64,000 nt of DNA, taken from the NCBI GenBank assembly GCA_017397955.1, contig JAFQHL010000049.1:1-64000 (forward strand), in the 5' to 3' direction. This document shows positions 1 to 64,000 of the stretch, piece after piece (positions within the stretch are counted from its first letter, which is position 1; each line of letters starts with the position of its first letter). Source of the DNA: Clostridia bacterium. Its GTDB lineage: Bacteria > Bacillota > Clostridia > Oscillospirales > CAG-382. The position numbers were made by a program, and so were the translations under genes. Under the pieces are notes generated by a model. It searched no databases and was not told the origin of the DNA. It worked only from the letters and a program-made list of their open reading frames with translations.

Positions 1-33
1 TCTGACCGTAAGAAAGCACTGCGACGGCTCTAA
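1..33 (+). CDS. possible 3' end of an upstream gene (partial)
   Basis: The first bases read in frame 1 as about ten charged residues (SDRKKALRRL) followed by tandem TAA stops. This looks like the carboxyl end of a gene that begins before the window. No family can be named from ten residues. If real, this gene converges with spoIIP, and the hairpin at 65-94 would lie just downstream of it. Confidence 0.3.
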   Translation, partial: SDRKKALRRL

Positions 34-64
34 TAACATTTACGGATAATAAAAAAGTATAATA

Positions 65-94
65 GAAAGAGGCGGGCATCAGCCCGCCTCTTTC
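65..94. terminator. terminator-like hairpin, left copy flanking repeat element 1
   Basis: A perfect GC-rich stem (GAAAGAGGCGGGC / GCCCGCCTCTTTC) around a short ATCA-type loop. It differs by one base from the hairpin at 317-346 on the other side of the repeat element. On the minus strand a T-run follows about a dozen bases further on. Confidence 0.6.
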
Positions 95-317
95 AGACCG
101 CTGACAAAGGCACAGAACACAAAAAAAGAAAATACAGTTACTACAAAAGTGAAAATTTCGGGGAAAATTTTCCCGAAATTTTTATATATTTTTATATTTT
201 TTCGTTTGGAACGAACCTCGGCTCACAGTACTCAGTACAGCTCTCGCCTCGGTTCGTTCCATCTGTACTCTTTCTCAGCAGTCTGCCAAGCTGATGACAA
301 GGTTTGTCATCAGCTTG
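94..317 (+). repeat. 224-bp dispersed repeat element, copy 1 (MITE-like)
   Basis: This stretch matches 20681-20904 over its whole length with only a dozen or so differences by eye. It begins CAGACCGCTGACAAAG and ends in a near-perfect palindrome (GCTGATGACAA / TTGTCATCAGC). A degenerate inverted copy of the left end lies at about 259-285 (CAGACTGCTGAGAAAG read on the minus strand). Internal inverted repeats are an AATTTCGGG / CCCGAAATT stem near 153-181 and GGAACGAACC / GGTTCGTTCC at 208-217 and 251-260. It carries no credible gene. Both sides are flanked by the same terminator hairpin. Confidence 0.75.
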
Positions 318-346
318 AAAGAGGCGGGCAGCAGCCCGCCTCTTTC
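317..346 (-). terminator. spoIIP terminator hairpin, right copy flanking repeat element 1
   Basis: A GC-rich stem-loop directly abutting the spoIIP stop codon (346-348). It is the gene-proximal copy of the duplicated hairpin. Immediately beyond it on the minus strand lies the repeat element rather than a T-tract. Confidence 0.6.
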
Positions 347-1386
347 TATTCTCTCAAGTCGTCATACAGCGTACAAAAGACTTCTCCCGCAAGCCTTGCC
401 GCTGCTTTGGCTTCTCCCAGCGTATTGGCGGCACTTCCTACCTCCAAAAGCATACTGCCCGCGCACAGCTGTTGGTTGTAACTCGCTCTACGCAGATATA
501 CGGGGCGTGCAAAGGTAGGGTAGGCGTTGAGGAACTGCTGATACTTTGCACCTACCGCAAGATTTGTTTGCCATCCGCCGTGTGCGGCACCCGCCTCGTC
601 CGTGCCGATAACAAGCATAACCTGTGCTATGGATTGCCCTTCCACCGTGCAAAGGGTCTTTTGGTTTATGCCATCTCCATCGGTTATCGCATCTCTGTGT
701 ATGTCTATTATATAGCGTATATCGGGATGACGGCTGATCCATTCTTTGCAGGCGGCGCGGGAGGCTGTGTAGGAATTATTATAGGAAAACTCGTCGTACA
801 GGCTTTGGTCGTGGTATACCTGTATACCGCGGCTTTTTAATGTTTCGGCAAATACGGCACCTACGGCAACTACGTTTTCCTCAGTGTCGGTGCTTCTAAA
901 ATCTTCATCCTTGGTGTAATAATTCTCTCCGTCGGGCAAGTACGCCTCCGTACCGTGGGTATGTATAATCAAAACCGCACCCGCGCCAATGCTTTTCGTT
1001 GTGTTGGCAAGGGTGTTTAGGTCAACGCTGTATTTGGTTTCGTTGGCAATAAGCAGTCGCGGTGTCTCCGTAGGCTCCAACCGTGACAAGTTAACCGCCT
1101 GTACCGCTATGGCATCGTCGGGAATAAAGCTTTCCACACTTTCAAAACTTTCCGCGCTTTCTTCTGCTGATGCGGATGTATTCTCCGCGCTGTCCTCTGT
1201 AAACAGTTCGCTTTCTTCTTCATAAAATTGTGGCTTGTCCGCCCATGGGTATGGCACATAGAGTGTGCCTGTTGCAAGCCGCTCCAAATATTCCTGCCCC
1301 TTTTCGGGTATTGCCGCCGCCCCCTTTGGCACCGCAGTAACGGATATAGCCACAGCGGTTACGATAGCAAATATGCCTTGTTTCAC
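346..1386 (-). CDS. spoIIP: stage II sporulation protein P (SpoIIP)
   Basis: A 346-residue SpoIIP-family peptidoglycan amidase/endopeptidase, which with SpoIID and SpoIIM drives septal thinning and engulfment during sporulation. The N-terminus has a hydrophobic signal/anchor (about residues 5-25), followed by an acidic Ser/Glu-rich linker (about 55-90). The Amidase_3-type catalytic domain shows the zinc-ligand motifs IIHTHGTEAY (H142, H144), IIDIHRD (H230) and LLEVGSAANT (E315). The start is GTG behind a GGGAGGGA ribosome binding site. That site sits inside a hairpin (1392-1425). Its 3' end abuts a duplicated terminator and the repeat element. The length is normal for the family. Confidence 0.93.
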   Translation of the reverse strand: MKQGIFAIVTAVAISVTAVPKGAAAIPEKGQEYLERLATGTLYVPYPWADKPQFYEEESELFTEDSAENTSASAEESAESFESVESFIPDDAIAVQAVNLSRLEPTETPRLLIANETKYSVDLNTLANTTKSIGAGAVLIIHTHGTEAYLPDGENYYTKDEDFRSTDTEENVVAVGAVFAETLKSRGIQVYHDQSLYDEFSYNNSYTASRAACKEWISRHPDIRYIIDIHRDAITDGDGINQKTLCTVEGQSIAQVMLVIGTDEAGAAHGGWQTNLAVGAKYQQFLNAYPTFARPVYLRRASYNQQLCAGSMLLEVGSAANTLGEAKAAARLAGEVFCTLYDDLRE

Positions 1387-1391
1387 AAAAA

Positions 1392-1425
1392 TCCCTCCCG
1401 TAAATATATATATTCACGGAAGGGA
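1392..1425 (-). promoter_or_regulatory. hairpin overlapping the spoIIP ribosome binding site
   Basis: On the minus-strand transcript TCCCTTCCGT pairs with ACGGGAGGGA around an AT-rich loop. The 3' arm is the Shine-Dalgarno sequence of spoIIP and is followed by TTTTT and then the GTG start. The fold would hide the ribosome binding site and could also act as an intrinsic terminator. Confidence 0.4.
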
Positions 1426-1434
1426 CCATTTATT

Positions 1435-1467
1435 ACAGACTGCCCACAAAGGCACAGAACACAAAAA
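1435..1467 (+). repeat. fragment of the 224-bp element's left end
   Basis: About 33 bp match the first bases of the element (CAGAC....ACAAAGGCACAGAACACAAAAAA) with about three mismatches. The rest of the element is absent. It lies just beyond the terminator of the YjjB-like gene, so this third occurrence is also next to a terminator. Confidence 0.5.
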
Positions 1468-1481
1468 ATATCGTTGCCAAA

Positions 1482-1518
1482 AAACAGATAATTCGGGGAC
1501 TCACAGACTGGAATTATC
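1482..1518 (-). terminator. terminator of the exporter operon
   Basis: On the minus strand an 8-bp stem (GATAATTC / GAATTATC) overlaps the stop codon of the YjjB-like gene and is followed by TGTTTTTTGG. The 16-base loop is larger than usual. Confidence 0.55.
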
Positions 1519-1966
1519 CGTTTTGTTTATTTTTATGTTTATGCTGTGCTTCGGTAACAAGCCGCGCCGCAAGGGTTGCCAGCGTAACTGCCAGCGACAT
1601 ACTGCCCGCAACCAACAGGGTAGATACCGCGCCGTCAACGCCGCCGGAATTATCACCTTGCCCAAAGCTAAGCATTGTGCGGTACAGCATAAGTCCCGGC
1701 ACCAAGGGGATTATTATAGGTATGGAAAAAACAGTTGCGGGCGCTTTCATTATTCTTGCCACCGTCTCGGCGCATATACAGCCGAAAAGTGTGGCAAAAA
1801 ACACCGCACCCACTTCGCTAAGGCGACGGGAAAGCAACATATAAAGCACATAACTTGCCGCGCCGATTAAGCCTGCCACGATTGAGTTTTTGCGTCCTGA
1901 CCTAACACTAAGAGCAAAAAAGAAAATAGAAACCGCGCTTGCCAAGCCCATATACAAGTAATCCAC
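1514..1966 (-). CDS. threonine/serine exporter family, small subunit (ThrE_2/YjjB-like)
   Basis: A 150-residue membrane protein of the DUF3815/ThrE_2 type, the C-terminal half of ThrE-like exporters encoded as a separate gene. It has four to five hydrophobic segments, and the family signature is visible around FSIPIIIPLVPG (about residues 80-91). It lies 12 bp downstream of the larger half (1979-2716) and they are surely one transcription unit and one transporter, expected to export threonine/serine or small organic acids. The substrate is inferred from family only. Confidence 0.85.
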   Translation of the reverse strand: MDYLYMGLASAVSIFFFALSVRSGRKNSIVAGLIGAASYVLYMLLSRRLSEVGAVFFATLFGCICAETVARIMKAPATVFSIPIIIPLVPGLMLYRTMLSFGQGDNSGGVDGAVSTLLVAGSMSLAVTLATLAARLVTEAQHKHKNKQNG

Positions 1967-1978
1967 CGTGCCACCCCC

Positions 1979-2716
1979 TTACATCGCCAGCACCATTGCC
2001 ACGCCTGCGGCTATGACAACGGCGGTTATAAGGGCATCAAACATACGGGCAGCACCGGATATCAAATCTCCGCTTATAGTATCTCGCAAGGAGTTGGTAA
2101 GTGCAAGTCCGGGCACCATGGATATAATGCCGCCCACGATTATTGCTTCCTGATGGAAAACAGGGAAAAGGGCAACCACACCCCGTGCCAGCGCGGCGGT
2201 TATGATACAGCTTAGCATAACGGAAAGAAAGTTAAAGTTGCCAAGCCTGTCTGCATAAAGTTTAAATATCTGCGCTATAGCTGTAACAAGCACCGTGGGT
2301 ACAAAATCCACCGTGCCGCCGCCGAAAACAAAGGAGAAAAAGCCTGCCGCAACCGCGGTATAAAGCACCGAAAGCCACGGACTACCGCTTTTTATGCGGT
2401 CAAGCTCTTCAAAGGCACCCTCTACGTCCAGCTCGCCGGCGGTAATTCTGCGGGAGATGCTGTTGTACGTAGCAATGCCCTCCAAATCCACACCGCGGCT
2501 TTTAATGGATACAGACTCCGCCCTGTGTACGCCTTCCACGTATGCACTTACCAGCATAGCGGTGGGAAACGCCACAACGCTTATGTCGATAGCACCACAG
2601 GCCTTTAAAATACTTAAGCAGCACTCCTCCGCCCTGTAGGTTTCGCCGCCGGAGCGCATCATCCCCTCGGCAATTCTTATTGCCAGAACAACGCAGTCGT
2701 TGTCTGCTGCCTTCAT
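1979..2716 (-). CDS. threonine/serine exporter family, large subunit (ThrE_1/YjjP-like, DUF1212)
   Basis: A 245-residue protein. An N-terminal soluble part carries the family motif SGGETYRAEE (about residues 22-31), followed by five hydrophobic segments ending at the C-terminus, with a PGLALTNSLRD motif near residue 204. It is the partner of the downstream YjjB-like gene. In ThrE of corynebacteria both halves are fused in one chain; here they are split. The gene starts 6 bp after the stop of the penicillin-binding protein gene. Confidence 0.87.
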   Translation of the reverse strand: MKAADNDCVVLAIRIAEGMMRSGGETYRAEECCLSILKACGAIDISVVAFPTAMLVSAYVEGVHRAESVSIKSRGVDLEGIATYNSISRRITAGELDVEGAFEELDRIKSGSPWLSVLYTAVAAGFFSFVFGGGTVDFVPTVLVTAIAQIFKLYADRLGNFNFLSVMLSCIITAALARGVVALFPVFHQEAIIVGGIISMVPGLALTNSLRDTISGDLISGAARMFDALITAVVIAAGVAMVLAM

Positions 2717-2722
2717 ATTCCT

Positions 2723-5413
2723 TTATTCCTCCGACTCTTCAGTTTTTTCTGTGTCTTCCGATTCTTCAGGTTCTTCTTTATCGGGGTTCTTTCCGTAATG
2801 CTCTATGCATATACGGTTGCGCGGACTGCCTCCGCCCACGTAGCCGAAATAGGTGCCTTCGGGATACATATTGGCAAAGAAGGGCACCTTGTTGCTTGTG
2901 GGGAAGGTATAGTCTGCAGGAAGCTCTTTGTAAATACAGTCACCGTCCAAAACTGCCACGTAAGAGTCAAAAGCCCGCTCGTTGTTAAGACGGAAGGATA
3001 CGGTTATAAGGTCTTCTTTGGGGCAGTTACAGTTGTCAAAGCATATTGCCTGCGTTTTTCTGTCATACTTTACGTCTATGTGGCAATCGCATTTTTCCGT
3101 GGGCTGTGTGCCTGCGGCAAAATAGCCCTTTGTTACTGCACTGCCTGTAAATCGGTTGCTTGCCGCGTCGTAGTAATAAATGTCTCTGTAGCAGGAATCC
3201 GTGGGTATTTTACCGGAAACCGCGCAATAATCCACCTCTATAATGTCACGGGGACGGTCAAAGGTCTTTTGGTATTCTACTCCGTTTGCTTCAAGATTTT
3301 GGTAAATCTTTTCAAAAACGCGGTCCCAAAGGCTAAGGGCGGGATTGTAAAGGAAGCCGCTTAGCGCCTTGTTGTTGTCATAGCCAAACCATACGCCGCC
3401 AACGTATTCGGGGGTGTAGCCCATAAAGGTTCTGTCACGGTCATCGTTGGTAGAACCGGTCTTTGCCGCTACCTCTATGTCGAATTTTTGGTCAATGGTA
3501 ACGCGGGTACCGGTTGCACCTGCCTGCCCTACAACGTTCATAAGCATACCCGTCATAACAAAGGCGCTTTCTTCGCTTACGGCTATCCTGTGCACAGGCT
3601 CGTTATCAATTAGAATAATGCCCTTGCTGTCTTCTATCCTGCTGTAAAAACGAGCATCAGAGGTAACGCCGCCGTTGGCAAGCATACAGTAGCCCTGTGT
3701 CATCTCCAGCATAGTTACACCGTAGGTAAAGCCGCCCAATGCCAAGGGCGCAAGCTGAATATCGCTGTATATCTGTCCGCCTATCTGCTCTGCCTCCACA
3801 ATGCTGTAAAAACCAAGGGTGTTCTTCAAAAAGTTAAAGCACTTTTCAGGAGTAAGCTTGTTTACAAGATAAACGGGAATAGTGTTAAGGGATTTTATTA
3901 CCGCAAAATTAACATCTATCATCCCGTAAAAACGGTTGGGGGTGTTGGTGGGCCAATAAACGTTTTTGTTTTTCACGGTGGGTATGTCGTCCACACCCAT
4001 ACCTTCGGAAAAAAGCCCTTCGTCTATGGCAAGGGTGTAAAGAGACAGCGGCTTAATGGAAGAGCCGCATTGACGGCGGCTGTGTACGGCGCGGTTAAGC
4101 CCCATTGCGCCCTTCTTTTCGCCTCTGCCGCCAACAAGCCCCAAAACGTCGCCCGTATCGGGGTTCATCACAACCATAGATGCCTGCGGAATAACGCCCT
4201 TGTTACCCGTAACGCCTTCGCCTTCAAGGTACAAATAGTCGTGGCTTGTTTCCACAAATACAGATTCCATAGCCGCCTGTACCTCCGGGTCAACAGTGGT
4301 TATTATATTAAGTCCGCCGGAATATAAAAGACGGGTTGCGGTTGCTTTGTCATATCCGAATTCTTCGCACAAATCTTTGGTAACCTGCTCTATAAGCGCT
4401 TCCACATAATAGTTGTGGTTGCTTTCGCCCTGCATTTCCTCTGTATCGGTATTAAGCTCCAGCTGGGCGTTGTAGTACTGCTTGTGCTCTTCCTCCGTAA
4501 TCAAGTTCTGCTCCAACATCTGGTCAAGCACAAGATTGCGACGCTCTAAATTATACTGAGGGTTGCGGACGGGGTCATACTTGGTGGGGGACTTGGGTAT
4601 ACTTGCCAGCGCGGCACATTCCACCAAATTAAGCTCGGACAATTCCTTGCCGAAATATTCCATTGCGGCGGTTTTTACACCGTAGCAGTTTTGGGACAGG
4701 AATATGGTGTTAAGGTACATCTCCATAACCTGTTCCTTGCTGTACTGCTTGGTAACGGTCAAGGCACGCAAAATCTCTTGTACCTTGCGCTGTATGGTCG
4801 CTTCGTCTTCTTTGGAAACGTTCTTTATAAGCTGTTGGGTAATGGTAGAACCGCCGCTGTTATCCCCTGAGGAGGAGAAGAAGTTTATTACCGCATTGCC
4901 CGTGCGGCGATAGTCCACGCCGGGATGCTCCCAAAACCTTTTGTCCTCAATGGCGATGTAGGCGTTAACCAAATCCGCAGGCAGCTCGTCATAGCTTGCC
5001 CAAGAACGGTTTTCAGTACCTACAAGGGTATCGTACTGAACGTATCTTGTTTCGCCGTCCTCTTCCACCGCATAGCTTATAACTGTGGTGCTGCTGCTTT
5101 CAAATTGCAGGTTGTCCAGCCCCGAAAAAGTGGGGTCGATGTAGCTTTTAATATAGATTACAAAGGCGGCAACAACTACCGCACCTGCAATAATCCCCAC
5201 CAAAAGGACAGTAAGCAAAATGTTTATTACCCACGTTATTACCTTGTATATCGCAAAAAGTGCAACCTGAATAGGGTAGGCGGCACCCATTTTTGCAATT
5301 TTTCCTATAAGCTTACCTGTGCGGCGCTTTTTCTTGGGGGGCTGTGCGCCTTCGCCTTCTGCCGGTACTACTGCGTTTTCCTCTTGAAGGTTTTGCATTT
5401 CTTTTTCTTCCAT
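2723..5413 (-). CDS. class A penicillin-binding protein (PBP1A family)
   Basis: An 896-residue bifunctional peptidoglycan synthase. A basic cytoplasmic tail (KKKRRTGK, about residues 27-34) precedes one transmembrane helix (about 60-88). The GT51 glycosyltransferase domain follows with catalytic Glu in AIEDKRFWEHPG (E156). The transpeptidase domain has SxxK at S451-K454 (GSSIKP) and KTGS at about 651-654. The last 30 residues are Glu/Ser-rich. It polymerises glycan strands and cross-links stem peptides at the outer face of the membrane. It lies between the DUF2975-like gene (5433) and the exporter pair. The length is slightly above average because of the C-terminal extension. Confidence 0.95.
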   Translation of the reverse strand: MEEKEMQNLQEENAVVPAEGEGAQPPKKKRRTGKLIGKIAKMGAAYPIQVALFAIYKVITWVINILLTVLLVGIIAGAVVVAAFVIYIKSYIDPTFSGLDNLQFESSSTTVISYAVEEDGETRYVQYDTLVGTENRSWASYDELPADLVNAYIAIEDKRFWEHPGVDYRRTGNAVINFFSSSGDNSGGSTITQQLIKNVSKEDEATIQRKVQEILRALTVTKQYSKEQVMEMYLNTIFLSQNCYGVKTAAMEYFGKELSELNLVECAALASIPKSPTKYDPVRNPQYNLERRNLVLDQMLEQNLITEEEHKQYYNAQLELNTDTEEMQGESNHNYYVEALIEQVTKDLCEEFGYDKATATRLLYSGGLNIITTVDPEVQAAMESVFVETSHDYLYLEGEGVTGNKGVIPQASMVVMNPDTGDVLGLVGGRGEKKGAMGLNRAVHSRRQCGSSIKPLSLYTLAIDEGLFSEGMGVDDIPTVKNKNVYWPTNTPNRFYGMIDVNFAVIKSLNTIPVYLVNKLTPEKCFNFLKNTLGFYSIVEAEQIGGQIYSDIQLAPLALGGFTYGVTMLEMTQGYCMLANGGVTSDARFYSRIEDSKGIILIDNEPVHRIAVSEESAFVMTGMLMNVVGQAGATGTRVTIDQKFDIEVAAKTGSTNDDRDRTFMGYTPEYVGGVWFGYDNNKALSGFLYNPALSLWDRVFEKIYQNLEANGVEYQKTFDRPRDIIEVDYCAVSGKIPTDSCYRDIYYYDAASNRFTGSAVTKGYFAAGTQPTEKCDCHIDVKYDRKTQAICFDNCNCPKEDLITVSFRLNNERAFDSYVAVLDGDCIYKELPADYTFPTSNKVPFFANMYPEGTYFGYVGGGSPRNRICIEHYGKNPDKEEPEESEDTEKTEESEE

Positions 5414-5432
5414 AATTCGTGCACCTGCCTTT

Positions 5433-6089
5433 CTAACGGTTTTCCCTTACCACAAGGGCTGTTTCTTCCCTGTGGATGTTACAGGCGTAACCGTAAATAG
5501 TGCCTATTACAATAATAAGCAAGCCCAGCATAAATCCAAACAGGTCTATGCCAAAGTCAAATTTAAGCTCTACATTTTTAACAAATATGCTCATAAGCTT
5601 ATAGTTAAAAAATCTTTGCACCAAAAGCACCAAGGGGTTACCAAGCATTATGGACATACCTATGTAGTTAACGCAGGCGGCGTTATACTCGCTAAGCACT
5701 TTGCCTGCCGCCACGTTTTTCATAAGATTTGACAAAAAGTGAAACACGGGTATACAAACCGTAAGTCCCGCCATAAGGGTAAACAACCCTGCGTAAACCG
5801 TGCCCTTTATGCTGGCGGCACCAACGGAAGAGTCCACAATAACCCGTACGCCGTTGCCAAGGCTTACGTCAAACATCCCATTTTCCAGCACCTTCATATA
5901 AGGGGTAAAAAGCATTTCCTCGGCGGTTACGTTTACAAATATAAGAACTACCGCAATAACGCCAAGTAAGCCTACAAGTATGCCCGCTATATAGGCAAGC
6001 ACTCTAAACCCTACCCATAAAAGCTTGCACACCGGTGCAATTCGGGCGTATCTTGCATCTCTTTCACTGCCTTTAGAAATAATAGCCAT
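5433..6089 (-). CDS. four-TM membrane protein, DUF2975-like
   Basis: A 218-residue protein with four strongly hydrophobic segments (about residues 22-53, 95-118, 137-159 and 180-205) and short polar ends. Layout and length resemble the DUF2975 family of small membrane proteins of unknown function, but I do not see a diagnostic motif. The start has a good ribosome binding site (AAAGGAG, nine bases upstream) that overlaps the end of dnaE. It sits between dnaE and the PBP gene in the same transcription direction. Confidence 0.6.
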   Translation of the reverse strand: MAIISKGSERDARYARIAPVCKLLWVGFRVLAYIAGILVGLLGVIAVVLIFVNVTAEEMLFTPYMKVLENGMFDVSLGNGVRVIVDSSVGAASIKGTVYAGLFTLMAGLTVCIPVFHFLSNLMKNVAAGKVLSEYNAACVNYIGMSIMLGNPLVLLVQRFFNYKLMSIFVKNVELKFDFGIDLFGFMLGLLIIVIGTIYGYACNIHREETALVVRENR

Positions 6090-6091
6090 CG

Positions 6092-9000
6092 TTAATCGCT
6101 CCTTTTTTTAAGGGCTATGTTCTCTTCGCCCATAATGCGCCTAAGCGCGCTTAATAAAGCGGGGTTGGGGTCACAGCCCACTCCCTTGGGAGAAAAAAGC
6201 TTGCCCGTTTGCTGGTAATACACCCGCACTCTGCCCACGCCTGTGTGGCGGTTTATCTCCTGCATCGCCCTGTCAAGCCCCTGTCCGTTGGCGGGGGTCA
6301 CCTTTATATACAGGTCGTCGGGCTTTTCCCCTGCAAGCGTTGCAGATTTCATTATAAGCTTTATCTCATCTTCGCTTTCATCGTCGTATGCTTCTCTAAC
6401 GCTTATCTCGCCGCTTACCGTAAGCACCGTGCCTTCAATAAGCAATGGTGCATACTGCTCCAAGGTCTTGGGAAAAACCACAAGCTCTGTTTCGCCAAAC
6501 ATATCTTCAAAGGCACAAAACGCCATTATCCCACCGTTTTTAGTGGGCTTTTGGGTCTTTACGGTTATCATACCCAGTATGGTTACGGTCTGCCCTTCTT
6601 TAAGGCTTCCGTTCTTATACCGCTCCCACAGGGTAACCGTGTCTATGGCACCTGCCGCCGCCGCTGCGGCCGCGTGCTCTGCCAAGGGGTGCCCTGTAAG
6701 GTACAAGCCCGTAAGGCTTTTTTCGTCTTCTAAAAGTGTGCGGCTGTCGTATTCCGCCAGCTTTGGATAGTCAAGACTAACTGCACCGCTGTCGTCGCCA
6801 ATGCTCTCAAACAGCCCAATCTGTCCTGCCGCCGCCGCGGTCCGCAGATGATACAGCTTGTCGCCGCTGCTGTCCAGCGCGCCCACCAAGACACTGCGTG
6901 CCCTGCCAAAGCAATCCAACGCGCCGCAGCGTATCATCGCTTCGGTCATACGTGCGTTGCCGCTGCTTTGTACTCGTATTAAAAAGTCCTCAAAATCCTT
7001 AAACTCTCCGCCGTTTTCGCGGGCAGAAACAAGCTTTTCCGCAAAGCCCTTGCCCACGTTTTTTATCCCTGCCAAGCCAAAGCGCAGTCCCTTTTCCTCA
7101 ACGGAAAACAGCACTTGGCTTTTGTTTACGTGGGGCGGCAGAATGTCAAATCCCATACGCTGGCACTCCTGTCTGTAAAGGCGCATCTTACCGTTGTCGC
7201 CCAATACAGAGTTTAAAAGCGCCGCCATATATTCACGGGGGTAGTGGCACTTCAAATACGCCGTCCTGTAAGCCAGCACTGCATAGGCGGCGGCATGGCT
7301 TTTGTTAAAGGCGTAGGAAGCAAAGCCTGCAATGCTGTCAAACAGCTCCTCCGCTTTTCGGGCTTCCATCCCCTTGGCGGCGGCACCGCTTACAAAGCTT
7401 GCCCGCTCTTTTGCCATCTCCTCCGGCTTCTTTTTTGCCATAGCGCGGCGCACCATATCTGCCCGCCCGTAGGAATATCCTGCCACAAGCACGCATATAC
7501 GCATTACCTGCTCTTGATATATCATACAGCCGTAGGTGCTTTTTAAAACCTCCTCCAGCTCGGAGGAGCCGTATACGATTTTATCAGGCTCCTTGCGGTT
7601 GGCAAGATAGCTGTCTATAAACTTTGCGGGTCCGGGACGGTAAAGGGATATAGCCACGGTTATATCGTCCAAACAACGGGGCGCAAGCCGCGTAAGCAAT
7701 GCCCGCATCCCCTCGCTTTCCAGCTGAAACAGCCCTATCCCCTGACCGTCGCTAAGCATTTTGTAAGTAGCTTCGTCATCAAAGGGGATGGTTTCAACGC
7801 TAAAGCCGTCTATCCGCTTTGCCACCTGACGGCAGGCCTTGTCTATGACGGTAAGGAACCTAAGCCCCAAAAAGTCTATCTTTAAAAGCCCCAGATCCGC
7901 CACTGTGTTCATAGGGAATTGGGTAACCACCGAGCCGGTAGAGCTTGCCAGCGGCAAATACTCCGTAAGCGGCTTGTCTGCCACCACCACGCCCGATGCG
8001 TGTTGGGAGGTGTTGCGTGGTCTGCCCTCCAATGCCTTGGCATAATCTATAAGTGTTTTTACCGTGGAATCTATTTTATAACGCTCCCTAAGCTCTTTGC
8101 CCGCGGCAAGCGCCTCATCCACACTTATGCCTATACTGCGGGGTATAAGCTTTGCCACCTCGTCCACGCGGGCGTAGGGCATACCTAACACGCGTCCTAC
8201 GTCTCGCACCGCCTGACGGCAGGCAAGGGTGCCGAAATTTATTATCTGCGCCACATGGTCCTCACCGTACTTGCGGGTAACGTAGTCTATTACCTCACCG
8301 CGGCGCTCATCGCAAAAGTCAATGTCAAAATCGGGCATAGAAACGCGCTCCGGATTAAGAAAACGCTCAAAAAGCAACTCGTTGGCAATGGGGTCAACAC
8401 CCGTTATGCCAAGGAAATAGGCTGCCAATGAGCTAACGCCCGACCCACGTCCGGGACCTACCGGTATCCCCTTGGATTTGGCATAGCGCACAAAGTCCCA
8501 AACTATAAGGTAATAGTCCACAAAGCCCATAGAGCTTATAATTTCCAGCTCGCTGCTAAGTCTTTCTATATATTTGTCCGAATCTTCTTTTATAATACCT
8601 GCCTTAAGATAGGCTTTAAACCCATCCATACACAGCTTTTGCAAATATTCATAGGGGGTATAGGTTGCAGGCGGAGTGTATCTGGGCAGGTGCATAGTGT
8701 CAAACTCAAACTCCACATTGCACTTTTCGGCTATAATGGCGGTGTTGGCTATTGCTTGGGGCACATCCGCAAACAAGGCTTCCATTTCTGCGGCGGATTT
8801 AAGATAAAACTCCTTGGTGGAAAAGCCCACGTCCCCGTCTGCCACGGTCTTACCCATCTGTATGCACATAAGCAGATGTTGGGTATCCGCATCCTCTTTT
8901 TGCAGGTAATGCACGTCGTTGGTTGCAACAAGAGGTATGGAAAGCTTTTTGGATATGGCAACAAGAGCTTTGTTTACCTTGCTTTGCTCCTCTATGCCGT

Positions 9001-9523
9001 GTCGCTGCAGTTCCAGATAAAAGTCCTCGCCGAAAATGTCAAAAAGCTCCTTTGCCAGCCTTTCCGCACCTGCCGTGTCATCGGCAAGGATTGCCGAGGG
9101 AATACTGCCGGAAAGACAGGCGGATAGGGCAATAAGCCCGCCGCAGTGACGGCGCAACATCTCCATATCCGTGCGGGGCTTCATATAAAACCCGTTAACA
9201 AAGGCATCGGTATTAAGCTTCATTAGGTTTTTATAGCCCTCTTGGTTTTTGCAAAGCAACACCAAGTGATGGTACATAACCTTGCTAAAGCTTTTGTCTG
9301 TACGGCTTTTGGGGGCGACATACATCTCACAGCCTATAATTGGTTTTACCCCCGCCTTTTTGCAGGCGCGGTAAAAGTCCACAACCCCGTAAAGATTGCC
9401 GTGGTCTGTTATGGCAACGGCATTCTGCCCTGCATCAAGCACCGCCTTGGGCAAACGTGCTATGCGACATTCACCGTCCAGCAGACTGTATTCGGTATGT
9501 AGATGTAAATGGGTAAACGCCAT
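6092..9523 (-). CDS. dnaE: DNA polymerase III alpha subunit (DnaE)
   Basis: A 1143-residue replicative polymerase of the DnaE class. The N-terminal PHP domain begins with THLHLHTEYSLLDG (residues 4-17). The C-family polymerase core has the metal-binding acidic motif PDFDIDF (D398, D400, D402) and GPGRGSG upstream of it. The helix-hairpin-helix region and an OB-fold near the C-terminus (TVTILGMITVK) follow. In low-GC Gram-positives DnaE usually acts beside PolC, extending primers on the lagging strand. It lies directly downstream of whiA, an arrangement known in other Clostridia. The size is normal for DnaE1/DnaE3-type proteins. Confidence 0.96.
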   Translation of the reverse strand: MAFTHLHLHTEYSLLDGECRIARLPKAVLDAGQNAVAITDHGNLYGVVDFYRACKKAGVKPIIGCEMYVAPKSRTDKSFSKVMYHHLVLLCKNQEGYKNLMKLNTDAFVNGFYMKPRTDMEMLRRHCGGLIALSACLSGSIPSAILADDTAGAERLAKELFDIFGEDFYLELQRHGIEEQSKVNKALVAISKKLSIPLVATNDVHYLQKEDADTQHLLMCIQMGKTVADGDVGFSTKEFYLKSAAEMEALFADVPQAIANTAIIAEKCNVEFEFDTMHLPRYTPPATYTPYEYLQKLCMDGFKAYLKAGIIKEDSDKYIERLSSELEIISSMGFVDYYLIVWDFVRYAKSKGIPVGPGRGSGVSSLAAYFLGITGVDPIANELLFERFLNPERVSMPDFDIDFCDERRGEVIDYVTRKYGEDHVAQIINFGTLACRQAVRDVGRVLGMPYARVDEVAKLIPRSIGISVDEALAAGKELRERYKIDSTVKTLIDYAKALEGRPRNTSQHASGVVVADKPLTEYLPLASSTGSVVTQFPMNTVADLGLLKIDFLGLRFLTVIDKACRQVAKRIDGFSVETIPFDDEATYKMLSDGQGIGLFQLESEGMRALLTRLAPRCLDDITVAISLYRPGPAKFIDSYLANRKEPDKIVYGSSELEEVLKSTYGCMIYQEQVMRICVLVAGYSYGRADMVRRAMAKKKPEEMAKERASFVSGAAAKGMEARKAEELFDSIAGFASYAFNKSHAAAYAVLAYRTAYLKCHYPREYMAALLNSVLGDNGKMRLYRQECQRMGFDILPPHVNKSQVLFSVEEKGLRFGLAGIKNVGKGFAEKLVSARENGGEFKDFEDFLIRVQSSGNARMTEAMIRCGALDCFGRARSVLVGALDSSGDKLYHLRTAAAAGQIGLFESIGDDSGAVSLDYPKLAEYDSRTLLEDEKSLTGLYLTGHPLAEHAAAAAAAGAIDTVTLWERYKNGSLKEGQTVTILGMITVKTQKPTKNGGIMAFCAFEDMFGETELVVFPKTLEQYAPLLIEGTVLTVSGEISVREAYDDESEDEIKLIMKSATLAGEKPDDLYIKVTPANGQGLDRAMQEINRHTGVGRVRVYYQQTGKLFSPKGVGCDPNPALLSALRRIMGEENIALKKRSD

Positions 9524-9551
9524 AGCTACAGTGCCCCTTTCTTTTAAAATC

Positions 9552-10232
9552 CTATTGTTTCTTAACCTTTCGCGCTTCTTCGCCCAGTCGCTTCAATCGG
9601 TGGTTAAGCCCCGACTTGCTTATGGGCGGCGAAAACATCTGCGCCAGCTCCGATAAAGGCATATCGGGATATTCTTCTCTAAGTCTTGCAGTTACCTGTA
9701 ATTCTTCGGGTAAGCTTTCCAAAGCACCGCATTCCTTCAGTATGTTTATGTTAAGTCTTTGCTCTGCAGCCGCTGTGGCAAATCGGTCAAGATTTGCTAT
9801 AACTGCGTTGGCATCTCTGTTCTCTTTAAATTTTACGCTGTTGTAAACCTCTTTTTCCATTACCGCCAGCGCAAATTTGCTTGCACCTATATAGGTCAAA
9901 AAATCGCCAATGGCAGAGCTTACCTTGTAGTAAAGCCGTACCTTGTTGCCTTTAAGCGTGTAACGCCTCGGTTCCAGCCCTTCCTCTGCCAATATGGCGG
10001 CAAGCTTGTCCGCCAAGGGCGCGGCAAGCCGCATATCCAAATGAAAAGACTTTTCGGGGTCGGTAATAGAGCCAAAGCCCGCAAAAACCCCCGCTGTAAA
10101 CGCCGCCCTGCAAGCAGGGCAACGTTCCTTATATATCTCGCCCGCCTTGCCCGCGGCAAAAGATTCTTTGCAGCAGGCGTTGCGTCGTTCTGAATTCGTT
10201 AAAAATTCCTTCAGTTCTGCTGAAACCGACAT
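9552..10232 (-). CDS. whiA: WhiA-family DNA-binding protein, shortened form
   Basis: A 226-residue WhiA homologue; family members are normally about 300-320 residues. The N-terminal segment (SVSAELKEFLTN) is present, and so are the family landmark AAFTAGVFAGFGSITDP (about residues 44-60), the linker and the C-terminal helix-turn-helix (LSELAQMFSPPISKSGLNHRLKRL). About 70 residues are missing between the N-terminal helix and that landmark, which would remove most of the first LAGLIDADG half-domain. WhiA is involved in division/sporulation control in Firmicutes and Actinobacteria. Its ATG overlaps the murB stop (TGATG), implying translational coupling. Confidence 0.85.
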   Translation of the reverse strand: MSVSAELKEFLTNSERRNACCKESFAAGKAGEIYKERCPACRAAFTAGVFAGFGSITDPEKSFHLDMRLAAPLADKLAAILAEEGLEPRRYTLKGNKVRLYYKVSSAIGDFLTYIGASKFALAVMEKEVYNSVKFKENRDANAVIANLDRFATAAAEQRLNINILKECGALESLPEELQVTARLREEYPDMPLSELAQMFSPPISKSGLNHRLKRLGEEARKVKKQ

Positions 10233-11140
10233 CAGTATATTTCAACCTCCGTTTCCAGCTTTACACCCGTTTTTTCAAAAACCGTCTTTTGTACGTGCTT
10301 TATCAGCTCAATAATCTGGCTTGCGGTGGCACCGCCGCGGTTTATTACAAATCCGCAATGCTTTTCCGAAACCTGCGCTCCGCCAACACTAAAGCCCCTA
10401 AGCCCGCTTTGCTCTATAAGCGCGCCGGCAAAATGCCCGGCGGGGCGTTTAAAGGTGCTGCCGCAGCTGGGATACTCCAAGGGTTGCTTGGTCTTGCGCT
10501 TGTGCATATTCTCTTCCATCAGCGCAAGCACGCTTTTGCTTTCTGCCCGCGGCAAAACAAACTCCGCCGCCACTATGTAAAGCCCGTTTTTCATAAACGC
10601 GCTGTGCCTGTAGGAAAGCCGTGCTTGCTTGGGGCTGTATTCTTTTATGTTTCCCTGTTTGTCAACGCATATAATTTTACTTAGTACATCCTTCATCTCT
10701 CCGCCGTAGGCGCCGGCGTTCATATATACGCCACCGCCTACCGTGCCGGGTATGCCGTATGCAAATTCCAACCCGCCAAATCCGTCCTTTGCCGCCCTAA
10801 GGCTAAGGGAGGAAAGCATAACGCCCGCTTCGGCTACATAGCCGGTATCCGTGGGGAAAATCCCTTTAAGTCCTGTGGTAAGCACTACCGTGCCATCATA
10901 GCCACGGTCAGAGAATATTACGTTGCTTCCTTTTCCTAACACCGCAAACTTTTCGCCCGCCGCGCTAAGTTCCGCAATAACGGCGCAAAGCTCTTCTGCT
11001 GTGGCGGGGCGGCAAACACGGCGCACCGTGCCCCCTACCTCCATGGAAGAAAGCTCCGCTCCGTTTACATCATATTCAAAAGGAATGTCAAAATGCTTCG
11101 TTTCCAAAACAGCAAATTCTCCCAACATACAAATATACAT
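10232..11140 (-). CDS. murB: UDP-N-acetylenolpyruvoylglucosamine reductase (MurB)
   Basis: A MurB FAD-dependent reductase, completing UDP-MurNAc synthesis in the cytoplasm (the partner MurA is at 17879). Visible motifs are the FAD-binding GKGSNVIFSD, YGIPGTVGGGVYMNAGAYGG, SYRHSAF, and the C-terminal domain with YPSCGSTFKRP and SEKHCGFVIN. About 302 residues, normal length. The start is uncertain. A strong promoter (11146-11174) predicts transcription starting almost exactly at the ATG at 11140, so translation is either leaderless or begins further in. The best internal candidate is the TTG at 11107, preceded by GGGAG. Confidence 0.94.
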   Translation of the reverse strand: MYICMLGEFAVLETKHFDIPFEYDVNGAELSSMEVGGTVRRVCRPATAEELCAVIAELSAAGEKFAVLGKGSNVIFSDRGYDGTVVLTTGLKGIFPTDTGYVAEAGVMLSSLSLRAAKDGFGGLEFAYGIPGTVGGGVYMNAGAYGGEMKDVLSKIICVDKQGNIKEYSPKQARLSYRHSAFMKNGLYIVAAEFVLPRAESKSVLALMEENMHKRKTKQPLEYPSCGSTFKRPAGHFAGALIEQSGLRGFSVGGAQVSEKHCGFVINRGGATASQIIELIKHVQKTVFEKTGVKLETEVEIY

Positions 11141-11145
11141 AATAC

Positions 11146-11174
11146 ATTATACTACGGCAAAAGCTTTTTTGCAA
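11146..11174 (-). promoter_or_regulatory. sigma-A promoter for murB-whiA-dnaE
   Basis: On the minus strand TTGCAA is followed after exactly 17 bases by a perfect TATAAT. The transcription start would fall near 11139, which argues that the annotated murB ATG at 11140 may not be the one used. Confidence 0.65.
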
Positions 11175-11185
11175 TAGTTTTATGG

Positions 11186-12277
11186 TTAAACTTGGGGCTT
11201 TGTCGCTTCCTTTTCCGCAACAATGTTTTTTGCACCAAGCACCGCCACGGGTAAAAGCAGCATCCCCAAAAGCCCAAAAAGCTTAAGCCCCGTAAACATG
11301 GCAAGCAGTGCGGCAAGAGGATGTATGCCTATATAGCTGCCAACAATTTTCGGCTCTGCCACCTGCCGTATAACCGTTATTAACACATAGCTTATCAAAA
11401 GCCCCGTACCTGTGTACACATCTCCCTGAACAAAATAGCATATTAACGCCCAAGGGATAAGGACCGTGCCCGTGCCCAGTACGGGTAAAACGTCCACCAA
11501 GGAAATTATCGCCGCCAACAGCAACGCGTACTCTATTCTCAATATGGTAAACGCCGCAAACAGCTCTGTAAAAGTAATCAGCATTATAAGTCCGTAGGCT
11601 TTAAGGTATTTGCCTGCAGTGGAAAACACGCTGTCCTTAAGCTTTTTTATCTTGCTTTCCGCGGCTTTGGAAAAAGGCTTGTATACAAGCCCCGCTATTT
11701 TCGCTCTGTCCACTGTCATATAATAGCTGGCAATAACGGTAACAAAAAAGCTTATAAGCACGTCAAACAGCCCCGTAAACAGACCGGTAAGCATCCCTAC
11801 GCCGCTTTTAAGGTTTGGTATGCTTTGGCTAAGCACCGCTGTGGCTCGCTCCTCGGTTGCCTGCCAAAATCGCTCCAAATCCGCAGTGCCGTCTATGGTG
11901 GGCAAATGCAGTAAAAATCCGTTGATTTTATTTTTTACAGGCTCTAAATCTTCGGCGTTAAGGGCAGAAAGCATATCTGCCAGCCGTCCTATCTCCTCCA
12001 CTGCCCTGTGGGTAATCAAAAACAGCAACATAAACACGGCGGCAACGGTAAGGGTAACCAGCAAAAAAGCCCCCAGCCTGCGTGGCAGTTTTACGCGCTT
12101 TTCCAAAAACAGCATAAGGGGATTAAGCAACAATGCCACAAAATACGCCACCAAAAAGGGATAAAGCGCGGGCAACAGATACCGTATAAACAGCCACAGT
12201 CCCAACAAAATTGCCGCAGCAATAATTCCGTAGTAAAAGACGTTGATAACGGTGTCCTGCTTTTTGTCCCTTGTCAT
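11186..12277 (-). CDS. AI-2E transporter family permease (YtvI/PerM-like)
   Basis: A 363-residue integral membrane protein with about eight helices: two closely spaced N-terminal ones (about residues 17-55), one near 67-90, a long amphipathic region (about 90-150), then five helices to the C-terminus. The family motif region DVLPVLGTG (about residues 265-273) is visible. Members are variously linked to autoinducer export, Na+/H+ antiport or sporulation (YtvI); the substrate cannot be told from sequence. An AGGGAGG ribosome binding site precedes the ATG. It is upstream of murB on the same strand but murB has its own promoter. Confidence 0.85.
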   Translation of the reverse strand: MTRDKKQDTVINVFYYGIIAAAILLGLWLFIRYLLPALYPFLVAYFVALLLNPLMLFLEKRVKLPRRLGAFLLVTLTVAAVFMLLFLITHRAVEEIGRLADMLSALNAEDLEPVKNKINGFLLHLPTIDGTADLERFWQATEERATAVLSQSIPNLKSGVGMLTGLFTGLFDVLISFFVTVIASYYMTVDRAKIAGLVYKPFSKAAESKIKKLKDSVFSTAGKYLKAYGLIMLITFTELFAAFTILRIEYALLLAAIISLVDVLPVLGTGTVLIPWALICYFVQGDVYTGTGLLISYVLITVIRQVAEPKIVGSYIGIHPLAALLAMFTGLKLFGLLGMLLLPVAVLGAKNIVAEKEATKPQV

Positions 12278-12308
12278 TATTTTGCCTCCCTAAATTTAAA
12301 ATTAGTGC

Positions 12309-12337
12309 TTGACAAAGCCCTTCGTATGTGATAATAT
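12309..12337 (+). promoter_or_regulatory. promoter of tRNA-Glu
   Basis: Consensus TTGACA (12309-12314) followed after 17 bases by TAATAT, ten bases before the mature tRNA 5' end. An alternative -10, GATAAT, begins two bases earlier. Confidence 0.7.
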
Positions 12338-12346
12338 TAACTACAC

Positions 12347-12421
12347 GGCCTGTTAGTCAAGTGGTCAAGACGTCGCCCTCTCACGGCGAAGGCAGGGGTT
12401 CGACTCCCCTACGGGTCACCA
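12347..12421 (+). tRNA. tRNA-Glu, anticodon CTC
   Basis: A 75-nt cloverleaf. The acceptor stem is GGCCTGT with ACGGGTC (one G-U pair in it and another G-T allowed), the D-arm contains AGTCAAGTGGTCAAGAC, and the anticodon stem TCGCC/GGCGA holds a CTC anticodon (Glu, GAG codons). The T-arm is GGGGTTCGACTCCCC, the discriminator base is A, and the 3' CCA is encoded. Confidence 0.95.
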
Positions 12422-12459
12422 AAAATCCTTCGGTTAAATCGGGGGATTTTTATTTTTTT
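12421..12459 (+). terminator. terminator after tRNA-Glu
   Basis: AAAAATCC pairs with GGATTTTT around a 15-base loop and is followed by ATTTTTTT. It starts at the last base of the CCA end. The rest of this gap (12460-12578) shows nothing I can name. Confidence 0.55.
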
Positions 12460-12578
12460 GCTTCGTGCTCCACGATGCAAGTAAATTTAACAATGGGCAT
12501 AAACCGCTTTCCACATTTATATGCGGTCTTAATACATATTATTGCCACCTTTGTCCCCTTTAACACATAAGCTTACGG

Positions 12579-12607
12579 TTGACAAAAAGGGTGCTGTGTG
12601 TTAAACT
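12579..12607 (+). promoter_or_regulatory. promoter of the LRR protein gene
   Basis: TTGACA (12579-12584) and, after 17 bases, TAAACT (four of six consensus bases). It lies 37 bp before the coding start, which has an AAGGAGG ribosome binding site. Confidence 0.5.
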
Positions 12608-12643
12608 GCATTTGTAGAAATACGTTAAGGAGGTTGCGCTTTT

Positions 12644-13609
12644 ATGTGTGCAAAGCCAAACAACAGTAGTTTTGATATAAAACGCTATGTTTCCGACCCT
12701 CAAAACAAGGCAAAACTTGTAAAAATACTTAGTATTGTGCTTGTTGTTTCAGTCCTTTGTGTGGGGCTTTTATTGGCAAAACGCATTTTTTTGGACGACA
12801 ACATCGGTTGGGTGCTTTCTGAGGACGGTGTGCTTACCATAAGCGGCACCGGCGATATTAAGGATTTTGACCCCCTTAAGCCCGATGAATGGCTTAAGCT
12901 TAAAAGCGGTGAGTCGGTAAAGAAGATAGTTATAGAAGAGGGCATTACCGGTATAGGTAACTACGCCTTTTACAAATGCAACAAGGCAACGGAGGTAGTT
13001 CTGCCCCGCAGTCTTAAATCCGTGGGCGACTTTGCTTTTATGGAATGTACCAAGCTAACAGGTATTAAGCTTAAAGAAAACGTTACGGAGATAGGTAAGG
13101 GTGCCTTTTACAACTGTACCGCCGCCAAGACTGTAGAGCTTGCGACAGGCATAAAAAGCATAGGGTACGATGCTTTTTACGGCACAGGCTATTACAACAC
13201 TGCCGATATGTGGCGAGACGGTGTTTTGTATATAGGCAACTATCTTGTGGACGTTAAAACCGACGCTAAAGGCGAGCTTGTCGCAAAGGACGGCACAACC
13301 CTTGTTGCCGACTACGCTTTCTCTCAGTGCACAGCCATTGAAAGAGTAATTCTGCCCGACGAGACGGCATCTGTGGGCAAATACGCCTTCAACAGCTGTA
13401 CTTCCCTTAAGCAGGTAGTGTTCGAGGGCAAGCTTCAGGGCTTTTCCGAAGGTCTTTTTTGGGATTGCTACGCACTTGAAAAAATCAGCGGTCCCCACAT
13501 AGAAAAAGACCCTACATTTTATGAGAAGACCGCAGGCGAGGGCTGGAGCCATAACGCAGGTCACGGTCACGACCAAATAGACGGCAATTATTTCAACTAT
13601 ACTGAATAA
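12644..13609 (+). CDS. BspA-type leucine-rich repeat surface protein
   Basis: A 321-residue protein with a short cytoplasmic tail, one membrane anchor (about residues 25-46) and an extracellular part made of BspA-like LRR_5 repeats. These are recognisable as ITGIGNYAFYKCNKATEV, VGDFAFMECTKLTGI, IGKGAFYNCTAAKTV, IGYDAFYGTGYY and VGKYAFNSCTSLKQV, each about 22-23 residues. LRR_5 repeats occur in adhesins and surface proteins of gut Firmicutes and Bacteroides. The C-terminus is His/Gly-rich and carries no sorting signal, so the N-terminal helix is the likely anchor. It is a single-gene unit with its own promoter and terminator. The binding partner is unknown. Confidence 0.82.
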   Translation: MCAKPNNSSFDIKRYVSDPQNKAKLVKILSIVLVVSVLCVGLLLAKRIFLDDNIGWVLSEDGVLTISGTGDIKDFDPLKPDEWLKLKSGESVKKIVIEEGITGIGNYAFYKCNKATEVVLPRSLKSVGDFAFMECTKLTGIKLKENVTEIGKGAFYNCTAAKTVELATGIKSIGYDAFYGTGYYNTADMWRDGVLYIGNYLVDVKTDAKGELVAKDGTTLVADYAFSQCTAIERVILPDETASVGKYAFNSCTSLKQVVFEGKLQGFSEGLFWDCYALEKISGPHIEKDPTFYEKTAGEGWSHNAGHGHDQIDGNYFNYTE

Positions 13610-13616
13610 CTAACAG

Positions 13617-13655
13617 AGCCCCGAAAAGCGAACAGGCTTTTCGGGGCTTTTTTTA
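13617..13655 (+). terminator. terminator of the LRR gene
   Basis: AGCCCCGAAAAGC pairs with GCTTTTCGGGGCT and is followed by TTTTTTAT, eight bases after the stop codon. Confidence 0.85.
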
Positions 13656-13710
13656 TACCGTCCGCATATACTGAAACAGGGAACTATCCCAAGCAAAGGA
13701 CGGGTGACAG

Positions 13711-13926
13711 ATGACCCTTATATTTTCATCGGTAACCTACGCGCTAAAAGCCCAGCGGCTTTTGGCGGGTTACCGAATATACACCACACTTACCCGCTCC
13801 CCCGCGGTTACCGCGGTAAGAGGCTGTGGCTACGGATTGCGCTTGTCTGAGCCCGCGTTGGCAGAAGAAGCAAAGCGGCGGCTTGCAGAGGGCGGTATAA
13901 GCACGTTGGGTGCGGTAGGGGAGTAA
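13711..13926 (+). CDS. DUF3343 protein (putative Se/S carrier-like)
   Basis: A 71-residue protein of the DUF3343 type. Members are predicted to carry or deliver sulfur or selenium, often next to cysteine desulfurases or YedF/SelD genes. The single conserved-looking cysteine is in RGCGYGLRLS (C39). Its TAA stop overlaps the ATG of the following desulfurase by one base (TAATG), so the two are translationally coupled. This context supports a persulfide acceptor role, which is inference. The ribosome binding site is modest (GGACGGGTG). Confidence 0.75.
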   Translation: MTLIFSSVTYALKAQRLLAGYRIYTTLTRSPAVTAVRGCGYGLRLSEPALAEEAKRRLAEGGISTLGAVGE

Positions 13927-15053
13927 TGGTTATGAGCTTTGTGTATTTAGATAACGCCGCCACCTCTTTTCCCAAAAGCGGCGCCGTATTTTCTGCCGTA
14001 AAGGACGCCTTCTTCGGATGCGGCAACAGCGGCAGAGGCGGTCATCCCTTGGCAATAAAGAGCGCGGAAACGATTTTTGCCTGTCGCGAGGCATTGGCGA
14101 CACTTTTTGACTCTACTACCGAAAACGTGGTGCTTACAAGCGGTGCCACCGCCGCGCTTAATATGGCTATAAAAGGGCTTGCCCCCAAAAAGGGTGCGGC
14201 GTTGTGCACTGCGCTGGAGCATAATTCCGTCCTGCGCCCCATTTACAGCAGTTTTCCAAACCGTTTTCGGATAGCTACACCACAATTTAACAGCAGGGAA
14301 CAGACGGCAACGACCGTACTTAAGCTGTTAAAGGACAATGTGGGGCTTATGGTGCTTTGCCACGCATCCAATGTTTGCGGCATTTGTCTGCCCGTAAAGG
14401 AGCTGTGTGCAGAGGCGCGCCGTTTGGGGATACCTTCCGTGCTGGATTGCGCGCAAAGCGCGGGGCATATCCCCATAAGTATACGAGATATAGGCGCAGA
14501 CGTTATATGCGTGCCTGCCCATAAGGGATTGGGTGGGGCGATGGGTGCGGGCGCACTTATAGTAAACCCCGAAAGCGGCATAAGCATAAAGCCGCTTATA
14601 GAGGGTGGCACGGGCATGGCGGCAAGAGAACCGTTTATGCCGCCTCATCTGCCGGAACGTCTGGAGGCGGGTACGGCAAACATTTTGGGGATTGCCGCCC
14701 TTGCCGCCGCCGTGGGCGAGCTGGAAATAAGCGATAAAGAGGAGCAACTGCGGCAGCAGGCGGTTGCTGCGCTTAAAGGCGTAAAGGGTGTAAAGGTGTA
14801 CGCCGCGGGCTGGGACGGTAATTATGCCCCCGTAGTGGCGTTTAACATCGAAGGTGTACCTTCGGATACGGTGGCAGAGCATTTGGCACAGCGGGGCGTT
14901 TACGTCCGCGGCGGGCTTCACTGTGCCCCTCTTGCCCATGCCGCCTTGGGAACCGGCAAATACGGTGCGGTGCGGGCAAGCTTCGGCAAAGGAAACACGC
15001 CCTCTGACGTAGAAGCCTTAATTAACGGGGTGAAATTGCTTTGCAACAGGTGA
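13926..15053 (+). CDS. cysteine desulfurase-like aminotransferase class V
   Basis: A 375-residue PLP enzyme of the SufS/CsdA-like group. N-terminal YLDNAATSFPK, PLP contacts in the segment ending LEHNSVLRP, and DCAQSAGH are visible. The Schiff-base lysine is in VPAHKGLGG, and the catalytic cysteine is present in GGLHCAPLAH near residue 339. It releases sulfur from cysteine as a protein persulfide. Coupling to the DUF3343 gene suggests that protein as the acceptor. No iron-sulfur scaffold or selD gene is nearby. An in-frame ATG two codons downstream is an alternative start. Confidence 0.85.
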   Translation: MVMSFVYLDNAATSFPKSGAVFSAVKDAFFGCGNSGRGGHPLAIKSAETIFACREALATLFDSTTENVVLTSGATAALNMAIKGLAPKKGAALCTALEHNSVLRPIYSSFPNRFRIATPQFNSREQTATTVLKLLKDNVGLMVLCHASNVCGICLPVKELCAEARRLGIPSVLDCAQSAGHIPISIRDIGADVICVPAHKGLGGAMGAGALIVNPESGISIKPLIEGGTGMAAREPFMPPHLPERLEAGTANILGIAALAAAVGELEISDKEEQLRQQAVAALKGVKGVKVYAAGWDGNYAPVVAFNIEGVPSDTVAEHLAQRGVYVRGGLHCAPLAHAALGTGKYGAVRASFGKGNTPSDVEALINGVKLLCNR

Positions 15054-15078
15054 AACAAAAGTAATGAAGAATAAATAA

Positions 15079-15128
15079 TAAAAAAGGAGGGCTTTTCGGC
15101 GTGTGATGCCGAAAAACCTTCCTTTTTT
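15079..15128. terminator. bidirectional terminator between desulfurase and SDR genes
   Basis: A long stem (AAAAAAGGAGGGCTTTTCGGC with GCCGAAAAACCTTCCTTTTTT, with a bulge) around GTGTGAT. T-rich on both strands, so it can end both converging genes. Confidence 0.75.
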
Positions 15129-15181
15129 CGTCTTTTCTCTCTTGCCTTTTATCTGCGAACGCGGTGAGTAGTGAGGGTATT

Positions 15182-15898
15182 CTATCCTTTCCACCCGCCG
15201 TCTACGGAAAGCACCTGCCCCGTTATGTAGGAGGCGTTGTCGGAGGCTAAAAACAGTGCGGCTTTTGCCACATCCTCGCCCTTGCCCATGCGTTCAAGGG
15301 GCACGCTGTTTACAATCTCCTCCACATCCGCCACGGATAGGTTGGCGTTCATATCCGTGTCAATAACACCGGGTGACAGGCAGTTTACCCGCACGCCGGA
15401 AAAGCCTACCTCTTTGGCAAGTGCTTTGGTAAGCCCTATTATAGCCGCTTTTGCGGCGGAATAGTCTACCTCGCAGGAGGCACCGACCTCACCCCATACC
15501 GAGGAGAGGTTTATTATTACGCCGTCCTTCTTTTCTACCATTTGCGGCAAAAAGGCGCGGATGCAGTTAAGGGTGCCGAAAAGATTCACCCCGTACATAC
15601 GCTCTGCCGCCGCCGCATCTATATACTGAAATAAGCCAAAGAGACTGACACCTGCGTTGTTTATAAGCACGTCTACGTTTATGTCTCTTGCCGCCAGCTT
15701 GTCTCTGAAATCAAAAACCGCGTTTCTGTCGCTTACATCAAAGCAAAAGGCTTCACAGCCCAATTCTGCACACAGTGCGTCTGCAGCTTCTTTGCTTTTT
15801 TCGTAGCTTATTATAACCTTATAGCCTTCTGAGGCAAAAAGGCGGGCGCAGGCGGCACCAATGCCGCGACTGCCGCCTGTAATCAATACTGTCTTCAT
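15182..15898 (-). CDS. short-chain dehydrogenase/reductase, FabG-like
   Basis: A 238-residue SDR with the NAD(P)-binding motif GGSRGIG (residues 8-14), NNAGVS (about 80-85), catalytic Ser133 and the YxxxK pair Y146/K150 (YSAAK). Closest in layout to 3-oxoacyl-ACP reductase (FabG), but no fatty-acid synthesis gene is near, so substrate assignment is tentative. Its ATG overlaps the RNase J stop by four bases, making it the second gene of a two-gene operon. Confidence 0.85.
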   Translation of the reverse strand: MKTVLITGGSRGIGAACARLFASEGYKVIISYEKSKEAADALCAELGCEAFCFDVSDRNAVFDFRDKLAARDINVDVLINNAGVSLFGLFQYIDAAAAERMYGVNLFGTLNCIRAFLPQMVEKKDGVIINLSSVWGEVGASCEVDYSAAKAAIIGLTKALAKEVGFSGVRVNCLSPGVIDTDMNANLSVADVEEIVNSVPLERMGKGEDVAKAALFLASDNASYITGQVLSVDGGWKG

Positions 15899-17571
15899 AG
15901 GCTTATATCCGTAAGGACGGGCAGTACCATAGGCTTTTTCTTGGTCTTGGAATAAAGCTTGGAGGATACCGCGTCCTTAACCTTGTTCTTAATGGAATTT
16001 GCATCTCTGTTGCCGTGCCCAAAGCATTCAAGCACCGTCTTTTTAGCCAGTGCGCGCACGTCCTCAATAAGACTCTCCTGCTCGCGCATATACACAAATC
16101 CGCGGGATATTATCTCTATGTCGGAAAGCAAAAGCCTTTCCTGTAAGTCCACAGAGAAAACAATAACAAACATACCGTCCTCTGCCAGATGCTTTCTTTC
16201 TTTCAACACAGAGCTGCCCACATCGCCCACGCCGTAGCCATCTACATAGATCTGCCCCCACGGTACGGTACTGCCGTACTGGGCTTTTTTACTGCCTATC
16301 TCAAGGGCGTGCCCCGTTTCGGGTATAAATATGCGGTTTTCTTCCATCCCCAGCTGTTTTGCCAGATCGGCGTGAGTTTTAAGGTGCTTGTATTCCCCGT
16401 GTACGGGCATAAAATATTCGGGGCTTACAAGGGTGTGTATTATTTTAAGTTCTTCCGCACAGGCGTGTCCCGATACGTGCACGTCTACTGCGCTGTCCCT
16501 TATCATATTAACGCCGCGCTTAAGCAGCTCGTTAACTATGCGGGATATAAGCTTTTCGTTGCCGGGTATGGGGGATGAGGAAAGAATAACCAAATCGTCA
16601 CTGCCAAGGGAGATAAGGTTGTGCTCACCAAGCGCCATACGGTAAAGGGCACTCATTGGCTCGCCCTGACTGCCGGTGGTTATAAGGGTAAGCTGTTCCA
16701 TCTTGTAACGCTTCATATCCCCCAGCTCAATAAGTGTGCCTTCAGGAATATCCATATATCCAAGCCGTTCTGCTGCCCGCATAACGTTTATCATACTTCT
16801 GCCGGTTACCGCAACCTTGCGGCCGTATTTAACTGAAGCGTTGATTATCTGCTGAATCCTGTGTATGTTAGAGGAAAAGGTCGCAATAACAATGCGCTTT
16901 TCACAGCCTTCGAAAATTTTGTCAAAGGATGCACCAACCACTTTTTCAGAGTGTGTATACCCGCCGCGCTCCACATTGGTAGAGTCGCAAAGCAGCAACT
17001 TTACGCCCTTTTTGCCCAGCTCTGCAAAACGGTGCAGGTTAATGGGCGCACCGTCGATGGGGGTAAGGTCTATCTTAAAATCCCCCGTGTGCACTACCAT
17101 ACCCTTGGGCGTGCCCAACGCTATCGCCACAGAATCGGCAATGGAGTGGTTAACACGCACAAACTCTGCGGTAAAACAGCCCAGCTTAACGCTGTCACCC
17201 GCCTCAACCTCGTGCAGGCAGGCAGCGCCCATAAGCCCGTGCTCCGTAAGCTTGTTCTCCAGTATTCCCAAGGTAAGCCTTGTGCCGTAAACGGGTATAT
17301 TGAATTGCTTTAGCAGATAGGGCACCGCGCCTATATGGTCCTCATGCCCATGAGTAAGCAGCAGACCGCGGATTTTGTCCTCGTTCTGCTCTAAATAAGA
17401 AAAATCGGGTATAACCAAATCTATACCTAACATATCATCCTCGGGGAATGAAACACCGCAGTCGATAATAACAATATCGTCACCGTATTCAAATACGGTA
17501 ATATTTCTGCCGATGCCGTCAACACCGCCCAAAGGGATGACTTTAAGCTTTTTTGCCTTGCTTTTAGCCAT
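15895..17571 (-). CDS. rnj: ribonuclease J
   Basis: A 558-residue metallo-beta-lactamase/beta-CASP ribonuclease, with 5'-3' exonuclease and endonuclease activity in mRNA turnover and rRNA maturation. The zinc motif is LLTHGHEDHIG (H74, H76, D78, H79), followed by the beta-CASP domain (GRSMINVMRAAERLG) and a late His motif HVSGHA. The C-terminal domain (about 450-558) mediates dimerisation in the family. The start ATG is preceded in frame by a TAG nine bases upstream, so it cannot extend. There is no ribosome binding site at normal distance; AAGGAG lies upstream of a hairpin (17580-17609). Confidence 0.95.
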   Translation of the reverse strand: MAKSKAKKLKVIPLGGVDGIGRNITVFEYGDDIVIIDCGVSFPEDDMLGIDLVIPDFSYLEQNEDKIRGLLLTHGHEDHIGAVPYLLKQFNIPVYGTRLTLGILENKLTEHGLMGAACLHEVEAGDSVKLGCFTAEFVRVNHSIADSVAIALGTPKGMVVHTGDFKIDLTPIDGAPINLHRFAELGKKGVKLLLCDSTNVERGGYTHSEKVVGASFDKIFEGCEKRIVIATFSSNIHRIQQIINASVKYGRKVAVTGRSMINVMRAAERLGYMDIPEGTLIELGDMKRYKMEQLTLITTGSQGEPMSALYRMALGEHNLISLGSDDLVILSSSPIPGNEKLISRIVNELLKRGVNMIRDSAVDVHVSGHACAEELKIIHTLVSPEYFMPVHGEYKHLKTHADLAKQLGMEENRIFIPETGHALEIGSKKAQYGSTVPWGQIYVDGYGVGDVGSSVLKERKHLAEDGMFVIVFSVDLQERLLLSDIEIISRGFVYMREQESLIEDVRALAKKTVLECFGHGNRDANSIKNKVKDAVSSKLYSKTKKKPMVLPVLTDISL

Positions 17572-17579
17572 AAAACACT

Positions 17580-17619
17580 ATGCGTATTGCAGAAAGCCCG
17601 CCTACGCATCTAACTCCTT
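17580..17619 (-). promoter_or_regulatory. hairpin between Shine-Dalgarno and start codon of RNase J
   Basis: On the minus-strand mRNA AAGGAG (17614-17619) is followed by TTAG, then a stem ATGCGTA / TACGCAT (17603-17609 with 17580-17586) with further GCGGG / TCTGC pairing inside, then AGTGTTTT and the RNase J ATG. With the hairpin folded, the distance from AAGGAG to the ATG drops from 42 to about 12 bases. Unfolded, the same site would instead serve an out-of-frame ATG at 17609, which lies in the stem. Confidence 0.55.
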
Positions 17620-17681
17620 TTTATAAAATTTTAAAATATATAAAAGCCCGCAGGGGCTAAAGTCCATAAATCAACACCATT

Positions 17682-17710
17682 ATTATGTACCAAAAACTTC
17701 CTTTTGTCAA
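17682..17710 (-). promoter_or_regulatory. promoter of RNase J operon
   Basis: On the minus strand TTGACA (17705-17710), 17 bases, CATAAT (17682-17687). The leader would be about 100 nt. It contains a small AGCCC / GGGCT stem (17645-17658) followed by TTTTATATATTTT, which might act as an attenuator, and then the ribosome-binding-site hairpin. Confidence 0.6.
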
Positions 17711-17785
17711 TAGCAAAACAGGCGGCATACAATTATACTGTGCAAGTTACACTTAAACAGCGGTAAAAAGCGGGTGAAATTTTAC

Positions 17786-17813
17786 TTGACAATTTTCAAA
17801 TAAATGGTATCAT
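17786..17813 (+). promoter_or_regulatory. promoter of murA
   Basis: TTGACA (17786-17791), 16 bases, TATCAT (17808-17813), about 65 bp before the murA start. It diverges from the RNase J promoter. Confidence 0.65.
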
Positions 17814-17878
17814 AGTATTGTATAACCATATTACAATGGGTAATAATGTAGTATTTTTGCCGAAAGGTGTTTTTATAT

Positions 17879-19165
17879 ATGGAAAAAATTATTATAAACG
17901 GCGGTAAGCCCCTTTACGGTACCATAGAGGTTGGCGGTATGAAGAATTCATCTTTGCCCATCCTTTTCGGAACTATTCTTGTCAGCGGTGACTGTGTTAT
18001 AGAGAATTTACCCCCTATTGACGATGTTTTTGCGGCGCTTTCCATTCTTAAAGCTATGGGTGCCAAGGTGCGTATGCTGGACGCCACAACGGTAGAGATA
18101 AATACCGATGATGTTGTGTGCGGCAGTGCTCCTTACGAGCAGGCAAGGCATATGCGCGGCTCTTACTACATTGCCGGTGCAGAGCTTGGCAGATTCGGCA
18201 GGACCCACGTTGCCCTTCCCGGCGGTTGCGACTTTGGTCAAAGACCCATCGACCAGCACGTTAAGGGCTTTGAAAAGCTGGGCGCGGCGGTAAATGTGGA
18301 AAACGGCTACATAAATGCAGAAAGCAGCGGTGTGCTTACAGGCTCCTCCGTGTATATGGACGTGGTTTCCGTGGGCGCAACCATAAATATCATACTTGCG
18401 GCAGTGCTTGCCGACGGTGTTACGGTTATTGATAACGCCGCAAGAGAGCCGCATATTGTTGACCTTGCAAACTTCCTTAACGCCTGCGGTGCGGATATTG
18501 CGGGCGCAGGTACGGACGTTATTCGCGTTAAGGGCGTAAGCAGTCTTAAGGGCGTTACATACGGCGTTATTCCCGATATGATAGAGGCGGGCACCTATAT
18601 GATAGCCGCCGCCGCAACGGGCGGTAAGCTTACCGTGGCAAACGTTATACCCAAGCATTTGGAATCGGTAACGGCAAAGCTTTTGGAAATGGGCGCGGTT
18701 GTGGAAGAAAACGACACCTCTGTTGTGGTTTCTGCCCCCAATCCACTTAAAGCGGTAAACGTAAAGACCCAGCCTTACCCCGGCTTCCCTACGGATATGA
18801 ATCCGCAGATGTGTGTGCTTCTCTGCCTTGCGGAGGGTGTAAGTATGATGCGTGAGGGTGTTTGGGACAACCGTTTTCGCTATGTAAAAGAGCTTGTGCG
18901 TATGGGCGCGGATATTACTGTAGAGCCTAAGGTTGCCATAGTGCGCGGCAAAACGCCTTTTAAGGGCGCTTCCGTTAAGGCTGTGGACCTGCGTGCAGGC
19001 GCGGCTATGGTTATTGCGGCACTTGCCGCCGAGGGTGTTACAGAGATAGGTGATATCTATCACATAGAGCGCGGCTACGAGAATATAGTGGAAAAACTTC
19101 GCGCTGTCGGTGCGGATATAGAAAAGAGAATGGTGCAGGACACCGCGCACACCACCGCCATATAA
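17879..19165 (+). CDS. murA: UDP-N-acetylglucosamine 1-carboxyvinyltransferase (MurA)
   Basis: The first committed enzyme of peptidoglycan synthesis, transferring enolpyruvate from PEP to UDP-GlcNAc. 428 residues from the ATG at 17879, chosen because AAAGGTG lies nine bases upstream; a GTG four codons earlier overlaps that site. Conserved Lys22 (GGMKNSSLP) and the fosfomycin-target Cys117 (ALPGGCDFGQRP) are present, as are VGATINII and DLRAGAAMVIAAL near the C-terminus. Its presence far from murB (10232) is normal. The CapA-like gene follows in the same direction after 22 bp. Confidence 0.95.
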   Translation: MEKIIINGGKPLYGTIEVGGMKNSSLPILFGTILVSGDCVIENLPPIDDVFAALSILKAMGAKVRMLDATTVEINTDDVVCGSAPYEQARHMRGSYYIAGAELGRFGRTHVALPGGCDFGQRPIDQHVKGFEKLGAAVNVENGYINAESSGVLTGSSVYMDVVSVGATINIILAAVLADGVTVIDNAAREPHIVDLANFLNACGADIAGAGTDVIRVKGVSSLKGVTYGVIPDMIEAGTYMIAAAATGGKLTVANVIPKHLESVTAKLLEMGAVVEENDTSVVVSAPNPLKAVNVKTQPYPGFPTDMNPQMCVLLCLAEGVSMMREGVWDNRFRYVKELVRMGADITVEPKVAIVRGKTPFKGASVKAVDLRAGAAMVIAALAAEGVTEIGDIYHIERGYENIVEKLRAVGADIEKRMVQDTAHTTAI

Positions 19166-19187
19166 GCGGCGATAATGAAAGGTAGCG

Positions 19188-20648
19188 TTGAATTATATGT
19201 TTAAGTCAAAAGTTTTAGTGCTGTTTTTACTGCTTGCCATTTGCCTTTGCGGCTGTGCGGATATCTCTATGGAGGGCGAATCCTCCGCAGAGGAAGCCAC
19301 CTCTGCCTCTGCAAGCGACAATAGCTCTGCCGTGACGGGCGACGACAGCTCTGTGCCGGAAAAAGACGAGAGCAAGCCCGCGCCGGAAAGCACCGTGCCC
19401 GACACGGATACCGATGTTTCTCAGCCCGAAAGCAGCGGCGAGGTGTCGGAGGAAAGTACTTCCGCCCCCGAAAGCTCTGTGGGTGAGAACATAAGTAAGG
19501 AAGATAAGGTTATAAGCTTTCTTGCCTGCCCTGATAATATTATACACCCCTCCGTGTACTATTATGCGTTGCAGTCTGCGGCGGCAGAAAAAGGGGTAGA
19601 GCCTGATTACAGCAATCTTCAAACAGCGGAATACAAGTTTGCACATATTTACGATAATATTGCCGCAATGGTTAAGAATGCGGATATCTCCTACATAAAT
19701 GTGGAGACTTTGATAGGCGGTAACGAAAATGCCATAAGCGGTTATCCTATGTTCAACTCTCCCGAAGCGGCGGGTGAAACACTTTTGGATTTGGGCTTTG
19801 ATATATTTAACCTTGCTCACAACCATATGCTGGACAGCGGTAACGACAAATACCTTATAAACTGCGACCGCTTCTTTACAGAGCGCGGCGGCACCACCAT
19901 AGGCTATTACAAGGATAAGGCGGACGTGGAAAATATAGTTATTTACGAACACTCCGGTATAAAAATTGCCTTCCTTGCCTATACCTATTCAACCAACGGT
20001 ATAGGGCTTTCTTCCTACGCAAGCACCTATATTCCCTATATAAACAGCGATTTGATGAAAAAGCAGATGGAGCTTGCAAACAAGCAGGCGGATTTGGTGT
20101 TTGTTTCCATCCATTGGGGCGATGAGGACAGCTTTACCCCCAACGGTGCACAGCGTCAAGCGGCACAGACGCTTGTGGATGCAGGCGCAGATGTTATAAT
20201 AGGTATGCACCCCCACGTTATACAGGAATCCAAGTGGATGGAGAGGGAAGACGGTAGCCGTTGCTTGCTCACCTATTCCTTGGGTAACCTGCTTAGCGGT
20301 ATGTACGGCGGCAAAAACACCCTTGGCAGCTTGCTTTCCTTGGATATAATCTGCAAGGCGGGACAAGCACCCTATGTGGATAACGTGCAGCTTATCCCCA
20401 CGGTTTGCCACTACGAAAAGGAAAGCAGTGTAAACTACCAAACAGATACCGGCTTTAGAAAGTTTAAGATATATCTGCTGGAGGATTATACGGAAGAGCT
20501 TGCGGCTGCCCACGGTTGTCACCACAACAAGGGCAAGATAAGCTCCTTTGATAACCAGCTGGATGGTAATTTCTCACTGGAAAGCCTTTATGCAAAGGTG
20601 CGCGCAATTATCCCGACAGAATTTCTGCCCGAAAGCATAGCACAGTAG
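19188..20648 (+). CDS. CapA-family lipoprotein (PGA_cap metallophosphoesterase fold)
   Basis: A 486-residue protein. The signal peptide has a lipobox ending LCGC (about residues 21-24 from TTG 19188), followed by a low-complexity Ser/Glu/Asp linker of about 80 residues typical of cell-wall spanning regions, then a CapA/PGA_cap domain. The domain motifs are YINVETLIGG, FNLAHNHMLDSG, VFVSIHWGDE and GMHPHVIQ, which supply the metal-binding His/Asp set. CapA proteins take part in poly-gamma-glutamate capsule formation, but orphan CapA lipoproteins without capBC, as here, have unclear roles. TTG at 19188 fits the AAAGG site better than the ATG nine bases later. Confidence 0.82.
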   Translation: MNYMFKSKVLVLFLLLAICLCGCADISMEGESSAEEATSASASDNSSAVTGDDSSVPEKDESKPAPESTVPDTDTDVSQPESSGEVSEESTSAPESSVGENISKEDKVISFLACPDNIIHPSVYYYALQSAAAEKGVEPDYSNLQTAEYKFAHIYDNIAAMVKNADISYINVETLIGGNENAISGYPMFNSPEAAGETLLDLGFDIFNLAHNHMLDSGNDKYLINCDRFFTERGGTTIGYYKDKADVENIVIYEHSGIKIAFLAYTYSTNGIGLSSYASTYIPYINSDLMKKQMELANKQADLVFVSIHWGDEDSFTPNGAQRQAAQTLVDAGADVIIGMHPHVIQESKWMEREDGSRCLLTYSLGNLLSGMYGGKNTLGSLLSLDIICKAGQAPYVDNVQLIPTVCHYEKESSVNYQTDTGFRKFKIYLLEDYTEELAAAHGCHHNKGKISSFDNQLDGNFSLESLYAKVRAIIPTEFLPESIAQ

Positions 20649-20660
20649 AATTACTCAAAC

Positions 20661-20680
20661 AGGTCAAAAGATTTTGACCT
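20661..20680 (+). terminator. duplicated terminator hairpin, left copy at repeat element 2
   Basis: AGGTCAAAA / TTTTGACCT stem 12 bases after the capA-like stop. It is identical to 20905-20924. It has no T-tract because the repeat element follows directly. Confidence 0.6.
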
Positions 20681-20904
20681 CAGACCGCTGACAAAGGCAC
20701 AGAACACGAAAAAAGAAAATATAGTTACTATAAAGTGAAAAATTTCGGGGAAAATTTCCCCGAAATTTTTGTATATTTTTATTTTTTTCCGTTTGGAACG
20801 AACCTCAGCTCACAGTACTCAGTACAGTTCTCGCCTCGGTTCGTCCCATCTGTACTCTTTCTCAGCAGTCTGCCAAGCTGATGACAAAGTTTGTCATCAG
20901 CTTG
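20681..20904 (+). repeat. 224-bp dispersed repeat element, copy 2 (MITE-like)
   Basis: Same length and ends as copy 1 (94-317): begins CAGACCGCTGACAAAG and ends with the palindrome GCTGATGACAAA / TTTGTCATCAGC plus TTG. The internal hairpins are conserved, with compensating changes in the AATTTCGGGG stem. It is inserted between a terminator hairpin and its T-tract, with the 20-base hairpin duplicated exactly on both sides. Relative to the neighbouring gene it lies in the opposite orientation to copy 1. Confidence 0.78.
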
Positions 20905-20932
20905 AGGTCAAAAGATTTTGACCTGTTTTTTA
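20905..20932 (+). terminator. terminator of the murA-capA unit, right copy
   Basis: An AGGTCAAAA / TTTTGACCT hairpin followed by GTTTTTTATTTTG. This copy keeps the T-tract and should be the functional terminator. Confidence 0.75.
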
Positions 20933-20940
20933 TTTTGTTA

Positions 20941-20969
20941 TTGACTTTTGAAAAAATAAGGTATATAAT
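20941..20969 (+). promoter_or_regulatory. promoter of the polysaccharide-control operon
   Basis: TTGACT (20941-20946), 17 bases, perfect TATAAT (20964-20969). It starts eight bases after the T-tract of the duplicated terminator. The leader to the first gene is about 80 nt. Confidence 0.75.
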
Positions 20970-21057
20970 ATTATGTGATTATTTGGAATATTGGCGCACT
21001 TTGCTCTTTAATCGGCAAGGGCAAGTCGGCTTTGTATATGTAAGGAGAAAGTCTTTT

Positions 21058-21834
21058 ATGGCGCGATCTGACAGAAACAGGGAAGATGCTTTTGTTGTAG
21101 ACATATCCCATATAGTAAAATCCGTGTGGCAACGTGCTTGGATAATTGCGGTCGTGGGTATTATCGTTGCGGCGGTTGCCTTCAGCTATGCGGCGTTTGC
21201 CATTACACCTACTTATTCGTCCTCCATAATGCTTTATATAAACAACAGCTCTTTTGCTGTAGGGGATATGAGCTTTAGTATAAGCTCTTCCGAGATAAGC
21301 GCGGCGCAAAGCTTGGTAAAAACCTATACGGTTATACTTAAAAACCGCACAACGTTGGAGGATGTGGCAGAAAAATCAGGTCTTTCCTATAGTTGGGAGC
21401 AGCTTTATAATATGATAGATGCCGCCCCAGTACAGGATACAGAAATTATGGGTGTTACGGTAACTTGTACCGACCCTTATCATGCGGAAAAATTGGCAAA
21501 CAGTATTGCCGTGGTATTGCCTATGCGCGTTTCCGAGATTATAGAGGGAAGCTCTATGGAGGTTGTGGATGCGGCTGTTGCAGACCCCCAGAAGGTTGCC
21601 CCCAGTATAAGCAGATATACGGCGTTAGGTCTTGTCTTGGGTGCGTTCTTGGCACTTGTATGGCTTGTAATAATGGCACTAAAGGACAACACCATCCACG
21701 ACGAGGATTACATACTCAGTAATTATGACTATCCCATTTTGGCAAAAGTGCCCGATTTGCTTGATACAGGGGCTAAAAAGTACAGCTATTACCGCAGTGG
21801 TACTGCGGCAAAAAAACAGGCGGGTGGTAGATGA
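21058..21834 (+). CDS. Wzz/YveK-type chain-length determinant (polysaccharide co-polymerase)
   Basis: A 258-residue protein: N-terminal cytoplasmic segment, membrane helix (about residues 30-52), extracytoplasmic coiled region, second helix (about 180-202), and a short cytoplasmic C-terminus. Wzz-family features are the PTYSSSIMLYI segment after the first helix and the P-rich APSISRYTALG before the second. Members of this group pair with a separate BY-kinase, which follows with a 4-base overlap. It controls chain length and export of surface polysaccharide. The start at 21058 is chosen for the AAGGAG eight bases upstream; upstream in-frame ATGs lie in the repeat element. Confidence 0.85.
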   Translation: MARSDRNREDAFVVDISHIVKSVWQRAWIIAVVGIIVAAVAFSYAAFAITPTYSSSIMLYINNSSFAVGDMSFSISSSEISAAQSLVKTYTVILKNRTTLEDVAEKSGLSYSWEQLYNMIDAAPVQDTEIMGVTVTCTDPYHAEKLANSIAVVLPMRVSEIIEGSSMEVVDAAVADPQKVAPSISRYTALGLVLGAFLALVWLVIMALKDNTIHDEDYILSNYDYPILAKVPDLLDTGAKKYSYYRSGTAAKKQAGGR

Positions 21835-22592
21835 TGGCGTTTATAAACTCTAAGGGTAAAAAAGCGGCGTTTGAACACAGTATGAAAAATGCCAACCAAA
21901 AAACCCTTCATAAAAATCTTGAATTTACCGCTACAGAGCAATATAAGCTTTTGCGTACAAACCTTTCATTTACCTTGCCGGAGGACGTTAAGTGCCCCAT
22001 TATAGGCGTTACCAGCTCTATGCGCGGCGAGGGTAAAAGCACAACGGCGGTTAATTTGTCCTACGTGCTGGCAGAGGACGGTAAGCGCGTACTACTTATA
22101 GACGGCGACCTTAGAATACCCAGCGTTGCAAAAAAAATGAAGATAAGCTCTACCCCCGGTCTTACTGACCTGTTTAAGGGGAAGGAGAACATACAGCTTG
22201 GTGCTTTTAAAGTAGAGGGATATACCAATTGGTACATCATCCCCTCGGGTGAGTTGCCCCCCAACCCCTCCGAATTGCTTGGCTCCCGAAGAATGGAAAA
22301 GCTGCTGGAGGTGCTGGTGGAGAACTTTGACTATATAATTATAGACCTGCCTCCCGTCAACATCGTTTCCGACGGGCTTGCGGTTTCCAAGTACATCACG
22401 GGGATGATAGTTGTTGTCCGTGAGGATTATACGGAAAAGAAGGAGCTTGAGACTTGCCTGAGACAGCTTAAGCTTTCCAACGTAAAGGTTTTGGGCTGTG
22501 TTATGAATGAGTCGAAGAACGGCAAAGGCTCTTACGGCAAAGGCAGGTATAAAAAGTATTATAAGTATTATAAAACCTACGGTGCAGACTAA
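21831..22592 (+). CDS. CpsD/CapB-type tyrosine-protein kinase (BY-kinase)
   Basis: A 253-residue BY-kinase with Walker A GEGKST preceded by SSMR (about residues 65-74), Walker A' LLIDGDLR (about 90-97) and Walker B IIIDLPP (about 168-174). The C-terminal tyrosine cluster has about eight Tyr in the last 25 residues (YKKYYKYYKTY) and is the usual autophosphorylation site. It works with the adjacent Wzz-like protein as activator and is dephosphorylated by the CpsB-like phosphatase downstream. It regulates exopolysaccharide or capsule assembly at the membrane. Confidence 0.92.
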   Translation: MMAFINSKGKKAAFEHSMKNANQKTLHKNLEFTATEQYKLLRTNLSFTLPEDVKCPIIGVTSSMRGEGKSTTAVNLSYVLAEDGKRVLLIDGDLRIPSVAKKMKISSTPGLTDLFKGKENIQLGAFKVEGYTNWYIIPSGELPPNPSELLGSRRMEKLLEVLVENFDYIIIDLPPVNIVSDGLAVSKYITGMIVVVREDYTEKKELETCLRQLKLSNVKVLGCVMNESKNGKGSYGKGRYKKYYKYYKTYGAD

Positions 22593-22598
22593 AACAGT

Positions 22599-23300
22599 AT
22601 GCTTTATGTAACAGATTTTCACAGCCACTTGTTGCCCTGTATGGATGACGGCAGCCGCAGCGTGGAGGAAAGCCTTAAAATGCTTGCCGCGCTTGGTGAG
22701 CAAGGCGTAAATCGCGTGGTGGCAAGCCCCCACTTTTACGCTAATGATGAGTCGGTGGAGGACTTTTTGGCGCGCCGCAGTGCCGCCTTTGAAAGCTTAA
22801 AGCCTAGTCTTGTGCAATCCTTGCCGCAGGTGGTTTTAGGGGCGGAGCTTAGGTACTACCAAGGCGTAAGCAAGCTAAAGGGTATAGAAAAGCTGTGTAT
22901 TCAGGGTACCCCCCTGTTGCTTTTGGAAATGCCCCAATGCCCTTGGAGCGGGTATGTTCAAAGAGAAATAGAAAGCCTTGCCTGCACCGGTAACATACGC
23001 GTTCTTTTTGCTCATGTGGAGCGTTGCTTGCCCTATCAAAACGCAAAAACAGTTGAACGTATGACGGGCGAGGGTGTGCTTATGCAAATGAATGCAGAGG
23101 CATTTAGCGGATTTGCCCAAAAGCGCAAGGCAGTAAGCCTGTTAAAGCGTGGATTGGTGCAGTTTATCGGCTCCGATTGTCACAATCTTGCCGACAGAGC
23201 GCCCAATATAAAAACAGCAACAGATGTGATAGAGAAAAAATTCGGTAAAGCTTTTCTTGCCGACCTAGTTTCCTTTGGCAACAGTTTTTTTGAAGAATGA
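22599..23300 (+). CDS. CpsB/CapC-type PHP-domain tyrosine phosphatase
   Basis: A 233-residue metal-dependent phosphatase of the PHP family (CpsB, YwqE). Metal-binding motifs are DFHSHLLPCMDDG at the N-terminus, ASPHFY (about residue 45), LFAHVERC (about 137) and IGSDCHN (about 195). It removes phosphate from the C-terminal Tyr cluster of the BY-kinase encoded just upstream. It starts 6 bp after that gene with no strong ribosome binding site, suggesting coupled translation. Confidence 0.9.
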   Translation: MLYVTDFHSHLLPCMDDGSRSVEESLKMLAALGEQGVNRVVASPHFYANDESVEDFLARRSAAFESLKPSLVQSLPQVVLGAELRYYQGVSKLKGIEKLCIQGTPLLLLEMPQCPWSGYVQREIESLACTGNIRVLFAHVERCLPYQNAKTVERMTGEGVLMQMNAEAFSGFAQKRKAVSLLKRGLVQFIGSDCHNLADRAPNIKTATDVIEKKFGKAFLADLVSFGNSFFEE

Positions 23301-23327
23301 CGAATTTTTCCGAGAGGATAGTACTTT

Positions 23328-24104
23328 ATGAAGAAGATTATTGCCCTTTGTTTAAGTTTATTGATACTTGGTTGCGGTTTTACCGCGTTTGCGGCTGATG
23401 ACTTTGTTTCCAGCCCTTCCGGTCAGGGTCCGTCCCTTATAACCGGTGTTATCTCTAACCCCAGCTGTGATGCACACCTTGTAATCACCCCTTATTCTCA
23501 GCGTAACACCTTGGATGCAGAGGCACTTGCGGCAATAGAGTCGGCTTATGCAGACCTTTCAGGCAGCACCGACCTTTCTGCCCTTAACAGTGCTTTTGCT
23601 TCCTATGTAGCGTCTTTGGGCTTTAACGGCACCCACCTTGCGGTTAGCGATTTGTTTGACGTGGACTATGTGGGCTGCACCCTTCACGATAGCCACGGGT
23701 CCTACAGCTTAAATATTTCTGCCGCAAATTTGGATAAGTTTGTGGGTCTTTTGCACAAAGAAAACGGCGTTTGGAAGTTTGTGGATAATGCTACCGTAAG
23801 CGAAGATAAAGCAAGCCTTAGCTTCTCCGTTTCAAACCTTTCTCCCTTTGCAATCATTGTTAATACGGCAGACGGAGAAGAAGACCTTTTGTACGGAGAC
23901 ATAAACTTTGACGGCCGTGTTGACAGCCTTGATGCCGCACAGGCACTTAAGCACGATGCGGAAATTATTATCATTACGGGAAAAGCCTTTATTGTGGGCG
24001 ATGTTACAGGCGGCGGCGTGGTTAACAGTCTTGATGCCGCACAAATCCTTAAGTACGATGCAGAGCTTATTACCGTCTTCCCTGTAGAGGAAGCCGAGCA
24101 GTAA
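23328..24104 (+). CDS. secreted protein with C-terminal dockerin-like domain
   Basis: A 258-residue protein with a signal peptide (about 1-22), an N-terminal domain of about 160 residues shared with the next gene (begins DDFVSSPSGQGPS, ends LSPFAIIV), and a type I dockerin-like pair of repeats. The first repeat, GDINFDGRVDSLDAAQ (190-205), has a full calcium loop. The second, GDVTGGGVVNSLDAAQ (about 224-239), has lost acidic positions in its loop. Dockerins bind cohesins in cellulosomes or on cell surfaces; no cohesin gene lies in this window. The N-terminal domain is of unknown function. It sits inside the polysaccharide-control operon. Confidence 0.75.
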   Translation: MKKIIALCLSLLILGCGFTAFAADDFVSSPSGQGPSLITGVISNPSCDAHLVITPYSQRNTLDAEALAAIESAYADLSGSTDLSALNSAFASYVASLGFNGTHLAVSDLFDVDYVGCTLHDSHGSYSLNISAANLDKFVGLLHKENGVWKFVDNATVSEDKASLSFSVSNLSPFAIIVNTADGEEDLLYGDINFDGRVDSLDAAQALKHDAEIIIITGKAFIVGDVTGGGVVNSLDAAQILKYDAELITVFPVEEAEQ

Positions 24105-24131
24105 TATATTTTTTGAAAGGAAGATGTTTTT

Positions 24132-24899
24132 ATGAAAAAAATTATTGCACTTTGTTTAAGCCTTTTAGTTCTTAGTTGCAGCCTTACCGTTTTTGCGGCT
24201 GACGACTTTGTTTCCAGTCCTTCCGGTCAGGGTCCGTCCCTTATAACCGGTGTTATCTCTAACCCCAGCTGTGATGCACACCTTGTAATCACCCCTTATG
24301 CTCAGCGTAACACCTTGGATGCAGAGGCACTTGCGGCTATCGAAGCGGCGTTTGCACAGCTTTCCGCTACCGCGGACCTTTCTACCCTTAACGATGCGTT
24401 TGCTTCTCACGTTGCATCCTTGGGTCTTGATGGCAGTAAGCTTGCAGTAAGCGATTTGTTTGATGCAAGCTATATCGGTTGTTTGCTTCACAACAGCCAC
24501 GGTCAGTACGATATTACCCTTTCTGCGGCAAACCTTGATAAGTTTGTTGGTCTTTTGCACAACATCGGCGGCGCGTGGGAATTTGTTGACAACGCTACCG
24601 TAAGCAATGACAAAACTTCCCTCAGTTTCACCGTAAACAGCCTTTCTCCCTTTGCAATCTTAGTTGAAACCGAAGATGCAGGTGAGGACAGCAGCGAAGT
24701 TGACTCCTCTGAGGATGACTCCTCTGTGGCTGATTCTTCCGAAGCAGATTCTTCTGTAATCGAAGATGACAGCAGTGCGCCCGACCAGGGCGGCAACAGC
24801 CCCGAAACCGGTGACAACCATAACTATATCTGGCTTATAGTTGCCGCAGTAGCCGCAGTGGTTGTTTTGGTTCTTGTATTTAAAAAGAGAAGAGTATGA
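24132..24899 (+). CDS. paralogous surface protein with sortase-type C-terminus
   Basis: A 255-residue tandem paralogue of 23328-24104 with the same signal peptide and N-terminal domain. In place of the dockerin it has an acidic Ser/Asp/Glu linker (about residues 182-219), an SPETG sorting-like motif (223-227), a transmembrane helix (about 232-250) and a KKRRV tail. That layout predicts covalent or membrane anchoring by a class of sortase accepting non-Leu first residues (inference). The first 130 or so bases of mature coding sequence are almost identical to the paralogue, including silent sites, pointing to recent duplication or gene conversion. Confidence 0.75.
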   Translation: MKKIIALCLSLLVLSCSLTVFAADDFVSSPSGQGPSLITGVISNPSCDAHLVITPYAQRNTLDAEALAAIEAAFAQLSATADLSTLNDAFASHVASLGLDGSKLAVSDLFDASYIGCLLHNSHGQYDITLSAANLDKFVGLLHNIGGAWEFVDNATVSNDKTSLSFTVNSLSPFAILVETEDAGEDSSEVDSSEDDSSVADSSEADSSVIEDDSSAPDQGGNSPETGDNHNYIWLIVAAVAAVVVLVLVFKKRRV

Positions 24900-25909
24900 G
24901 CCGTCATAGGCATTCTAAAAAAGATAAGCTCAAAATAATACGCGCCGTCGGCATAGTTTTGGCGGCGTTAGTTCTTTGCGGGGCGGGCCTTAAGGTTATA
25001 GACCTTTGGGAAAACAGGCAAAGTGCGCCTATACCTTCCGCAGGGGAAAGTAATCAGTCGGAATCTGCCGTTGTTGCCGAATCTTCTGTTGTATACGGTG
25101 ACGAGGAATATGTGTTTAACAAAGATGTAGAAACCTTCCTTGTCCTTGGTCTTGACGGTAACGGGGATTCCGTAGGTACAAAGCAGGCGGATTTTGTGTT
25201 GCTATTTGTAATTGATAACGCAAACAAAACCTATACCCCCATTCAGATAAGCCGCGACACCATGGTTGATATGAAGGTACTTGACATAACCGGTACCAAG
25301 GTTATAGACAGGGTTAAGCAGCAGATAGCCTTGGCGCACAGCTACGGCAACGGCAAGGAAAGAAGCTGTCGCAATGTGGCAGAGTCTGTTTCGAGTTTGC
25401 TTTTGGGTATGCCTATAGGGCATTACCTTTCCGTAACTATGGATGCGGTTGCGGTGTATAACGACTATCTGGGCGGTGTAGAGGTAGAGGTGCTGGAGGA
25501 CTTTACGGGTGTGGATGACAGCCTTGTAAAGGGCGAAACCGTTACACTGATGGGAAACAGCGCTTTGATGTATGTCCGCGCACGACAAGGGCTTGATGAC
25601 CCCAGCAATGAAAACCGTATGGCGCGTCAAAGACAGTACCTTAACGCCCTTTACGAAAAAAGCCGTGCCGCCGCCGCAGAAAATGATGGCTTTGAGGCAG
25701 AGGCACTTTCCAAAATCATCGGATACACCGTTTCCGATTGCTCCTTAAACAAACTGCAAACCCTTTTTGAAAAGGTTTCTGCCTACGAAATGAAGGATAT
25801 AATAAGCCTTAAGGGCGAAAGCCGTAAAGGCGAGCAGTATATGGAGTTTTATCCCGATGAGGAATTTTTAGAGAAAACGGTTATAGAGCTGTTTTACCTA
25901 CCCCAATAA
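24896..25909 (+). CDS. LytR-CpsA-Psr (LCP) family glycopolymer ligase
   Basis: A 337-residue membrane-anchored LCP protein: basic N-terminus, one helix (about residues 15-35), a short linker, then the LCP domain with FLVLGLDG, the QISRDTMVDM segment holding the key Arg-Asp pair (about 117-126), and a late MARQRQ segment. LCP enzymes attach teichoic acid or capsular polysaccharide from lipid carriers to peptidoglycan, fitting its place behind Wzz, BY-kinase and phosphatase genes. Its ATG overlaps the previous stop by four bases (ATGA). Confidence 0.9.
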   Translation: MSRHRHSKKDKLKIIRAVGIVLAALVLCGAGLKVIDLWENRQSAPIPSAGESNQSESAVVAESSVVYGDEEYVFNKDVETFLVLGLDGNGDSVGTKQADFVLLFVIDNANKTYTPIQISRDTMVDMKVLDITGTKVIDRVKQQIALAHSYGNGKERSCRNVAESVSSLLLGMPIGHYLSVTMDAVAVYNDYLGGVEVEVLEDFTGVDDSLVKGETVTLMGNSALMYVRARQGLDDPSNENRMARQRQYLNALYEKSRAAAAENDGFEAEALSKIIGYTVSDCSLNKLQTLFEKVSAYEMKDIISLKGESRKGEQYMEFYPDEEFLEKTVIELFYLPQ

Positions 25910-25921
25910 TTTTTAGATAAC

Positions 25922-25960
25922 AAAACACCTAAAACCGCAAAATGGTCTTAGGTGTTTTTT
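25922..25960 (+). terminator. terminator of the polysaccharide-control operon
   Basis: AAAACACCTAA pairs with TTAGGTGTTTT around a 15-base loop and ends in TTTTTT, 13 bases after the LCP stop. Confidence 0.8.
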
Positions 25961-25987
25961 GCTTGCGTAATGCAAGGAGGTGTTAGC

Positions 25988-26968
25988 GTGCCCTTTGAAA
26001 TAGTAAGAAATGACATAACAAAAATGACGGTGGATGCTATTGTTAACCCTACGGATACAAACTTTTCCGGCAGCGGCGGGGTAGATGCCGCCATCCATAA
26101 AACCGCAGGCAGGCGTTTACGCAAAGAGTGCGATAGGTTGAACGGCTGTGGCGTAGGGGAGTGCAGAGCAACCGAGGGCTATAAACTGCCCTGCAAGTAT
26201 ATCATACATACCGCAAGCCCCGTTTGGCAAGATGGCAAAAGCGGTGAGGAGATACTTTTGAAGTCTTGCTATACCGCCGCCCTGGCCATGGCGGCAGAGC
26301 TTGGTTGCAAAACCGTGGCGGTGCCTCTTATCTCCTCGGGCAGTTATGGCTATCCCAAGGAAAAAGCCTTGCAAGCCGCGCGTGAAGCCATAGAGTCCTT
26401 CCTTGCGGAGCATGAGCTGAAGGTTTACCTTGTGGTGTTTGACAAGCAGTCCTATGTCATAAGCAAGGAGCTATACAGCGATATTGCATCTTTCATCAGC
26501 AACAGCTATGTAAAAAACAGAACGGTTCAGTTCAGCCGCGCCTTGCCAATGGCGGCAAAACGGGTCGAGGAGCCTTTGGGTGAGTACTGTGCTGCTGCGA
26601 TGGCGCTTGAGGATGTGATAAAAAACAAGGATGAAAGTTTTTCTCAGATGTTGCTGAGGAAGATAGACGAAAAAGGTATGACCGATGCGGAGTGCTATAA
26701 AAAAGCAAATATCGACCGCAAGCTGTTTTCCAAAATCCGCGGCGACGTGCATTACCGCCCCTCCAAGCCCACGGCAATAGCCTTTGCCATAGCCTTGGAG
26801 CTTAGCCTTGCGGAAACCAAGGATATGCTTCTAAAGGCGGGCTACGCGCTGTCCCGCAGTAACGAGTTTGACATAATTATAGAGTATTTTATAGGCCGCG
26901 GCAATTACAATGTCTTTGAGATAAATGAGGCACTGTTTGCCTTTGACCAAAGCCTGTTGGGAGCATAG
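25988..26968 (+). CDS. macro-domain protein with C-terminal helix-turn-helix-like region
   Basis: A 326-residue protein. The N-terminal macro domain (about 1-165) has VNPTD, the glycine loop GSGGVDAAIH and VPLISSGSYGYP, matching YmdB-type ADP-ribose/O-acetyl-ADP-ribose hydrolases. The C-terminal part (about 205-326) contains KIDEKGMTDAECYKKANI and a helical region resembling an XRE-type HTH, a fusion seen in Firmicutes. The function is probably removal or sensing of ADP-ribose marks; no ADP-ribosyltransferase is adjacent. The GTG start at 25988 is chosen because AAGGAGGTG lies seven bases upstream. Confidence 0.8.
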   Translation: MPFEIVRNDITKMTVDAIVNPTDTNFSGSGGVDAAIHKTAGRRLRKECDRLNGCGVGECRATEGYKLPCKYIIHTASPVWQDGKSGEEILLKSCYTAALAMAAELGCKTVAVPLISSGSYGYPKEKALQAAREAIESFLAEHELKVYLVVFDKQSYVISKELYSDIASFISNSYVKNRTVQFSRALPMAAKRVEEPLGEYCAAAMALEDVIKNKDESFSQMLLRKIDEKGMTDAECYKKANIDRKLFSKIRGDVHYRPSKPTAIAFAIALELSLAETKDMLLKAGYALSRSNEFDIIIEYFIGRGNYNVFEINEALFAFDQSLLGA

Positions 26969-26971
26969 ATT

Positions 26972-27274
26972 ATGAAAAAGATTAAGATAACGGTAATGCG
27001 TAAGGCGCGTTATGACGACCTTATTGCCAAATACGAAAACCCCATAGAGCACGCCTGTGACCTTAACGAGGGGCAGGTGTTTATCTGTGAGGGTTGGAAT
27101 AAGCCTGCGGGCTTTTGCGACAGCGCGTGGGATAGCCTGTCCCCCTTTGTGATGACACTTGCTTACGGCGGCGAGGATATTTACGACGGTTGGATGAAGA
27201 ACAAAAAATCGGCAATGATATCCTGTAACGACGGATTCCGCCCCGTCAGCTTTCTTATAGAAGTAACGGAATAA
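26972..27274 (+). CDS. TIGR04076 family protein
   Basis: A 100-residue small protein recognisable as TIGR04076: starts KIKITVMRKA, with CDLNEGQVFICEG and ISCNDGFRPVSF near the end. The cysteines at about positions 29, 37, 47 and 86 could bind a metal. Function is unknown; members are common in anaerobic Clostridia. It begins 3 bp after the macro-domain gene and is in its operon. Confidence 0.75.
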   Translation: MKKIKITVMRKARYDDLIAKYENPIEHACDLNEGQVFICEGWNKPAGFCDSAWDSLSPFVMTLAYGGEDIYDGWMKNKKSAMISCNDGFRPVSFLIEVTE

Positions 27275-27288
27275 AGAAGGAGAATACT

Positions 27289-27645
27289 ATGCTTAAGTTT
27301 ATTTGTTACCCTAAGTGCACTACCTGCCAAAAGGCAAAAAAGTGGCTGGATTCCAAGGGAATACAGTACGAGCTTCGCGATATAAAGGAGCAAAACCCAA
27401 GCTTTGCAGAGCTTAAGACTTGGCACGCACTAAGCGGCTTGCCCGCAAAAAAGCTGTTCAACACCAGTGGTATGCTTTATCGCTCTTTAGAGCTTAAAAC
27501 CAAGCTTGATACCATGAGCGAGGAGGAGATGACCGCCCTTCTTGCCACCGACGGTATGCTTGTAAAACGCCCTCTGCTGGTGGGCGCGGATTTTGTGCTG
27601 GTGGGCTTTAAGGAAGAACAGTGGGCAAAAGCTGTTAAACCGTAA
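27289..27645 (+). CDS. ArsC/Spx-family thioredoxin-fold protein
   Basis: A 118-residue protein of the arsenate reductase/Spx/YffB superfamily. The N-terminal active site is YPKCTTCQKAKKWL (C10, C13), followed by ELRDIKEQNPS and the late RP motif VKRPLLVG (about residues 91-98). It could be a thiol oxidoreductase or a stress regulator; the sequence does not decide between them. A good AAGGAGA ribosome binding site is seven bases upstream. It probably shares the transcript with the macro-domain and TIGR04076 genes. Confidence 0.83.
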   Translation: MLKFICYPKCTTCQKAKKWLDSKGIQYELRDIKEQNPSFAELKTWHALSGLPAKKLFNTSGMLYRSLELKTKLDTMSEEEMTALLATDGMLVKRPLLVGADFVLVGFKEEQWAKAVKP

Positions 27646-27666
27646 TTTGTCGCTTTTAGAGCGACC

Positions 27667-27720
27667 AAACCTCTCTTTTCAGGTGCTACAATGTAGACAC
27701 AGTAAAGAAAAGAGAGGTTT
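27667..27720 (+). promoter_or_regulatory. long hairpin covering the VWA gene ribosome binding site
   Basis: AAACCTCTCTTTTC (27667-27680) is a perfect inverted repeat of GAAAAGAGAGGTTT (27707-27720), 26 bases apart. The right arm contains the AGAGAGG Shine-Dalgarno of the VWA gene and runs into TTTTT seven bases before its ATG. It may be a terminator for the preceding gene, a translational lock on the next one, or both. A TACAAT (-10-like) lies in the loop. Confidence 0.5.
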
Positions 27721-27727
27721 TTACATT

Positions 27728-28384
27728 ATGAAAAAAGACAAGAATCAGGTAACCGAGCTTGTATTTATCCTTGACAGAAGCGGCTCTATGGCAGGGTTGG
27801 AAAGCGACACAGTGGGTGGCTTTAACGCCATGATAGAAAAGCAAAAGAAAACCGAGGGAGACTGCTTTGTTTCCACAGTGCTGTTTGACAGCCAAAGCTT
27901 TGTGCTCCACGACCGCATCCCTCTTGAAAAAGTACCCATTATGACGGAAAAAGACTACAGCGTTGGAGGGTGCACTGCCCTTGTAGATGCCATAGGCGGC
28001 GCAATAACGCACATAAAAAACATCCATAAATACGCCCGTACCGAGGATGTGCCCGCCCGCACTATGTTTGTCATCACCACCGACGGTATGGAAAACGCCA
28101 GCCGACGGTACAGCGCTGACGAGGTGAGAAAGCTTATAGAAAAGCAAAAGAAAAAGGACTGGGAATTCCTTTTCATCGGCGCAAACATAGACGCAGTACA
28201 GACCGCCGCCCGCTACGGCATATCTCGCGACCGCGCCGTAAACTACAACGCCGACAGTCGGGGAACCGCTGTTTTGTATAACGCGGTATCCGATGCGGTG
28301 TGCAAAATGCGTTGCAGTGCGCCCATAAGCGCCGAGTGGAGCAAGGAGATAGACGAGGACTTTAAACAGAGAGGGCAGAAATAA
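27728..28384 (+). CDS. VWA-domain protein
   Basis: A 218-residue cytosolic von Willebrand A domain with a complete MIDAS metal site: DRSGSMAG (D15, S17, S19), GGCTALVDA and TTDGMEN. It is one compact domain with no signal peptide or extra module. Such stand-alone VWA proteins are often accessory to tellurite-type stress clusters or metal-chelating complexes, but no partner is evident here. The start at 27728 follows AGAGAGG; that site is buried in the hairpin at 27667-27720. Confidence 0.82.
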   Translation: MKKDKNQVTELVFILDRSGSMAGLESDTVGGFNAMIEKQKKTEGDCFVSTVLFDSQSFVLHDRIPLEKVPIMTEKDYSVGGCTALVDAIGGAITHIKNIHKYARTEDVPARTMFVITTDGMENASRRYSADEVRKLIEKQKKKDWEFLFIGANIDAVQTAARYGISRDRAVNYNADSRGTAVLYNAVSDAVCKMRCSAPISAEWSKEIDEDFKQRGQK

Positions 28385-28437
28385 AAAACGCCCTGTTGTC
28401 AGTTCCGTTCGGAAGCAACAGGTGATTAAGTGAGGAA

Positions 28438-28463
28438 GGCTTTTCGGCGCGCGCCGAAAAGCC
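28438..28463. terminator. palindromic terminator between VWA and EamA genes
   Basis: GGCTTTTCGGCGC followed immediately by its complement GCGCCGAAAAGCC, a 26-base perfect palindrome, then CTCTTTATTG. It lies between two converging genes. Confidence 0.6.
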
Positions 28464-28495
28464 CTCTTTATTGTCGTTTGATTTGTGTAAGACAA

Positions 28496-28921
28496 TTATT
28501 TTGCCACAAGCACAAGCCCTGCGGCGCATACTGCCAAGCCCATAAGTTGGCGGGGCGTTACGGATTCCTTATACAGCAAAAAGCCCACCAATATAAGCAC
28601 GCAGGCAAGGCTTATGTTTGCCACTACCGAGGCGGTGTTTATCTTCCAACCTGCGCGGTAGATGCAAATATAGCCGAACTCCAAGCCAACTATACATACT
28701 CCCAAGGCTACAGAGGATAGGTTGGTTTTTGTCAGTTCTGCAAGAAGATTCTTTTCCTCCGCCGTGGCAAAAAACAAACCTGCAGAGCATATTGCCGCTA
28801 CCAAATAAGTAAAGGTCAGCGATGCAAAGGCGTTAACCGATTGAGGCGTTGACTTGGTGCAAATGTTGTAAATCGTGTTGGAGCCCACTACGATAAGAAT
28901 GGGCCAAAGCATATTCCACAT
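28496..28921 (-). CDS. small EamA/DMT-superfamily transporter
   Basis: A 141-residue membrane protein with four hydrophobic helices, half the size of a standard ten-helix EamA transporter and therefore expected to dimerise, like other small multidrug-resistance-type proteins. The terminal helix LMGLAVCAAGLVLVAK is typical of DMT proteins. The substrate is unknown. A second half-size DMT protein lies at 30907-31320 on the other strand; they are not obviously a pair. Confidence 0.75.
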   Translation of the reverse strand: MWNMLWPILIVVGSNTIYNICTKSTPQSVNAFASLTFTYLVAAICSAGLFFATAEEKNLLAELTKTNLSSVALGVCIVGLEFGYICIYRAGWKINTASVVANISLACVLILVGFLLYKESVTPRQLMGLAVCAAGLVLVAK

Positions 28922-28954
28922 TTTTTAACCTCCATATAATCATACCATAGAAAA

Positions 28955-28981
28955 ACAGTCAGGCAGTATTAGCCTGACTGT
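28955..28981 (-). terminator. terminator of the DUF6512-like gene
   Basis: ACAGTCAGGC pairs with GCCTGACTGT. On the minus strand it is followed by TTTTTCTATGG, placing it 57 bases after the stop of the gene at 29038. Confidence 0.65.
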
Positions 28982-29037
28982 CGGTAGGTGCTCACCCGTT
29001 TTTACAGTATAACACAATTAAGTTAAAAATACAAGCA

Positions 29038-29559
29038 TTAAATTATACCGTATCTGCCGCTGAGCGGGTCTTTAAACAGGGGCAATTGCGGCGTGTTGAA
29101 GGTAAAAGCAACAAACGCGGCGGCAATCAATATAAATATCGTCACGGCGACACAGGGACTCTTACAGCTTATGCCTTTTTTAAAAAGAAAGCCTTCTGCG
29201 GCAAATACCGCGGCGGCAGATATAAAAAAGGTGCTTATGTTGTACCAATCCGGCGTTTTGCCAAAGGCACCGTTTGCGGTATAAAACAAAACGGGTATAA
29301 GTGTAAGCCCCAACAGAGTACCAAACAGCTTTACGCACCAAAAACTTTTTTCTTTGAAGCAGCGGCTTTGTATAAGAGCAAAAATAAGCAAGGGGAAAAA
29401 TAGCAGCTTCATATGCTCCCAAGTAGATTCGTTAACGCCGGATATCGCCGCCGCCACGGTGCTTTTCCCCGTAAGCTCGTACAGATAATGTAACAGTATG
29501 CCGCCTAAAGACGTAAAAACAAAGCCTCCCAACTGCCACCAAAACAGTCTTTTTTGCAT
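29038..29559 (-). CDS. DUF6512-like membrane protein
   Basis: A 173-residue protein with five to six hydrophobic segments and the conserved-looking VNESTWEHMKLLFFP motif (about residues 38-52) after the first helix, which I associate with the DUF6512 family of unknown function. The start at 29559 (MQKRLFWW) is preferred over an in-frame ATG ten codons upstream because GGGAGTG is seven bases before it. Function unknown. Confidence 0.68.
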   Translation of the reverse strand: MQKRLFWWQLGGFVFTSLGGILLHYLYELTGKSTVAAAISGVNESTWEHMKLLFFPLLIFALIQSRCFKEKSFWCVKLFGTLLGLTLIPVLFYTANGAFGKTPDWYNISTFFISAAAVFAAEGFLFKKGISCKSPCVAVTIFILIAAAFVAFTFNTPQLPLFKDPLSGRYGII

Positions 29560-29620
29560 GGTTTCACTCCCAAAAACGTTTTTTACCATTGTATGCCGTC
29601 CGCAAAAGTTTATGCCCTTT

Positions 29621-30250
29621 TCAGCAGTATTTGAAAAGGCTAAGATTGTCTTTTCCCTTGTAATATATCCCTAAAAACACCTGCTTTTCGCTTTTAAAGC
29701 CCTGCTCTTTAAGCTTTGCTTTAAGCCATGGTACATCCTTCCCCAAACGAATTAGGTTTTCGCCCATAATGCGTCCGTCCATAACAAGCTCCGTGCCTAT
29801 GTTAAAACCTGTGGGCAGTACGGAAAGCTTGCCGTTGTGTTCAAATACCGCCGTGCCTATTTGCGAAAGCTCAAAATATCCTTGCTCTCTGCATAAAAGC
29901 AAAAATTCCGACAAATCCAGCTTTGACTTTTTCATATTCTTGCGGTACAGCTTGCCGTCTTGCATAATTATGGTGGGCGTACCGTTGATGTATTTGCGGG
30001 TTTTTGGCATTTTATGGGTCATAAGGCTTAACAGTATTGATACCGTGCCGTACAAAACAAGTGCTGTAAGAGACTTCCATGGGGACTCTAAATCTGTGGC
30101 AAGCTCTGCACCTATAGAACCTATGGTTATGCCGCATACGTAGTCAAAAAAGTCCAGCTGTGCCACCTGCTTGTGCCCCATTAGCTTTGTAATAACAAAA
30201 AGAGCCAGTACCGATGACAGGGCAGTAAGAATAAGTTTTGCAAAATCCAT
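29621..30250 (-). CDS. DUF421/YetF-family membrane protein
   Basis: A 209-residue protein: three N-terminal helices with the family sequence LDFFDYVCGITIGSIGAELA (about residues 33-52), then a cytoplasmic YetF-type domain (GTPTIIMQDGKL, about 91-102; LLLCREQGYFEL, about 117-128). Homologues such as YetF and SpoVA-linked YrbG-like proteins occur in spore formers; the biochemical role is not established. The start at 30250 has GGAAAGGAG upstream and is preferred over far-upstream codons that run into the Nudix region. Confidence 0.83.
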   Translation of the reverse strand: MDFAKLILTALSSVLALFVITKLMGHKQVAQLDFFDYVCGITIGSIGAELATDLESPWKSLTALVLYGTVSILLSLMTHKMPKTRKYINGTPTIIMQDGKLYRKNMKKSKLDLSEFLLLCREQGYFELSQIGTAVFEHNGKLSVLPTGFNIGTELVMDGRIMGENLIRLGKDVPWLKAKLKEQGFKSEKQVFLGIYYKGKDNLSLFKYC

Positions 30251-30315
30251 TTTGTCAACTCCTTTCCTGTATTTTAGCCAAAAACACCATTCGGTAATAC
30301 GAATTTTTAAAACTG

Positions 30316-30344
30316 TTGAAAAATTGTGCGCGGCGTGGTAAAAT
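30316..30344 (+). promoter_or_regulatory. promoter of the Nudix gene
   Basis: TTGAAA (30316-30321), 17 bases, TAAAAT (30339-30344), 27 bases before the start codon. Confidence 0.6.
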
Positions 30345-30370
30345 AACAGCATAAAACAAGGAGGAAGCTT

Positions 30371-30763
30371 ATGACAGAGGTAGTAGCCGCCCTTATATGG
30401 GATAACGATAAATTTATGATTTGCAGGCGTCCGCCACACAAAACCCGCGGTCTGCTTTGGGAGTTTGTGGGTGGCAAGGTGGAGGCGGGCGAAACAAAGG
30501 AACAAGCCCTTATCCGCGAATGTCGGGAGGAAATCGACGTTACTCTGTCGGTAGGTGACGTGTTCACGGAGGTGTATCATCAATACCCCGACCTGTATGT
30601 GCACCTCACTCTGTTTAACGCCACTATTGCCGAAGGAGTGCCAAAAATGCTGGAGCACGCGGATATCCGCTGGATTACACCCGACGAGATACCGAACTAC
30701 GATTTTTGTCCCGCAGATGTGGAGATACTTGCCAAAATACGGGACAAATACGGGGTAAGGTGA
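30371..30763 (+). CDS. Nudix hydrolase (MutT-like)
   Basis: A 130-residue Nudix protein with the full Nudix box from GKVEAGETKEQ to RECREEIDV (about residues 37-60) and FVGG preceding it. Layout and size match MutT-type (deoxy)nucleoside triphosphate pyrophosphohydrolases, sanitising 8-oxo-dGTP or similar. An AAGGAGGAAG site is well placed before the ATG. It is monocistronic apart from a possible small ORF directly behind it. Confidence 0.88.
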   Translation: MTEVVAALIWDNDKFMICRRPPHKTRGLLWEFVGGKVEAGETKEQALIRECREEIDVTLSVGDVFTEVYHQYPDLYVHLTLFNATIAEGVPKMLEHADIRWITPDEIPNYDFCPADVEILAKIRDKYGVR

Positions 30764-30765
30764 AA

Positions 30766-30867
30766 ATGATTACTGTATCCTATACAGTTGGTGCTTGCTA
30801 TAAGTGCTCCGGAGGTGCTTTTAGGGGCTTTGCTGTCGGCTACGGAGGGTACAAAGTAGCGGCATAA
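30766..30867 (+). CDS. possible small ORF (33 residues) behind the Nudix gene
   Basis: An ATG two bases after the Nudix stop opens 33 codons ending in TAA. The peptide is Gly/Val/Tyr-rich with a CYKC pair near residue 11 and no charge-rich segments. AAGGTG is very close to the ATG and GGGG is further away, so initiation could be coupled to termination of the Nudix gene. I recognise no family. It may be chance. Confidence 0.25.
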   Translation: MITVSYTVGACYKCSGGAFRGFAVGYGGYKVAA

Positions 30868-30906
30868 TTCTTAACAAAAAACATAAGACAAAACGAGGGA
30901 TGAGAT

Positions 30907-31320
30907 ATGTGGTTTATACTTGCTTTGCTTTCCGCAGTGTTTGCGGCATTAACTTCAATATTGGCAAAAGTGGGCATCGAGGGCGTAAATTCCAATCTTG
31001 CAACGGCAATACGCACAGTAGTGGTTGTGGCTATGGCGTGGGGAATGGTTTTTATTACAAACACCCAAGACGGAGTTTTTGATATCAGCCGAAAAAGCTG
31101 GTTGTTTTTGATTCTTTCGGGTTTGGCAACGGGGGCTTCTTGGTTGTGTTATTACAGGGCGTTGCAAATAGGGCAGGCATCCAAGGTGGTTCCCATAGAT
31201 AAGCTCAGCGTGGTGATAACCTTGGTGCTGGCGTTTATTTTTCTGCATGAGGAGTTTACGGCAAAATCTATTGTGGGCTGTGTATTGATAGGTGTCGGTA
31301 CTTTGATAATGGCAGTATAA
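30907..31320 (+). CDS. half-size EamA/DMT-family transporter
   Basis: A 137-residue protein with four to five helices and DMT features (WLFLILSGLATGASWLCYY..LQIG, KVVPIDKLSVV, FLHEE). The late FLHEEF and IVGCVLIGVGTL are typical of the second EamA repeat. Probably a homodimer; substrate unknown. It is the last gene before the inversion segment, followed by a strong terminator. Confidence 0.78.
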   Translation: MWFILALLSAVFAALTSILAKVGIEGVNSNLATAIRTVVVVAMAWGMVFITNTQDGVFDISRKSWLFLILSGLATGASWLCYYRALQIGQASKVVPIDKLSVVITLVLAFIFLHEEFTAKSIVGCVLIGVGTLIMAV

Positions 31321-31355
31321 CGGGGCAAGTTTTGCCTTTAAGAGAATATGTTTAA

Positions 31356-31401
31356 CAAAAAAGCTTGCGGCGTAAGTTTTACTTGTGCCGCAAGCTTTTT
31401 T
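31356..31401. terminator. strong bidirectional terminator left of the inversion segment
   Basis: AAAAAAGCTTGCGGC pairs with GCCGCAAGCTTTTTT around a 15-base loop. It ends the EamA gene on the plus strand, and on the minus strand stops leftward transcription from the promoter at 31473-31501. Confidence 0.82.
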
Positions 31402-31423
31402 GTCGGTTGACTTATCTATCATT

Positions 31424-31449
31424 GCGTAGAACTGTTTAGTCTACGCAAA
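31424..31449 (+). other. left inverted recombination site (IRL) of the inversion segment
   Basis: A 26-bp site whose reverse complement occurs without mismatch at 32862-32887. Its core is GCGTAGA-N9-TCTACGC: two 7-bp inverted arms around the asymmetric spacer ACTGTTTAG. That is the layout of a tyrosine-recombinase crossover site. The identity stops exactly at the core on the outer side and three bases beyond it on the inner side. Confidence 0.88.
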
Positions 31450-31472
31450 CCTATTTTTACTAAATCTGACTA

Positions 31473-31501
31473 ATTATACCATAATCCTCCCGTTTTGTCA
31501 A
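31473..31501 (-). promoter_or_regulatory. outward consensus promoter inside the inversion segment
   Basis: On the minus strand TTGACA (31496-31501), exactly 17 bases, TATAAT (31473-31478): both boxes perfect. It fires leftward through IRL into the terminator at 31356-31401. After inversion of 31424-32887 it would fire rightward through the other repeat, giving a leader of about 75 nt before the tadZ-like start at 32921. Confidence 0.85.
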
Positions 31502-31671
31502 CGCATTTGTTGTCAAAATTAGTGAAATTTTGCAAAAAAATGTCGAAACAAGGGGCTGTTTTTTCCGAATATTATATATGTTTGTGTTTTTAGGGGGTCA
31601 AAGCATTGGTCATGGTAAAAAGCATTTTGTTTTGAATAAATATTAAAAATTTATACAAATAAGGAGTTTTT

Positions 31672-32796
31672 ATGAGAAAAGGCGAGAATATCAGAAAAAG
31701 AAAAGACGGCAGATGGGAAGGGCGATACAAAAAAGGCTACAAGCCCAACGGCAGCATTATGTATGCTTCCTTGTACGGAAAAACATATAGCGAGGTTAAA
31801 CAAAAAATGCAGCTTGCATTAAAGCAACAACCCGCTGATGAAAAAACCAAACACACGGGTGCTGCAGTATCTTTTGCGGAATTGCTAAGGATGTGGCTTG
31901 AAACAAACTGCATACGCTTAAAAGGCGGCACCAAAAACAAATACAGCAATTTAATCAGAACTCATATTATACCAAAACTGGGCAATGTAAATGTTTTGCA
32001 AATTACGGATACACTTATAAACAACTTTCTTTACGAAAAAAGCTTACACGGAAGATTAGACGGGGCGGGGGGATTATCTCCCAGCAGCGTGCGTTGCCTA
32101 TCGTACGTAATTTCCTCCGCCCTTAAATTTGCCGTGGCAGAAGATTTGTGTCCGCCTTTGAAAAGCAAAATATGCAAGCCTTGCGTTGCAAAAAGCGATC
32201 TGACAATACTGTCTGCAAAAGAGCAAGCGGTTTTGGAAAAAGCAATTTGCAAAGATTTTACGCCAACAAACGCAGGAATAATGATATCGCTTTATACAGG
32301 TCTTCGTATAGGAGAGATTTGTGCTTTGGAATGGAAAGACGTGGATTTAGAAGCAAAATCTATATTTGTAAGACATACCGTTTCTCGAATAGAAGCAAGG
32401 GAAGGCCAACGAAAAACGACCTTAATTTTAGACGAACCCAAAACGCCCTCCTCCAAAAGGCTTGTCCCTATTCCCCTGCCTTTGTTTTCTTATCTTGCCG
32501 AATACAAAAAGACGTCAAACTTTCTTTTTGTCGCATCTGAAAAAGAAACGTTTGTAAGCCCGCGAACTTATGAAGCAAGATTCCACAAGGTGTTGAAAAA
32601 GCACAACATAAACAACATCAACTATCACACCTTGCGCCACACTTTTGCTACCCGTTGTATAGAAGTTGGTGTAGATGTAAAATCTTTAAGCGAAATACTC
32701 GGGCACTCTAATGTTTCTGTAACATTAAACACCTATGTTCATTCTTCTATCGAAATGAAAAGAAAACAATTGGATAAGCTTATGTCATTAGCATAA
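31672..32796 (+). CDS. tyrosine recombinase, probable inversion enzyme of the segment
   Basis: A 374-residue phage-integrase-family recombinase. It has an AP2-like N-terminal DNA-binding domain (RKRKDGRWEGRYKKG, about residues 8-22), a SAM-like core-binding domain (about 65-150) and a catalytic domain with R202 (TGLRIGE), H319 and R322 (YHTLRH), H345 (LGHSN) and Y355 (LNTYVH), so the catalytic set is complete. The start has AAGGAG five bases upstream. No other mobile-element gene accompanies it. The inverted, not direct, flanking repeats suggest a dedicated DNA invertase rather than an ICE or prophage integrase. Confidence 0.92.
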   Translation: MRKGENIRKRKDGRWEGRYKKGYKPNGSIMYASLYGKTYSEVKQKMQLALKQQPADEKTKHTGAAVSFAELLRMWLETNCIRLKGGTKNKYSNLIRTHIIPKLGNVNVLQITDTLINNFLYEKSLHGRLDGAGGLSPSSVRCLSYVISSALKFAVAEDLCPPLKSKICKPCVAKSDLTILSAKEQAVLEKAICKDFTPTNAGIMISLYTGLRIGEICALEWKDVDLEAKSIFVRHTVSRIEAREGQRKTTLILDEPKTPSSKRLVPIPLPLFSYLAEYKKTSNFLFVASEKETFVSPRTYEARFHKVLKKHNINNINYHTLRHTFATRCIEVGVDVKSLSEILGHSNVSVTLNTYVHSSIEMKRKQLDKLMSLA

Positions 32797-32832
32797 TTAA
32801 CAAGGGTAGTTTTTGTGGTCAAAAAACAAAAA

Positions 32833-32864
32833 AACGGCACTGTGCGCCGTTCTCCGTTGTTTTT
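32833..32864. terminator. terminator between recombinase and right inverted repeat
   Basis: AACGGC / GCCGTT stem with inner C-G pair and TGT loop. On the plus strand a T-run follows after an eight-base gap (weak). On the minus strand it is followed directly by TTTTTGTTTTTT (strong). It should limit recombinase read-through into the pilus operon. Confidence 0.6.
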
Positions 32865-32887
32865 GCGTAGACTAAACAGTTCTACGC
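32862..32887 (-). other. right inverted recombination site (IRR) of the inversion segment
   Basis: An exact reverse complement of 31424-31449, with the core arms GCGTAGA and TCTACGC around the spacer in the opposite direction. Recombination with IRL would invert 1.46 kb including the recombinase gene. The tadZ-like gene starts 33 bp further on. Confidence 0.88.
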
Positions 32888-32920
32888 GTGCTATCAGCGG
32901 CTATTAAGCAAGGGGTGTAA

Positions 32921-33985
32921 ATGATGAAGATTAAGTTGGCGATTTTAGAAAGCGATAGAGTGTATTTGAACCGCATTGTAAATGTTTTTGGGGCGAAGTG
33001 TGCAGACAAATTTGAAATCTATTCGTTTACAGATATGGATGCTGCTCTTTCTACGTTGGAATCCGCAAAGATAGAGGTGCTGATTGCTAGTGACGCCTTT
33101 GAGGTTGATGTCAGCAAGCTGCCTAAACGTTGCGGATTTGCTTATTTTGTGGACTCTGCAGATATTGAGACGTTTAACGGGCAACGCGTAATATGCAAGT
33201 TTCAAAAGATTGATTTAATATATAAACAAATATTAAGCATTTATTCTGAAAACGCCAGTAATGTTTCCGGCTTAAAGCTTGGTGATGACAGCAGTAAGAT
33301 TCTTTTCTTCCAGCCTGTAAGCGGCGGTACCGGTGCTTCCACCATGGCGGCGGCCTGCGCTACTTATTTTGCAAGCAAGGGCAAGAAAACCTTGTATTTG
33401 AATCTTGAAAAATTTGGTTCTTCCGGTGTGTTCTTTGAGGCTGAAGGTCAATTCGATATGAGTGACATTATCTTTGCACTTAAGAGCAAAAAGGCTAATC
33501 TTTCAATAAAACTGGAAAGCTGTGTAAAGCAAGCGGAAAACGGCGTTTGTTTTTATGCTCAATCTAAAATTGCTCTTGATATGATGGAGCTTAGTTATGA
33601 GGATATTACCAGACTGATTAACGAGCTTAGCCTTACGGGGTCTTACGATTACATAGTTGTAGATACAGACTTTTCTATTGAGAAAGATGCGCTTAACCTT
33701 TATCGCAAAGCACACACCGTTGTTTGGGTAGGCGACGGGTCTGAGATGTCCAACATAAAGCTTTTTAGGGCGTTTAACGCTATGAAAACTCTTGAGCAGA
33801 GCGCAGACTCTTCTATTCTTAACAGATTGGTTCTCATTTATAATAAGTTCAGCAACAAGACCAGTAAGACACTTGATGATATCGGCGTTAAAAACATTGG
33901 CGGTGCGCCCCGATTTGAACATGCTACAGCAGCGCAGGTGCTCCAGCAATTGTCCGGAATGGAAATGTTTGACAAACTAATGTAA
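32921..33985 (+). CDS. tadZ: TadZ/CpaE-like ParA-family protein
   Basis: A 354-residue protein: N-terminal receiver-like domain (about 1-110, starts KIKLAILESDRVYLNRIV), then a MinD/ParA-type ATPase domain with a deviant Walker A VSGGTGAST (about residues 139-147) and DYIVVDTDF Walker B region. TadZ/CpaE proteins localise the Tad pilus machine at the pole. It is the first gene of the operon; the 33 bp before it contain AAGGGGTG as ribosome binding site but no promoter. Confidence 0.85.
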   Translation: MMKIKLAILESDRVYLNRIVNVFGAKCADKFEIYSFTDMDAALSTLESAKIEVLIASDAFEVDVSKLPKRCGFAYFVDSADIETFNGQRVICKFQKIDLIYKQILSIYSENASNVSGLKLGDDSSKILFFQPVSGGTGASTMAAACATYFASKGKKTLYLNLEKFGSSGVFFEAEGQFDMSDIIFALKSKKANLSIKLESCVKQAENGVCFYAQSKIALDMMELSYEDITRLINELSLTGSYDYIVVDTDFSIEKDALNLYRKAHTVVWVGDGSEMSNIKLFRAFNAMKTLEQSADSSILNRLVLIYNKFSNKTSKTLDDIGVKNIGGAPRFEHATAAQVLQQLSGMEMFDKLM

Positions 33986-34000
33986 GGCGGGTGACGATAG

Positions 34001-35239
34001 GTGGATTTTGAACAGGAACAAGCCATAGTTTCGGAAATAAAAAGATATGTAACAGAAAACCTACCGCTTAGCAAAATGGAAGACGAGGAGCTTGAAGAGC
34101 AGATAGAGGAGATTGTTGCTCAAAAGCTTCAGGGTATATATTGTTCAATTGACCAACGCGTTTCCATAGTACAACAGGTTTACAGCTCTATCAGAGGTTT
34201 TGGTCTTCTTGATTCCATAATTAGTGACGATACCATAACAGAGGTTATGATAAACGGTCCTGAAAATGTGTTTATAGAACAAAGCGGTCGCTTGTTTAAG
34301 TTGGATAAGCAATTTGAAAGCCAAAGAAGGCTGGAAGATATTATACAGCGTATAGTTGGTTTGGCAGGTCGTGAGGTTAATCAGGCAAACCCTATATGCG
34401 ATACACGCCTTCCCGACGGTTCTCGTGTTAATGTGGTGCTTCCCCCTATTGCGCTGTGCGGTCCTACCGTTACAATTCGTAAGTTTTCAAAAACCCCTAT
34501 GACCATAGAAAAGCTTATCCAGTACGGCTCTATTACCAAAGAAATAGCGGATAAGCTTCAACTGCTTGTAAAGGCGAAGTACAACATTTTTATAAGCGGC
34601 GGTACCGGCTCCGGTAAAACAACATTTCTTAACGCTTTGTCTAATTACATACCGAAGGACGAACGTGTTATAACCATAGAAGACTCGGCAGAGCTTCAAA
34701 TTACGGGCGTAGATAACCTTGTAAGCCTTGAAACAAGAAATGCCAACGCATCCGGCGCAGGTCAAATAACGATCCGTGACCTTATTAAGTCTTCTCTGCG
34801 TATGAGACCGGAACGAATAGTTGTCGGCGAAGTTCGTGGCGGCGAGGCGTTGGATATGCTTCAGGCGATGAACACCGGCCACGATGGTTCTCTTTCCACA
34901 GGCCACGCAAACTCTACGGAGGATATGCTAAGCCGTCTTGAAACCATGGTGTTGCAGGGTGCAGCCGGCTTACCTCTGGAAGCTATACGTCAGCAGATAG
35001 CATCGGCGGTTGACATAATCATCCACTTGTCCAGACTTCGTGATAAGTCTAGAAAAACTATGGAGATCACAGAGGTTGTGGGATACGAAAACGGTAAAAT
35101 TATTCTTAACCCCCTTTATGTTTTTGAAGAAGACGAGAACAGCACTCTTGAAAAGGTATCCGGTAGTCTTAACAGAACCAAAAACGCAATGAAGAACGAT
35201 TTTAAGCTTAAACTTGCAGGCATTAAAACCGAAATATGA
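34001..35239 (+). CDS. cpaF: CpaF/TadA pilus-assembly ATPase
   Basis: A 412-residue secretion ATPase of the Tad subfamily. N-terminal helical domain, then the RecA-like core with Walker A SGGTGSGKTT (about residues 202-211), the Asp/His boxes around GEVRGGEALDMLQAMNTGHDG (about 277-297) and the family-typical STGHANS. It powers assembly of Flp pili from the inner face of the membrane. Starts at GTG with AAGGCGGGTG upstream. Confidence 0.94.
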   Translation: MDFEQEQAIVSEIKRYVTENLPLSKMEDEELEEQIEEIVAQKLQGIYCSIDQRVSIVQQVYSSIRGFGLLDSIISDDTITEVMINGPENVFIEQSGRLFKLDKQFESQRRLEDIIQRIVGLAGREVNQANPICDTRLPDGSRVNVVLPPIALCGPTVTIRKFSKTPMTIEKLIQYGSITKEIADKLQLLVKAKYNIFISGGTGSGKTTFLNALSNYIPKDERVITIEDSAELQITGVDNLVSLETRNANASGAGQITIRDLIKSSLRMRPERIVVGEVRGGEALDMLQAMNTGHDGSLSTGHANSTEDMLSRLETMVLQGAAGLPLEAIRQQIASAVDIIIHLSRLRDKSRKTMEITEVVGYENGKIILNPLYVFEEDENSTLEKVSGSLNRTKNAMKNDFKLKLAGIKTEI

Positions 35240-35248
35240 GGTGTGAAG

Positions 35249-36100
35249 ATGAAAAAGAAAGAAAAGATTATAGAGCCGGAGTATTATTTGTCAGCTACAA
35301 ATATCCCCACTCTAAATTATAAGGTTTACCGCATGAAGCCTTTGGAAAAGATTTTGTATTTTCTCATCGCCTTTGTTGCCGGCGCGGCTGTGGGTTATCT
35401 TTTTTATGGCGGCATAGGCGTAGATGAATTTGGGGAGCCTACAAAGCTTACATGGGTTTTAAACATTACCATTCCCACTATAGTCGGAAGTGTGGCAGGT
35501 TATTTCTTCGTGCCTATGAGGGTTGAAGCAATAATCGAAAAAAGAAGCAAAGAGCTTAACGGTCAATTCAGAGATATGCTTGACTCTTTGACAACGTCTC
35601 TCGGTGCGGGCAAAAACGTTAATGATTCGTTTGTAAGCGTGTACGAAGACCTTAAGGTTCAATATGATGAGGACGCATATATTTTGAAAGAGCTGGAGGT
35701 TGTTATTTCCGGTATACATAACAACATTGCAATAGAGGATGTTCTTGAAGATTTTGGTCGCCGCAGCAACAATGATGATATTTTAAGTTTTGCAAATGTA
35801 TTTAAGATAAGCTATCGCAAAGGCGGTAACATAAAAGACATCATAAGAAACACTCATTCTATCCTGAGTGATAAGATGGAAATATCCGAGGATATTGAAA
35901 CCCTTGTTACTTCCAATAAGATGGAGCAAAATATAATGGTAGTAATGCCTATCGCTCTTATTGGCGTTATAAAGATGATGAGTCCCGAGTTTGCGGCTAA
36001 CTTCGTTACTACCACGGGTATAATTTCCACAACCGTAAGTATAGTTATTTTTGTTGCAGCTTATTTTATCGGCAAAGCTGTTCTTAACATTAAAATATAA
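35249..36100 (+). CDS. tadB: TadB-like pilus-assembly membrane protein
   Basis: A 283-residue T2SF-family platform protein with two N-terminal helices (about residues 32-52 and 68-90), a cytoplasmic helical domain (GQFRDMLDSLTTSLGAGKNVNDS, a typical T2SF signature; I give it here only as motif region about 100-125) and two C-terminal helices. The ATG at 35249 is chosen because GAGGTG precedes it; an overlapping GTG is two codons upstream. Confidence 0.85.
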   Translation: MKKKEKIIEPEYYLSATNIPTLNYKVYRMKPLEKILYFLIAFVAGAAVGYLFYGGIGVDEFGEPTKLTWVLNITIPTIVGSVAGYFFVPMRVEAIIEKRSKELNGQFRDMLDSLTTSLGAGKNVNDSFVSVYEDLKVQYDEDAYILKELEVVISGIHNNIAIEDVLEDFGRRSNNDDILSFANVFKISYRKGGNIKDIIRNTHSILSDKMEISEDIETLVTSNKMEQNIMVVMPIALIGVIKMMSPEFAANFVTTTGIISTTVSIVIFVAAYFIGKAVLNIKI

Positions 36101-36112
36101 GGAGGTTACCTT

Positions 36113-36988
36113 ATGTTCGGGTTAGGCACTTTAGATCTTGTTATAATCGGCGCAGGTGCTGTTTCGTTGCTGATATGGCTGGTAGTGTACCTTGGCGGCC
36201 TTAAACACAATTCTATGTTTGAGGTGCTTGAGGAGAAAGAATATCCTTTTAAAGAGATATACGGTATGGGCTATTTTGTGCTTGAGCTTTTTAAATACAA
36301 GTACAAAAGCAAGGGTGACCGTAAGCTTAGACAGCAACTTGATGTGCTTTACGGTGAAAAATACAGCGAGTATTATTTAAGAGTAATACATTCCCAGCAA
36401 ATAACTTTGGCGTTGACGGTGCTTGTCCTTGCGTTTGCCTTTTACGGTTTGACCGGCGAGGTCTTGGCATGCGCGATAGGCGTTCTCTTTGCAGGCCTTG
36501 CGTATTACTATTTCGGTACCGTTACCGCAAAGCGTATAACCAAGCGTTCTGAAGAACTGTTGCACGATTTTTCGGAGGTTGTTTCAAAGCTGGCACTGCT
36601 TACCAATGCGGGTATGATACTTAGAGAAGCGTGGCAGGAGGTTGCCTATGCAGGCACCAGCACAATATATACCGAAATGCAAATAGCCGTTAACGAAATG
36701 AATAACGGCGTTGCAGAGATAGATGCGGTTTATAATTTTGGTACCCGTTGTATTATTCCGGAAATAAAGAAGTTTACTTCCACCATAATACAGGGCATGG
36801 TTAAGGGCAACAGCGAGCTTACAAATATGCTTCAAACCCAAAGTAAAGAGGTTTGGCAGCTTAAAAAACAGCTTGTAAGACGTGAAGGCGAAAAAGCTGC
36901 AAGCAAGCTGCTTTTGCCTATATGCATTATGTTTGTTGGTATACTTGTTATGATATTGATACCCATTTTTACAAATTTGGGTGGTTAA
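36113..36988 (+). CDS. tadC: TadC-like pilus-assembly membrane protein
   Basis: A 291-residue T2SF-family protein: N-terminal helix (about 6-28), a helix pair near 98-130, the cytoplasmic domain with DFSEVVSKLALLTNAGM (about residues 147-163), and a final helix (about 266-288). It pairs with the TadB-like protein as the inner-membrane platform for the CpaF ATPase. AAGGAGG is well placed. Confidence 0.87.
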   Translation: MFGLGTLDLVIIGAGAVSLLIWLVVYLGGLKHNSMFEVLEEKEYPFKEIYGMGYFVLELFKYKYKSKGDRKLRQQLDVLYGEKYSEYYLRVIHSQQITLALTVLVLAFAFYGLTGEVLACAIGVLFAGLAYYYFGTVTAKRITKRSEELLHDFSEVVSKLALLTNAGMILREAWQEVAYAGTSTIYTEMQIAVNEMNNGVAEIDAVYNFGTRCIIPEIKKFTSTIIQGMVKGNSELTNMLQTQSKEVWQLKKQLVRREGEKAASKLLLPICIMFVGILVMILIPIFTNLGG

Positions 36989-37034
36989 TATAAGCTGATT
37001 TTCAGCAAGACATTTGGGAAAGGAGGAGAATGAT

Positions 37035-37256
37035 ATGCTTATGCAAAAGATTAAGTTCGCAGGTATGGCGGCAAAGGCAAAGCTTCGCAAATTCTTTTCT
37101 GACGAAAAAGGCGAAGTGAATATTGTTGCGATAGTTGTAATTATCGGTATAGCAGTTCTTTTGGCGTTGATTTTTAAAGAGCAAATATCTAATTTGTTAA
37201 CCTCTTTGTTCGGAACTATCAACCAAAGCGCTACCAATGCTGTTACCCCGACTTAA
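37035..37256 (+). CDS. Flp-type pilin (Flp1-like)
   Basis: A 73-residue candidate major pilin. Short basic leader ending DEKGE, then an uninterrupted hydrophobic helix (VNIVAIVVIIGIAVLLALIF) and a short polar tail. Processing is expected after the Gly of KGE by the A24 peptidase encoded at 43990. The start at 37035 is chosen for the GGAGGAG site; an upstream ATG at 37014 would overlap that site. Confidence 0.82.
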   Translation: MLMQKIKFAGMAAKAKLRKFFSDEKGEVNIVAIVVIIGIAVLLALIFKEQISNLLTSLFGTINQSATNAVTPT

Positions 37257-37275
37257 TAACCCTTTTTCGCCCCAC

Positions 37276-37313
37276 GTGCAGGGGAGCTTTGTTGTGCAAG
37301 GCTCCCCTTGCAC
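37276..37313 (+). other. hairpin downstream of the pilin gene
   Basis: GTGCAGGGGAGC pairs with GCTCCCCTTGCAC around a 13-base loop, 20 bases after the pilin stop, with no T-tract. It could protect the 3' end of a processed pilin mRNA or thin out downstream transcription, raising pilin over the other operon products. Confidence 0.5.
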
Positions 37314-37345
37314 AAAGAATTTATGTTTAGAAGAGGAAGATAAAG

Positions 37346-38002
37346 ATGACAGGAAAACTTATTACTAAAATAAAAGAGGAAAAGGGTGCGGTGCACATAG
37401 TAGAGGCTACCTTTATTTTTCCTATTATGTTTATTATCCTTTTCTTTTTGATTTATATGGGTAACGCCTATTACATAAAATCACAAATAGAGCACATTGT
37501 TGTAGAGGAAGCTGTTAAGGGCGCCGGTCATTGTGTTGACCCGGTGCTTAAAAATCTTGAAGTCGGAAGTATTCCCTCCGTGTCCAATGTTGACTTAGAC
37601 CCTTACAGATACTTTAGCGGGATGGACGGTGTGGAAAGACAGATAAGCCAGGAGGTAGAGCAGAGAATACAAAACACCTCCACCTCCTTTTTCAGAAATA
37701 TGCAGCCGGTTATAAAGACATCCCGCGCAAACATTGCTAAATACAACAATTTTTTGGTATACTCTACTTTCTCTGTTGAAGTAAAGTGCGAGCTGGGATT
37801 TCCCATTAAATTTTTGGGTAGCGCAACGCCTACCATAATGACTATAAGCACTCGCTCTGAAATAGCAGTGAATGATACTGCAGAATTCATCCGCAACACC
37901 GATATGCTTATCGACTATTTTATAAACACCAAAATCGGTAGGTCTATAAGCGACGTTTTTGCAAAGATTAACGAATTTATAAACAAATTCGCAGGAAGTT
38001 AA
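37346..38002 (+). CDS. TadE-like minor pseudopilin
   Basis: A 218-residue protein with the TadE hallmark near the N-terminus: KGAVHIVEATFIFPIMFII, i.e. short leader, conserved Glu in EAT and a hydrophobic helix. The extracytoplasmic part has a conserved-looking Cys (GAGHCVDP, near residue 62). It should be a minor pilin or assembly factor of the Tad pilus. Confidence 0.82.
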   Translation: MTGKLITKIKEEKGAVHIVEATFIFPIMFIILFFLIYMGNAYYIKSQIEHIVVEEAVKGAGHCVDPVLKNLEVGSIPSVSNVDLDPYRYFSGMDGVERQISQEVEQRIQNTSTSFFRNMQPVIKTSRANIAKYNNFLVYSTFSVEVKCELGFPIKFLGSATPTIMTISTRSEIAVNDTAEFIRNTDMLIDYFINTKIGRSISDVFAKINEFINKFAGS

Positions 38003-38015
38003 GGAGGACTTTATA

Positions 38016-41000
38016 ATGAAGTTTTTTGAAAAGACTAAAGGCGCAATATCCATATTCCTTGTTATTATCCTTGTGCCTATGATGACGGTGTCTTCCTTAT
38101 TTATAGATGCCAGCAAAGTTAAGCTGGGTAAGGCTATGGTTACTTCTGCAGGTGACTTGGCTTTAAACACCGCCCTTACCAATTACGATACCGAACTTAA
38201 GGATTTGTACGGCCTTTTGGCTACCGCACAAAACACAGATGATTTGTTTGCAAGGCTTGAAGATTATTACCGTACTTGTATCATTTCTGCAGGTGTAAGC
38301 GATGAAGACGCAACCTTGTATACAGATCAAATTATGGCATCGTTAGGTTTGGTTTCCCAAAGCGGCGATACTGCTGATATTATGAACATGCAGCTTGTAG
38401 ATTTCACCGCTGAAAAACAGCCGAACGCTAATCTTGCCAACGCAACGATTCTAAAAAAACAAATAATAGATTTTATGAAGTATAGAGCACCGATAAACAC
38501 GGGGCTTAGTTTTATTTCTGCTTTAAGCAGCTTTTCCACCTTAAGCAAGCAGTCAGAACTTGTAGAAAAAAAGCAAGAGTATTATGAAGCACAGCAAACC
38601 GTATTGGAGGATTTGAAAACTGCTTGGTCGCATATCGCGGCGTACAACAAAAGTGTGATTGTAACCGATGCAAATTACCTTCAAAACCTTAAGCCTACCT
38701 TGGACGGCTACGCAGACGATTATAAGGATTACGGTAAGCGCACCATAATGTCGCTTTACAAAAAATATGCCAGCGTTGTTCAATATAAATATAATTTAGA
38801 GGTTTTTGAAGAAAAGGAAAAGAAATACGATATAGTTACGGGTGAATTGGGTGACGAAGTTGATGTATATCGTATAAAGTACAACAACACCAATTATTAT
38901 TCTTATTTAAGTGACAACTACAATAACCCCTATGACTTTGTAGAGAAAAAGTTCCCTACAGTACAGCAAGTGAAAAAAGCAATAGAAGGATATTACAACG
39001 CTAAACAAACATTGAATAATAAACATGCCCCTCATTACAGCAATTCTTATTACGATATACAGTTTATAGCCCAAAAGAAGGCAGAGATAGAAGCATATAC
39101 AAGCGCAGCAATAAACTTCTTTTTGGCATATCAAAAGTTTAAGAATGTAGAGCTTTGGCTTGACGGTTATGTTGAGGCTATAGTTAAGGATGAGGACGGA
39201 AATACAATAACAAAGGAATCCATCCTTTCTGAGCGTTATACTTACGGTAATGTAACAAAAACATTGGGCGAATGGATAGCTTCCATTAACGCAGAAGGCG
39301 AATATAGCAATAGAATGGGAACTTTTATGGATGATGCCGGTAAGTATAAGTACAGTGTTGGCCAAGCAATTGCTGCTTACAGAGATCAATGGGCAATAAC
39401 CGATGACGTGGATATAAGCACAGCGATTACAAATATACACGATGTTGCGGCAGGACAAGTGACCACGCTGGAGCAGGCGATGGAACACTTAACAGAGGCG
39501 GTTAAATTCCTTAACAGTGCAAAAACCAAGCTTACAACTACTGTTTCAACAGCAAAACAAGCGTGGAGCGGAGTTGCAGGCGACAATTCAATAAAAGACA
39601 CCTCCTTGGCTAAGCAGGATAAAGCGGAAATAAATCAGCTTGATACTTATCTTAACGCAGAGAATATCGATAGGCTTGTAAGAAGGCTGGAAAACATTAA
39701 CAACGACCTTACTGCGGTAAGAGATCAGGTTAAAGAATATAAATTTGCAGATGTTTTTATTGGCGATATAGAAGGCTATAGCGGCGATAAGGGCTTGGAA
39801 ACCGTTGCAGGCAACAAATGGAACGATTTGAACAGCCTTTCTATGGAAGAAACAGAGGTTACAAATACCGCTACAACCCGCGCGACATCTGCTTGGAAAG
39901 CGGGTAATATAGATACCTCTTGGATAAATCAGTCTGCCCATCAGCCCAACCTGCTTCAAGATAAGGTTTCTTTGTATACCTATCTTTCCTCCCATTTTTC
40001 AAACACTAAACCGGCAGAGCTTGAAAATACACAGAGCTCTCCCAGCAGTTCGGAAAAGACTGAGGATGAAGGGAACGGAAAAAACTTTTTCCAAAGCATA
40101 AAAGACACATCTAAAGGTAAATCAGATTCCGCTACAAGCGGTACCGGTGATGGTCAGGCTGCAACAGAGGACTCAAAAAATAACAATTTGACCAGCAACG
40201 AGTCTCGACCCTCCAAAACATCTTCGGGCGACGGTGGTGCGGAAACCCCCTCCGGCGGTATAAATACCAACATAGACGATGATGATTCCGGTGAAGGCGC
40301 GGCAGGCAAATCTGCAAGTGCTTTGGGCGGCTTGTTCAGCTCGGAATTTTTGTCTGCTATTGCCAACATGGGCGAGAGCTTGCGTGACAAGCTGTACATC
40401 TCCGATTATGTGATGAGTATGTTCAGCTATGACACTATTGAGAACGAGTATATAAAGAAGAATAATGTGCAAACAATACCGGAAGGAGCAATAGAAACCT
40501 TAACAAAGTGCCCTATAAACGCAACCAACAACTATGCCTACGGTTCGGAAATAGAGTATATCATTTACGGCGGCACTAACTCCTCTAATCTGGGTAAGGC
40601 ATACGGCAGTATTTTTGCCATCCGTTTTGGGTTTAACCTTGTTTATGCTTTTGCTACCTCGGAAATTCGCGAAAGCGCACTTGCTATCGCAACCCCCATT
40701 TCCGCGGCAACCCTTGGTATAATCCCCGTTCCTCTTATACAGGCTGTTATCATTATCGGTATAGCCTGTTGTGAGTCTGCGTTGGATTTAGGTGCCCTAC
40801 GTGACGGTTATGAAGTGCCCCTTTATAAATCCTCTAAGACCTGGCGTTGTTCTATCACCGGCTTGATGAATATGGCTGAAAACAAGGCAGCGGATGCGTT
40901 AAGCACCGTCGCAAAGGACGTTGCAAACAGCGCTGTAGATGCCGGCGTAAACAAACTTAATGATCTGCTTAATATGACCGATGAAAAGTTTAATGAGCTT

Positions 41001-41933
41001 ATTAGCGGCAGTTTTAACGATGTGAAGGCAACGGTAACGAGTGCCTACGACCAGATAATAACCGAAAATGCGGAGGCGGCAATACAGCAGCTTACCACCC
41101 TTGTTAATTCTGCAGTTGAAAAAGCCAGCTTTTTGGAAGCGAACGAAACCTATGAGAATAAAAAAACGCAAATGAAAACATGGGTAAAGGAGCAGCTGCA
41201 GGCGTGGGGTGCCCAGCAAACGGGTGATGACTTGGCAGCTAAAGCCAAGCGCGCGGCAGTAAACGTTATCGTCCAAAACAGCGATGCGTGTATAAATGCA
41301 TTGTTTGATGAAGTTGAAAAAGCAATAAGAGAAACTCCGGCAGTTGATTCCATTGACAGTATGCTAAATCAAGGTACGATTTTGGTACAAGATAAGGTGG
41401 ATAAAGTCGGTGGTGTTGTTATGGAAAAAATTGCCGCTGTACGCAATCAAATATCCTATGTCTTTAATAATACCGAAAACGAAATTAAGAGTATGAAGGA
41501 TGAGCTTATTAACAGTCTTTCCGACTCCATAAACAGCGGTGCGGACAATTTGAAGGAAAAGCTAAACAGCGGTATTGACAAAATTTTCGGCACCACCGGC
41601 GGCGCGCAAAGCGGCGACAGCAGCGGCACCGGTGCCGCATCCTTGTTCTCCTTCAGCTACAGTGATTATTTAAGACTGTTTTTGCTTATTGCTTTGTTTG
41701 CAAACGAAGGCAAGACTATTTTGAGGACTGCAGATGTAATTGAAGCCAATATGAAGCACAAAGGCGACGATGACTTTAAGCTGGAAAAATCCGCAGCATA
41801 CGTAAGGGTTACTGCAGAAGTCTTGGTAAAGCCCACTCTGTTGGCACTGCCCCTTTTTGCGGATGTGGAGAATAACCCTGTGGATAACACCGGTTGGTAC
41901 ACGATTACCTACACGGGTATTGCAGGATATTAA
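38016..41933 (+). CDS. DUF5702 protein (large TadG-like surface component)
   Basis: A 1305-residue protein. N-terminus KGAISIFLVIILVPMM is a pilin-like helix followed by FIDASKVK, matching DUF5702 proteins found in clostridial Tad loci. Then a long alpha-helical, coiled-coil-rich region (about 170-640), a Ser/Thr/Asn/Gly-rich linker (about 655-755), a hydrophobic domain (about 860-930), further amphipathic helices, and C-terminal helix near 1200-1250. The exact role is unknown; the position between TadE-like genes suggests a large pilus tip, base or wall-spanning part. Confidence 0.8.
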   Translation: MKFFEKTKGAISIFLVIILVPMMTVSSLFIDASKVKLGKAMVTSAGDLALNTALTNYDTELKDLYGLLATAQNTDDLFARLEDYYRTCIISAGVSDEDATLYTDQIMASLGLVSQSGDTADIMNMQLVDFTAEKQPNANLANATILKKQIIDFMKYRAPINTGLSFISALSSFSTLSKQSELVEKKQEYYEAQQTVLEDLKTAWSHIAAYNKSVIVTDANYLQNLKPTLDGYADDYKDYGKRTIMSLYKKYASVVQYKYNLEVFEEKEKKYDIVTGELGDEVDVYRIKYNNTNYYSYLSDNYNNPYDFVEKKFPTVQQVKKAIEGYYNAKQTLNNKHAPHYSNSYYDIQFIAQKKAEIEAYTSAAINFFLAYQKFKNVELWLDGYVEAIVKDEDGNTITKESILSERYTYGNVTKTLGEWIASINAEGEYSNRMGTFMDDAGKYKYSVGQAIAAYRDQWAITDDVDISTAITNIHDVAAGQVTTLEQAMEHLTEAVKFLNSAKTKLTTTVSTAKQAWSGVAGDNSIKDTSLAKQDKAEINQLDTYLNAENIDRLVRRLENINNDLTAVRDQVKEYKFADVFIGDIEGYSGDKGLETVAGNKWNDLNSLSMEETEVTNTATTRATSAWKAGNIDTSWINQSAHQPNLLQDKVSLYTYLSSHFSNTKPAELENTQSSPSSSEKTEDEGNGKNFFQSIKDTSKGKSDSATSGTGDGQAATEDSKNNNLTSNESRPSKTSSGDGGAETPSGGINTNIDDDDSGEGAAGKSASALGGLFSSEFLSAIANMGESLRDKLYISDYVMSMFSYDTIENEYIKKNNVQTIPEGAIETLTKCPINATNNYAYGSEIEYIIYGGTNSSNLGKAYGSIFAIRFGFNLVYAFATSEIRESALAIATPISAATLGIIPVPLIQAVIIIGIACCESALDLGALRDGYEVPLYKSSKTWRCSITGLMNMAENKAADALSTVAKDVANSAVDAGVNKLNDLLNMTDEKFNELISGSFNDVKATVTSAYDQIITENAEAAIQQLTTLVNSAVEKASFLEANETYENKKTQMKTWVKEQLQAWGAQQTGDDLAAKAKRAAVNVIVQNSDACINALFDEVEKAIRETPAVDSIDSMLNQGTILVQDKVDKVGGVVMEKIAAVRNQISYVFNNTENEIKSMKDELINSLSDSINSGADNLKEKLNSGIDKIFGTTGGAQSGDSSGTGAASLFSFSYSDYLRLFLLIALFANEGKTILRTADVIEANMKHKGDDDFKLEKSAAYVRVTAEVLVKPTLLALPLFADVENNPVDNTGWYTITYTGIAGY

Positions 41934-41954
41934 GAATTAAGGAGAAAACAGCAA

Positions 41955-42596
41955 ATGAAAAAATTTTTATCACTCTTAAGCCTGTGCCTTGCTTTAAGTC
42001 AGGTACTGTGTTGCTGCGGCGGCGAGGTGGCAGATACAGATAAAGGAAACGAAGCTTCAAGCGGTACAAGCTCTTCTGAAAATATTACCTCCACGGTCGT
42101 TTCAGAGGAGGAGTCTAAAAGTGAGCTTTTGACCGGAACGCTTAAGATGCCAACGGTGGACGTATATGTAGATACTCCCGGTTATAACTGTATAGAAGAA
42201 GGCTATACACGTATATTTTTCCATAGCGGTAAAAAGTACATAACCTTTACCTGTTTATATATAGATACCGCAAGCAGTCTTTCCGAATGCCACGATAAGA
42301 TGATACCTACATTTATGAATAGTGTTAGTGATCATCATTTAGTAAATGAATTGGGAGAGACTACAGATAAAACCCTAGAGGTTAACGGTATAGAAACATA
42401 TAATTTTGAAGGCGTTTTGAATGCAGGAGAGATACCTGTTTACGATGCTTACATATATGGCTACTCTTTCATCTTCCAAGGTTACCCCTGCTCTATAATC
42501 GGCGTGGTTACTGATGAATCACAGCCCGAGGAAGAGAAAGAGCTTGTAAAAGACATTGTTGATGAAATGATGACAACAGTAAGAGATACCCCGTAA
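41955..42596 (+). CDS. lipoprotein of the pilus operon, unknown function
   Basis: A 213-residue protein with a signal peptide and lipobox-like LSQVLCCCGG (Cys near residue 20-22), an acidic Ser/Thr/Glu linker to about residue 55, and a globular domain of about 150 residues with no family I recognise. It probably sits on the outer face of the membrane. The gene spacing (21 bp before, 32 bp after) places it within the Tad operon. Confidence 0.72.
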   Translation: MKKFLSLLSLCLALSQVLCCCGGEVADTDKGNEASSGTSSSENITSTVVSEEESKSELLTGTLKMPTVDVYVDTPGYNCIEEGYTRIFFHSGKKYITFTCLYIDTASSLSECHDKMIPTFMNSVSDHHLVNELGETTDKTLEVNGIETYNFEGVLNAGEIPVYDAYIYGYSFIFQGYPCSIIGVVTDESQPEEEKELVKDIVDEMMTTVRDTP

Positions 42597-42628
42597 AACA
42601 TTAAGTAATGCAAAAGGAGAGGTCAAAT

Positions 42629-43993
42629 ATGAAAAAAAGAATCAGGGAAGAGTCCGGCTCGGTTACCATAGAAGCTACGATTTCTCTTTCTGCATTTATG
42701 TTTACAATAGTAACTTTGCTTACCATTGTAAATATATGTCTGGTTCAGGCAAAGATAAGCGTAGCTATTAACTCTACCGCCAAGGAGCTTTCGCATTACT
42801 CATATATGTATTCCTTAACGGGTATTCCCGGTAGTAAGGCAGAGCTTGTAAAGAAAGCGGACGGGACGGCACAGGATGTTAACAGCGTGCTTTCCAAAGC
42901 CAATACCGTGTTTACCGAGATACAGAACATCGGCAACGCGACCCGTGTTGAATCGACTGATATAAGCGGTATGCTATCAGATATAAAAACCAGCTACGAT
43001 AACGCTTCTTCTGCCGGTGGCGCGTTGAAGGAGCAATTGATGGAGCTTTCCAAGGACCCCAAGGGTGTAGCAATGGGTCTTGCAAGGATGGCAGCTGTGG
43101 ATGGCTGGGATTTTGCCACCTCCCGTCTTATAGCGGCTCCGTTAGCGAAAGGGCTTTGCAAAAAGAACTTGGTTGCAGAAAAAAACGGCGACGTTGAAAG
43201 TTATTTAAGGGGCTTGGGCGTTGTTCCTTCAAGCAACGGCTCTTATTACGATGGGCTTGATTTTTCAAAATCCACATTGTTCCCTTCGGATTCTAACGAG
43301 ATACGAATAACCGTGTCTTATGACGTAAAGGTAATAGCATTGTTGCCTATTGATTTCTCTTTCCATTTTACACAAACCGCGGTTACCCACGGTTGGTTGT
43401 GCGGTGAAAATTCTTACAGAAGCACTACAGAGGCGTTGGACGTTCAAAACAACAGCAATATTTGGACAGAGGGCACTATTCAGGAAAGAGTAGAGCTTAT
43501 GCGCCATCAGGGCATAGCTGAATATAAGGATCAAGGCTATTTGCAGGTAGCAGGCGCAAGCTTTTCCGATGTTCATGTATATAACGAGACTACAAAAGAG
43601 TTTGTGGCGTTCCATTCTATGAACCCTTTGTACAGCGCACCGGGGTCTGATACTTTAACTTTAGATGACATAAGCGAAACTGCCATAAAGGAATCTATTG
43701 AGTATCTTTGTGCGGGCATTAACGATTCTACCAAGGATCTTGAGACCGTCAAAACAAAACCAACCAGCGCACAGGATTGCGTAAAGGATTGCAAAGACAG
43801 CACTTGCAAAATCGTTTTGGTTATTCCTCAGGACAAAGATTTAGATGCAAAAATGCAATCTATTATTGATAAATGCAATACCCGCGGAGTAACGATAGAA
43901 TTGATGCCCGCTTACGGTAACGGCGCCAGAACTACCACGGTAGCACCTGACGAGGGTGAAGCACCCGAAGAGGGAGGAGAAACAGAAAAATGA
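42629..43993 (+). CDS. second TadE/pseudopilin-like protein with long C-terminal domain
   Basis: A 454-residue protein. The N-terminus EESGSVTIEATISLSAFMF is pilin-like with the conserved Glu, then a helix to about residue 45. The extracytoplasmic region contains a Cys-pair segment (CVKDCKDSTC, about residues 385-394). The last 20 residues are Glu/Pro/Gly-rich. The start at 42629 is chosen because AAAAGGAGAGG lies 8 bases upstream. Its stop overlaps the prepilin peptidase start. Confidence 0.75.
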   Translation: MKKRIREESGSVTIEATISLSAFMFTIVTLLTIVNICLVQAKISVAINSTAKELSHYSYMYSLTGIPGSKAELVKKADGTAQDVNSVLSKANTVFTEIQNIGNATRVESTDISGMLSDIKTSYDNASSAGGALKEQLMELSKDPKGVAMGLARMAAVDGWDFATSRLIAAPLAKGLCKKNLVAEKNGDVESYLRGLGVVPSSNGSYYDGLDFSKSTLFPSDSNEIRITVSYDVKVIALLPIDFSFHFTQTAVTHGWLCGENSYRSTTEALDVQNNSNIWTEGTIQERVELMRHQGIAEYKDQGYLQVAGASFSDVHVYNETTKEFVAFHSMNPLYSAPGSDTLTLDDISETAIKESIEYLCAGINDSTKDLETVKTKPTSAQDCVKDCKDSTCKIVLVIPQDKDLDAKMQSIIDKCNTRGVTIELMPAYGNGARTTTVAPDEGEAPEEGGETEK

Positions 43994-44655
43994 TGCTTGC
44001 TCTTGAGATTTTTGTGTGTGCGGTTCTGCTTGCTTGCGGTTATGTGGGTGTTTGTTGTTATTTTAATAATACAAAACTTACAGAAATAAACTTTGGTTTG
44101 CTTAAGCTTAATAAAAAAAGAGTTGCGTATTTGACAGTAGGTGCTGTTTCGGTTGCAATATTGCTGTGGTGTTTGCACCAGCTGTATTCGATCGATACAC
44201 TCGGTATCCTTAACTTGGCATCTTTGGTTTTAGTTATATTACCTGCGGCTGCAGTTGATTACAAGCAGCAAAAAATCCCCAACATTTTTTTGTTGGCAGG
44301 TTTGATAATCAGATGTGTGTTTTTTGTAATATCTTATGTGAAAGATTTTGACGGCGCATGGACAATAACAAAAGATTCCTTGATTGGTGCCGCAGTAATA
44401 GGGCTGTTCTTCTTGCTTTTGCTGGTCATTTTCAAAGACAGTATAGGCATGGGCGATGTAAAGCTTTTTGCATTGATGGGGCTTTATCAAGGTTTGTGGG
44501 GCGTTATCAATTCTGTGTTCTTTTCGCTTTTGGTTTCGTTCTTTTTGTCAATCGGATTGTTAATCACAAAGAAAAAAGGGCGTAAGGACACTATATCTTT
44601 TGGCCCAAGCATATATTTGGGAACTATAATAGCCATATGTATGGCAGGTATGTAA
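43990..44655 (+). CDS. A24 prepilin peptidase (CpaA/TadV-like)
   Basis: A 221-residue polytopic aspartic peptidase with the two catalytic motifs: D90 in AVDYKQQKIPN and D156 in the GxGD motif SIGMGDVKLF. It cleaves leader peptides of the Flp pilin and the TadE-like proteins at the inner face of the membrane. Overlaps the preceding gene by four bases (ATGATG/TGA). Confidence 0.9.
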   Translation: MMLALEIFVCAVLLACGYVGVCCYFNNTKLTEINFGLLKLNKKRVAYLTVGAVSVAILLWCLHQLYSIDTLGILNLASLVLVILPAAAVDYKQQKIPNIFLLAGLIIRCVFFVISYVKDFDGAWTITKDSLIGAAVIGLFFLLLLVIFKDSIGMGDVKLFALMGLYQGLWGVINSVFFSLLVSFFLSIGLLITKKKGRKDTISFGPSIYLGTIIAICMAGM

Positions 44656-44670
44656 CGGAGGACCGTAATA

Positions 44671-45981
44671 ATGAAAAAGTACAGAGCACTTGTTCCTGTT
44701 GTGTTGATAGTGGTTATGCTTGCATCATGGTATATGCTAATATCTAATGCAGCAAAGATTGAAAACCAATACAATACGTATCTTACCGCTGCCAGAGCAT
44801 ATGCGAAGGACGGTACCAAATACGCTATTGAAAACTATAATCTTGCGTTATCTATTAAAAGTTCTCCTGAGCTTTATAAGGAAATAGCTGACTATTACAA
44901 AAATCAAAAAAACAAAGATGCGTATCTTGAGTGGTGCGAGGATTTTCTTGAAGTGTATCCAAAAGAAGCCTTGGCATACGAGTGCCTTGTTGAAGCTTAC
45001 GTTGAGGAAGGGGCCTACGCTGACTGTTTTGATTTGATTTACACCGCACAGAAGAGAAAAATCAGCTCTGCATATTTGGATAAAGTAGCATCGGATTTAA
45101 AATATTCCCACAAAGTAGTTTCCGGCGGTTATGAAGATGTTGCTCTGTACAGCAACGGATTTTGCGCCGTTAGTAATAAAGAGCGTTGGGGCTTTGTAGA
45201 TGCGTATGGTCAGGTTAGAATAGGAGTACAGTATCTTTCCGTAAGCAACTATACACAGTATAATGTTGCTTCCGTAGTAGATCAAGAAGAAGCCGCTTAT
45301 TACATAGATAATGCGGGCGAAAAGGTATTGGTTGCTAAAGGAAATATAAAAAGCTTGGGCGCATATGTAGGTAACGTTATTGTTGCAAAAAGAGATGACG
45401 ATAAGTACGTATATGTTAACACTAAGCTTGAAACGGTTTTTGGTGAATATGATTACGCTTCTGCGATGAACAGCGGAGTAGCTGCTGTGAAAAAAGACGG
45501 CAAATGGCATCTTATAAATGAACAGGGCGCAAAGATAGGAAATGACACGTATCTGGACGTGAAGGTGGATGCCAACAACATTGCTTACAATAACGGTAGA
45601 GCGTTTGTTTCCAAAACAGAAGGAAAGTATATTCTTGTAGATGGCTCCGGCAAGCAAGTCGGCAACCTTGTTTTTCAAGATGCAGAGCCTTTTATGGGCG
45701 GTGATTGGGCAGCGGTAAAGCTTAATGATAAATGGCAGTTTATTGACATTAACGGTAAGCTTGTATCGGATAAAACTTATGCTGAGGCAAGGTCTGCTTC
45801 AAACGGTATGGCGGCAGTATGCATAGATGATTTGTGGGGCTTTGTTGACGAAAAAGAAAACGTTGTTATAGAGCCTAAGTTTGAAGATGCTTTGTACTTT
45901 AATGACAAAGGCAGTTGTTTTATAAAAGAAGACGAAAAATGGCGACTTCTCAAGTTGTACAGATTAAACAGGGAGGGATAA
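44671..45981 (+). CDS. WG-repeat protein with TPR-like N-terminus
   Basis: A 436-residue protein: N-terminal membrane anchor (about residues 5-25), a TPR-like helical region (about 40-140), and a beta-rich part of WG (KWG) repeats. Repeats are seen as ERWGFVDAYGQVRI, KWHLINEQGAKI, KWQFIDINGKLV and LWGFVDEKENVV. WG repeats are thought to be protein-binding surfaces; the role in this operon is unknown. Confidence 0.82.
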   Translation: MKKYRALVPVVLIVVMLASWYMLISNAAKIENQYNTYLTAARAYAKDGTKYAIENYNLALSIKSSPELYKEIADYYKNQKNKDAYLEWCEDFLEVYPKEALAYECLVEAYVEEGAYADCFDLIYTAQKRKISSAYLDKVASDLKYSHKVVSGGYEDVALYSNGFCAVSNKERWGFVDAYGQVRIGVQYLSVSNYTQYNVASVVDQEEAAYYIDNAGEKVLVAKGNIKSLGAYVGNVIVAKRDDDKYVYVNTKLETVFGEYDYASAMNSGVAAVKKDGKWHLINEQGAKIGNDTYLDVKVDANNIAYNNGRAFVSKTEGKYILVDGSGKQVGNLVFQDAEPFMGGDWAAVKLNDKWQFIDINGKLVSDKTYAEARSASNGMAAVCIDDLWGFVDEKENVVIEPKFEDALYFNDKGSCFIKEDEKWRLLKLYRLNREG

Positions 45982-45983
45982 AT

Positions 45984-47567
45984 ATGTTTTTTTCCTTTGA
46001 AAACCAAGGGACGCACACTTATCTTGTATATACACTGGCAGAAGATGATATGTTGGATACTATGAGCTTAGGGATGCTTACAAATAACAAAATTCCCGGT
46101 TTGGCACCCACATTGTTTACCCAAATGGATGCTACAAAGTACATAAAGTATGATGTATCTGCAAAAATTTCCGTAAAGCAGTTTTTTACAGGGCAGGTTA
46201 ATAAAAAAAGGTTGATTGGCGTTTTTAACGGTATTGTTGACGCTATGCTTTCGGCAGAAGATTATATGATAGATGTTAATTCCATAATTTTGGATTTGGA
46301 TTATATTTTTGCCGACGTTTCTACTTGCAAAACTGTTCTTATATGTTTGCCTGTTATATCCGATGATTTGAGAACGGTAGACCTTGGAGCTTTCTTCAAG
46401 AATATTATGTTTAGTACTCAGTTTGACCAAACAGAGAACTGTGACCATGTGGCAAAAATTATAAATTACCTAAACAGCGCACCTGTATTTTCTTTGGAAG
46501 ATTTTAAAAGCTTGCTGGATAATATTGATGGAGCCGCGGCGCCTGTTCAATCTCAGCAGCCTCCTATTCAAAAGACACCTTTGCAGCAGCAAACACAACC
46601 TGCTGTTCAGCAACAGCCTGTACAGAAACCCGCACAACAACCTGTTCAACAGCCGATTCCTGCTCAACCTCCTGTTCAGCAGAAATCTGTTACACAGCCT
46701 CCGGTAAACAAGGCAAATGTGAATACATCGCCTGTTCAACAGCCTCCGATTCAGCAACCGCCTGTTCAATCGGAAACTTCCGGCAAGAAGATGTCTATGT
46801 TTGGATTGTTAATGCATTACAACAAGGAAAATGCAGAGCTTTATAAACAACAGAAGGCGGCAAAGAAAAACGCGCAAACTCAGCCCGCTGCCGTGGCGCC
46901 TCAACCTAAGAAAATGCCTGCACAAACAGGCTTCTCTATACCCGGACAGGCAGCACCTGCAAATCAGGGTTTTGCCATTCCCGGGCAGCAGGCTTCTATA
47001 CAGCAAGCTCCCGCACAGCAGGCTCCCGCACAGCAAGCTCCTGTAAAGCCTGCTACACAGGCTCCCGTTCAGAAGGCGGTGCCTGTTCAAACACCTGTTA
47101 AGCAAAATCCTGTTACACCGCCGGTTCAGGCTCCTGTTAATCCCCAGCCTACATATACACCGCCTCAAATGCCTCAAGGTAACGCTATGAACTTTGGTGA
47201 AACAACGGTTCTTGGTGTAGGTGGCGGCATTGGCGAAACTACGGTTTTGGGTGTTTCTGCCGCTACGCAGTCCAGACCTCATTTGATTCGCTCAAAGAAC
47301 AATGAGAAGATTGATCTCAACAAGCCTGTTTTCCGCATCGGCAAGGAAAAGAGCTATGTTGATTATTTTATTGGCGACAACTCTGCTATCAGCAGAAGCC
47401 ACGCTAATATCATATCCCGCGACGGTGAGTATTTTGTTGTTGACACTAACTCTACAAATCATACCTATGTAAACGGTCAGATGATTCAGAGCAACGTGGA
47501 AACAAAGATTGCACACGGCACAAAGATAAAACTTGCCAACGAGGATTTTGAGTTTAATCTTTATTAG
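45984..47567 (+). CDS. DUF6382 and FHA-domain protein
   Basis: A 527-residue cytoplasmic protein. The N-terminal DUF6382 domain (about 1-165) contains TMSLGMLTNNKIPGLAP. A long Pro/Gln/Ala-rich low-complexity linker spans about 185-400. Two ETTVL motifs are at 406-410 and 418-422. A C-terminal FHA domain (about 450-525) has FRIGKE, SRSHA and NHTYVNG, so the phosphothreonine-binding residues are present. It reads Thr-phosphorylation and is encoded three genes before a PP2C/kinase pair. The start at 45984 has GGGAGGG upstream. The motifs recur in the protein at 50779. Confidence 0.86.
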   Translation: MFFSFENQGTHTYLVYTLAEDDMLDTMSLGMLTNNKIPGLAPTLFTQMDATKYIKYDVSAKISVKQFFTGQVNKKRLIGVFNGIVDAMLSAEDYMIDVNSIILDLDYIFADVSTCKTVLICLPVISDDLRTVDLGAFFKNIMFSTQFDQTENCDHVAKIINYLNSAPVFSLEDFKSLLDNIDGAAAPVQSQQPPIQKTPLQQQTQPAVQQQPVQKPAQQPVQQPIPAQPPVQQKSVTQPPVNKANVNTSPVQQPPIQQPPVQSETSGKKMSMFGLLMHYNKENAELYKQQKAAKKNAQTQPAAVAPQPKKMPAQTGFSIPGQAAPANQGFAIPGQQASIQQAPAQQAPAQQAPVKPATQAPVQKAVPVQTPVKQNPVTPPVQAPVNPQPTYTPPQMPQGNAMNFGETTVLGVGGGIGETTVLGVSAATQSRPHLIRSKNNEKIDLNKPVFRIGKEKSYVDYFIGDNSAISRSHANIISRDGEYFVVDTNSTNHTYVNGQMIQSNVETKIAHGTKIKLANEDFEFNLY

Positions 47568-47589
47568 TTTGGTAAGGGAGCACATTGCA

Positions 47590-48108
47590 GTGAAATTGTC
47601 AAAGATATCAATAAAAACCCTTCAATTTATCACAATTGCAATTGTGTTGCTTTTCATTTTGCTTAGTTCATTTGATTGCATAAATATATACGAGAAAAGC
47701 ACCGGCCATTCTCAGATAGCAATTCAAGAGTCGGAGGACATTAAGGAGCACCCAGTATATACCAAATCCTGCAACAACGAATTGTATACTGTTGCAGTTA
47801 TTGGAGGTATAGAGGTTGTTCTCATATTTTTGATGTGTTTCAAATTAAGCATTACTGCAGCGATCCTTGAATTGCTTATATCAATCGGAACACTGTTGCT
47901 GGGATATATTGAAAGCTGTTTTCCTATGATTTACGGGGGTGGTGCTCCAATGTATACTATTACCTATGATGTTACCATCATAGGATACTTAGTTGTACTG
48001 TTTGCAGTTATAAATTTAGTTCTAACTATATTACTGCAGATTAAAAAGAAAACTATTGTGAAGGGCAAGAGTGAAAACGACGTTAACAACATTCCCAATT
48101 GGACTTGA
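47590..48108 (+). CDS. four-TM membrane protein of unknown function
   Basis: A 172-residue protein with four predicted helices (about residues 8-30, 60-80, 83-110 and 130-158) and a basic C-terminus. No family recognised. Starts at GTG nine bases after TAAGGGAG. The following 180 bp keep a coding-like reading frame shifted relative to this one (see 48111-48266), so the gene may once have been longer or followed by a now broken neighbour. Confidence 0.6.
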   Translation: MKLSKISIKTLQFITIAIVLLFILLSSFDCINIYEKSTGHSQIAIQESEDIKEHPVYTKSCNNELYTVAVIGGIEVVLIFLMCFKLSITAAILELLISIGTLLLGYIESCFPMIYGGGAPMYTITYDVTIIGYLVVLFAVINLVLTILLQIKKKTIVKGKSENDVNNIPNWT

Positions 48109-48110
48109 CA

Positions 48111-48266
48111 ACGCGAAACTTCACAATGTGTTGTTAGAAATCTGTGCGTTGATAAACGGTGGCATTATTGCTTTTTCCATTATCGCTGGCGCATAGATGC
48201 TATTGGTCAACGATGGTATGCTTCGCATTATACTTGTTGTATGGTCGCTTATAGCTGTATTTGATG
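48111..48266 (+). pseudogene. possible degraded membrane-protein fragment
   Basis: In the frame shifted against the preceding gene the DNA reads as two hydrophobic stretches (ending LINGGIIAFSIIAGA and IILVVWSLIAVFDVT) separated by one in-frame TAG and ended by a second TAG. Such composition is unusual for spacer DNA in an operon whose other gaps are 10-30 bp. No start with a ribosome binding site remains. Confidence 0.3.
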
Positions 48267-48290
48267 TTACATAGACGTGGGGGAATAAGG

Positions 48291-49058
48291 ATGAATTTTA
48301 TAGTTTCCGCAAGAACGGATGTAGGTTTAGTAAAAACAACAAATCAGGATAGCCTTTCTGTAAAGGTGGTCAACACCCCTCAGGGCAGAATGGTTTTTGC
48401 AGTACTTTGTGACGGTATGGGCGGCCTTGAGAAGGGCGAGGTTGCAAGTGCATCGGTAATTCGTGCCTTTGACAATTGGTTGTATAACCAGCTTCCCGTG
48501 CTTTGCGGTGCACCTATTGAGGACTCTGTGATAAGAGAGCAGTGGACCAATATTGTGGTAGAGCAAAACAATACCATAAAAGCCTTTGGTGCCAGACAAG
48601 GTGTTCATTTGGGCACAACGGTTGTTGCCATGCTTATCACTCAGAACAGATATTACATCTTAAATGTTGGTGACTCCCGCGCTTATGAAATAAGCGAAGG
48701 TTTGAAGCAAATAACTAATGACCAGACCTTTGTAGCAAGAGAGGTTGCGCTTGGCAATATGACCGAGGAGCAGGCAGAGCACGATAATCGAAGAAGTGTG
48801 CTTTTGCAATGTGTAGGCGCATCGGATGCTGTATACCCCGATATGTTTTTCGGCGATGTTCACGGCAATGCGGTTTATATGCTTTGCTCCGACGGATTCC
48901 GTCACGAGATTTCGGCGGCAGAGATTTATGAAAAGCTAAACCCCAATGTGCTGCTTGATGAGTATATGATGAACACCAATGCAGATTCGCTTATTGAGCT
49001 TAACAAAGCTCGCAAAGAGAGGGATAATATATCAGTCGCTCTTGTAAGAACATTCTAA
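48291..49058 (+). CDS. PP2C-type serine/threonine phosphatase
   Basis: A 255-residue PP2C with motifs NQDSL (about residues 19-23), CDGMGGLEKGE (about 41-51), NVGDSRAYE (about 125-133), LCSDGF (about 200-205) and the final DNISVALV (about 244-251). All metal-binding Asp positions appear intact. It opposes the adjacent Ser/Thr kinase (49072), with which it is cotranscribed. The start at 48291 follows GTGGGGGAAT. Confidence 0.92.
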   Translation: MNFIVSARTDVGLVKTTNQDSLSVKVVNTPQGRMVFAVLCDGMGGLEKGEVASASVIRAFDNWLYNQLPVLCGAPIEDSVIREQWTNIVVEQNNTIKAFGARQGVHLGTTVVAMLITQNRYYILNVGDSRAYEISEGLKQITNDQTFVAREVALGNMTEEQAEHDNRRSVLLQCVGASDAVYPDMFFGDVHGNAVYMLCSDGFRHEISAAEIYEKLNPNVLLDEYMMNTNADSLIELNKARKERDNISVALVRTF

Positions 49059-49071
49059 GGAGAGATTAAAA

Positions 49072-50763
49072 ATGCTTGAGATAGGTTCACTTGTAGATGG
49101 TAAGTATAAAATACTGAATAAAGTTGGACAAGGCGGTATGAGCGTTGTTTATCTCGCCATGAATGAAAAGGCGAATAAGCAATGGGCGGTAAAAGAAGTT
49201 CGCAAGGACGGCGTTAAGGATTTTGAAATCGTTAAACAGGGACTTGTGGCAGAAACTGATATTCTTAAAAAGCTTAATCACCCCAACCTTCCCAGCATAG
49301 TAGACGTTATAGATACAAACGATTCGTTTATAATCATTATGGACTATATTCAAGGTAACTCCTTGAATAAGGCTCTTGATGAATACGGTGCACAGCCACA
49401 GGAACACGTAATTGCTTGGGCAAAGCAGCTGTGCGATGTATTGGGATATTTACATACAAGGAATCCTGCAATTATTTATAGAGATATGAAGCCCGCAAAT
49501 GTTATGCTTAAGCCCGACGGCAATGTTACCTTGATTGACTTTGGTACCGCCCGTGAGTTTAAGGAGAAGAACTTGGCGGATACAACCTGTCTTGGTACTG
49601 TCGGTTACGCCGCGCCGGAGCAGTTTGGCGGCATGGGACAAACCGATGCCAGAACAGATATTTACTGTTTGGGGGCCACCCTTTATCACTTGGTAACGGG
49701 TATGAACCCTTGCGAACCTCCTTATGAGATAAAGCCCATAAGAGAGATAAATCCTGCGCTTTCCAGCGGCTTGGAAAGAATTATTCAAAAATGCACACAA
49801 CGTGACCCCAACGACCGTTATCAGTCTGCTGCAGAATTGATGTACGCGTTGGAGCATTACGAGGAAATAGACGACCTATATAAAAAGAAACAAAAGAGAA
49901 AGCTTTATAAATTTATCGCTTGCGTTGCGTTGACTCTTGTATTTGCGGGCACCTCTGTTTGGGGATATTTGGCAGCCGAAAATAAAAAGAGAGAGAATTA
50001 CGATTATATTCTTGCCAACGCCGACTCTCCCGAAGACTATTACGAAGCTATTGTTACCGACCCTACCCGCGTAGAAGCTTATTTAGGTGACGGTGATAAC
50101 AAGGGTCTTATAAACTTCCTTATTGATGACGACAAGCTTACCGGTGATGACAGTGCAGTTTTTACCAAACTTAAGGGCGGTCTTGACCAGAAAAATATGA
50201 TGGGGTATTCTTCCACCGTAAAAGTGCTGGAAGAGCTTAAGGAGAGCAACCCCAAGGGCTACGAGGATGTTTGCTACCAAATCGGCGAAGCTTGTATGTT
50301 TTTCTCCAGTGTAGCTGTAAAAGATGATAAGTATATAACTGCGGCAACTTGGTTTCAGCATGCAGGTGACAGATATCCCGTAGCAAAAATATATTGTGAT
50401 ATTGCTTCTTGTTTACAGAATATTCAAAAATTTAAAAATGCAGAACAGTTTGTAAATCTCTACAAAGAGTACGAAACCCTTTGGAATAAAGTGCAAACTT
50501 TACAGAAAGATGCGCTTAAATACGATATTGACTTAAAGCTTCGTGTGTGGAAAGAAACAGTTTCTATGATTAGAAATAATGTAGAGTATTTTTGTGAAGT
50601 TTCTTCTAAAAGCGAAATTACAACATTATTGGAAGACATAAAAACTAACTGTTCACTAATGACCGGTATAGGCCTTAAGGACAGTGTTTCTTCTATTATA
50701 GAAAGTGTAGAAACCACTAAGAGCAAGATAGAAACAGTGAAAACCGAAAAAGCGGAAGGTTAA
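49072..50763 (+). CDS. membrane Ser/Thr protein kinase without PASTA domains
   Basis: A 563-residue Hanks-type kinase: Gly-rich loop GQGGMSV (19-25), ATP-Lys K41, catalytic loop YRDMKPAN with D138 (Tyr replaces the usual His of HRD, as in many clostridial kinases), DFG at 156-158, APE at 181-183. One transmembrane helix at about 281-301, then about 260 residues outside the membrane that are helical and TPR-like rather than PASTA repeats. The external part may sense a protein or pilus subunit. PP2C and FHA partners are in the same operon. Confidence 0.93.
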   Translation: MLEIGSLVDGKYKILNKVGQGGMSVVYLAMNEKANKQWAVKEVRKDGVKDFEIVKQGLVAETDILKKLNHPNLPSIVDVIDTNDSFIIIMDYIQGNSLNKALDEYGAQPQEHVIAWAKQLCDVLGYLHTRNPAIIYRDMKPANVMLKPDGNVTLIDFGTAREFKEKNLADTTCLGTVGYAAPEQFGGMGQTDARTDIYCLGATLYHLVTGMNPCEPPYEIKPIREINPALSSGLERIIQKCTQRDPNDRYQSAAELMYALEHYEEIDDLYKKKQKRKLYKFIACVALTLVFAGTSVWGYLAAENKKRENYDYILANADSPEDYYEAIVTDPTRVEAYLGDGDNKGLINFLIDDDKLTGDDSAVFTKLKGGLDQKNMMGYSSTVKVLEELKESNPKGYEDVCYQIGEACMFFSSVAVKDDKYITAATWFQHAGDRYPVAKIYCDIASCLQNIQKFKNAEQFVNLYKEYETLWNKVQTLQKDALKYDIDLKLRVWKETVSMIRNNVEYFCEVSSKSEITTLLEDIKTNCSLMTGIGLKDSVSSIIESVETTKSKIETVKTEKAEG

Positions 50764-50778
50764 GGAGGGGGACAGAAT

Positions 50779-51294
50779 ATGACGTACGAAGTATATAGAT
50801 ACATATTCATGGGCGGTGCAATTCTTACCATTCTTATGTTAATTGTTTCTGTCTTTGTGTTCTTCTACTTAAAAATACCTAAGGTTATCGGCGATATTAC
50901 CGGCTCCACCGCAAGAAAAGCAATCGAAAACATAAGAAACCACAACGAAAAAACCGGTGATAAAACCTTTAAAACAAGCCGTATCAATAATGAAAGAGGC
51001 AAAATAACAGATAAAATTTCCGCATCCGGCAAGCTGATAAAGCAAGTGGAATCCGCACCTTACGGAGCAATGGCAACGGAAAAGCTGAACACACAGCAGT
51101 TGGTAGGCTCTGATGGTGCTGCCAATGAAACTACCGTTCTTTCCCAAGCAACCGCCAGTGAAACTACGGTGCTTTCCGAAACACCCGTTATGGCTGCTGC
51201 TGAAACAACGGTATTAAGCCAACAGTCTGCAGGCAATGAGTTTGTGGTTGAATATGAAATTACTTATATTCATACAGACGAGATTATTGCTTAG
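50779..51294 (+). CDS. membrane protein with three ETTVL motifs, candidate kinase substrate
   Basis: A 171-residue protein: N-terminal helix (about residues 10-33), a basic cytoplasmic stretch, then a low-complexity tail with ETTVLS-type motifs at 117-121, 128-132 and 142-146, followed by an acidic end. Each motif matches those in the FHA protein (406 and 418). FHA domains favour pThr with a hydrophobic residue at +3, which TTVL provides. It directly follows the kinase gene. Its function is inferred. Confidence 0.65.
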   Translation: MTYEVYRYIFMGGAILTILMLIVSVFVFFYLKIPKVIGDITGSTARKAIENIRNHNEKTGDKTFKTSRINNERGKITDKISASGKLIKQVESAPYGAMATEKLNTQQLVGSDGAANETTVLSQATASETTVLSETPVMAAAETTVLSQQSAGNEFVVEYEITYIHTDEIIA

Positions 51295-51305
51295 GAGGGG
51301 TTGCA

Positions 51306-51806
51306 ATGCTTGCATTTACCGTTAAAAAAGCAAGGTTTTTGTTGCTTGTCGCTTTTGCGGCGATATCTGTATCAAGCCTTTCTCTAAGCTTTATTTCGTA
51401 TATACCGCGTATTGCCGAGAATCAAAGCAACGCGGGGGCATACGTAATAGCTGCTGTGTTTTGGCTGGGATTGATTTTGTTTTTGGCGGCAAACTATTCC
51501 CTTAAAAAACTTTTGTCCGACCGTCTGGAAGCGCTGGTTCTGCAAAAGCGGTTAGAGAAGCAGCTTTTACCGGGCGCAGTTAAATTTTCTGCAGGACTAA
51601 CAAACATAGTTGTTTATATAATTATAATTTTGGGCTTGGGCTTTATAATAAGCGACATTATTTGTAATTATATACCCGAAAAAATAATGTTCCCTATTCT
51701 TACTGTTACAATCCTGTCTTTTGCTGTTCACAGCGTTATAGACGGGAAGTACTATAAAGTGTATAAGCAAATCAAGGAGAGTGTGAATTATGAAAAGAAA
51801 CACTAA
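51306..51806 (+). CDS. four-TM membrane protein of unknown function
   Basis: A 166-residue protein with four helices (about residues 11-33, 44-63, 96-119 and 127-145) separated by a charged amphipathic segment (about 65-90). No family recognised. AGGAGGGG is upstream. Its last 17 bases overlap the start of the giant surface-protein gene, which implies coupled translation and a role tied to that protein. Confidence 0.6.
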   Translation: MLAFTVKKARFLLLVAFAAISVSSLSLSFISYIPRIAENQSNAGAYVIAAVFWLGLILFLAANYSLKKLLSDRLEALVLQKRLEKQLLPGAVKFSAGLTNIVVYIIIILGLGFIISDIICNYIPEKIMFPILTVTILSFAVHSVIDGKYYKVYKQIKESVNYEKKH

Positions 51807-54800
51807 AAACAATCAGATGCGTGGTACTGTGGCGCTGTTTTTAGCTATAGTAGTGGTTTTATCCTTGCTTCCCGCCAATATTCTTGCTATGGAAGGAAGC
51901 TCTTTGACCACGAATATAGACACGGTGAGCTTTGTTACCGGTACAGCTGCTGAATTTGAGTTTTCCACCGAAGCAAACGCAGATTACGGTACTATGGTTT
52001 TGGGTTCCTTTGAGTTTAGCGATCCCGATGCCATAGAAAAGCTTGAATACAAAGAATCCAAAGACGGAAACTGGTACGAATTTTACGGTGACTTCGGCCC
52101 CGCGGGCGGATTCCCTATGCAGGATGCTACCAGCTATTTCCGCGCAACCTTTAAAAAAGCGGGCGTTTATACCGTTAACGCTTATATGAAGGCAGCAGAG
52201 GGCGGTGCTGTTCTTTGCTCTACCCAAGCTACGGTAAATGTGAAAGGCTCAAGCGAACTGACTACCAATATAGACAAGCAGACCTTTGTTGTAGGCACAG
52301 CTACCGAGTTTGAGTTTGCTACCGTAGCAAACGGAGATAAGGAAACTTATGTTTTAGGCTCCTTTGAGTTTAGCGATCCCGATGCCATAGAAAAGCTTGA
52401 ATATAAAGAATCCAAAGACGGAAACTGGTATGAGTTTTACGGTGATTTCGGTCCCGCAGGCGGCTTCCCCATGCAGGATGCAACCAGCTATTTCCGCGTA
52501 ACTTTTAAAAAGGCGGGCACCTATACCCTTGATGCCTATATGAAGGTTGCAGACAGCGGTCATATTCTTTGCTCTTCCAAGTCCACCGTAAAAGTATCCG
52601 GCGGAAGCGTGCTTAATACAGATATTGACGAAAAGACCTTTGTTGTAGGCACAGCTACCGAGTTTGAGTTTGCTACCGTAGCAAACGGAGATAAAGGAAC
52701 TCTTGTTTTAGGCTCCTTTGAGTTTAGCGATCCCGATGCCATAGAAAAGCTTGAATACAAAGAATCCAAAGACGGAAAATGGTATGAGTTTTACGGTGAC
52801 TTTGGTCCCGCAGGCGGCTTCCCTATGCAGGATGCTACCAGCTATTTCCGCGTAACTTTTAACCGTGCGGGCACATTTACCCTTCACGCTTATATGAAAA
52901 CAGCAAGGGAAGGCGATATTCTTTGCAGTGCGTATATAGACGTTGTTGCAAAAGCAGATGCAGCACTAAGCTTTGATAAGGACCACTTGGAAATTAAGTA
53001 TACAGATGAAAACGCTACCAACAAGTTGAACGACAGCGTTGCCGATCCTGAGTATACTTACAGTTCCGATAAGGAAGAGGTTGTTACCGTAAATGAATAC
53101 GGTGTACTTACGCCTAAAGCCATAGGTAAGGCAATAATAACCGTTACAAGAAAAGAAACCGACAGCTATATTTCTGCCTCTGCAAGCTATACAGTAGAGG
53201 TTGTTGCAGGCATTCAGGGAGAGCTTGCTTGGAAAAACACCGTTCCTGAATCTATTGTATGGAATGTACCTGAAGGTTACACCAACACCGTAAGAGGCGG
53301 CTCCGGTGACGGTGCGGTTACCTATACCTCCGATAACACGGATGTTGCCGAGGTTGATGAAGACGGCGTTGTTACCCTTAAAATGCCCGGTACGGTTACC
53401 ATTACCGCAGTTAAAGACGGCGGCGAGCTTTATGAAGATTTAAGCATAGAATATACCCTTGTTGTTGTTAAGGCAGAGCCTGAAGCTTTGGTATTTGGTG
53501 ATATTAACCCCGATGCTGTTTGTGTTGGCGATACATACACTAATACGGTAAGCGGCGGCTATGAAGGTGGCACCGTTCTATACAGCAGCTCTGACAACAC
53601 CGTTGCAAGCGTTGATGAAAACGGCGTGCTTACCGCACTTAGAGTACCCGCAGGCGAGGAAAGTGTTACCGTTACCATAACTGCTTCTCTTGCAGGTAAC
53701 GACTATTATGAAAAGGCGACCGCAAATTACGAGATTACAATATACCGTGCAGAGCACAACCCTCCTGTTTATTTTGAAAAAGGCGATGCTCCGCAGACAA
53801 TTACATACGGTCAAGAATACAAGAATGAAGCCTTCGCAAATACCGATATTACCTATTCTTCCTCTGACGATGATATAGCAGAGGTTGACAAAAACGGCGC
53901 ACTTATCATACACAAGGCCGGCACTGTGATCATCACTGCCGCCGCCGCAGAAAGCGAGCAGTATAAGGCCGCCGAAGCTTCTTATACCATTACGATCAAT
54001 AAGGCAGAGCAGACCGTGGTATTTGAAAACGGCACTGTCAATATAGAAGCTTTGTCCTACGGTGACGAGTATAAAAACACAGCTTCTGCAAATACCGATA
54101 TTACCTATTCTTCCTCTGACGATGAGATAGCAGAGGTTGACGAAAATGGTAAGCTCATCATAAAGAAGGCAGGCACCGTAACCATTACCGCTACCGCAGC
54201 AGAAACCGAACAGTATGAGGCTGCTGAAGCTTCTTATGAAATTACCATAAACAAAGCTGACCAGACCGTAGCGTTCGAAAACGGCACCAATGATACAGAG
54301 ATTACTTACGGTCAAGAATATAAAAACGAAGCATTCGCAGAGACCGAAATTACCTATTCTTCCTCTGATAACACAGTAGCAGAGGTTGACGGAAACGGCA
54401 ATCTTATCATACATAAGGCAGGTACAGTAATTATTACCGCTACCGCAGCAGAAAGCGAACAGTACAATTCTGCCGAGGCTTTTTACACACTCACCATCAA
54501 TAAGGCAGACCAGAGCTTAGAATTTGAAAAGGGCACCGAAGTTGATGACATAACTTATGGCGATGATTTTACAAACGCAGCATCTCCGATATATGAAGCA
54601 ACCGTAGGCAAAATTACCTATTCTTCCTCTGACAACACAGTGGCAGAGGTTGACGAAAACGGCAAGCTTACCATATACAAGGCAGGCACCGTAATCATCA
54701 CCGCAAGCTACGAAGAAAATGAGCAGTATAAAGCTACCGAAGCTTCTTACACACTCACCATCAACAAGGCAGACTTTAATATCTTCTTCGAAAAAGACGA

Positions 54801-57800
54801 AACCGTAGAAATTGCCTTTAACTATAACGACAATAAGTTTTCTAACCCCGCAAGATCTGCACCGATAAACAACAATTTTGCAATCGTTTACTCTGTAGTA
54901 GACGGCGAAGAGTTTATTGTTGAAAACACCTTTGATTCTGCAACGGGTGAGTTTGAAATTGCAGGCGCAGGTGAAATAGAAATATCTGTTACCTTTACCG
55001 ACGATGAGCGTTTTAATCAAAACACCGCTTCTTACACCTTAACGGTTAATAAAGCCGACCAGTATATTGCTTTCTATGACGGTATGACAGAGTTGGGCGA
55101 AGATGCCGAAGTTAAAATGATAAACGGCGACAACGCCTTTGTACTTCCCGTTGCACGTCCCAAAGACGAAACAAAGTTCGGCACCGGCGCAATAGAATAC
55201 TTTATCCACGAGGATGAAAACGGCGTAGTAACCAAGGACGAGGGAACAGGCGAGTTTGTTTTCACACTTGAGGTTGGCACTGTTGTGTTCGGCGCAATAA
55301 TGGCAGGCGATGATAATTATAATGCTTCAGCACCCGTTTATTTCACTCTTGTAGTAGAAAACGGCGTCATCGAAAACGACTATTACGTTATCGAAGGCCC
55401 CAAGACAAACAGTTCTAACGAGTGGTTTATAGATGATGTTACCATCAAGGCAAAAGAGGACTACATTATAGGTGTAGGCAAGGGGAAAAATGTCAATTCC
55501 GTGGAAGAGTGGAAAAATGAGATTGTAGTTTCCGGAGATGACGAGCATGAACTTCGTTTGTTCGTGAAAAACGTAAGGACAGGTCGTATATACGGCGGAA
55601 AGAACGAAATCACAATCAAAATAGACACCTTTAATCCTGCGGGTCAAATCCTTAACGATAAGATAAGTAATTGGGATTCCAACATTACAATAATTACCCG
55701 CGAAATCAGTGATAAAAACGGAATTGATTTTACTGTTAACCCCAGCGACAACCTCTCCGGTGTTTATAACGTTCAGTATTTTATTGAAGAAGGCTCTGAC
55801 CAAATAAAGGACAGAACTGCTCTTGATGCCGTAAGCGAATGGCAACCCTACACAGGTGTCATAAGCGTTGACGGCAACAAAATGTTTGTTGTTTACGCAA
55901 AGATTACCGACAATGCAGGCTTGTACAGCTATGCACACACAAATGTAATTGTATATGACGTAACCGACCCGAACGCTGATATCAAAGCACCCGAGGCTAC
56001 AAACGGATATTACAATTCTGACGTAGTGCTTGACATAACTGCTACCGATGAGCAGATTTCCGCAGGCATTGCAAGCATCACCTACAAGATAGAAGCAGGC
56101 GATGTTGTAGAAACAGGCGATTTGTATACCTTTGATGTGGAAAATCCTGAATATTCCGCACTTGAAACAAGCCTTGAAAAGCAATTAACAATCGACTCTG
56201 AAAAATTTAACAGCGACGGTGTTAAAGTAACTGTTACAGTTACCGATAACGCAGGAAACACCACTATCAAAGAGATTACTTTAAATATTTGCGTAACTCT
56301 CTTTACCATGGAAGCAACCTATGTTGATGACCCTGCACCCTATGACCCCTTTGGCGATGTAAAGTGCTATAACGCAAAGCGTATAGCGAAGATTGTTATT
56401 ACAGGCAGAACTACTGTATTTGAAAAAGCTGAAGCTTCAATAGTTGTTTCCGAAACCAAGGGTAATCCCGCAGATGAAACAACATACGTAATCAAGCCTT
56501 GTGAAACCGCAGAGGTTGAAGGTAACCCCGACGGGGCTACACATACTTATTACATTGAGTTTAACGGTAGCGCACGCTATACTTTCACCTTCAATTACAC
56601 AGATATCTTTGGGAATAATTTCAACCACGTTTCCGATAAGTTTGCGGTTGATACTGATGCACCCACCGCTTCCGTAACAATTGACGGCACCCACACATGG
56701 GATACTTTGTTAAGCACCATTACCTTCGGGTTGTGGAGCCGGAACGAAGTTGAAGTTACTGCAACGGCAAACGACGCAACCAGTGGCATAAAGAGCTTTA
56801 TGGTATACAGAACAGACTCCACAACGCTTCTCAGCCGTGAAAAGCTGGACAGCTGTTATGCCGACGACGACTTTGTGACTTACGTAGAGGGTCACACTAT
56901 TAAAGCAAACGAAAAGGCAGTTTTCTATTTCAGATATGAAGACTATGCAGGTCACTATGATTACATTTGCTCCGATGGTTATATAGTAGAAGCAGAGCCT
57001 TCCGGTATTACCATTACTCTTGATGAAACAAACCGTTATCATAATGATATTCCCTTGTATAACGGGGACGTTCATGCAATTATAAGGGTTAACGAGAATC
57101 CCAACGGTGCATATTCCGGCATTAAAGAGGTTACTTACAAAGTAGAGTGCGACGGCGTTGTTACCATGCGCGAACCCATAAAGATGTTGGATTACACTAT
57201 GGAGGATTACGAAGCTAACAGTGACAAGGTTCCTACCTTTGGAGATCTTTATTACAGCTTTGAAAAGGAAATAGTTATTTTAGCTTCCGAAAACAATAGC
57301 TGTAACGTGGTTTTGACTGTAGAGGTTATTGATAACGCAGGCAACGTATACAGTGCATCTCAAGCTTTGGATATCGATAAAGAGCCTCCCGCAATTAAGA
57401 TTGAGTATAACAACAACGTTCCCAATATGGTTGTGAACGGCAGAGGCTATTACGGCGCAGACAGAGAAGCGCGTATAATCGTTACCGAAAGAAGCGGTCA
57501 CTTTATAGAAGCTGACGCCATTGCAGGCATAAAGGTTAAGGCTGTGGATGCAAAGGGCAATCCCATTGTTGTTAACGGCGAGGCTTTGGCTGTTGATGCC
57601 CAGGGCTATGTTGCAGATATAAGCAAGCTGTTCGGCAATATAATATGGACCGAAAGCATCGGTCAAACTCCCGACAGCACAACCCACACTGCTGTTCTCA
57701 GTTATGATAAAGACGCAAACTATACCTTCTCTATCTCTTATACCGATTTGGCGGGCAATGTTTGCAATATCTTTGATGCCGAAGGACAGCAAACACCTTA

Positions 57801-60800
57801 TACTTTCACTGTAGATAAGACAGAGCCCACCGCTGCAATCACCGCAGATGCCGAAACTTGGGACAAGCTGCTTGAGTTCTTGACCTTTGGTCTTTACAGC
57901 GGCGAAACCGTAAGCATTTCTGCAACCGATGACGATGCAACCAGCCCTGTACACTCGATAGAGTATTACAAGACAAGCGACACCCTTATTAAAACAAGAA
58001 GTGCGCTTGATGCAGTGACCGATTGGACCGATATAACGGCTGACCCCGAATTTACGGTTTCTGCAGACGAAAGATTTGTAATTTATCTTAAGATAACGGA
58101 TAAAGCCGGCAACTACAAGTACATCTGCTCTGACGGTTATGTTGTAGACGATACACCTTCCGATATAACATTGACCCCTGAAGCTACAGAGCACAGTCAT
58201 AACGGCAAGCCCTTGTATAATGGCGACGTAGACGTACTTATAGATGTTCGTGAGCAAACAGAAACCGCATATTCCGGTATAAAGGAAATTAAGTACTGGG
58301 TAGAATGCGACGGCAAGGTTTCTCAACCCGAAGAAGTAATATTCAGCTTTAATTACGAAATGGCTGATTATGTTTCCGAAGGCGAAAACACCCCCGTATT
58401 CACCGATTTGGTACACGAGTTCTCTAAGACAGTTACCATTAAAGCACAGGATAACAATAGCTGTGATGTTGTTCTTTATGTTGTGGTTACCGATAATGCC
58501 GGTAATGTTAAAACCGCGTCTGTTGCTGTTGATATAGACATAACTGCGCCCACAATCTCCGTAAGCTACAGCAACAACGAAGCTAACAAGGTTGTTGGTG
58601 ACAAGGGCTATTTCTCCGCAACAAGAAAAGCTACGGTTTCTATTACGGAAAGACGCGCTCACTTTGATAAGCTTGTTGCAAGCGACGGCATACTTATCAC
58701 CGCGGTTGACGCTAACGGTCATGCTGTTATTTCCGATTGTAAGAGCTTAATTGGTGCGTGGACCACCGTAGGTGTTGGCGAGAACACAGTCCACTCCGCT
58801 GTCATTAACTTTTCTGCAGATGCTAACTACACCTTTGCATTAAGCTATACAGACCTTGCGGGCAACACAAACCAGGGTGTTGACACAGGTGACAGCGTTA
58901 CTCCTTACAAGTTTGCTGTTGACAAGACCAAACCTGTAGGTACGGTTACAGCAGGTGAATTTGAGCCTTGGGAAACGTTGATTCAGTTCTTAACCTTCGG
59001 TCTTTGGAGCAAGGATTCGGTAGATGTCTCCGTAATTGCCAATGACTTGACTACCGATATTGATTCTGTATGTTATTACAAGACCTCCGATAAGACCGCA
59101 AAGACGGCTACACAGCTTGATGAAGTTTCCACTTGGAAACCTTTCAACGGTCTTACCGTTCTTGCCGATGAACAGTTCGTTGTTTATGTAAGGATTATAG
59201 ACTATGCAGGTAATATAGCTTATATAAGCACAAACGGTATTATAGTAGACGATACAGTTCCTATTGTAGAGTCTGTTAAACCCGAAATTACCATTGTTCC
59301 TGAACCTACTTATGGCATTTACAACTCCGATGTAACCGTTGCGGTTTTTGTTATAGATCCCAAGATTGGTGAAACGGAAGCGTATGCCGGCTTAGCGGAA
59401 ATCACCTATGAAGTTAAAAACATGGGTACAACAACACAATCCGGCGTTTTGTATTCCTTCGATACGGAAAACCCCACTTATGATGACCTTGTACAGGAGT
59501 GGAGCAAGCTTGATGCGATTGTTGTTGATAAGGATTTGAACAACAGCAATGCTGTAGAGATTATAGTATCCGCAAAGGATAACGCAGGAAATTCCAACAG
59601 CGCAGAATGTGAAATTAAGATAGACATTACTGCACCGATTATTGAAGTAAACTTCGATAATAACAACGGCGATACAAGCTTTGCAGACGGTGTATACTTC
59701 AGAGCTAATCGCACAGCAACCATCGTTGTTACCGAACGCAATTTTGACCCCGAATTGGTTGAGCTTGCAATAACCAACCCCCACGGATACGTCCCCGCAA
59801 TTACCGGTTGGACAACCGTAGAAGGCAGTGGTAACGGCGACAACACAACCAACGTTGCTTACGTTACTTTCGACAGAGACGGCGACTACACCTTTGACGT
59901 TTCCTGCACGGATGCTGCAGAAAATGCAAGTGCCGATGTGGACTTTGGTGCTTCTCTTGCACCTGAGAGATTTACCGTTGATAAGACCGCGCCTGTAGTT
60001 AATGTGTCTTACGACAATAACGATTCTTTGAACGGCAATTACTATAAAGCTCAAAGAACAGCAACAATTACCGTAACAGAGCACAACTTTGAAACAGGCA
60101 GAATAAGCATAAGCCTTAAGGCAACCGATAATGGTGCAGATGTACAGCTTCCTACCGTAAGTCAATGGACAACAGACGGCGACGTTCATACCGCAACCAT
60201 TACTTATGCGGCAGATGCGCTTTATGTATTCGATTTTGATTACAGAGATAAGGCGGGCAACGCGATTGCAGACATTGCAGAGCAGAGCTTTTATGTTGAC
60301 CTTACCAACCCTGTTGTCACAATTGAAAAGATTGTTGACCGGTCCGCAAACAATTCCGAGGGTAATATTGGCTTTGTTATGAGCGCAACCGATACAAACC
60401 TTGATGTATTTACCCCTGTTGTTACCGCAGTTATTAAGAACGGCAACACTTGGGAAACCAAGCAGATAGACGGCGGCGAAATTGCTGATATAACCAATGG
60501 TAAGATGTTCACGGTAAGCAACCTTGAAACCGACGGTATTTATCGTATTACTTGTACCGTGGTTGATAAGGCGGGCAACGCATATTCAGAGGTTGTTCTT
60601 GAAAACGCTGACGGTGAAAAGTATTCCGAACAGCGCTCCGGCGAAGATGCACTTGTAACCTTCTCCGTTAACCGTGAAGGCTCTACCTTTGAGCTTGACG
60701 AAAGCGTAGTGGAATTGCTTGATAAATACTATGTACAAAACGTTAATGACGACGTGGTTCTCGTTGAGATTAACGTTGACCCCTTGAAGGAGTATGTGGT

Positions 60801-61479
60801 AACTCTTAATGACAAGGTACTTGTTAAAGACACCGATTACAGCGTTACCGAAGAAGGCGGCAACGGTGCATGGATGAAGTACACCTACAAGATAAGCAAG
60901 ACGTTGTTTGTTGAGGAAGGCGAGTATAAGCTGGTTGTTTCCTCTACCGACAAGGCAGATAACGATGCATTCAGCGATATTAAGGATGCAACCGTTGAGT
61001 TCGTTGTTGACCGCACCGCACCCGTTGTAGCAATTTCCGGTTTGGAAAACGGCGGCAGATATCAAACCGAAAGCCAGCTTGTAACACTTATTCCTACCGA
61101 CGACGGCGGTGAGCTTAAGAGTCTTGTTGTTAATATGGTTGACGAAGACGGTAAGGTAATTAAGGAAGCAATCAATCTTGCTGATAAGGCACTTGCAACC
61201 GAATTGGAAGCAAATGACGGAAAGATTACTTTCGAAATAGCCGAAGGCTTGTATCAGAATGTTCAGATAATCTGTACAGATACTGCTACCGGAGAAAACG
61301 AAGAAACCAATACCTATAACGAAACAATTGAAAACGTTTCCGTATCTTCCAGCGGCTTTATGATTTTCTGGGCTAACAAGCCTTTGCGTTGGGGTATAAT
61401 CGGCGGCATAAGCTTGGCAATAATTGCTATTGTTCTGCTGATTGTGAAAAAAAACAAAAAGCGCAAAACCACTAAATAA
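51790..61479 (+). CDS. giant repeat-rich surface protein (3229 residues)
   Basis: A signal peptide (about 1-33) is followed by three near-identical 118-residue repeats (about 37-390). Bacterial Ig-like (Big_2 type) segments follow, including four strongly alike repeats around TYSSSDNTVAEVDENGKL (about 660-995). A long array of larger Ig-like modules comes next, each with DKTAPxV-like starts, YTFxxxYTDLAGN and TERxxHF motifs (about 1200-3080). It ends in a transmembrane helix (about 3195-3215) and a KKNKKRKTTK tail. There is no LPxTG motif, so it is membrane-anchored. Likely an adhesin or stalk. It is the last gene of the operon and overlaps the four-TM gene before it. Confidence 0.85.
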   Translation: MKRNTKNNQMRGTVALFLAIVVVLSLLPANILAMEGSSLTTNIDTVSFVTGTAAEFEFSTEANADYGTMVLGSFEFSDPDAIEKLEYKESKDGNWYEFYGDFGPAGGFPMQDATSYFRATFKKAGVYTVNAYMKAAEGGAVLCSTQATVNVKGSSELTTNIDKQTFVVGTATEFEFATVANGDKETYVLGSFEFSDPDAIEKLEYKESKDGNWYEFYGDFGPAGGFPMQDATSYFRVTFKKAGTYTLDAYMKVADSGHILCSSKSTVKVSGGSVLNTDIDEKTFVVGTATEFEFATVANGDKGTLVLGSFEFSDPDAIEKLEYKESKDGKWYEFYGDFGPAGGFPMQDATSYFRVTFNRAGTFTLHAYMKTAREGDILCSAYIDVVAKADAALSFDKDHLEIKYTDENATNKLNDSVADPEYTYSSDKEEVVTVNEYGVLTPKAIGKAIITVTRKETDSYISASASYTVEVVAGIQGELAWKNTVPESIVWNVPEGYTNTVRGGSGDGAVTYTSDNTDVAEVDEDGVVTLKMPGTVTITAVKDGGELYEDLSIEYTLVVVKAEPEALVFGDINPDAVCVGDTYTNTVSGGYEGGTVLYSSSDNTVASVDENGVLTALRVPAGEESVTVTITASLAGNDYYEKATANYEITIYRAEHNPPVYFEKGDAPQTITYGQEYKNEAFANTDITYSSSDDDIAEVDKNGALIIHKAGTVIITAAAAESEQYKAAEASYTITINKAEQTVVFENGTVNIEALSYGDEYKNTASANTDITYSSSDDEIAEVDENGKLIIKKAGTVTITATAAETEQYEAAEASYEITINKADQTVAFENGTNDTEITYGQEYKNEAFAETEITYSSSDNTVAEVDGNGNLIIHKAGTVIITATAAESEQYNSAEAFYTLTINKADQSLEFEKGTEVDDITYGDDFTNAASPIYEATVGKITYSSSDNTVAEVDENGKLTIYKAGTVIITASYEENEQYKATEASYTLTINKADFNIFFEKDETVEIAFNYNDNKFSNPARSAPINNNFAIVYSVVDGEEFIVENTFDSATGEFEIAGAGEIEISVTFTDDERFNQNTASYTLTVNKADQYIAFYDGMTELGEDAEVKMINGDNAFVLPVARPKDETKFGTGAIEYFIHEDENGVVTKDEGTGEFVFTLEVGTVVFGAIMAGDDNYNASAPVYFTLVVENGVIENDYYVIEGPKTNSSNEWFIDDVTIKAKEDYIIGVGKGKNVNSVEEWKNEIVVSGDDEHELRLFVKNVRTGRIYGGKNEITIKIDTFNPAGQILNDKISNWDSNITIITREISDKNGIDFTVNPSDNLSGVYNVQYFIEEGSDQIKDRTALDAVSEWQPYTGVISVDGNKMFVVYAKITDNAGLYSYAHTNVIVYDVTDPNADIKAPEATNGYYNSDVVLDITATDEQISAGIASITYKIEAGDVVETGDLYTFDVENPEYSALETSLEKQLTIDSEKFNSDGVKVTVTVTDNAGNTTIKEITLNICVTLFTMEATYVDDPAPYDPFGDVKCYNAKRIAKIVITGRTTVFEKAEASIVVSETKGNPADETTYVIKPCETAEVEGNPDGATHTYYIEFNGSARYTFTFNYTDIFGNNFNHVSDKFAVDTDAPTASVTIDGTHTWDTLLSTITFGLWSRNEVEVTATANDATSGIKSFMVYRTDSTTLLSREKLDSCYADDDFVTYVEGHTIKANEKAVFYFRYEDYAGHYDYICSDGYIVEAEPSGITITLDETNRYHNDIPLYNGDVHAIIRVNENPNGAYSGIKEVTYKVECDGVVTMREPIKMLDYTMEDYEANSDKVPTFGDLYYSFEKEIVILASENNSCNVVLTVEVIDNAGNVYSASQALDIDKEPPAIKIEYNNNVPNMVVNGRGYYGADREARIIVTERSGHFIEADAIAGIKVKAVDAKGNPIVVNGEALAVDAQGYVADISKLFGNIIWTESIGQTPDSTTHTAVLSYDKDANYTFSISYTDLAGNVCNIFDAEGQQTPYTFTVDKTEPTAAITADAETWDKLLEFLTFGLYSGETVSISATDDDATSPVHSIEYYKTSDTLIKTRSALDAVTDWTDITADPEFTVSADERFVIYLKITDKAGNYKYICSDGYVVDDTPSDITLTPEATEHSHNGKPLYNGDVDVLIDVREQTETAYSGIKEIKYWVECDGKVSQPEEVIFSFNYEMADYVSEGENTPVFTDLVHEFSKTVTIKAQDNNSCDVVLYVVVTDNAGNVKTASVAVDIDITAPTISVSYSNNEANKVVGDKGYFSATRKATVSITERRAHFDKLVASDGILITAVDANGHAVISDCKSLIGAWTTVGVGENTVHSAVINFSADANYTFALSYTDLAGNTNQGVDTGDSVTPYKFAVDKTKPVGTVTAGEFEPWETLIQFLTFGLWSKDSVDVSVIANDLTTDIDSVCYYKTSDKTAKTATQLDEVSTWKPFNGLTVLADEQFVVYVRIIDYAGNIAYISTNGIIVDDTVPIVESVKPEITIVPEPTYGIYNSDVTVAVFVIDPKIGETEAYAGLAEITYEVKNMGTTTQSGVLYSFDTENPTYDDLVQEWSKLDAIVVDKDLNNSNAVEIIVSAKDNAGNSNSAECEIKIDITAPIIEVNFDNNNGDTSFADGVYFRANRTATIVVTERNFDPELVELAITNPHGYVPAITGWTTVEGSGNGDNTTNVAYVTFDRDGDYTFDVSCTDAAENASADVDFGASLAPERFTVDKTAPVVNVSYDNNDSLNGNYYKAQRTATITVTEHNFETGRISISLKATDNGADVQLPTVSQWTTDGDVHTATITYAADALYVFDFDYRDKAGNAIADIAEQSFYVDLTNPVVTIEKIVDRSANNSEGNIGFVMSATDTNLDVFTPVVTAVIKNGNTWETKQIDGGEIADITNGKMFTVSNLETDGIYRITCTVVDKAGNAYSEVVLENADGEKYSEQRSGEDALVTFSVNREGSTFELDESVVELLDKYYVQNVNDDVVLVEINVDPLKEYVVTLNDKVLVKDTDYSVTEEGGNGAWMKYTYKISKTLFVEEGEYKLVVSSTDKADNDAFSDIKDATVEFVVDRTAPVVAISGLENGGRYQTESQLVTLIPTDDGGELKSLVVNMVDEDGKVIKEAINLADKALATELEANDGKITFEIAEGLYQNVQIICTDTATGENEETNTYNETIENVSVSSSGFMIFWANKPLRWGIIGGISLAIIAIVLLIVKKNKKRKTTK
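51898..52959 (+). repeat. three tandem 354-bp repeats in the giant surface protein gene
   Basis: Units start at 51898, 52252 and 52606 with an exact 354-bp (118-codon) period. The central block (FEFSDPDAIEKLEYKESKDG and onward to FGPAGGFPMQDATSYFR) is nearly identical at DNA level, including silent positions. Confidence 0.9.
53770..54775 (+). repeat. four tandem Ig-like repeats of about 250 bp
   Basis: The marker ACCTATTCTTCCTCTGA begins at about 53851, 54103, 54352 and 54616, giving spacings of 252, 249 and 264 bp. Each unit encodes a Big_2-like module of about 83 residues ending in TINKA(D/E)Q. Confidence 0.8.
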
Positions 61480-61521
61480 TAGGTTAGCAAAGTTTTTTAG
61501 CTGTAAGATAATGTAAAAAAG

Positions 61522-61559
61522 AAGGCAACCGCTTTTTAATGGCGGTTGCCTTTTATTAT
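61522..61559 (+). terminator. terminator of the 28.5-kb pilus operon
   Basis: AAGGCAACCGC pairs with GCGGTTGCCTT around TTTTTAATG and ends in TTTATTATA. It is the first convincing intrinsic terminator after the start of the operon at 32921, and it also faces the converging ABC genes. Confidence 0.82.
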
Positions 61560-61572
61560 AAAGTATGAATAA

Positions 61573-63372
61573 TCAATGGAATTGAGAATTGTACAAAGAA
61601 CAGTAGAATCCGCCTTGCTGTATAAGGGTATCGTGGTTTCCTTGCTCTATAATAGTGCCGTCCTTTACCACAAGAATGGTGTTGGCATTTTGGATGGTGG
61701 AAAGCCTGTGTGCAATAATAAAGCAGGTCTTGTTCTTCATCAGCTCGGTCATAGCGCTTTGTATCTGTATCTCTGTGCGGGAGTCAACGTTTGATGTTGC
61801 CTCGTCCAGAATAAGTATGGGCGCTTTGGAAAGAAAGGCGCGGGCAATGGTTATAAGCTGTTTTTGTCCCTTGGATATGTTAACGCCGTCATCGGAAAGC
61901 ACTGTGTCATAACCGTTGGGCAAGCTTTCTATATACGATGCTATTTTTGCGGATTTTGCTGCCGCATAGACCTCCTCGGGCGTGGCATCTTCTCTGCCGT
62001 ACACTATGTTTTCGTATATGGTGCCGCAAAACAGCCACGTATCCTGAAGAACCATATTAAAGGCAAGCCGCAGGTCTGTGCGCTTTAGCTTTGTAGAGGA
62101 GGTACCATCTATCAGAATCTCGCCGCTTTGCGGGTCATAAAAGCGCATAAGCAGGTTTATAATGGTGGTCTTGCCTGCGCCTGTTGGACCTACAATAGCC
62201 ACGGTCTGACCCTTTTTGGCATTTACGCTAAGGTTTTTAAGCACTGTTTTATCCTGTGTATAGCCAAAGCTTACGTCGTTAAGGGCAACATCGCCTTTAA
62301 CCGTCTTCAATTCCTTGGCGTTCGTTATATCTGCCTTTTCAGGCTCCTCGTCCAGTATGGCAAACACACGCTCTGCCGCGGAAAAGGCAGACTGAAACTC
62401 GTGCAGAATATTGGAAAACTCATTTATAGGGCCCGCAAACTTCCTTGAATACTGTACAAACTGAGCCACGCCGCCAAGGGATATAAAGAATACAGAGCCT
62501 GCAAGCACAGTACCGTTTTGAGAGAACATATACAGTATACCGCCCATAACCGCCACAAGGGTAAGGGAAAGGTTGTTAATTAGGTTTATGGTGGGGAAAA
62601 GCAGGGCGGCATTGTATTCCGCCTTATAAAAGGCATCCATAGCCTCATCGTTGATTTTATTAAAACGGTCGGATATTACAGCCTGCCTTCCGTAAGCCGA
62701 AATAGTGCGGGAGCCGGTAAGCATTTCCTCTGCAAAGCCGTTAAGCTCGCCGTACTTTTTTGAACGTCTGCTGAAAAGCGGGCGTACTTTTTTAGAGCGA
62801 TAGCGGGTAAAAAGTATGGATACCGGCACGGTCAGCGTAAATATAAGTATCATGGGCTTTGATATCTGCCACATAAACGCAAGGGAGCCGATAACGGTAT
62901 AAAGGCTTGTCATAACCTGTATAAGGTCGTGGGAGAGGGTGCTGTTGATGGTGTCGATGTCGTAAGAAAGATGGCTTATAATGTCGCCCGTTGCGTGGGT
63001 ATCAAAATATCCCACGGGCAGTGTTGTAAGCTTTTCAAAAACCTGCTTTCGCATTTTGTAAATTATCCGTTGGCTAAGCTGTATCATAACTACCGACAGC
63101 GCGTAGGAAAGAAGTGCGGATACAATATAGCAGGCAAGCATATAGCCTATGTTTTCCCAAACGGCGGAAAAGTTCACGCCGCTTTCCAACTCAATTGCAT
63201 CAATAGCCGCACCTGAATAACGGGGTCCCAAAAGGGACAGCTGGTTTGCACCTAGGGTAAGCGCAAGCGCAGGTACAAACAGGGGCCATTGCTGTAAAAC
63301 GTACTTGCTAAGCCTTAAAAATATGCCTTTTCTGTTCTTGGGCTTTGTCTTTTTGTCAGTCAAGAAAAGCAC
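61573..63372 (-). CDS. ABC exporter half-transporter, subunit with degenerate signature motif
   Basis: A 599-residue fused exporter: six-helix membrane domain (about 25-330), then the nucleotide-binding domain with Walker A GPTGAGKTT (about residues 394-402), a non-canonical signature NISKGQKQ in place of LSGGQ, canonical Walker B LILDEATS with catalytic Glu, and switch His in IAHRLST. The upstream gene on this strand (63356-64000) encodes the partner and overlaps it by 17 bases. Substrate not predictable. Confidence 0.92.
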   Translation of the reverse strand: MLFLTDKKTKPKNRKGIFLRLSKYVLQQWPLFVPALALTLGANQLSLLGPRYSGAAIDAIELESGVNFSAVWENIGYMLACYIVSALLSYALSVVMIQLSQRIIYKMRKQVFEKLTTLPVGYFDTHATGDIISHLSYDIDTINSTLSHDLIQVMTSLYTVIGSLAFMWQISKPMILIFTLTVPVSILFTRYRSKKVRPLFSRRSKKYGELNGFAEEMLTGSRTISAYGRQAVISDRFNKINDEAMDAFYKAEYNAALLFPTINLINNLSLTLVAVMGGILYMFSQNGTVLAGSVFFISLGGVAQFVQYSRKFAGPINEFSNILHEFQSAFSAAERVFAILDEEPEKADITNAKELKTVKGDVALNDVSFGYTQDKTVLKNLSVNAKKGQTVAIVGPTGAGKTTIINLLMRFYDPQSGEILIDGTSSTKLKRTDLRLAFNMVLQDTWLFCGTIYENIVYGREDATPEEVYAAAKSAKIASYIESLPNGYDTVLSDDGVNISKGQKQLITIARAFLSKAPILILDEATSNVDSRTEIQIQSAMTELMKNKTCFIIAHRLSTIQNANTILVVKDGTIIEQGNHDTLIQQGGFYCSLYNSQFH

Positions 63373-64000
63373 CTCCCATCTGCGAGTCGCTTATCTCCTT
63401 ATACTCAAGACAGCTTTCCATAAGCTCCTCGTGCTTACCGCAGCCTATAACGGCGCCGTCCTCTATAACCAATATCAGGTCGCAGTTTTTAACCGAGCTT
63501 ACCCTTTGCGCCACGGTTATAACGGTGGAGTTCGGTAACGCCGCCCCAAGTGCCGCCCGCAGGTTTGCATCGGTTTTATAGTCAAGGGCGGATGAGGAGT
63601 CGTCAAGTATAAGTATATCGGGCGCCCCCGCTATTGCGCGGGATATAAGCAAGCGCTGCCGCTGACCGCCGGACAGGTTGGTGCCGCCTGCGGAAACGGC
63701 GTGGGCATAGCCATCGGAAAAAGAACTTATAAAGTCGTGGGCCTGTGCTGTTTTTGCCGCATTTACAATGTCCTCACTTTTAATGTCGCGCCCAAAGCGA
63801 ATATTTTCTTCTATGGTATCCGCATAAATGAAATCGTTTTGGAAAACCACACCGAACATAGCGGTAAGCTCTTCTTTGTTATAGGCGCGTATATCCTTTC
63901 CGTTGATGCGTATTACACCTGCACCGACGTCGTAAAATCGCATAAGCAAACGCAAAATTGTGGACTTGCCGCTTCCCGTCGCACCTATGATACCAAGTGA
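63356..64000 (-). CDS. ABC exporter partner subunit (partial, C-terminal part)
   Basis: The 3' end of a gene that runs off the window; the nucleotide-binding domain is visible. Walker A is GATGSGKST at the window edge. The signature NLSGGQRQ is canonical. Walker B ends LDDSSSALD, with Asp where the catalytic Glu is expected, and the switch position reads AQR instead of AHR. These changes, with the complementary ones in the downstream subunit, match heterodimeric exporters having one dead ATP site (TM287/288, BmrCD type). Confidence 0.9.
   Translation of the reverse strand, partial: SLGIIGATGSGKSTILRLLMRFYDVGAGVIRINGKDIRAYNKEELTAMFGVVFQNDFIYADTIEENIRFGRDIKSEDIVNAAKTAQAHDFISSFSDGYAHAVSAGGTNLSGGQRQRLLISRAIAGAPDILILDDSSSALDYKTDANLRAALGAALPNSTVITVAQRVSSVKNCDLILVIEDGAVIGCGKHEELMESCLEYKEISDSQMGGAFLD

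What the first reader, a model, noticed from the sequence alone, without database searches (positions are those of the whole stretch)
31424..32887. Self-encoded inversion switch placed to turn a Tad pilus operon on and off
Seen: a tyrosine recombinase gene lies between two 26-bp perfect inverted repeats. Each has the shape of a crossover site (7-bp arms, asymmetric 9-bp spacer). Just inside the left repeat a perfect TTGACA-N17-TATAAT points outward. The pilus operon begins 33 bp beyond the right repeat with a ribosome binding site but no promoter. Inversion would move the consensus promoter to face tadZ with a leader of about 75 nt. In the present orientation the promoter fires into a strong terminator. 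Established: tyrosine recombinases invert promoters between inverted sites (for example in C. difficile and Bacteroides). Inferred: this segment carries its own enzyme and gives ON/OFF control over 18 genes, including pili, phospho-signalling and a giant surface protein.
Basis: partly seen in the sequence, partly recalled or inferred. Interest (0 to 1): 0.95.

Follow-up and report, generated by a model that had tools for sequence, protein, structure and literature searches.

The report
Self-flipping promoter cassette for pili
In front of a bacterial pilus operon lies a DNA segment that holds its own recombinase gene and an outward-facing promoter between two identical inverted repeats; flipping the segment would likely switch the whole operon on or off, and the same cassette recurs in front of other surface-structure genes in many gut Clostridia.

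Summary
In detail: 26-bp perfect inverted repeats (31424-31449, 32862-32887) enclose a tyrosine recombinase gene and a 12-of-12 consensus promoter aimed outward at a terminator; the Tad operon starts 33 bp beyond the other repeat. The site pair is unique in the genome. It is not a one-off: 65 of 86 deduplicated relatives have flanking inverted repeats, and 26 of 33 in a later set. The outward promoter recurs (53 of 70 outward, 1 of 70 inward). The crossover core differs between loci but is identical in the two copies of each (67 of 67). Homologous operons lie on the promoter side in some species and on the far side in others. New here: paired GTCA-type repeats 12-13 bp apart beside the gene (58 of 62 test loci, 2 of 31 other integrases) and a predicted N-terminal arm-binding fold, so an ICE/phage-type integrase seems to have become a promoter invertase. 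Inversion itself was not observed; no reads were available, and all four Tad-linked copies found face OFF. New variant of a known kind (inverton).

The parts
31424..31449 (+). left crossover site (inverted repeat)
   Evidence: 26 nt, 100% complementary to 32862-32887; only two copies in the genome
32862..32887 (-). right crossover site (inverted repeat)
31672..32796 (+). tyrosine recombinase, 374 aa, with predicted N-terminal arm-binding-type domain
   Evidence: Pfam Phage_integrase 1.7e-28; AlphaFold2 pLDDT 90.8, strands 7-9, 15-23, 29-36 and helix 39-52; nearest solved fold Tn1549 integrase
31473..31501 (-). outward promoter TTGACA-N17-TATAAT
   Evidence: 12 of 12; same position in relatives, 53 of 70 outward against 1 of 70 inward
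31596..31612 (+). 5' arm-type repeat pair GGTCA-N7-GGTCA
   Evidence: family test
32805..32821 (+). 3' arm-type repeat pair, degenerate (GGTAG-N7-GGTCA)
   Evidence: does not pass the strict unit list
31355..31403 (.). stem-loop terminator met by the promoter in the present (OFF) orientation
   Evidence: 23-nt arms, 91% complementary; fold
32829..32855 (-). terminator-like stem-loop inside the right repeat
   Evidence: an outward terminator here is found in only 12 of 70 relatives
32921..33985 (+). tadZ, first gene of the controlled run
   Evidence: Pfam TadZ-like_ARD 1.2e-47
34001..44655 (+). Tad genes: T2SSE ATPase, two membrane proteins (one T2SSF-like, below cut-off), Flp1-like pilin (37035-37256), TadE-like, DUF5702 1305-aa protein, two proteins without family, prepilin peptidase
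   Evidence: Pfam
44671..51806 (+). WG-repeat protein, DUF6382/FHA protein, 191-aa ORF, PP2C phosphatase, Ser/Thr kinase, two small proteins
   Evidence: Pfam
51790..61479 (+). 3229-aa protein with Big_2 domains, last gene of the run
   Evidence: Pfam; a hairpin with T-run follows at 61522-61554 (read by eye)

Best explanation
This is a self-contained invertible promoter cassette: its own tyrosine recombinase is predicted to flip the 1464-bp segment between the two inverted repeats, which would bring a consensus promoter to face tadZ and likely turn the Tad/kinase/surface-protein operon on, whereas in the assembled orientation the promoter points the other way, into a terminator. Shown by sequence: repeats, enzyme, promoter, stem-loop, a gap without promoter, and the same layout in a large family. 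Inferred: that strand exchange occurs in the core of the repeats, that the 18 genes are one transcription unit, and that populations are mixed. Proposed further: the recombinase's arm-binding domain grips the paired GTCA repeats on both sides of its gene, as ICE and phage integrases grip their arm sites; this would help assemble the synapse and could bias the direction of switching or autoregulate the gene, since the 5' pair lies 36-100 bp before the gene in 55 of 56 pairs measured.
For: Anatomy. Inverted repeats in 65 of 86 deduplicated loci (60 of 73 with full flanks) against 4 of 86 for direct repeats; later set 26 of 33 (22 of 29 without near-copies). Outward promoter score 11 or more: 53 of 70 outward, 1 of 70 inward, 3% of shuffles; later set 19 of 26 against 1 of 26. 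Core positions -2..+2 identical between the two copies in 67 of 67 loci, near background between loci (0.26-0.36). Arm-type pairs in 58 of 62 loci not used to spot them, 2 of 31 other integrases; later set 28 of 33, 0 on the minus strand. Of 71 repeat-bearing loci an outward operon lies within 600 bp on the right only (OFF) in 36, left only (ON) in 14, both in 14, none in 7. Homologous operons on opposite sides: FHA/kinase, L034 right vs L061, L070 left; SipW/TasA-like, L038 left vs L075, L095, L040 right; exopolysaccharide, L037 left vs L107, L120, L134, L100 right; SipW/TasA-like, L252, L253 left vs L227 right. R212, K257, H319, R322, H345, Y355 invariant in 43 sequences (their catalytic roles are recalled).
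Against: No read or assembly shows this segment inverted. All four Tad-linked copies found (window, L065, L068, L223) are OFF. Two congeneric pairs with conserved flanks (L037/L251, L252/L253) share one orientation, as do all near-identical copies. 21 of 86 relatives lack a flanking inverted repeat, some because the contig ends. Opposite sides in different species could also come from separate insertions of the cassette. The window's own 3' arm pair is degenerate. Choosing repeats by longest match favours an identical core. Promoter-like matches inside 32880-52000 are somewhat above chance (58 against 42.1, sd 7.6), so downstream genes may have promoters of their own.
Confidence: 0.86

Rival explanations
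1. A minimal integrative or transposable element: the repeats are its ends, used for moving the cassette rather than for flipping it in place.
For: The enzyme's nearest solved relatives are Tn1549 integrase structures. Identical copies sit in records of three genera within a shared larger stretch (L091-L093). PMC8138268 (passages read) calls an arm-binding domain a strong predictor of phage or ICE mobility.
Against: Integrative elements are bounded by direct copies of the core (established knowledge); here the core is inverted (inverted 65 of 86, direct 4 of 86). The conserved outward promoter and adjoining surface operons have no role in this view. The shared stretch of L091-L093 extends well beyond the repeats.
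Confidence: 0.07
2. A real switch by descent, but locked OFF in this genome: the segment no longer flips, or so rarely that the operon depends on another promoter.
For: All four Tad-linked copies found are OFF; the window's 3' arm pair is degenerate; promoter-like matches inside the run are somewhat above chance.
Against: Both sites are still identical over 26 bp, the recombinase frame is intact with its conserved residues, and the promoter is a perfect consensus, none of which would be kept for long without use.
Confidence: 0.05
3. The segment flips, but the promoter's main target is on the left (for example antisense RNA against the EamA gene), and the Tad operon is controlled otherwise.
For: The promoter now points left, toward the 3' end of the EamA gene.
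Against: A strong stem-loop lies in its path; in relatives an outward operon lies within 600 bp on the right only in 36 and on the left only in 14 of 71, so the switch as a rule serves an adjoining outward operon, and here that is Tad.
Confidence: 0.02

Closest known systems
Invertible promoters of gut bacteria (invertons), incl. inverton group 139 / invertase group 35 of Clostridia (PMC11892184; section 8 and passages read)
   Same: Inverted repeats, tyrosine-type recombinase nearby, Clostridia; the paper reports shifting orientation of group 139 invertons in Clostridium sp. D5 and Intestinimonas butyriciproducens.
   Different: The two group 139 invertons whose coordinates are given are about 255 bp long with the enzyme nearby; here the enzyme lies inside a segment of about 1.4-1.5 kb. 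Whether both use the same site motif could not be checked.
Putative fimbrial switch of Providencia stuartii (PMC5903667, passages read)
   Same: Invertible segment that encloses a recombinase ORF beside a fimbrial locus.
   Different: 844 bp with 14-bp imperfect repeats in a proteobacterium; a single case; the passages read say nothing of arm sites.
Hin flagellar switch of Salmonella (PMC5903667 passage; details recalled)
   Same: Recombinase encoded inside the segment that it inverts, with a promoter pointing out.
   Different: Hin is a serine recombinase; here it is a tyrosine recombinase.
Tn1549 / Tn916-type integrases
   Same: Best profile and fold match in the PDB (22% identity); b-b-b-a N-terminal domain; subterminal paired repeats.
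   Different: No element to move: the core copies are inverted and the pair bounds a segment of one gene.
fim switch of E. coli and RecV switches of C. difficile (recalled; named in listings and passages)
   Same: Tyrosine recombinase inverts a promoter for surface structures.
   Different: Recombinases are encoded outside the segment, which is 154-314 bp in the cases listed in PMC5903667.

Membership tests
Invertible-promoter switch (inverton) | inverted repeats flanking the segment | tested here: met
Invertible-promoter switch (inverton) | promoter inside the segment, near one end, facing out | tested here: met
   12 of 12 in the window; 53 of 70 relatives against 1 of 70 inward
Invertible-promoter switch (inverton) | both orientations present in one species or population | not testable with these tools
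   no reads and no second assembly; both orientations are seen only between species
Hin-type self-enclosed switch | recombinase gene inside its own segment | tested here: met
   31672-32796 within 31424-32887
Hin-type self-enclosed switch | serine recombinase | tested here: not met
   Pfam Phage_integrase, a tyrosine recombinase family; works like Hin, is not a Hin
IntTn916-type integrase | N-terminal arm-binding domain of three strands and one helix | tested here: met
   predicted model only, strands 7-9, 15-23, 29-36, helix 39-52; no sequence match of this domain in the PDB
IntTn916-type integrase | beta insertion in the catalytic domain | tested here: inconclusive
   model has strands 236-241 and 249-254 between 230-233 and 263-266; not compared strand by strand
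IntTn916-type integrase | arm-type binding sites near the element's ends | tested here: inconclusive
   paired repeats present in 58 of 62 test loci; binding not shown
Integrative element (ICE/phage) | direct core repeats bounding the element | tested here: not met
   direct-repeat score 15 or more in 4 of 86 loci, inverted in 65 of 86
Inverton group 139 / invertase group 35 (PMC11892184) | same repeat motif and enzyme group | not testable with these tools
   motif and sequences are in supplements not available here; some clade members (L081, L133) do have short adjacent inverted pairs of the same site type

The most novel reading that the evidence does not exclude
A Tn916/Tn1549-type integrase, with its arm-binding domain and paired arm sites kept, has been domesticated into a one-gene promoter-flipping cassette. 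Each copy carries its own private crossover core, so copies in one genome need not cross-react, and the cassette is plugged in front of whichever surface machine a Clostridia lineage gambles with: Tad pili, TasA-like fibres, exopolysaccharide, kinase plus giant surface protein, type VII-like secretion. The arm sites give it controlled, possibly biased, directionality that simple invertases lack.
Probability: 0.55. Interest if true: 0.85.

Novelty: new variant of a known kind. Interest (0 to 1): 0.74.

Why it matters
Promoter inversion is known, and so is a recombinase inside its own segment, but the published reading of arm-binding recombinases is that the domain is a strong predictor of phage or ICE mobility (PMC8138268, passages read). 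A widespread family in which that enzyme type appears to serve as a promoter invertase would change how such genes are annotated, and predicts ON/OFF surface states in poorly cultured gut Clostridia. A recombinase matching at E <= 1e-60 is in 36 of 391 sampled genomes of the class, own genome included; not each of these was checked for repeats. Scans that remove invertible regions overlapping coding sequence, as one study did (PMC8748976, section 12), would drop this cassette. The arm-type repeats make the question of directionality directly testable.

Tried and rejected
Transposon-like reading: tested by direct against inverted repeats, rejected as main reading. Conserved outward terminator inside the 3' repeat: looked likely from the first loci, but only 12 of 70 have one (13 of 70 on the inward strand, 2% of shuffles), so it is not a defining feature. 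Two-orientation proof from near-identical copies: L091-L093, L144/L145, L113/L239 and L254/L255 each share one orientation. L091 against L145 has a ~500-bp flank (82%) at opposite ends, but L145 has no repeat on its 5' side, so I do not lean on it. Contig breaks at the repeats: only L040 and L122 end within 30 bp of an outer repeat edge; suggestive, not used. A closer tadZ in relatives: besides the own genome only 4 weak matches (best 4e-7) in the 40 genomes searched, so the Tad-linked relatives came from the wider scans. Clade label: repeat-bearing rows are only weakly clustered (25 changes, shuffled mean 30.4, 2 of 500 as low), while the 8 outgroup rows split off with support 97. The first tree lacked the window because its stop codon was included; the window is in, and L066, L084 and seven duplicates or near-copies were left out. 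NCBIfam: nothing above its cut-off for the recombinase. Phage 'near' search with L156: no match. The ORF caller used for one search is crude: L064 counts as 'none' although its left flank matches L061's operon, and for the window I set aside a 155-aa ORF that lies antisense to the EamA gene. Literature: the searches listed no paper that, by title or abstract, describes this family or an invertible promoter for Tad pili; most subscription journals are not in that library, and the original PhaseFinder paper was not read.

Full report
What is in the window. Two 26-bp perfect inverted repeats, 31424-31449 and 32862-32887, bound a 1464-bp segment. Inside are a 374-aa tyrosine recombinase (31672-32796) and, on the opposite strand just inside the left repeat, a 12-of-12 sigma-70 promoter (31501-31473). 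That promoter now fires leftward into a stem-loop at 31355-31403 behind an EamA-family gene. Beyond the right repeat, 33 bp separate it from tadZ, and no plus-strand promoter-like match was found in that gap. Inverted in silico, the promoter sits at 32810-32838 with a leader of about 76 nt to tadZ. The 23-bp site occurs nowhere else in the assembly with up to 3 mismatches. The run of 18 genes to 61479 holds Tad genes with a Flp1-like pilin, a prepilin peptidase, an FHA protein, a PP2C phosphatase, a Ser/Thr kinase and a 3229-aa Big_2 protein. In 32880-52000 terminator-like sites are at chance level (18 against 17.1) and promoter-like sites somewhat above it (58 against 42.1, sd 7.6); that the run is one transcript is inferred.

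Relatives. Among 60 relatives of the genome, the eight closest recombinases (35-52% identical) were cut out; seven of eight have flanking repeats scoring 15 or more, and none of 12 more distant recombinase loci scores above 13. With three duplicates removed, 65 of 86 loci (60 of 73 with full flanks) have inverted repeats scoring 15 or more, against 4 of 86 for direct repeats. Mismatched flank pairs reach 15 at the 99th percentile, with a maximum of 26, probably because sites of different loci resemble each other. Of 33 viral-collection loci examined (of 79 fetched), five have such repeats, giving 70 loci. A later set, 33 of the 55 matches listed by a class-wide search, gave 26 of 33, or 22 of 29 without four near-copies.

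Promoter, sites and arms. An outward promoter scoring 11 or more of 13 occurs in 53 of 70 loci, against 1 of 70 on the inward strand and 3% of shuffles; of the 63 scoring 10 or more, 54 have the -10 end 19-49 bp inside the repeat. Later set: 19 of 26 against 1 of 26. The sites share arms (TTTCGYARAGT...ACTYTRCGAAA), while the five central positions are near background between loci (identity 0.26-0.36) yet identical between the two copies in 67 of 67 loci (of the 70, L105, L040 and L122 were left out). Such a pattern is expected if strand exchange needs matching cores; choosing repeats by longest match inflates it somewhat. I also noticed paired GTC-type repeats 12 bp apart (13 at times) on the coding strand on both sides of the gene: 55 of 70 (5' side) and 37 of 70 (3' side), 0 on the other strand, 0.6 and 0.3 in shuffles. 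In the 62 loci not used to spot them, 58 have a pair on at least one side (other strand: 0 on the 5' side, 2 on the 3' side); 13 of 20 clade members without flanking repeats and 2 of 31 other integrases have one. Later set: 28 of 33, 0 on the other strand. The window has a 5' pair (31596-31612) and a degenerate 3' pair (32805-32821).

The enzyme. AlphaFold2 on 43 sequences (pLDDT 90.8) gives an N-terminal b-b-b-a domain followed by helical and catalytic parts. The best solved matches by profile and by fold are Tn1549 integrase. The N-terminal 63 residues alone match nothing in the PDB by sequence. Subterminal repeats plus such a domain are what arm-type sites look like in ICE and phage integrases (established knowledge; PMC8138268, passages). 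That the domain binds these repeats is inferred. No NCBIfam model reaches its cut-off.

What it adjoins, and orientation. Of 71 repeat-bearing loci, an outward operon lies within 600 bp only on the right, away from the promoter (OFF), in 36, only on the left (ON) in 14, on both sides in 14 and on neither in 7 (seven or so of these loci reach a contig end nearby). Neighbours include TasA/SipW-like proteins, exopolysaccharide genes, pilin-like and giant secreted proteins (several names are by eye). Homologous operons appear on opposite sides: FHA/kinase (L034 against L061 and L070), SipW/TasA-like (L038 against L075, L095, L040; L252 and L253 against L227) and exopolysaccharide (L037 against L107, L120, L134, L100). 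The window belongs to an 11-row set (support 99) that mixes Tad-linked and FHA/kinase-linked copies. The Tad-linked ones found, window, L065, L068 and L223, are all OFF. This is comparative evidence for inversion over evolutionary time; separate insertions in either direction could give the same picture, and congeneric pairs with conserved flanks (L037/L251, L252/L253) share one orientation. No reads were available, so inversion in the living population is unproven.

Known and new. Invertible promoters and recombinases inside their own segment are known (Hin; a putative Providencia stuartii fimbrial segment, PMC5903667 passages), and Clostridia invertons with a neighbouring tyrosine recombinase shift orientation in culture (group 139, PMC11892184, section 8 and passages). 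Some members of the present clade also have short adjacent inverted pairs of the same site type (L081, L133), so the two may be forms of one system; I could not test that. New in this work, as far as the searches show: a family-wide one-gene cassette, an arm-binding-type integrase as its likely invertase, paired arm-type repeats, private cores, and a Tad operon as target. A recombinase matching at E <= 1e-60 is in 36 of 391 sampled genomes of the class, own genome included.

Noticed in passing
L141 (G002:C7:61001-80900), 5588-19107: In the same-genus genome G002 the genes behind the switch run on into an AAA protein, a 1503-aa FtsK/SpoIIIE protein and a WXG100 protein, i.e. a type VII secretion-like cluster that may be under the same predicted switch.
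   Followed up: partly
L091, L092, L093: An identical cassette in Butyricicoccus, Blautia and Agathobaculum records lies beside an XRE-like gene and an Erm(B)-type methylase gene, all three in one orientation.
   Followed up: no
L133:2868-4619; L081:11208-11620: Relatives of the recombinase without enclosing repeats have short inverted pairs of the same site type downstream (three in L133, one in L081), like classic short invertons.
   Followed up: partly
L040:1; L122:11260: Two contigs end within 2 bp of an outer repeat edge, as assemblies may do where reads disagree on orientation.
   Followed up: no
L118:1219-9783: On the ON side of one cassette lies a run with an XRE-like regulator, a protein kinase (Pfam), and von Willebrand-like and PP2C-like proteins (by eye), unlike the surface operons elsewhere.
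   Followed up: no
L079, L103, L116 (one isolate, Lapin-023__bin87); genome G396: One genome can carry three or more cassettes; the three of Lapin-023__bin87 have different core sequences, and G396 has five matching recombinases.
   Followed up: partly
window 30955-31422: The 155-aa minus-strand ORF here overlaps the EamA gene on the opposite strand and is probably not a gene.
   Followed up: no
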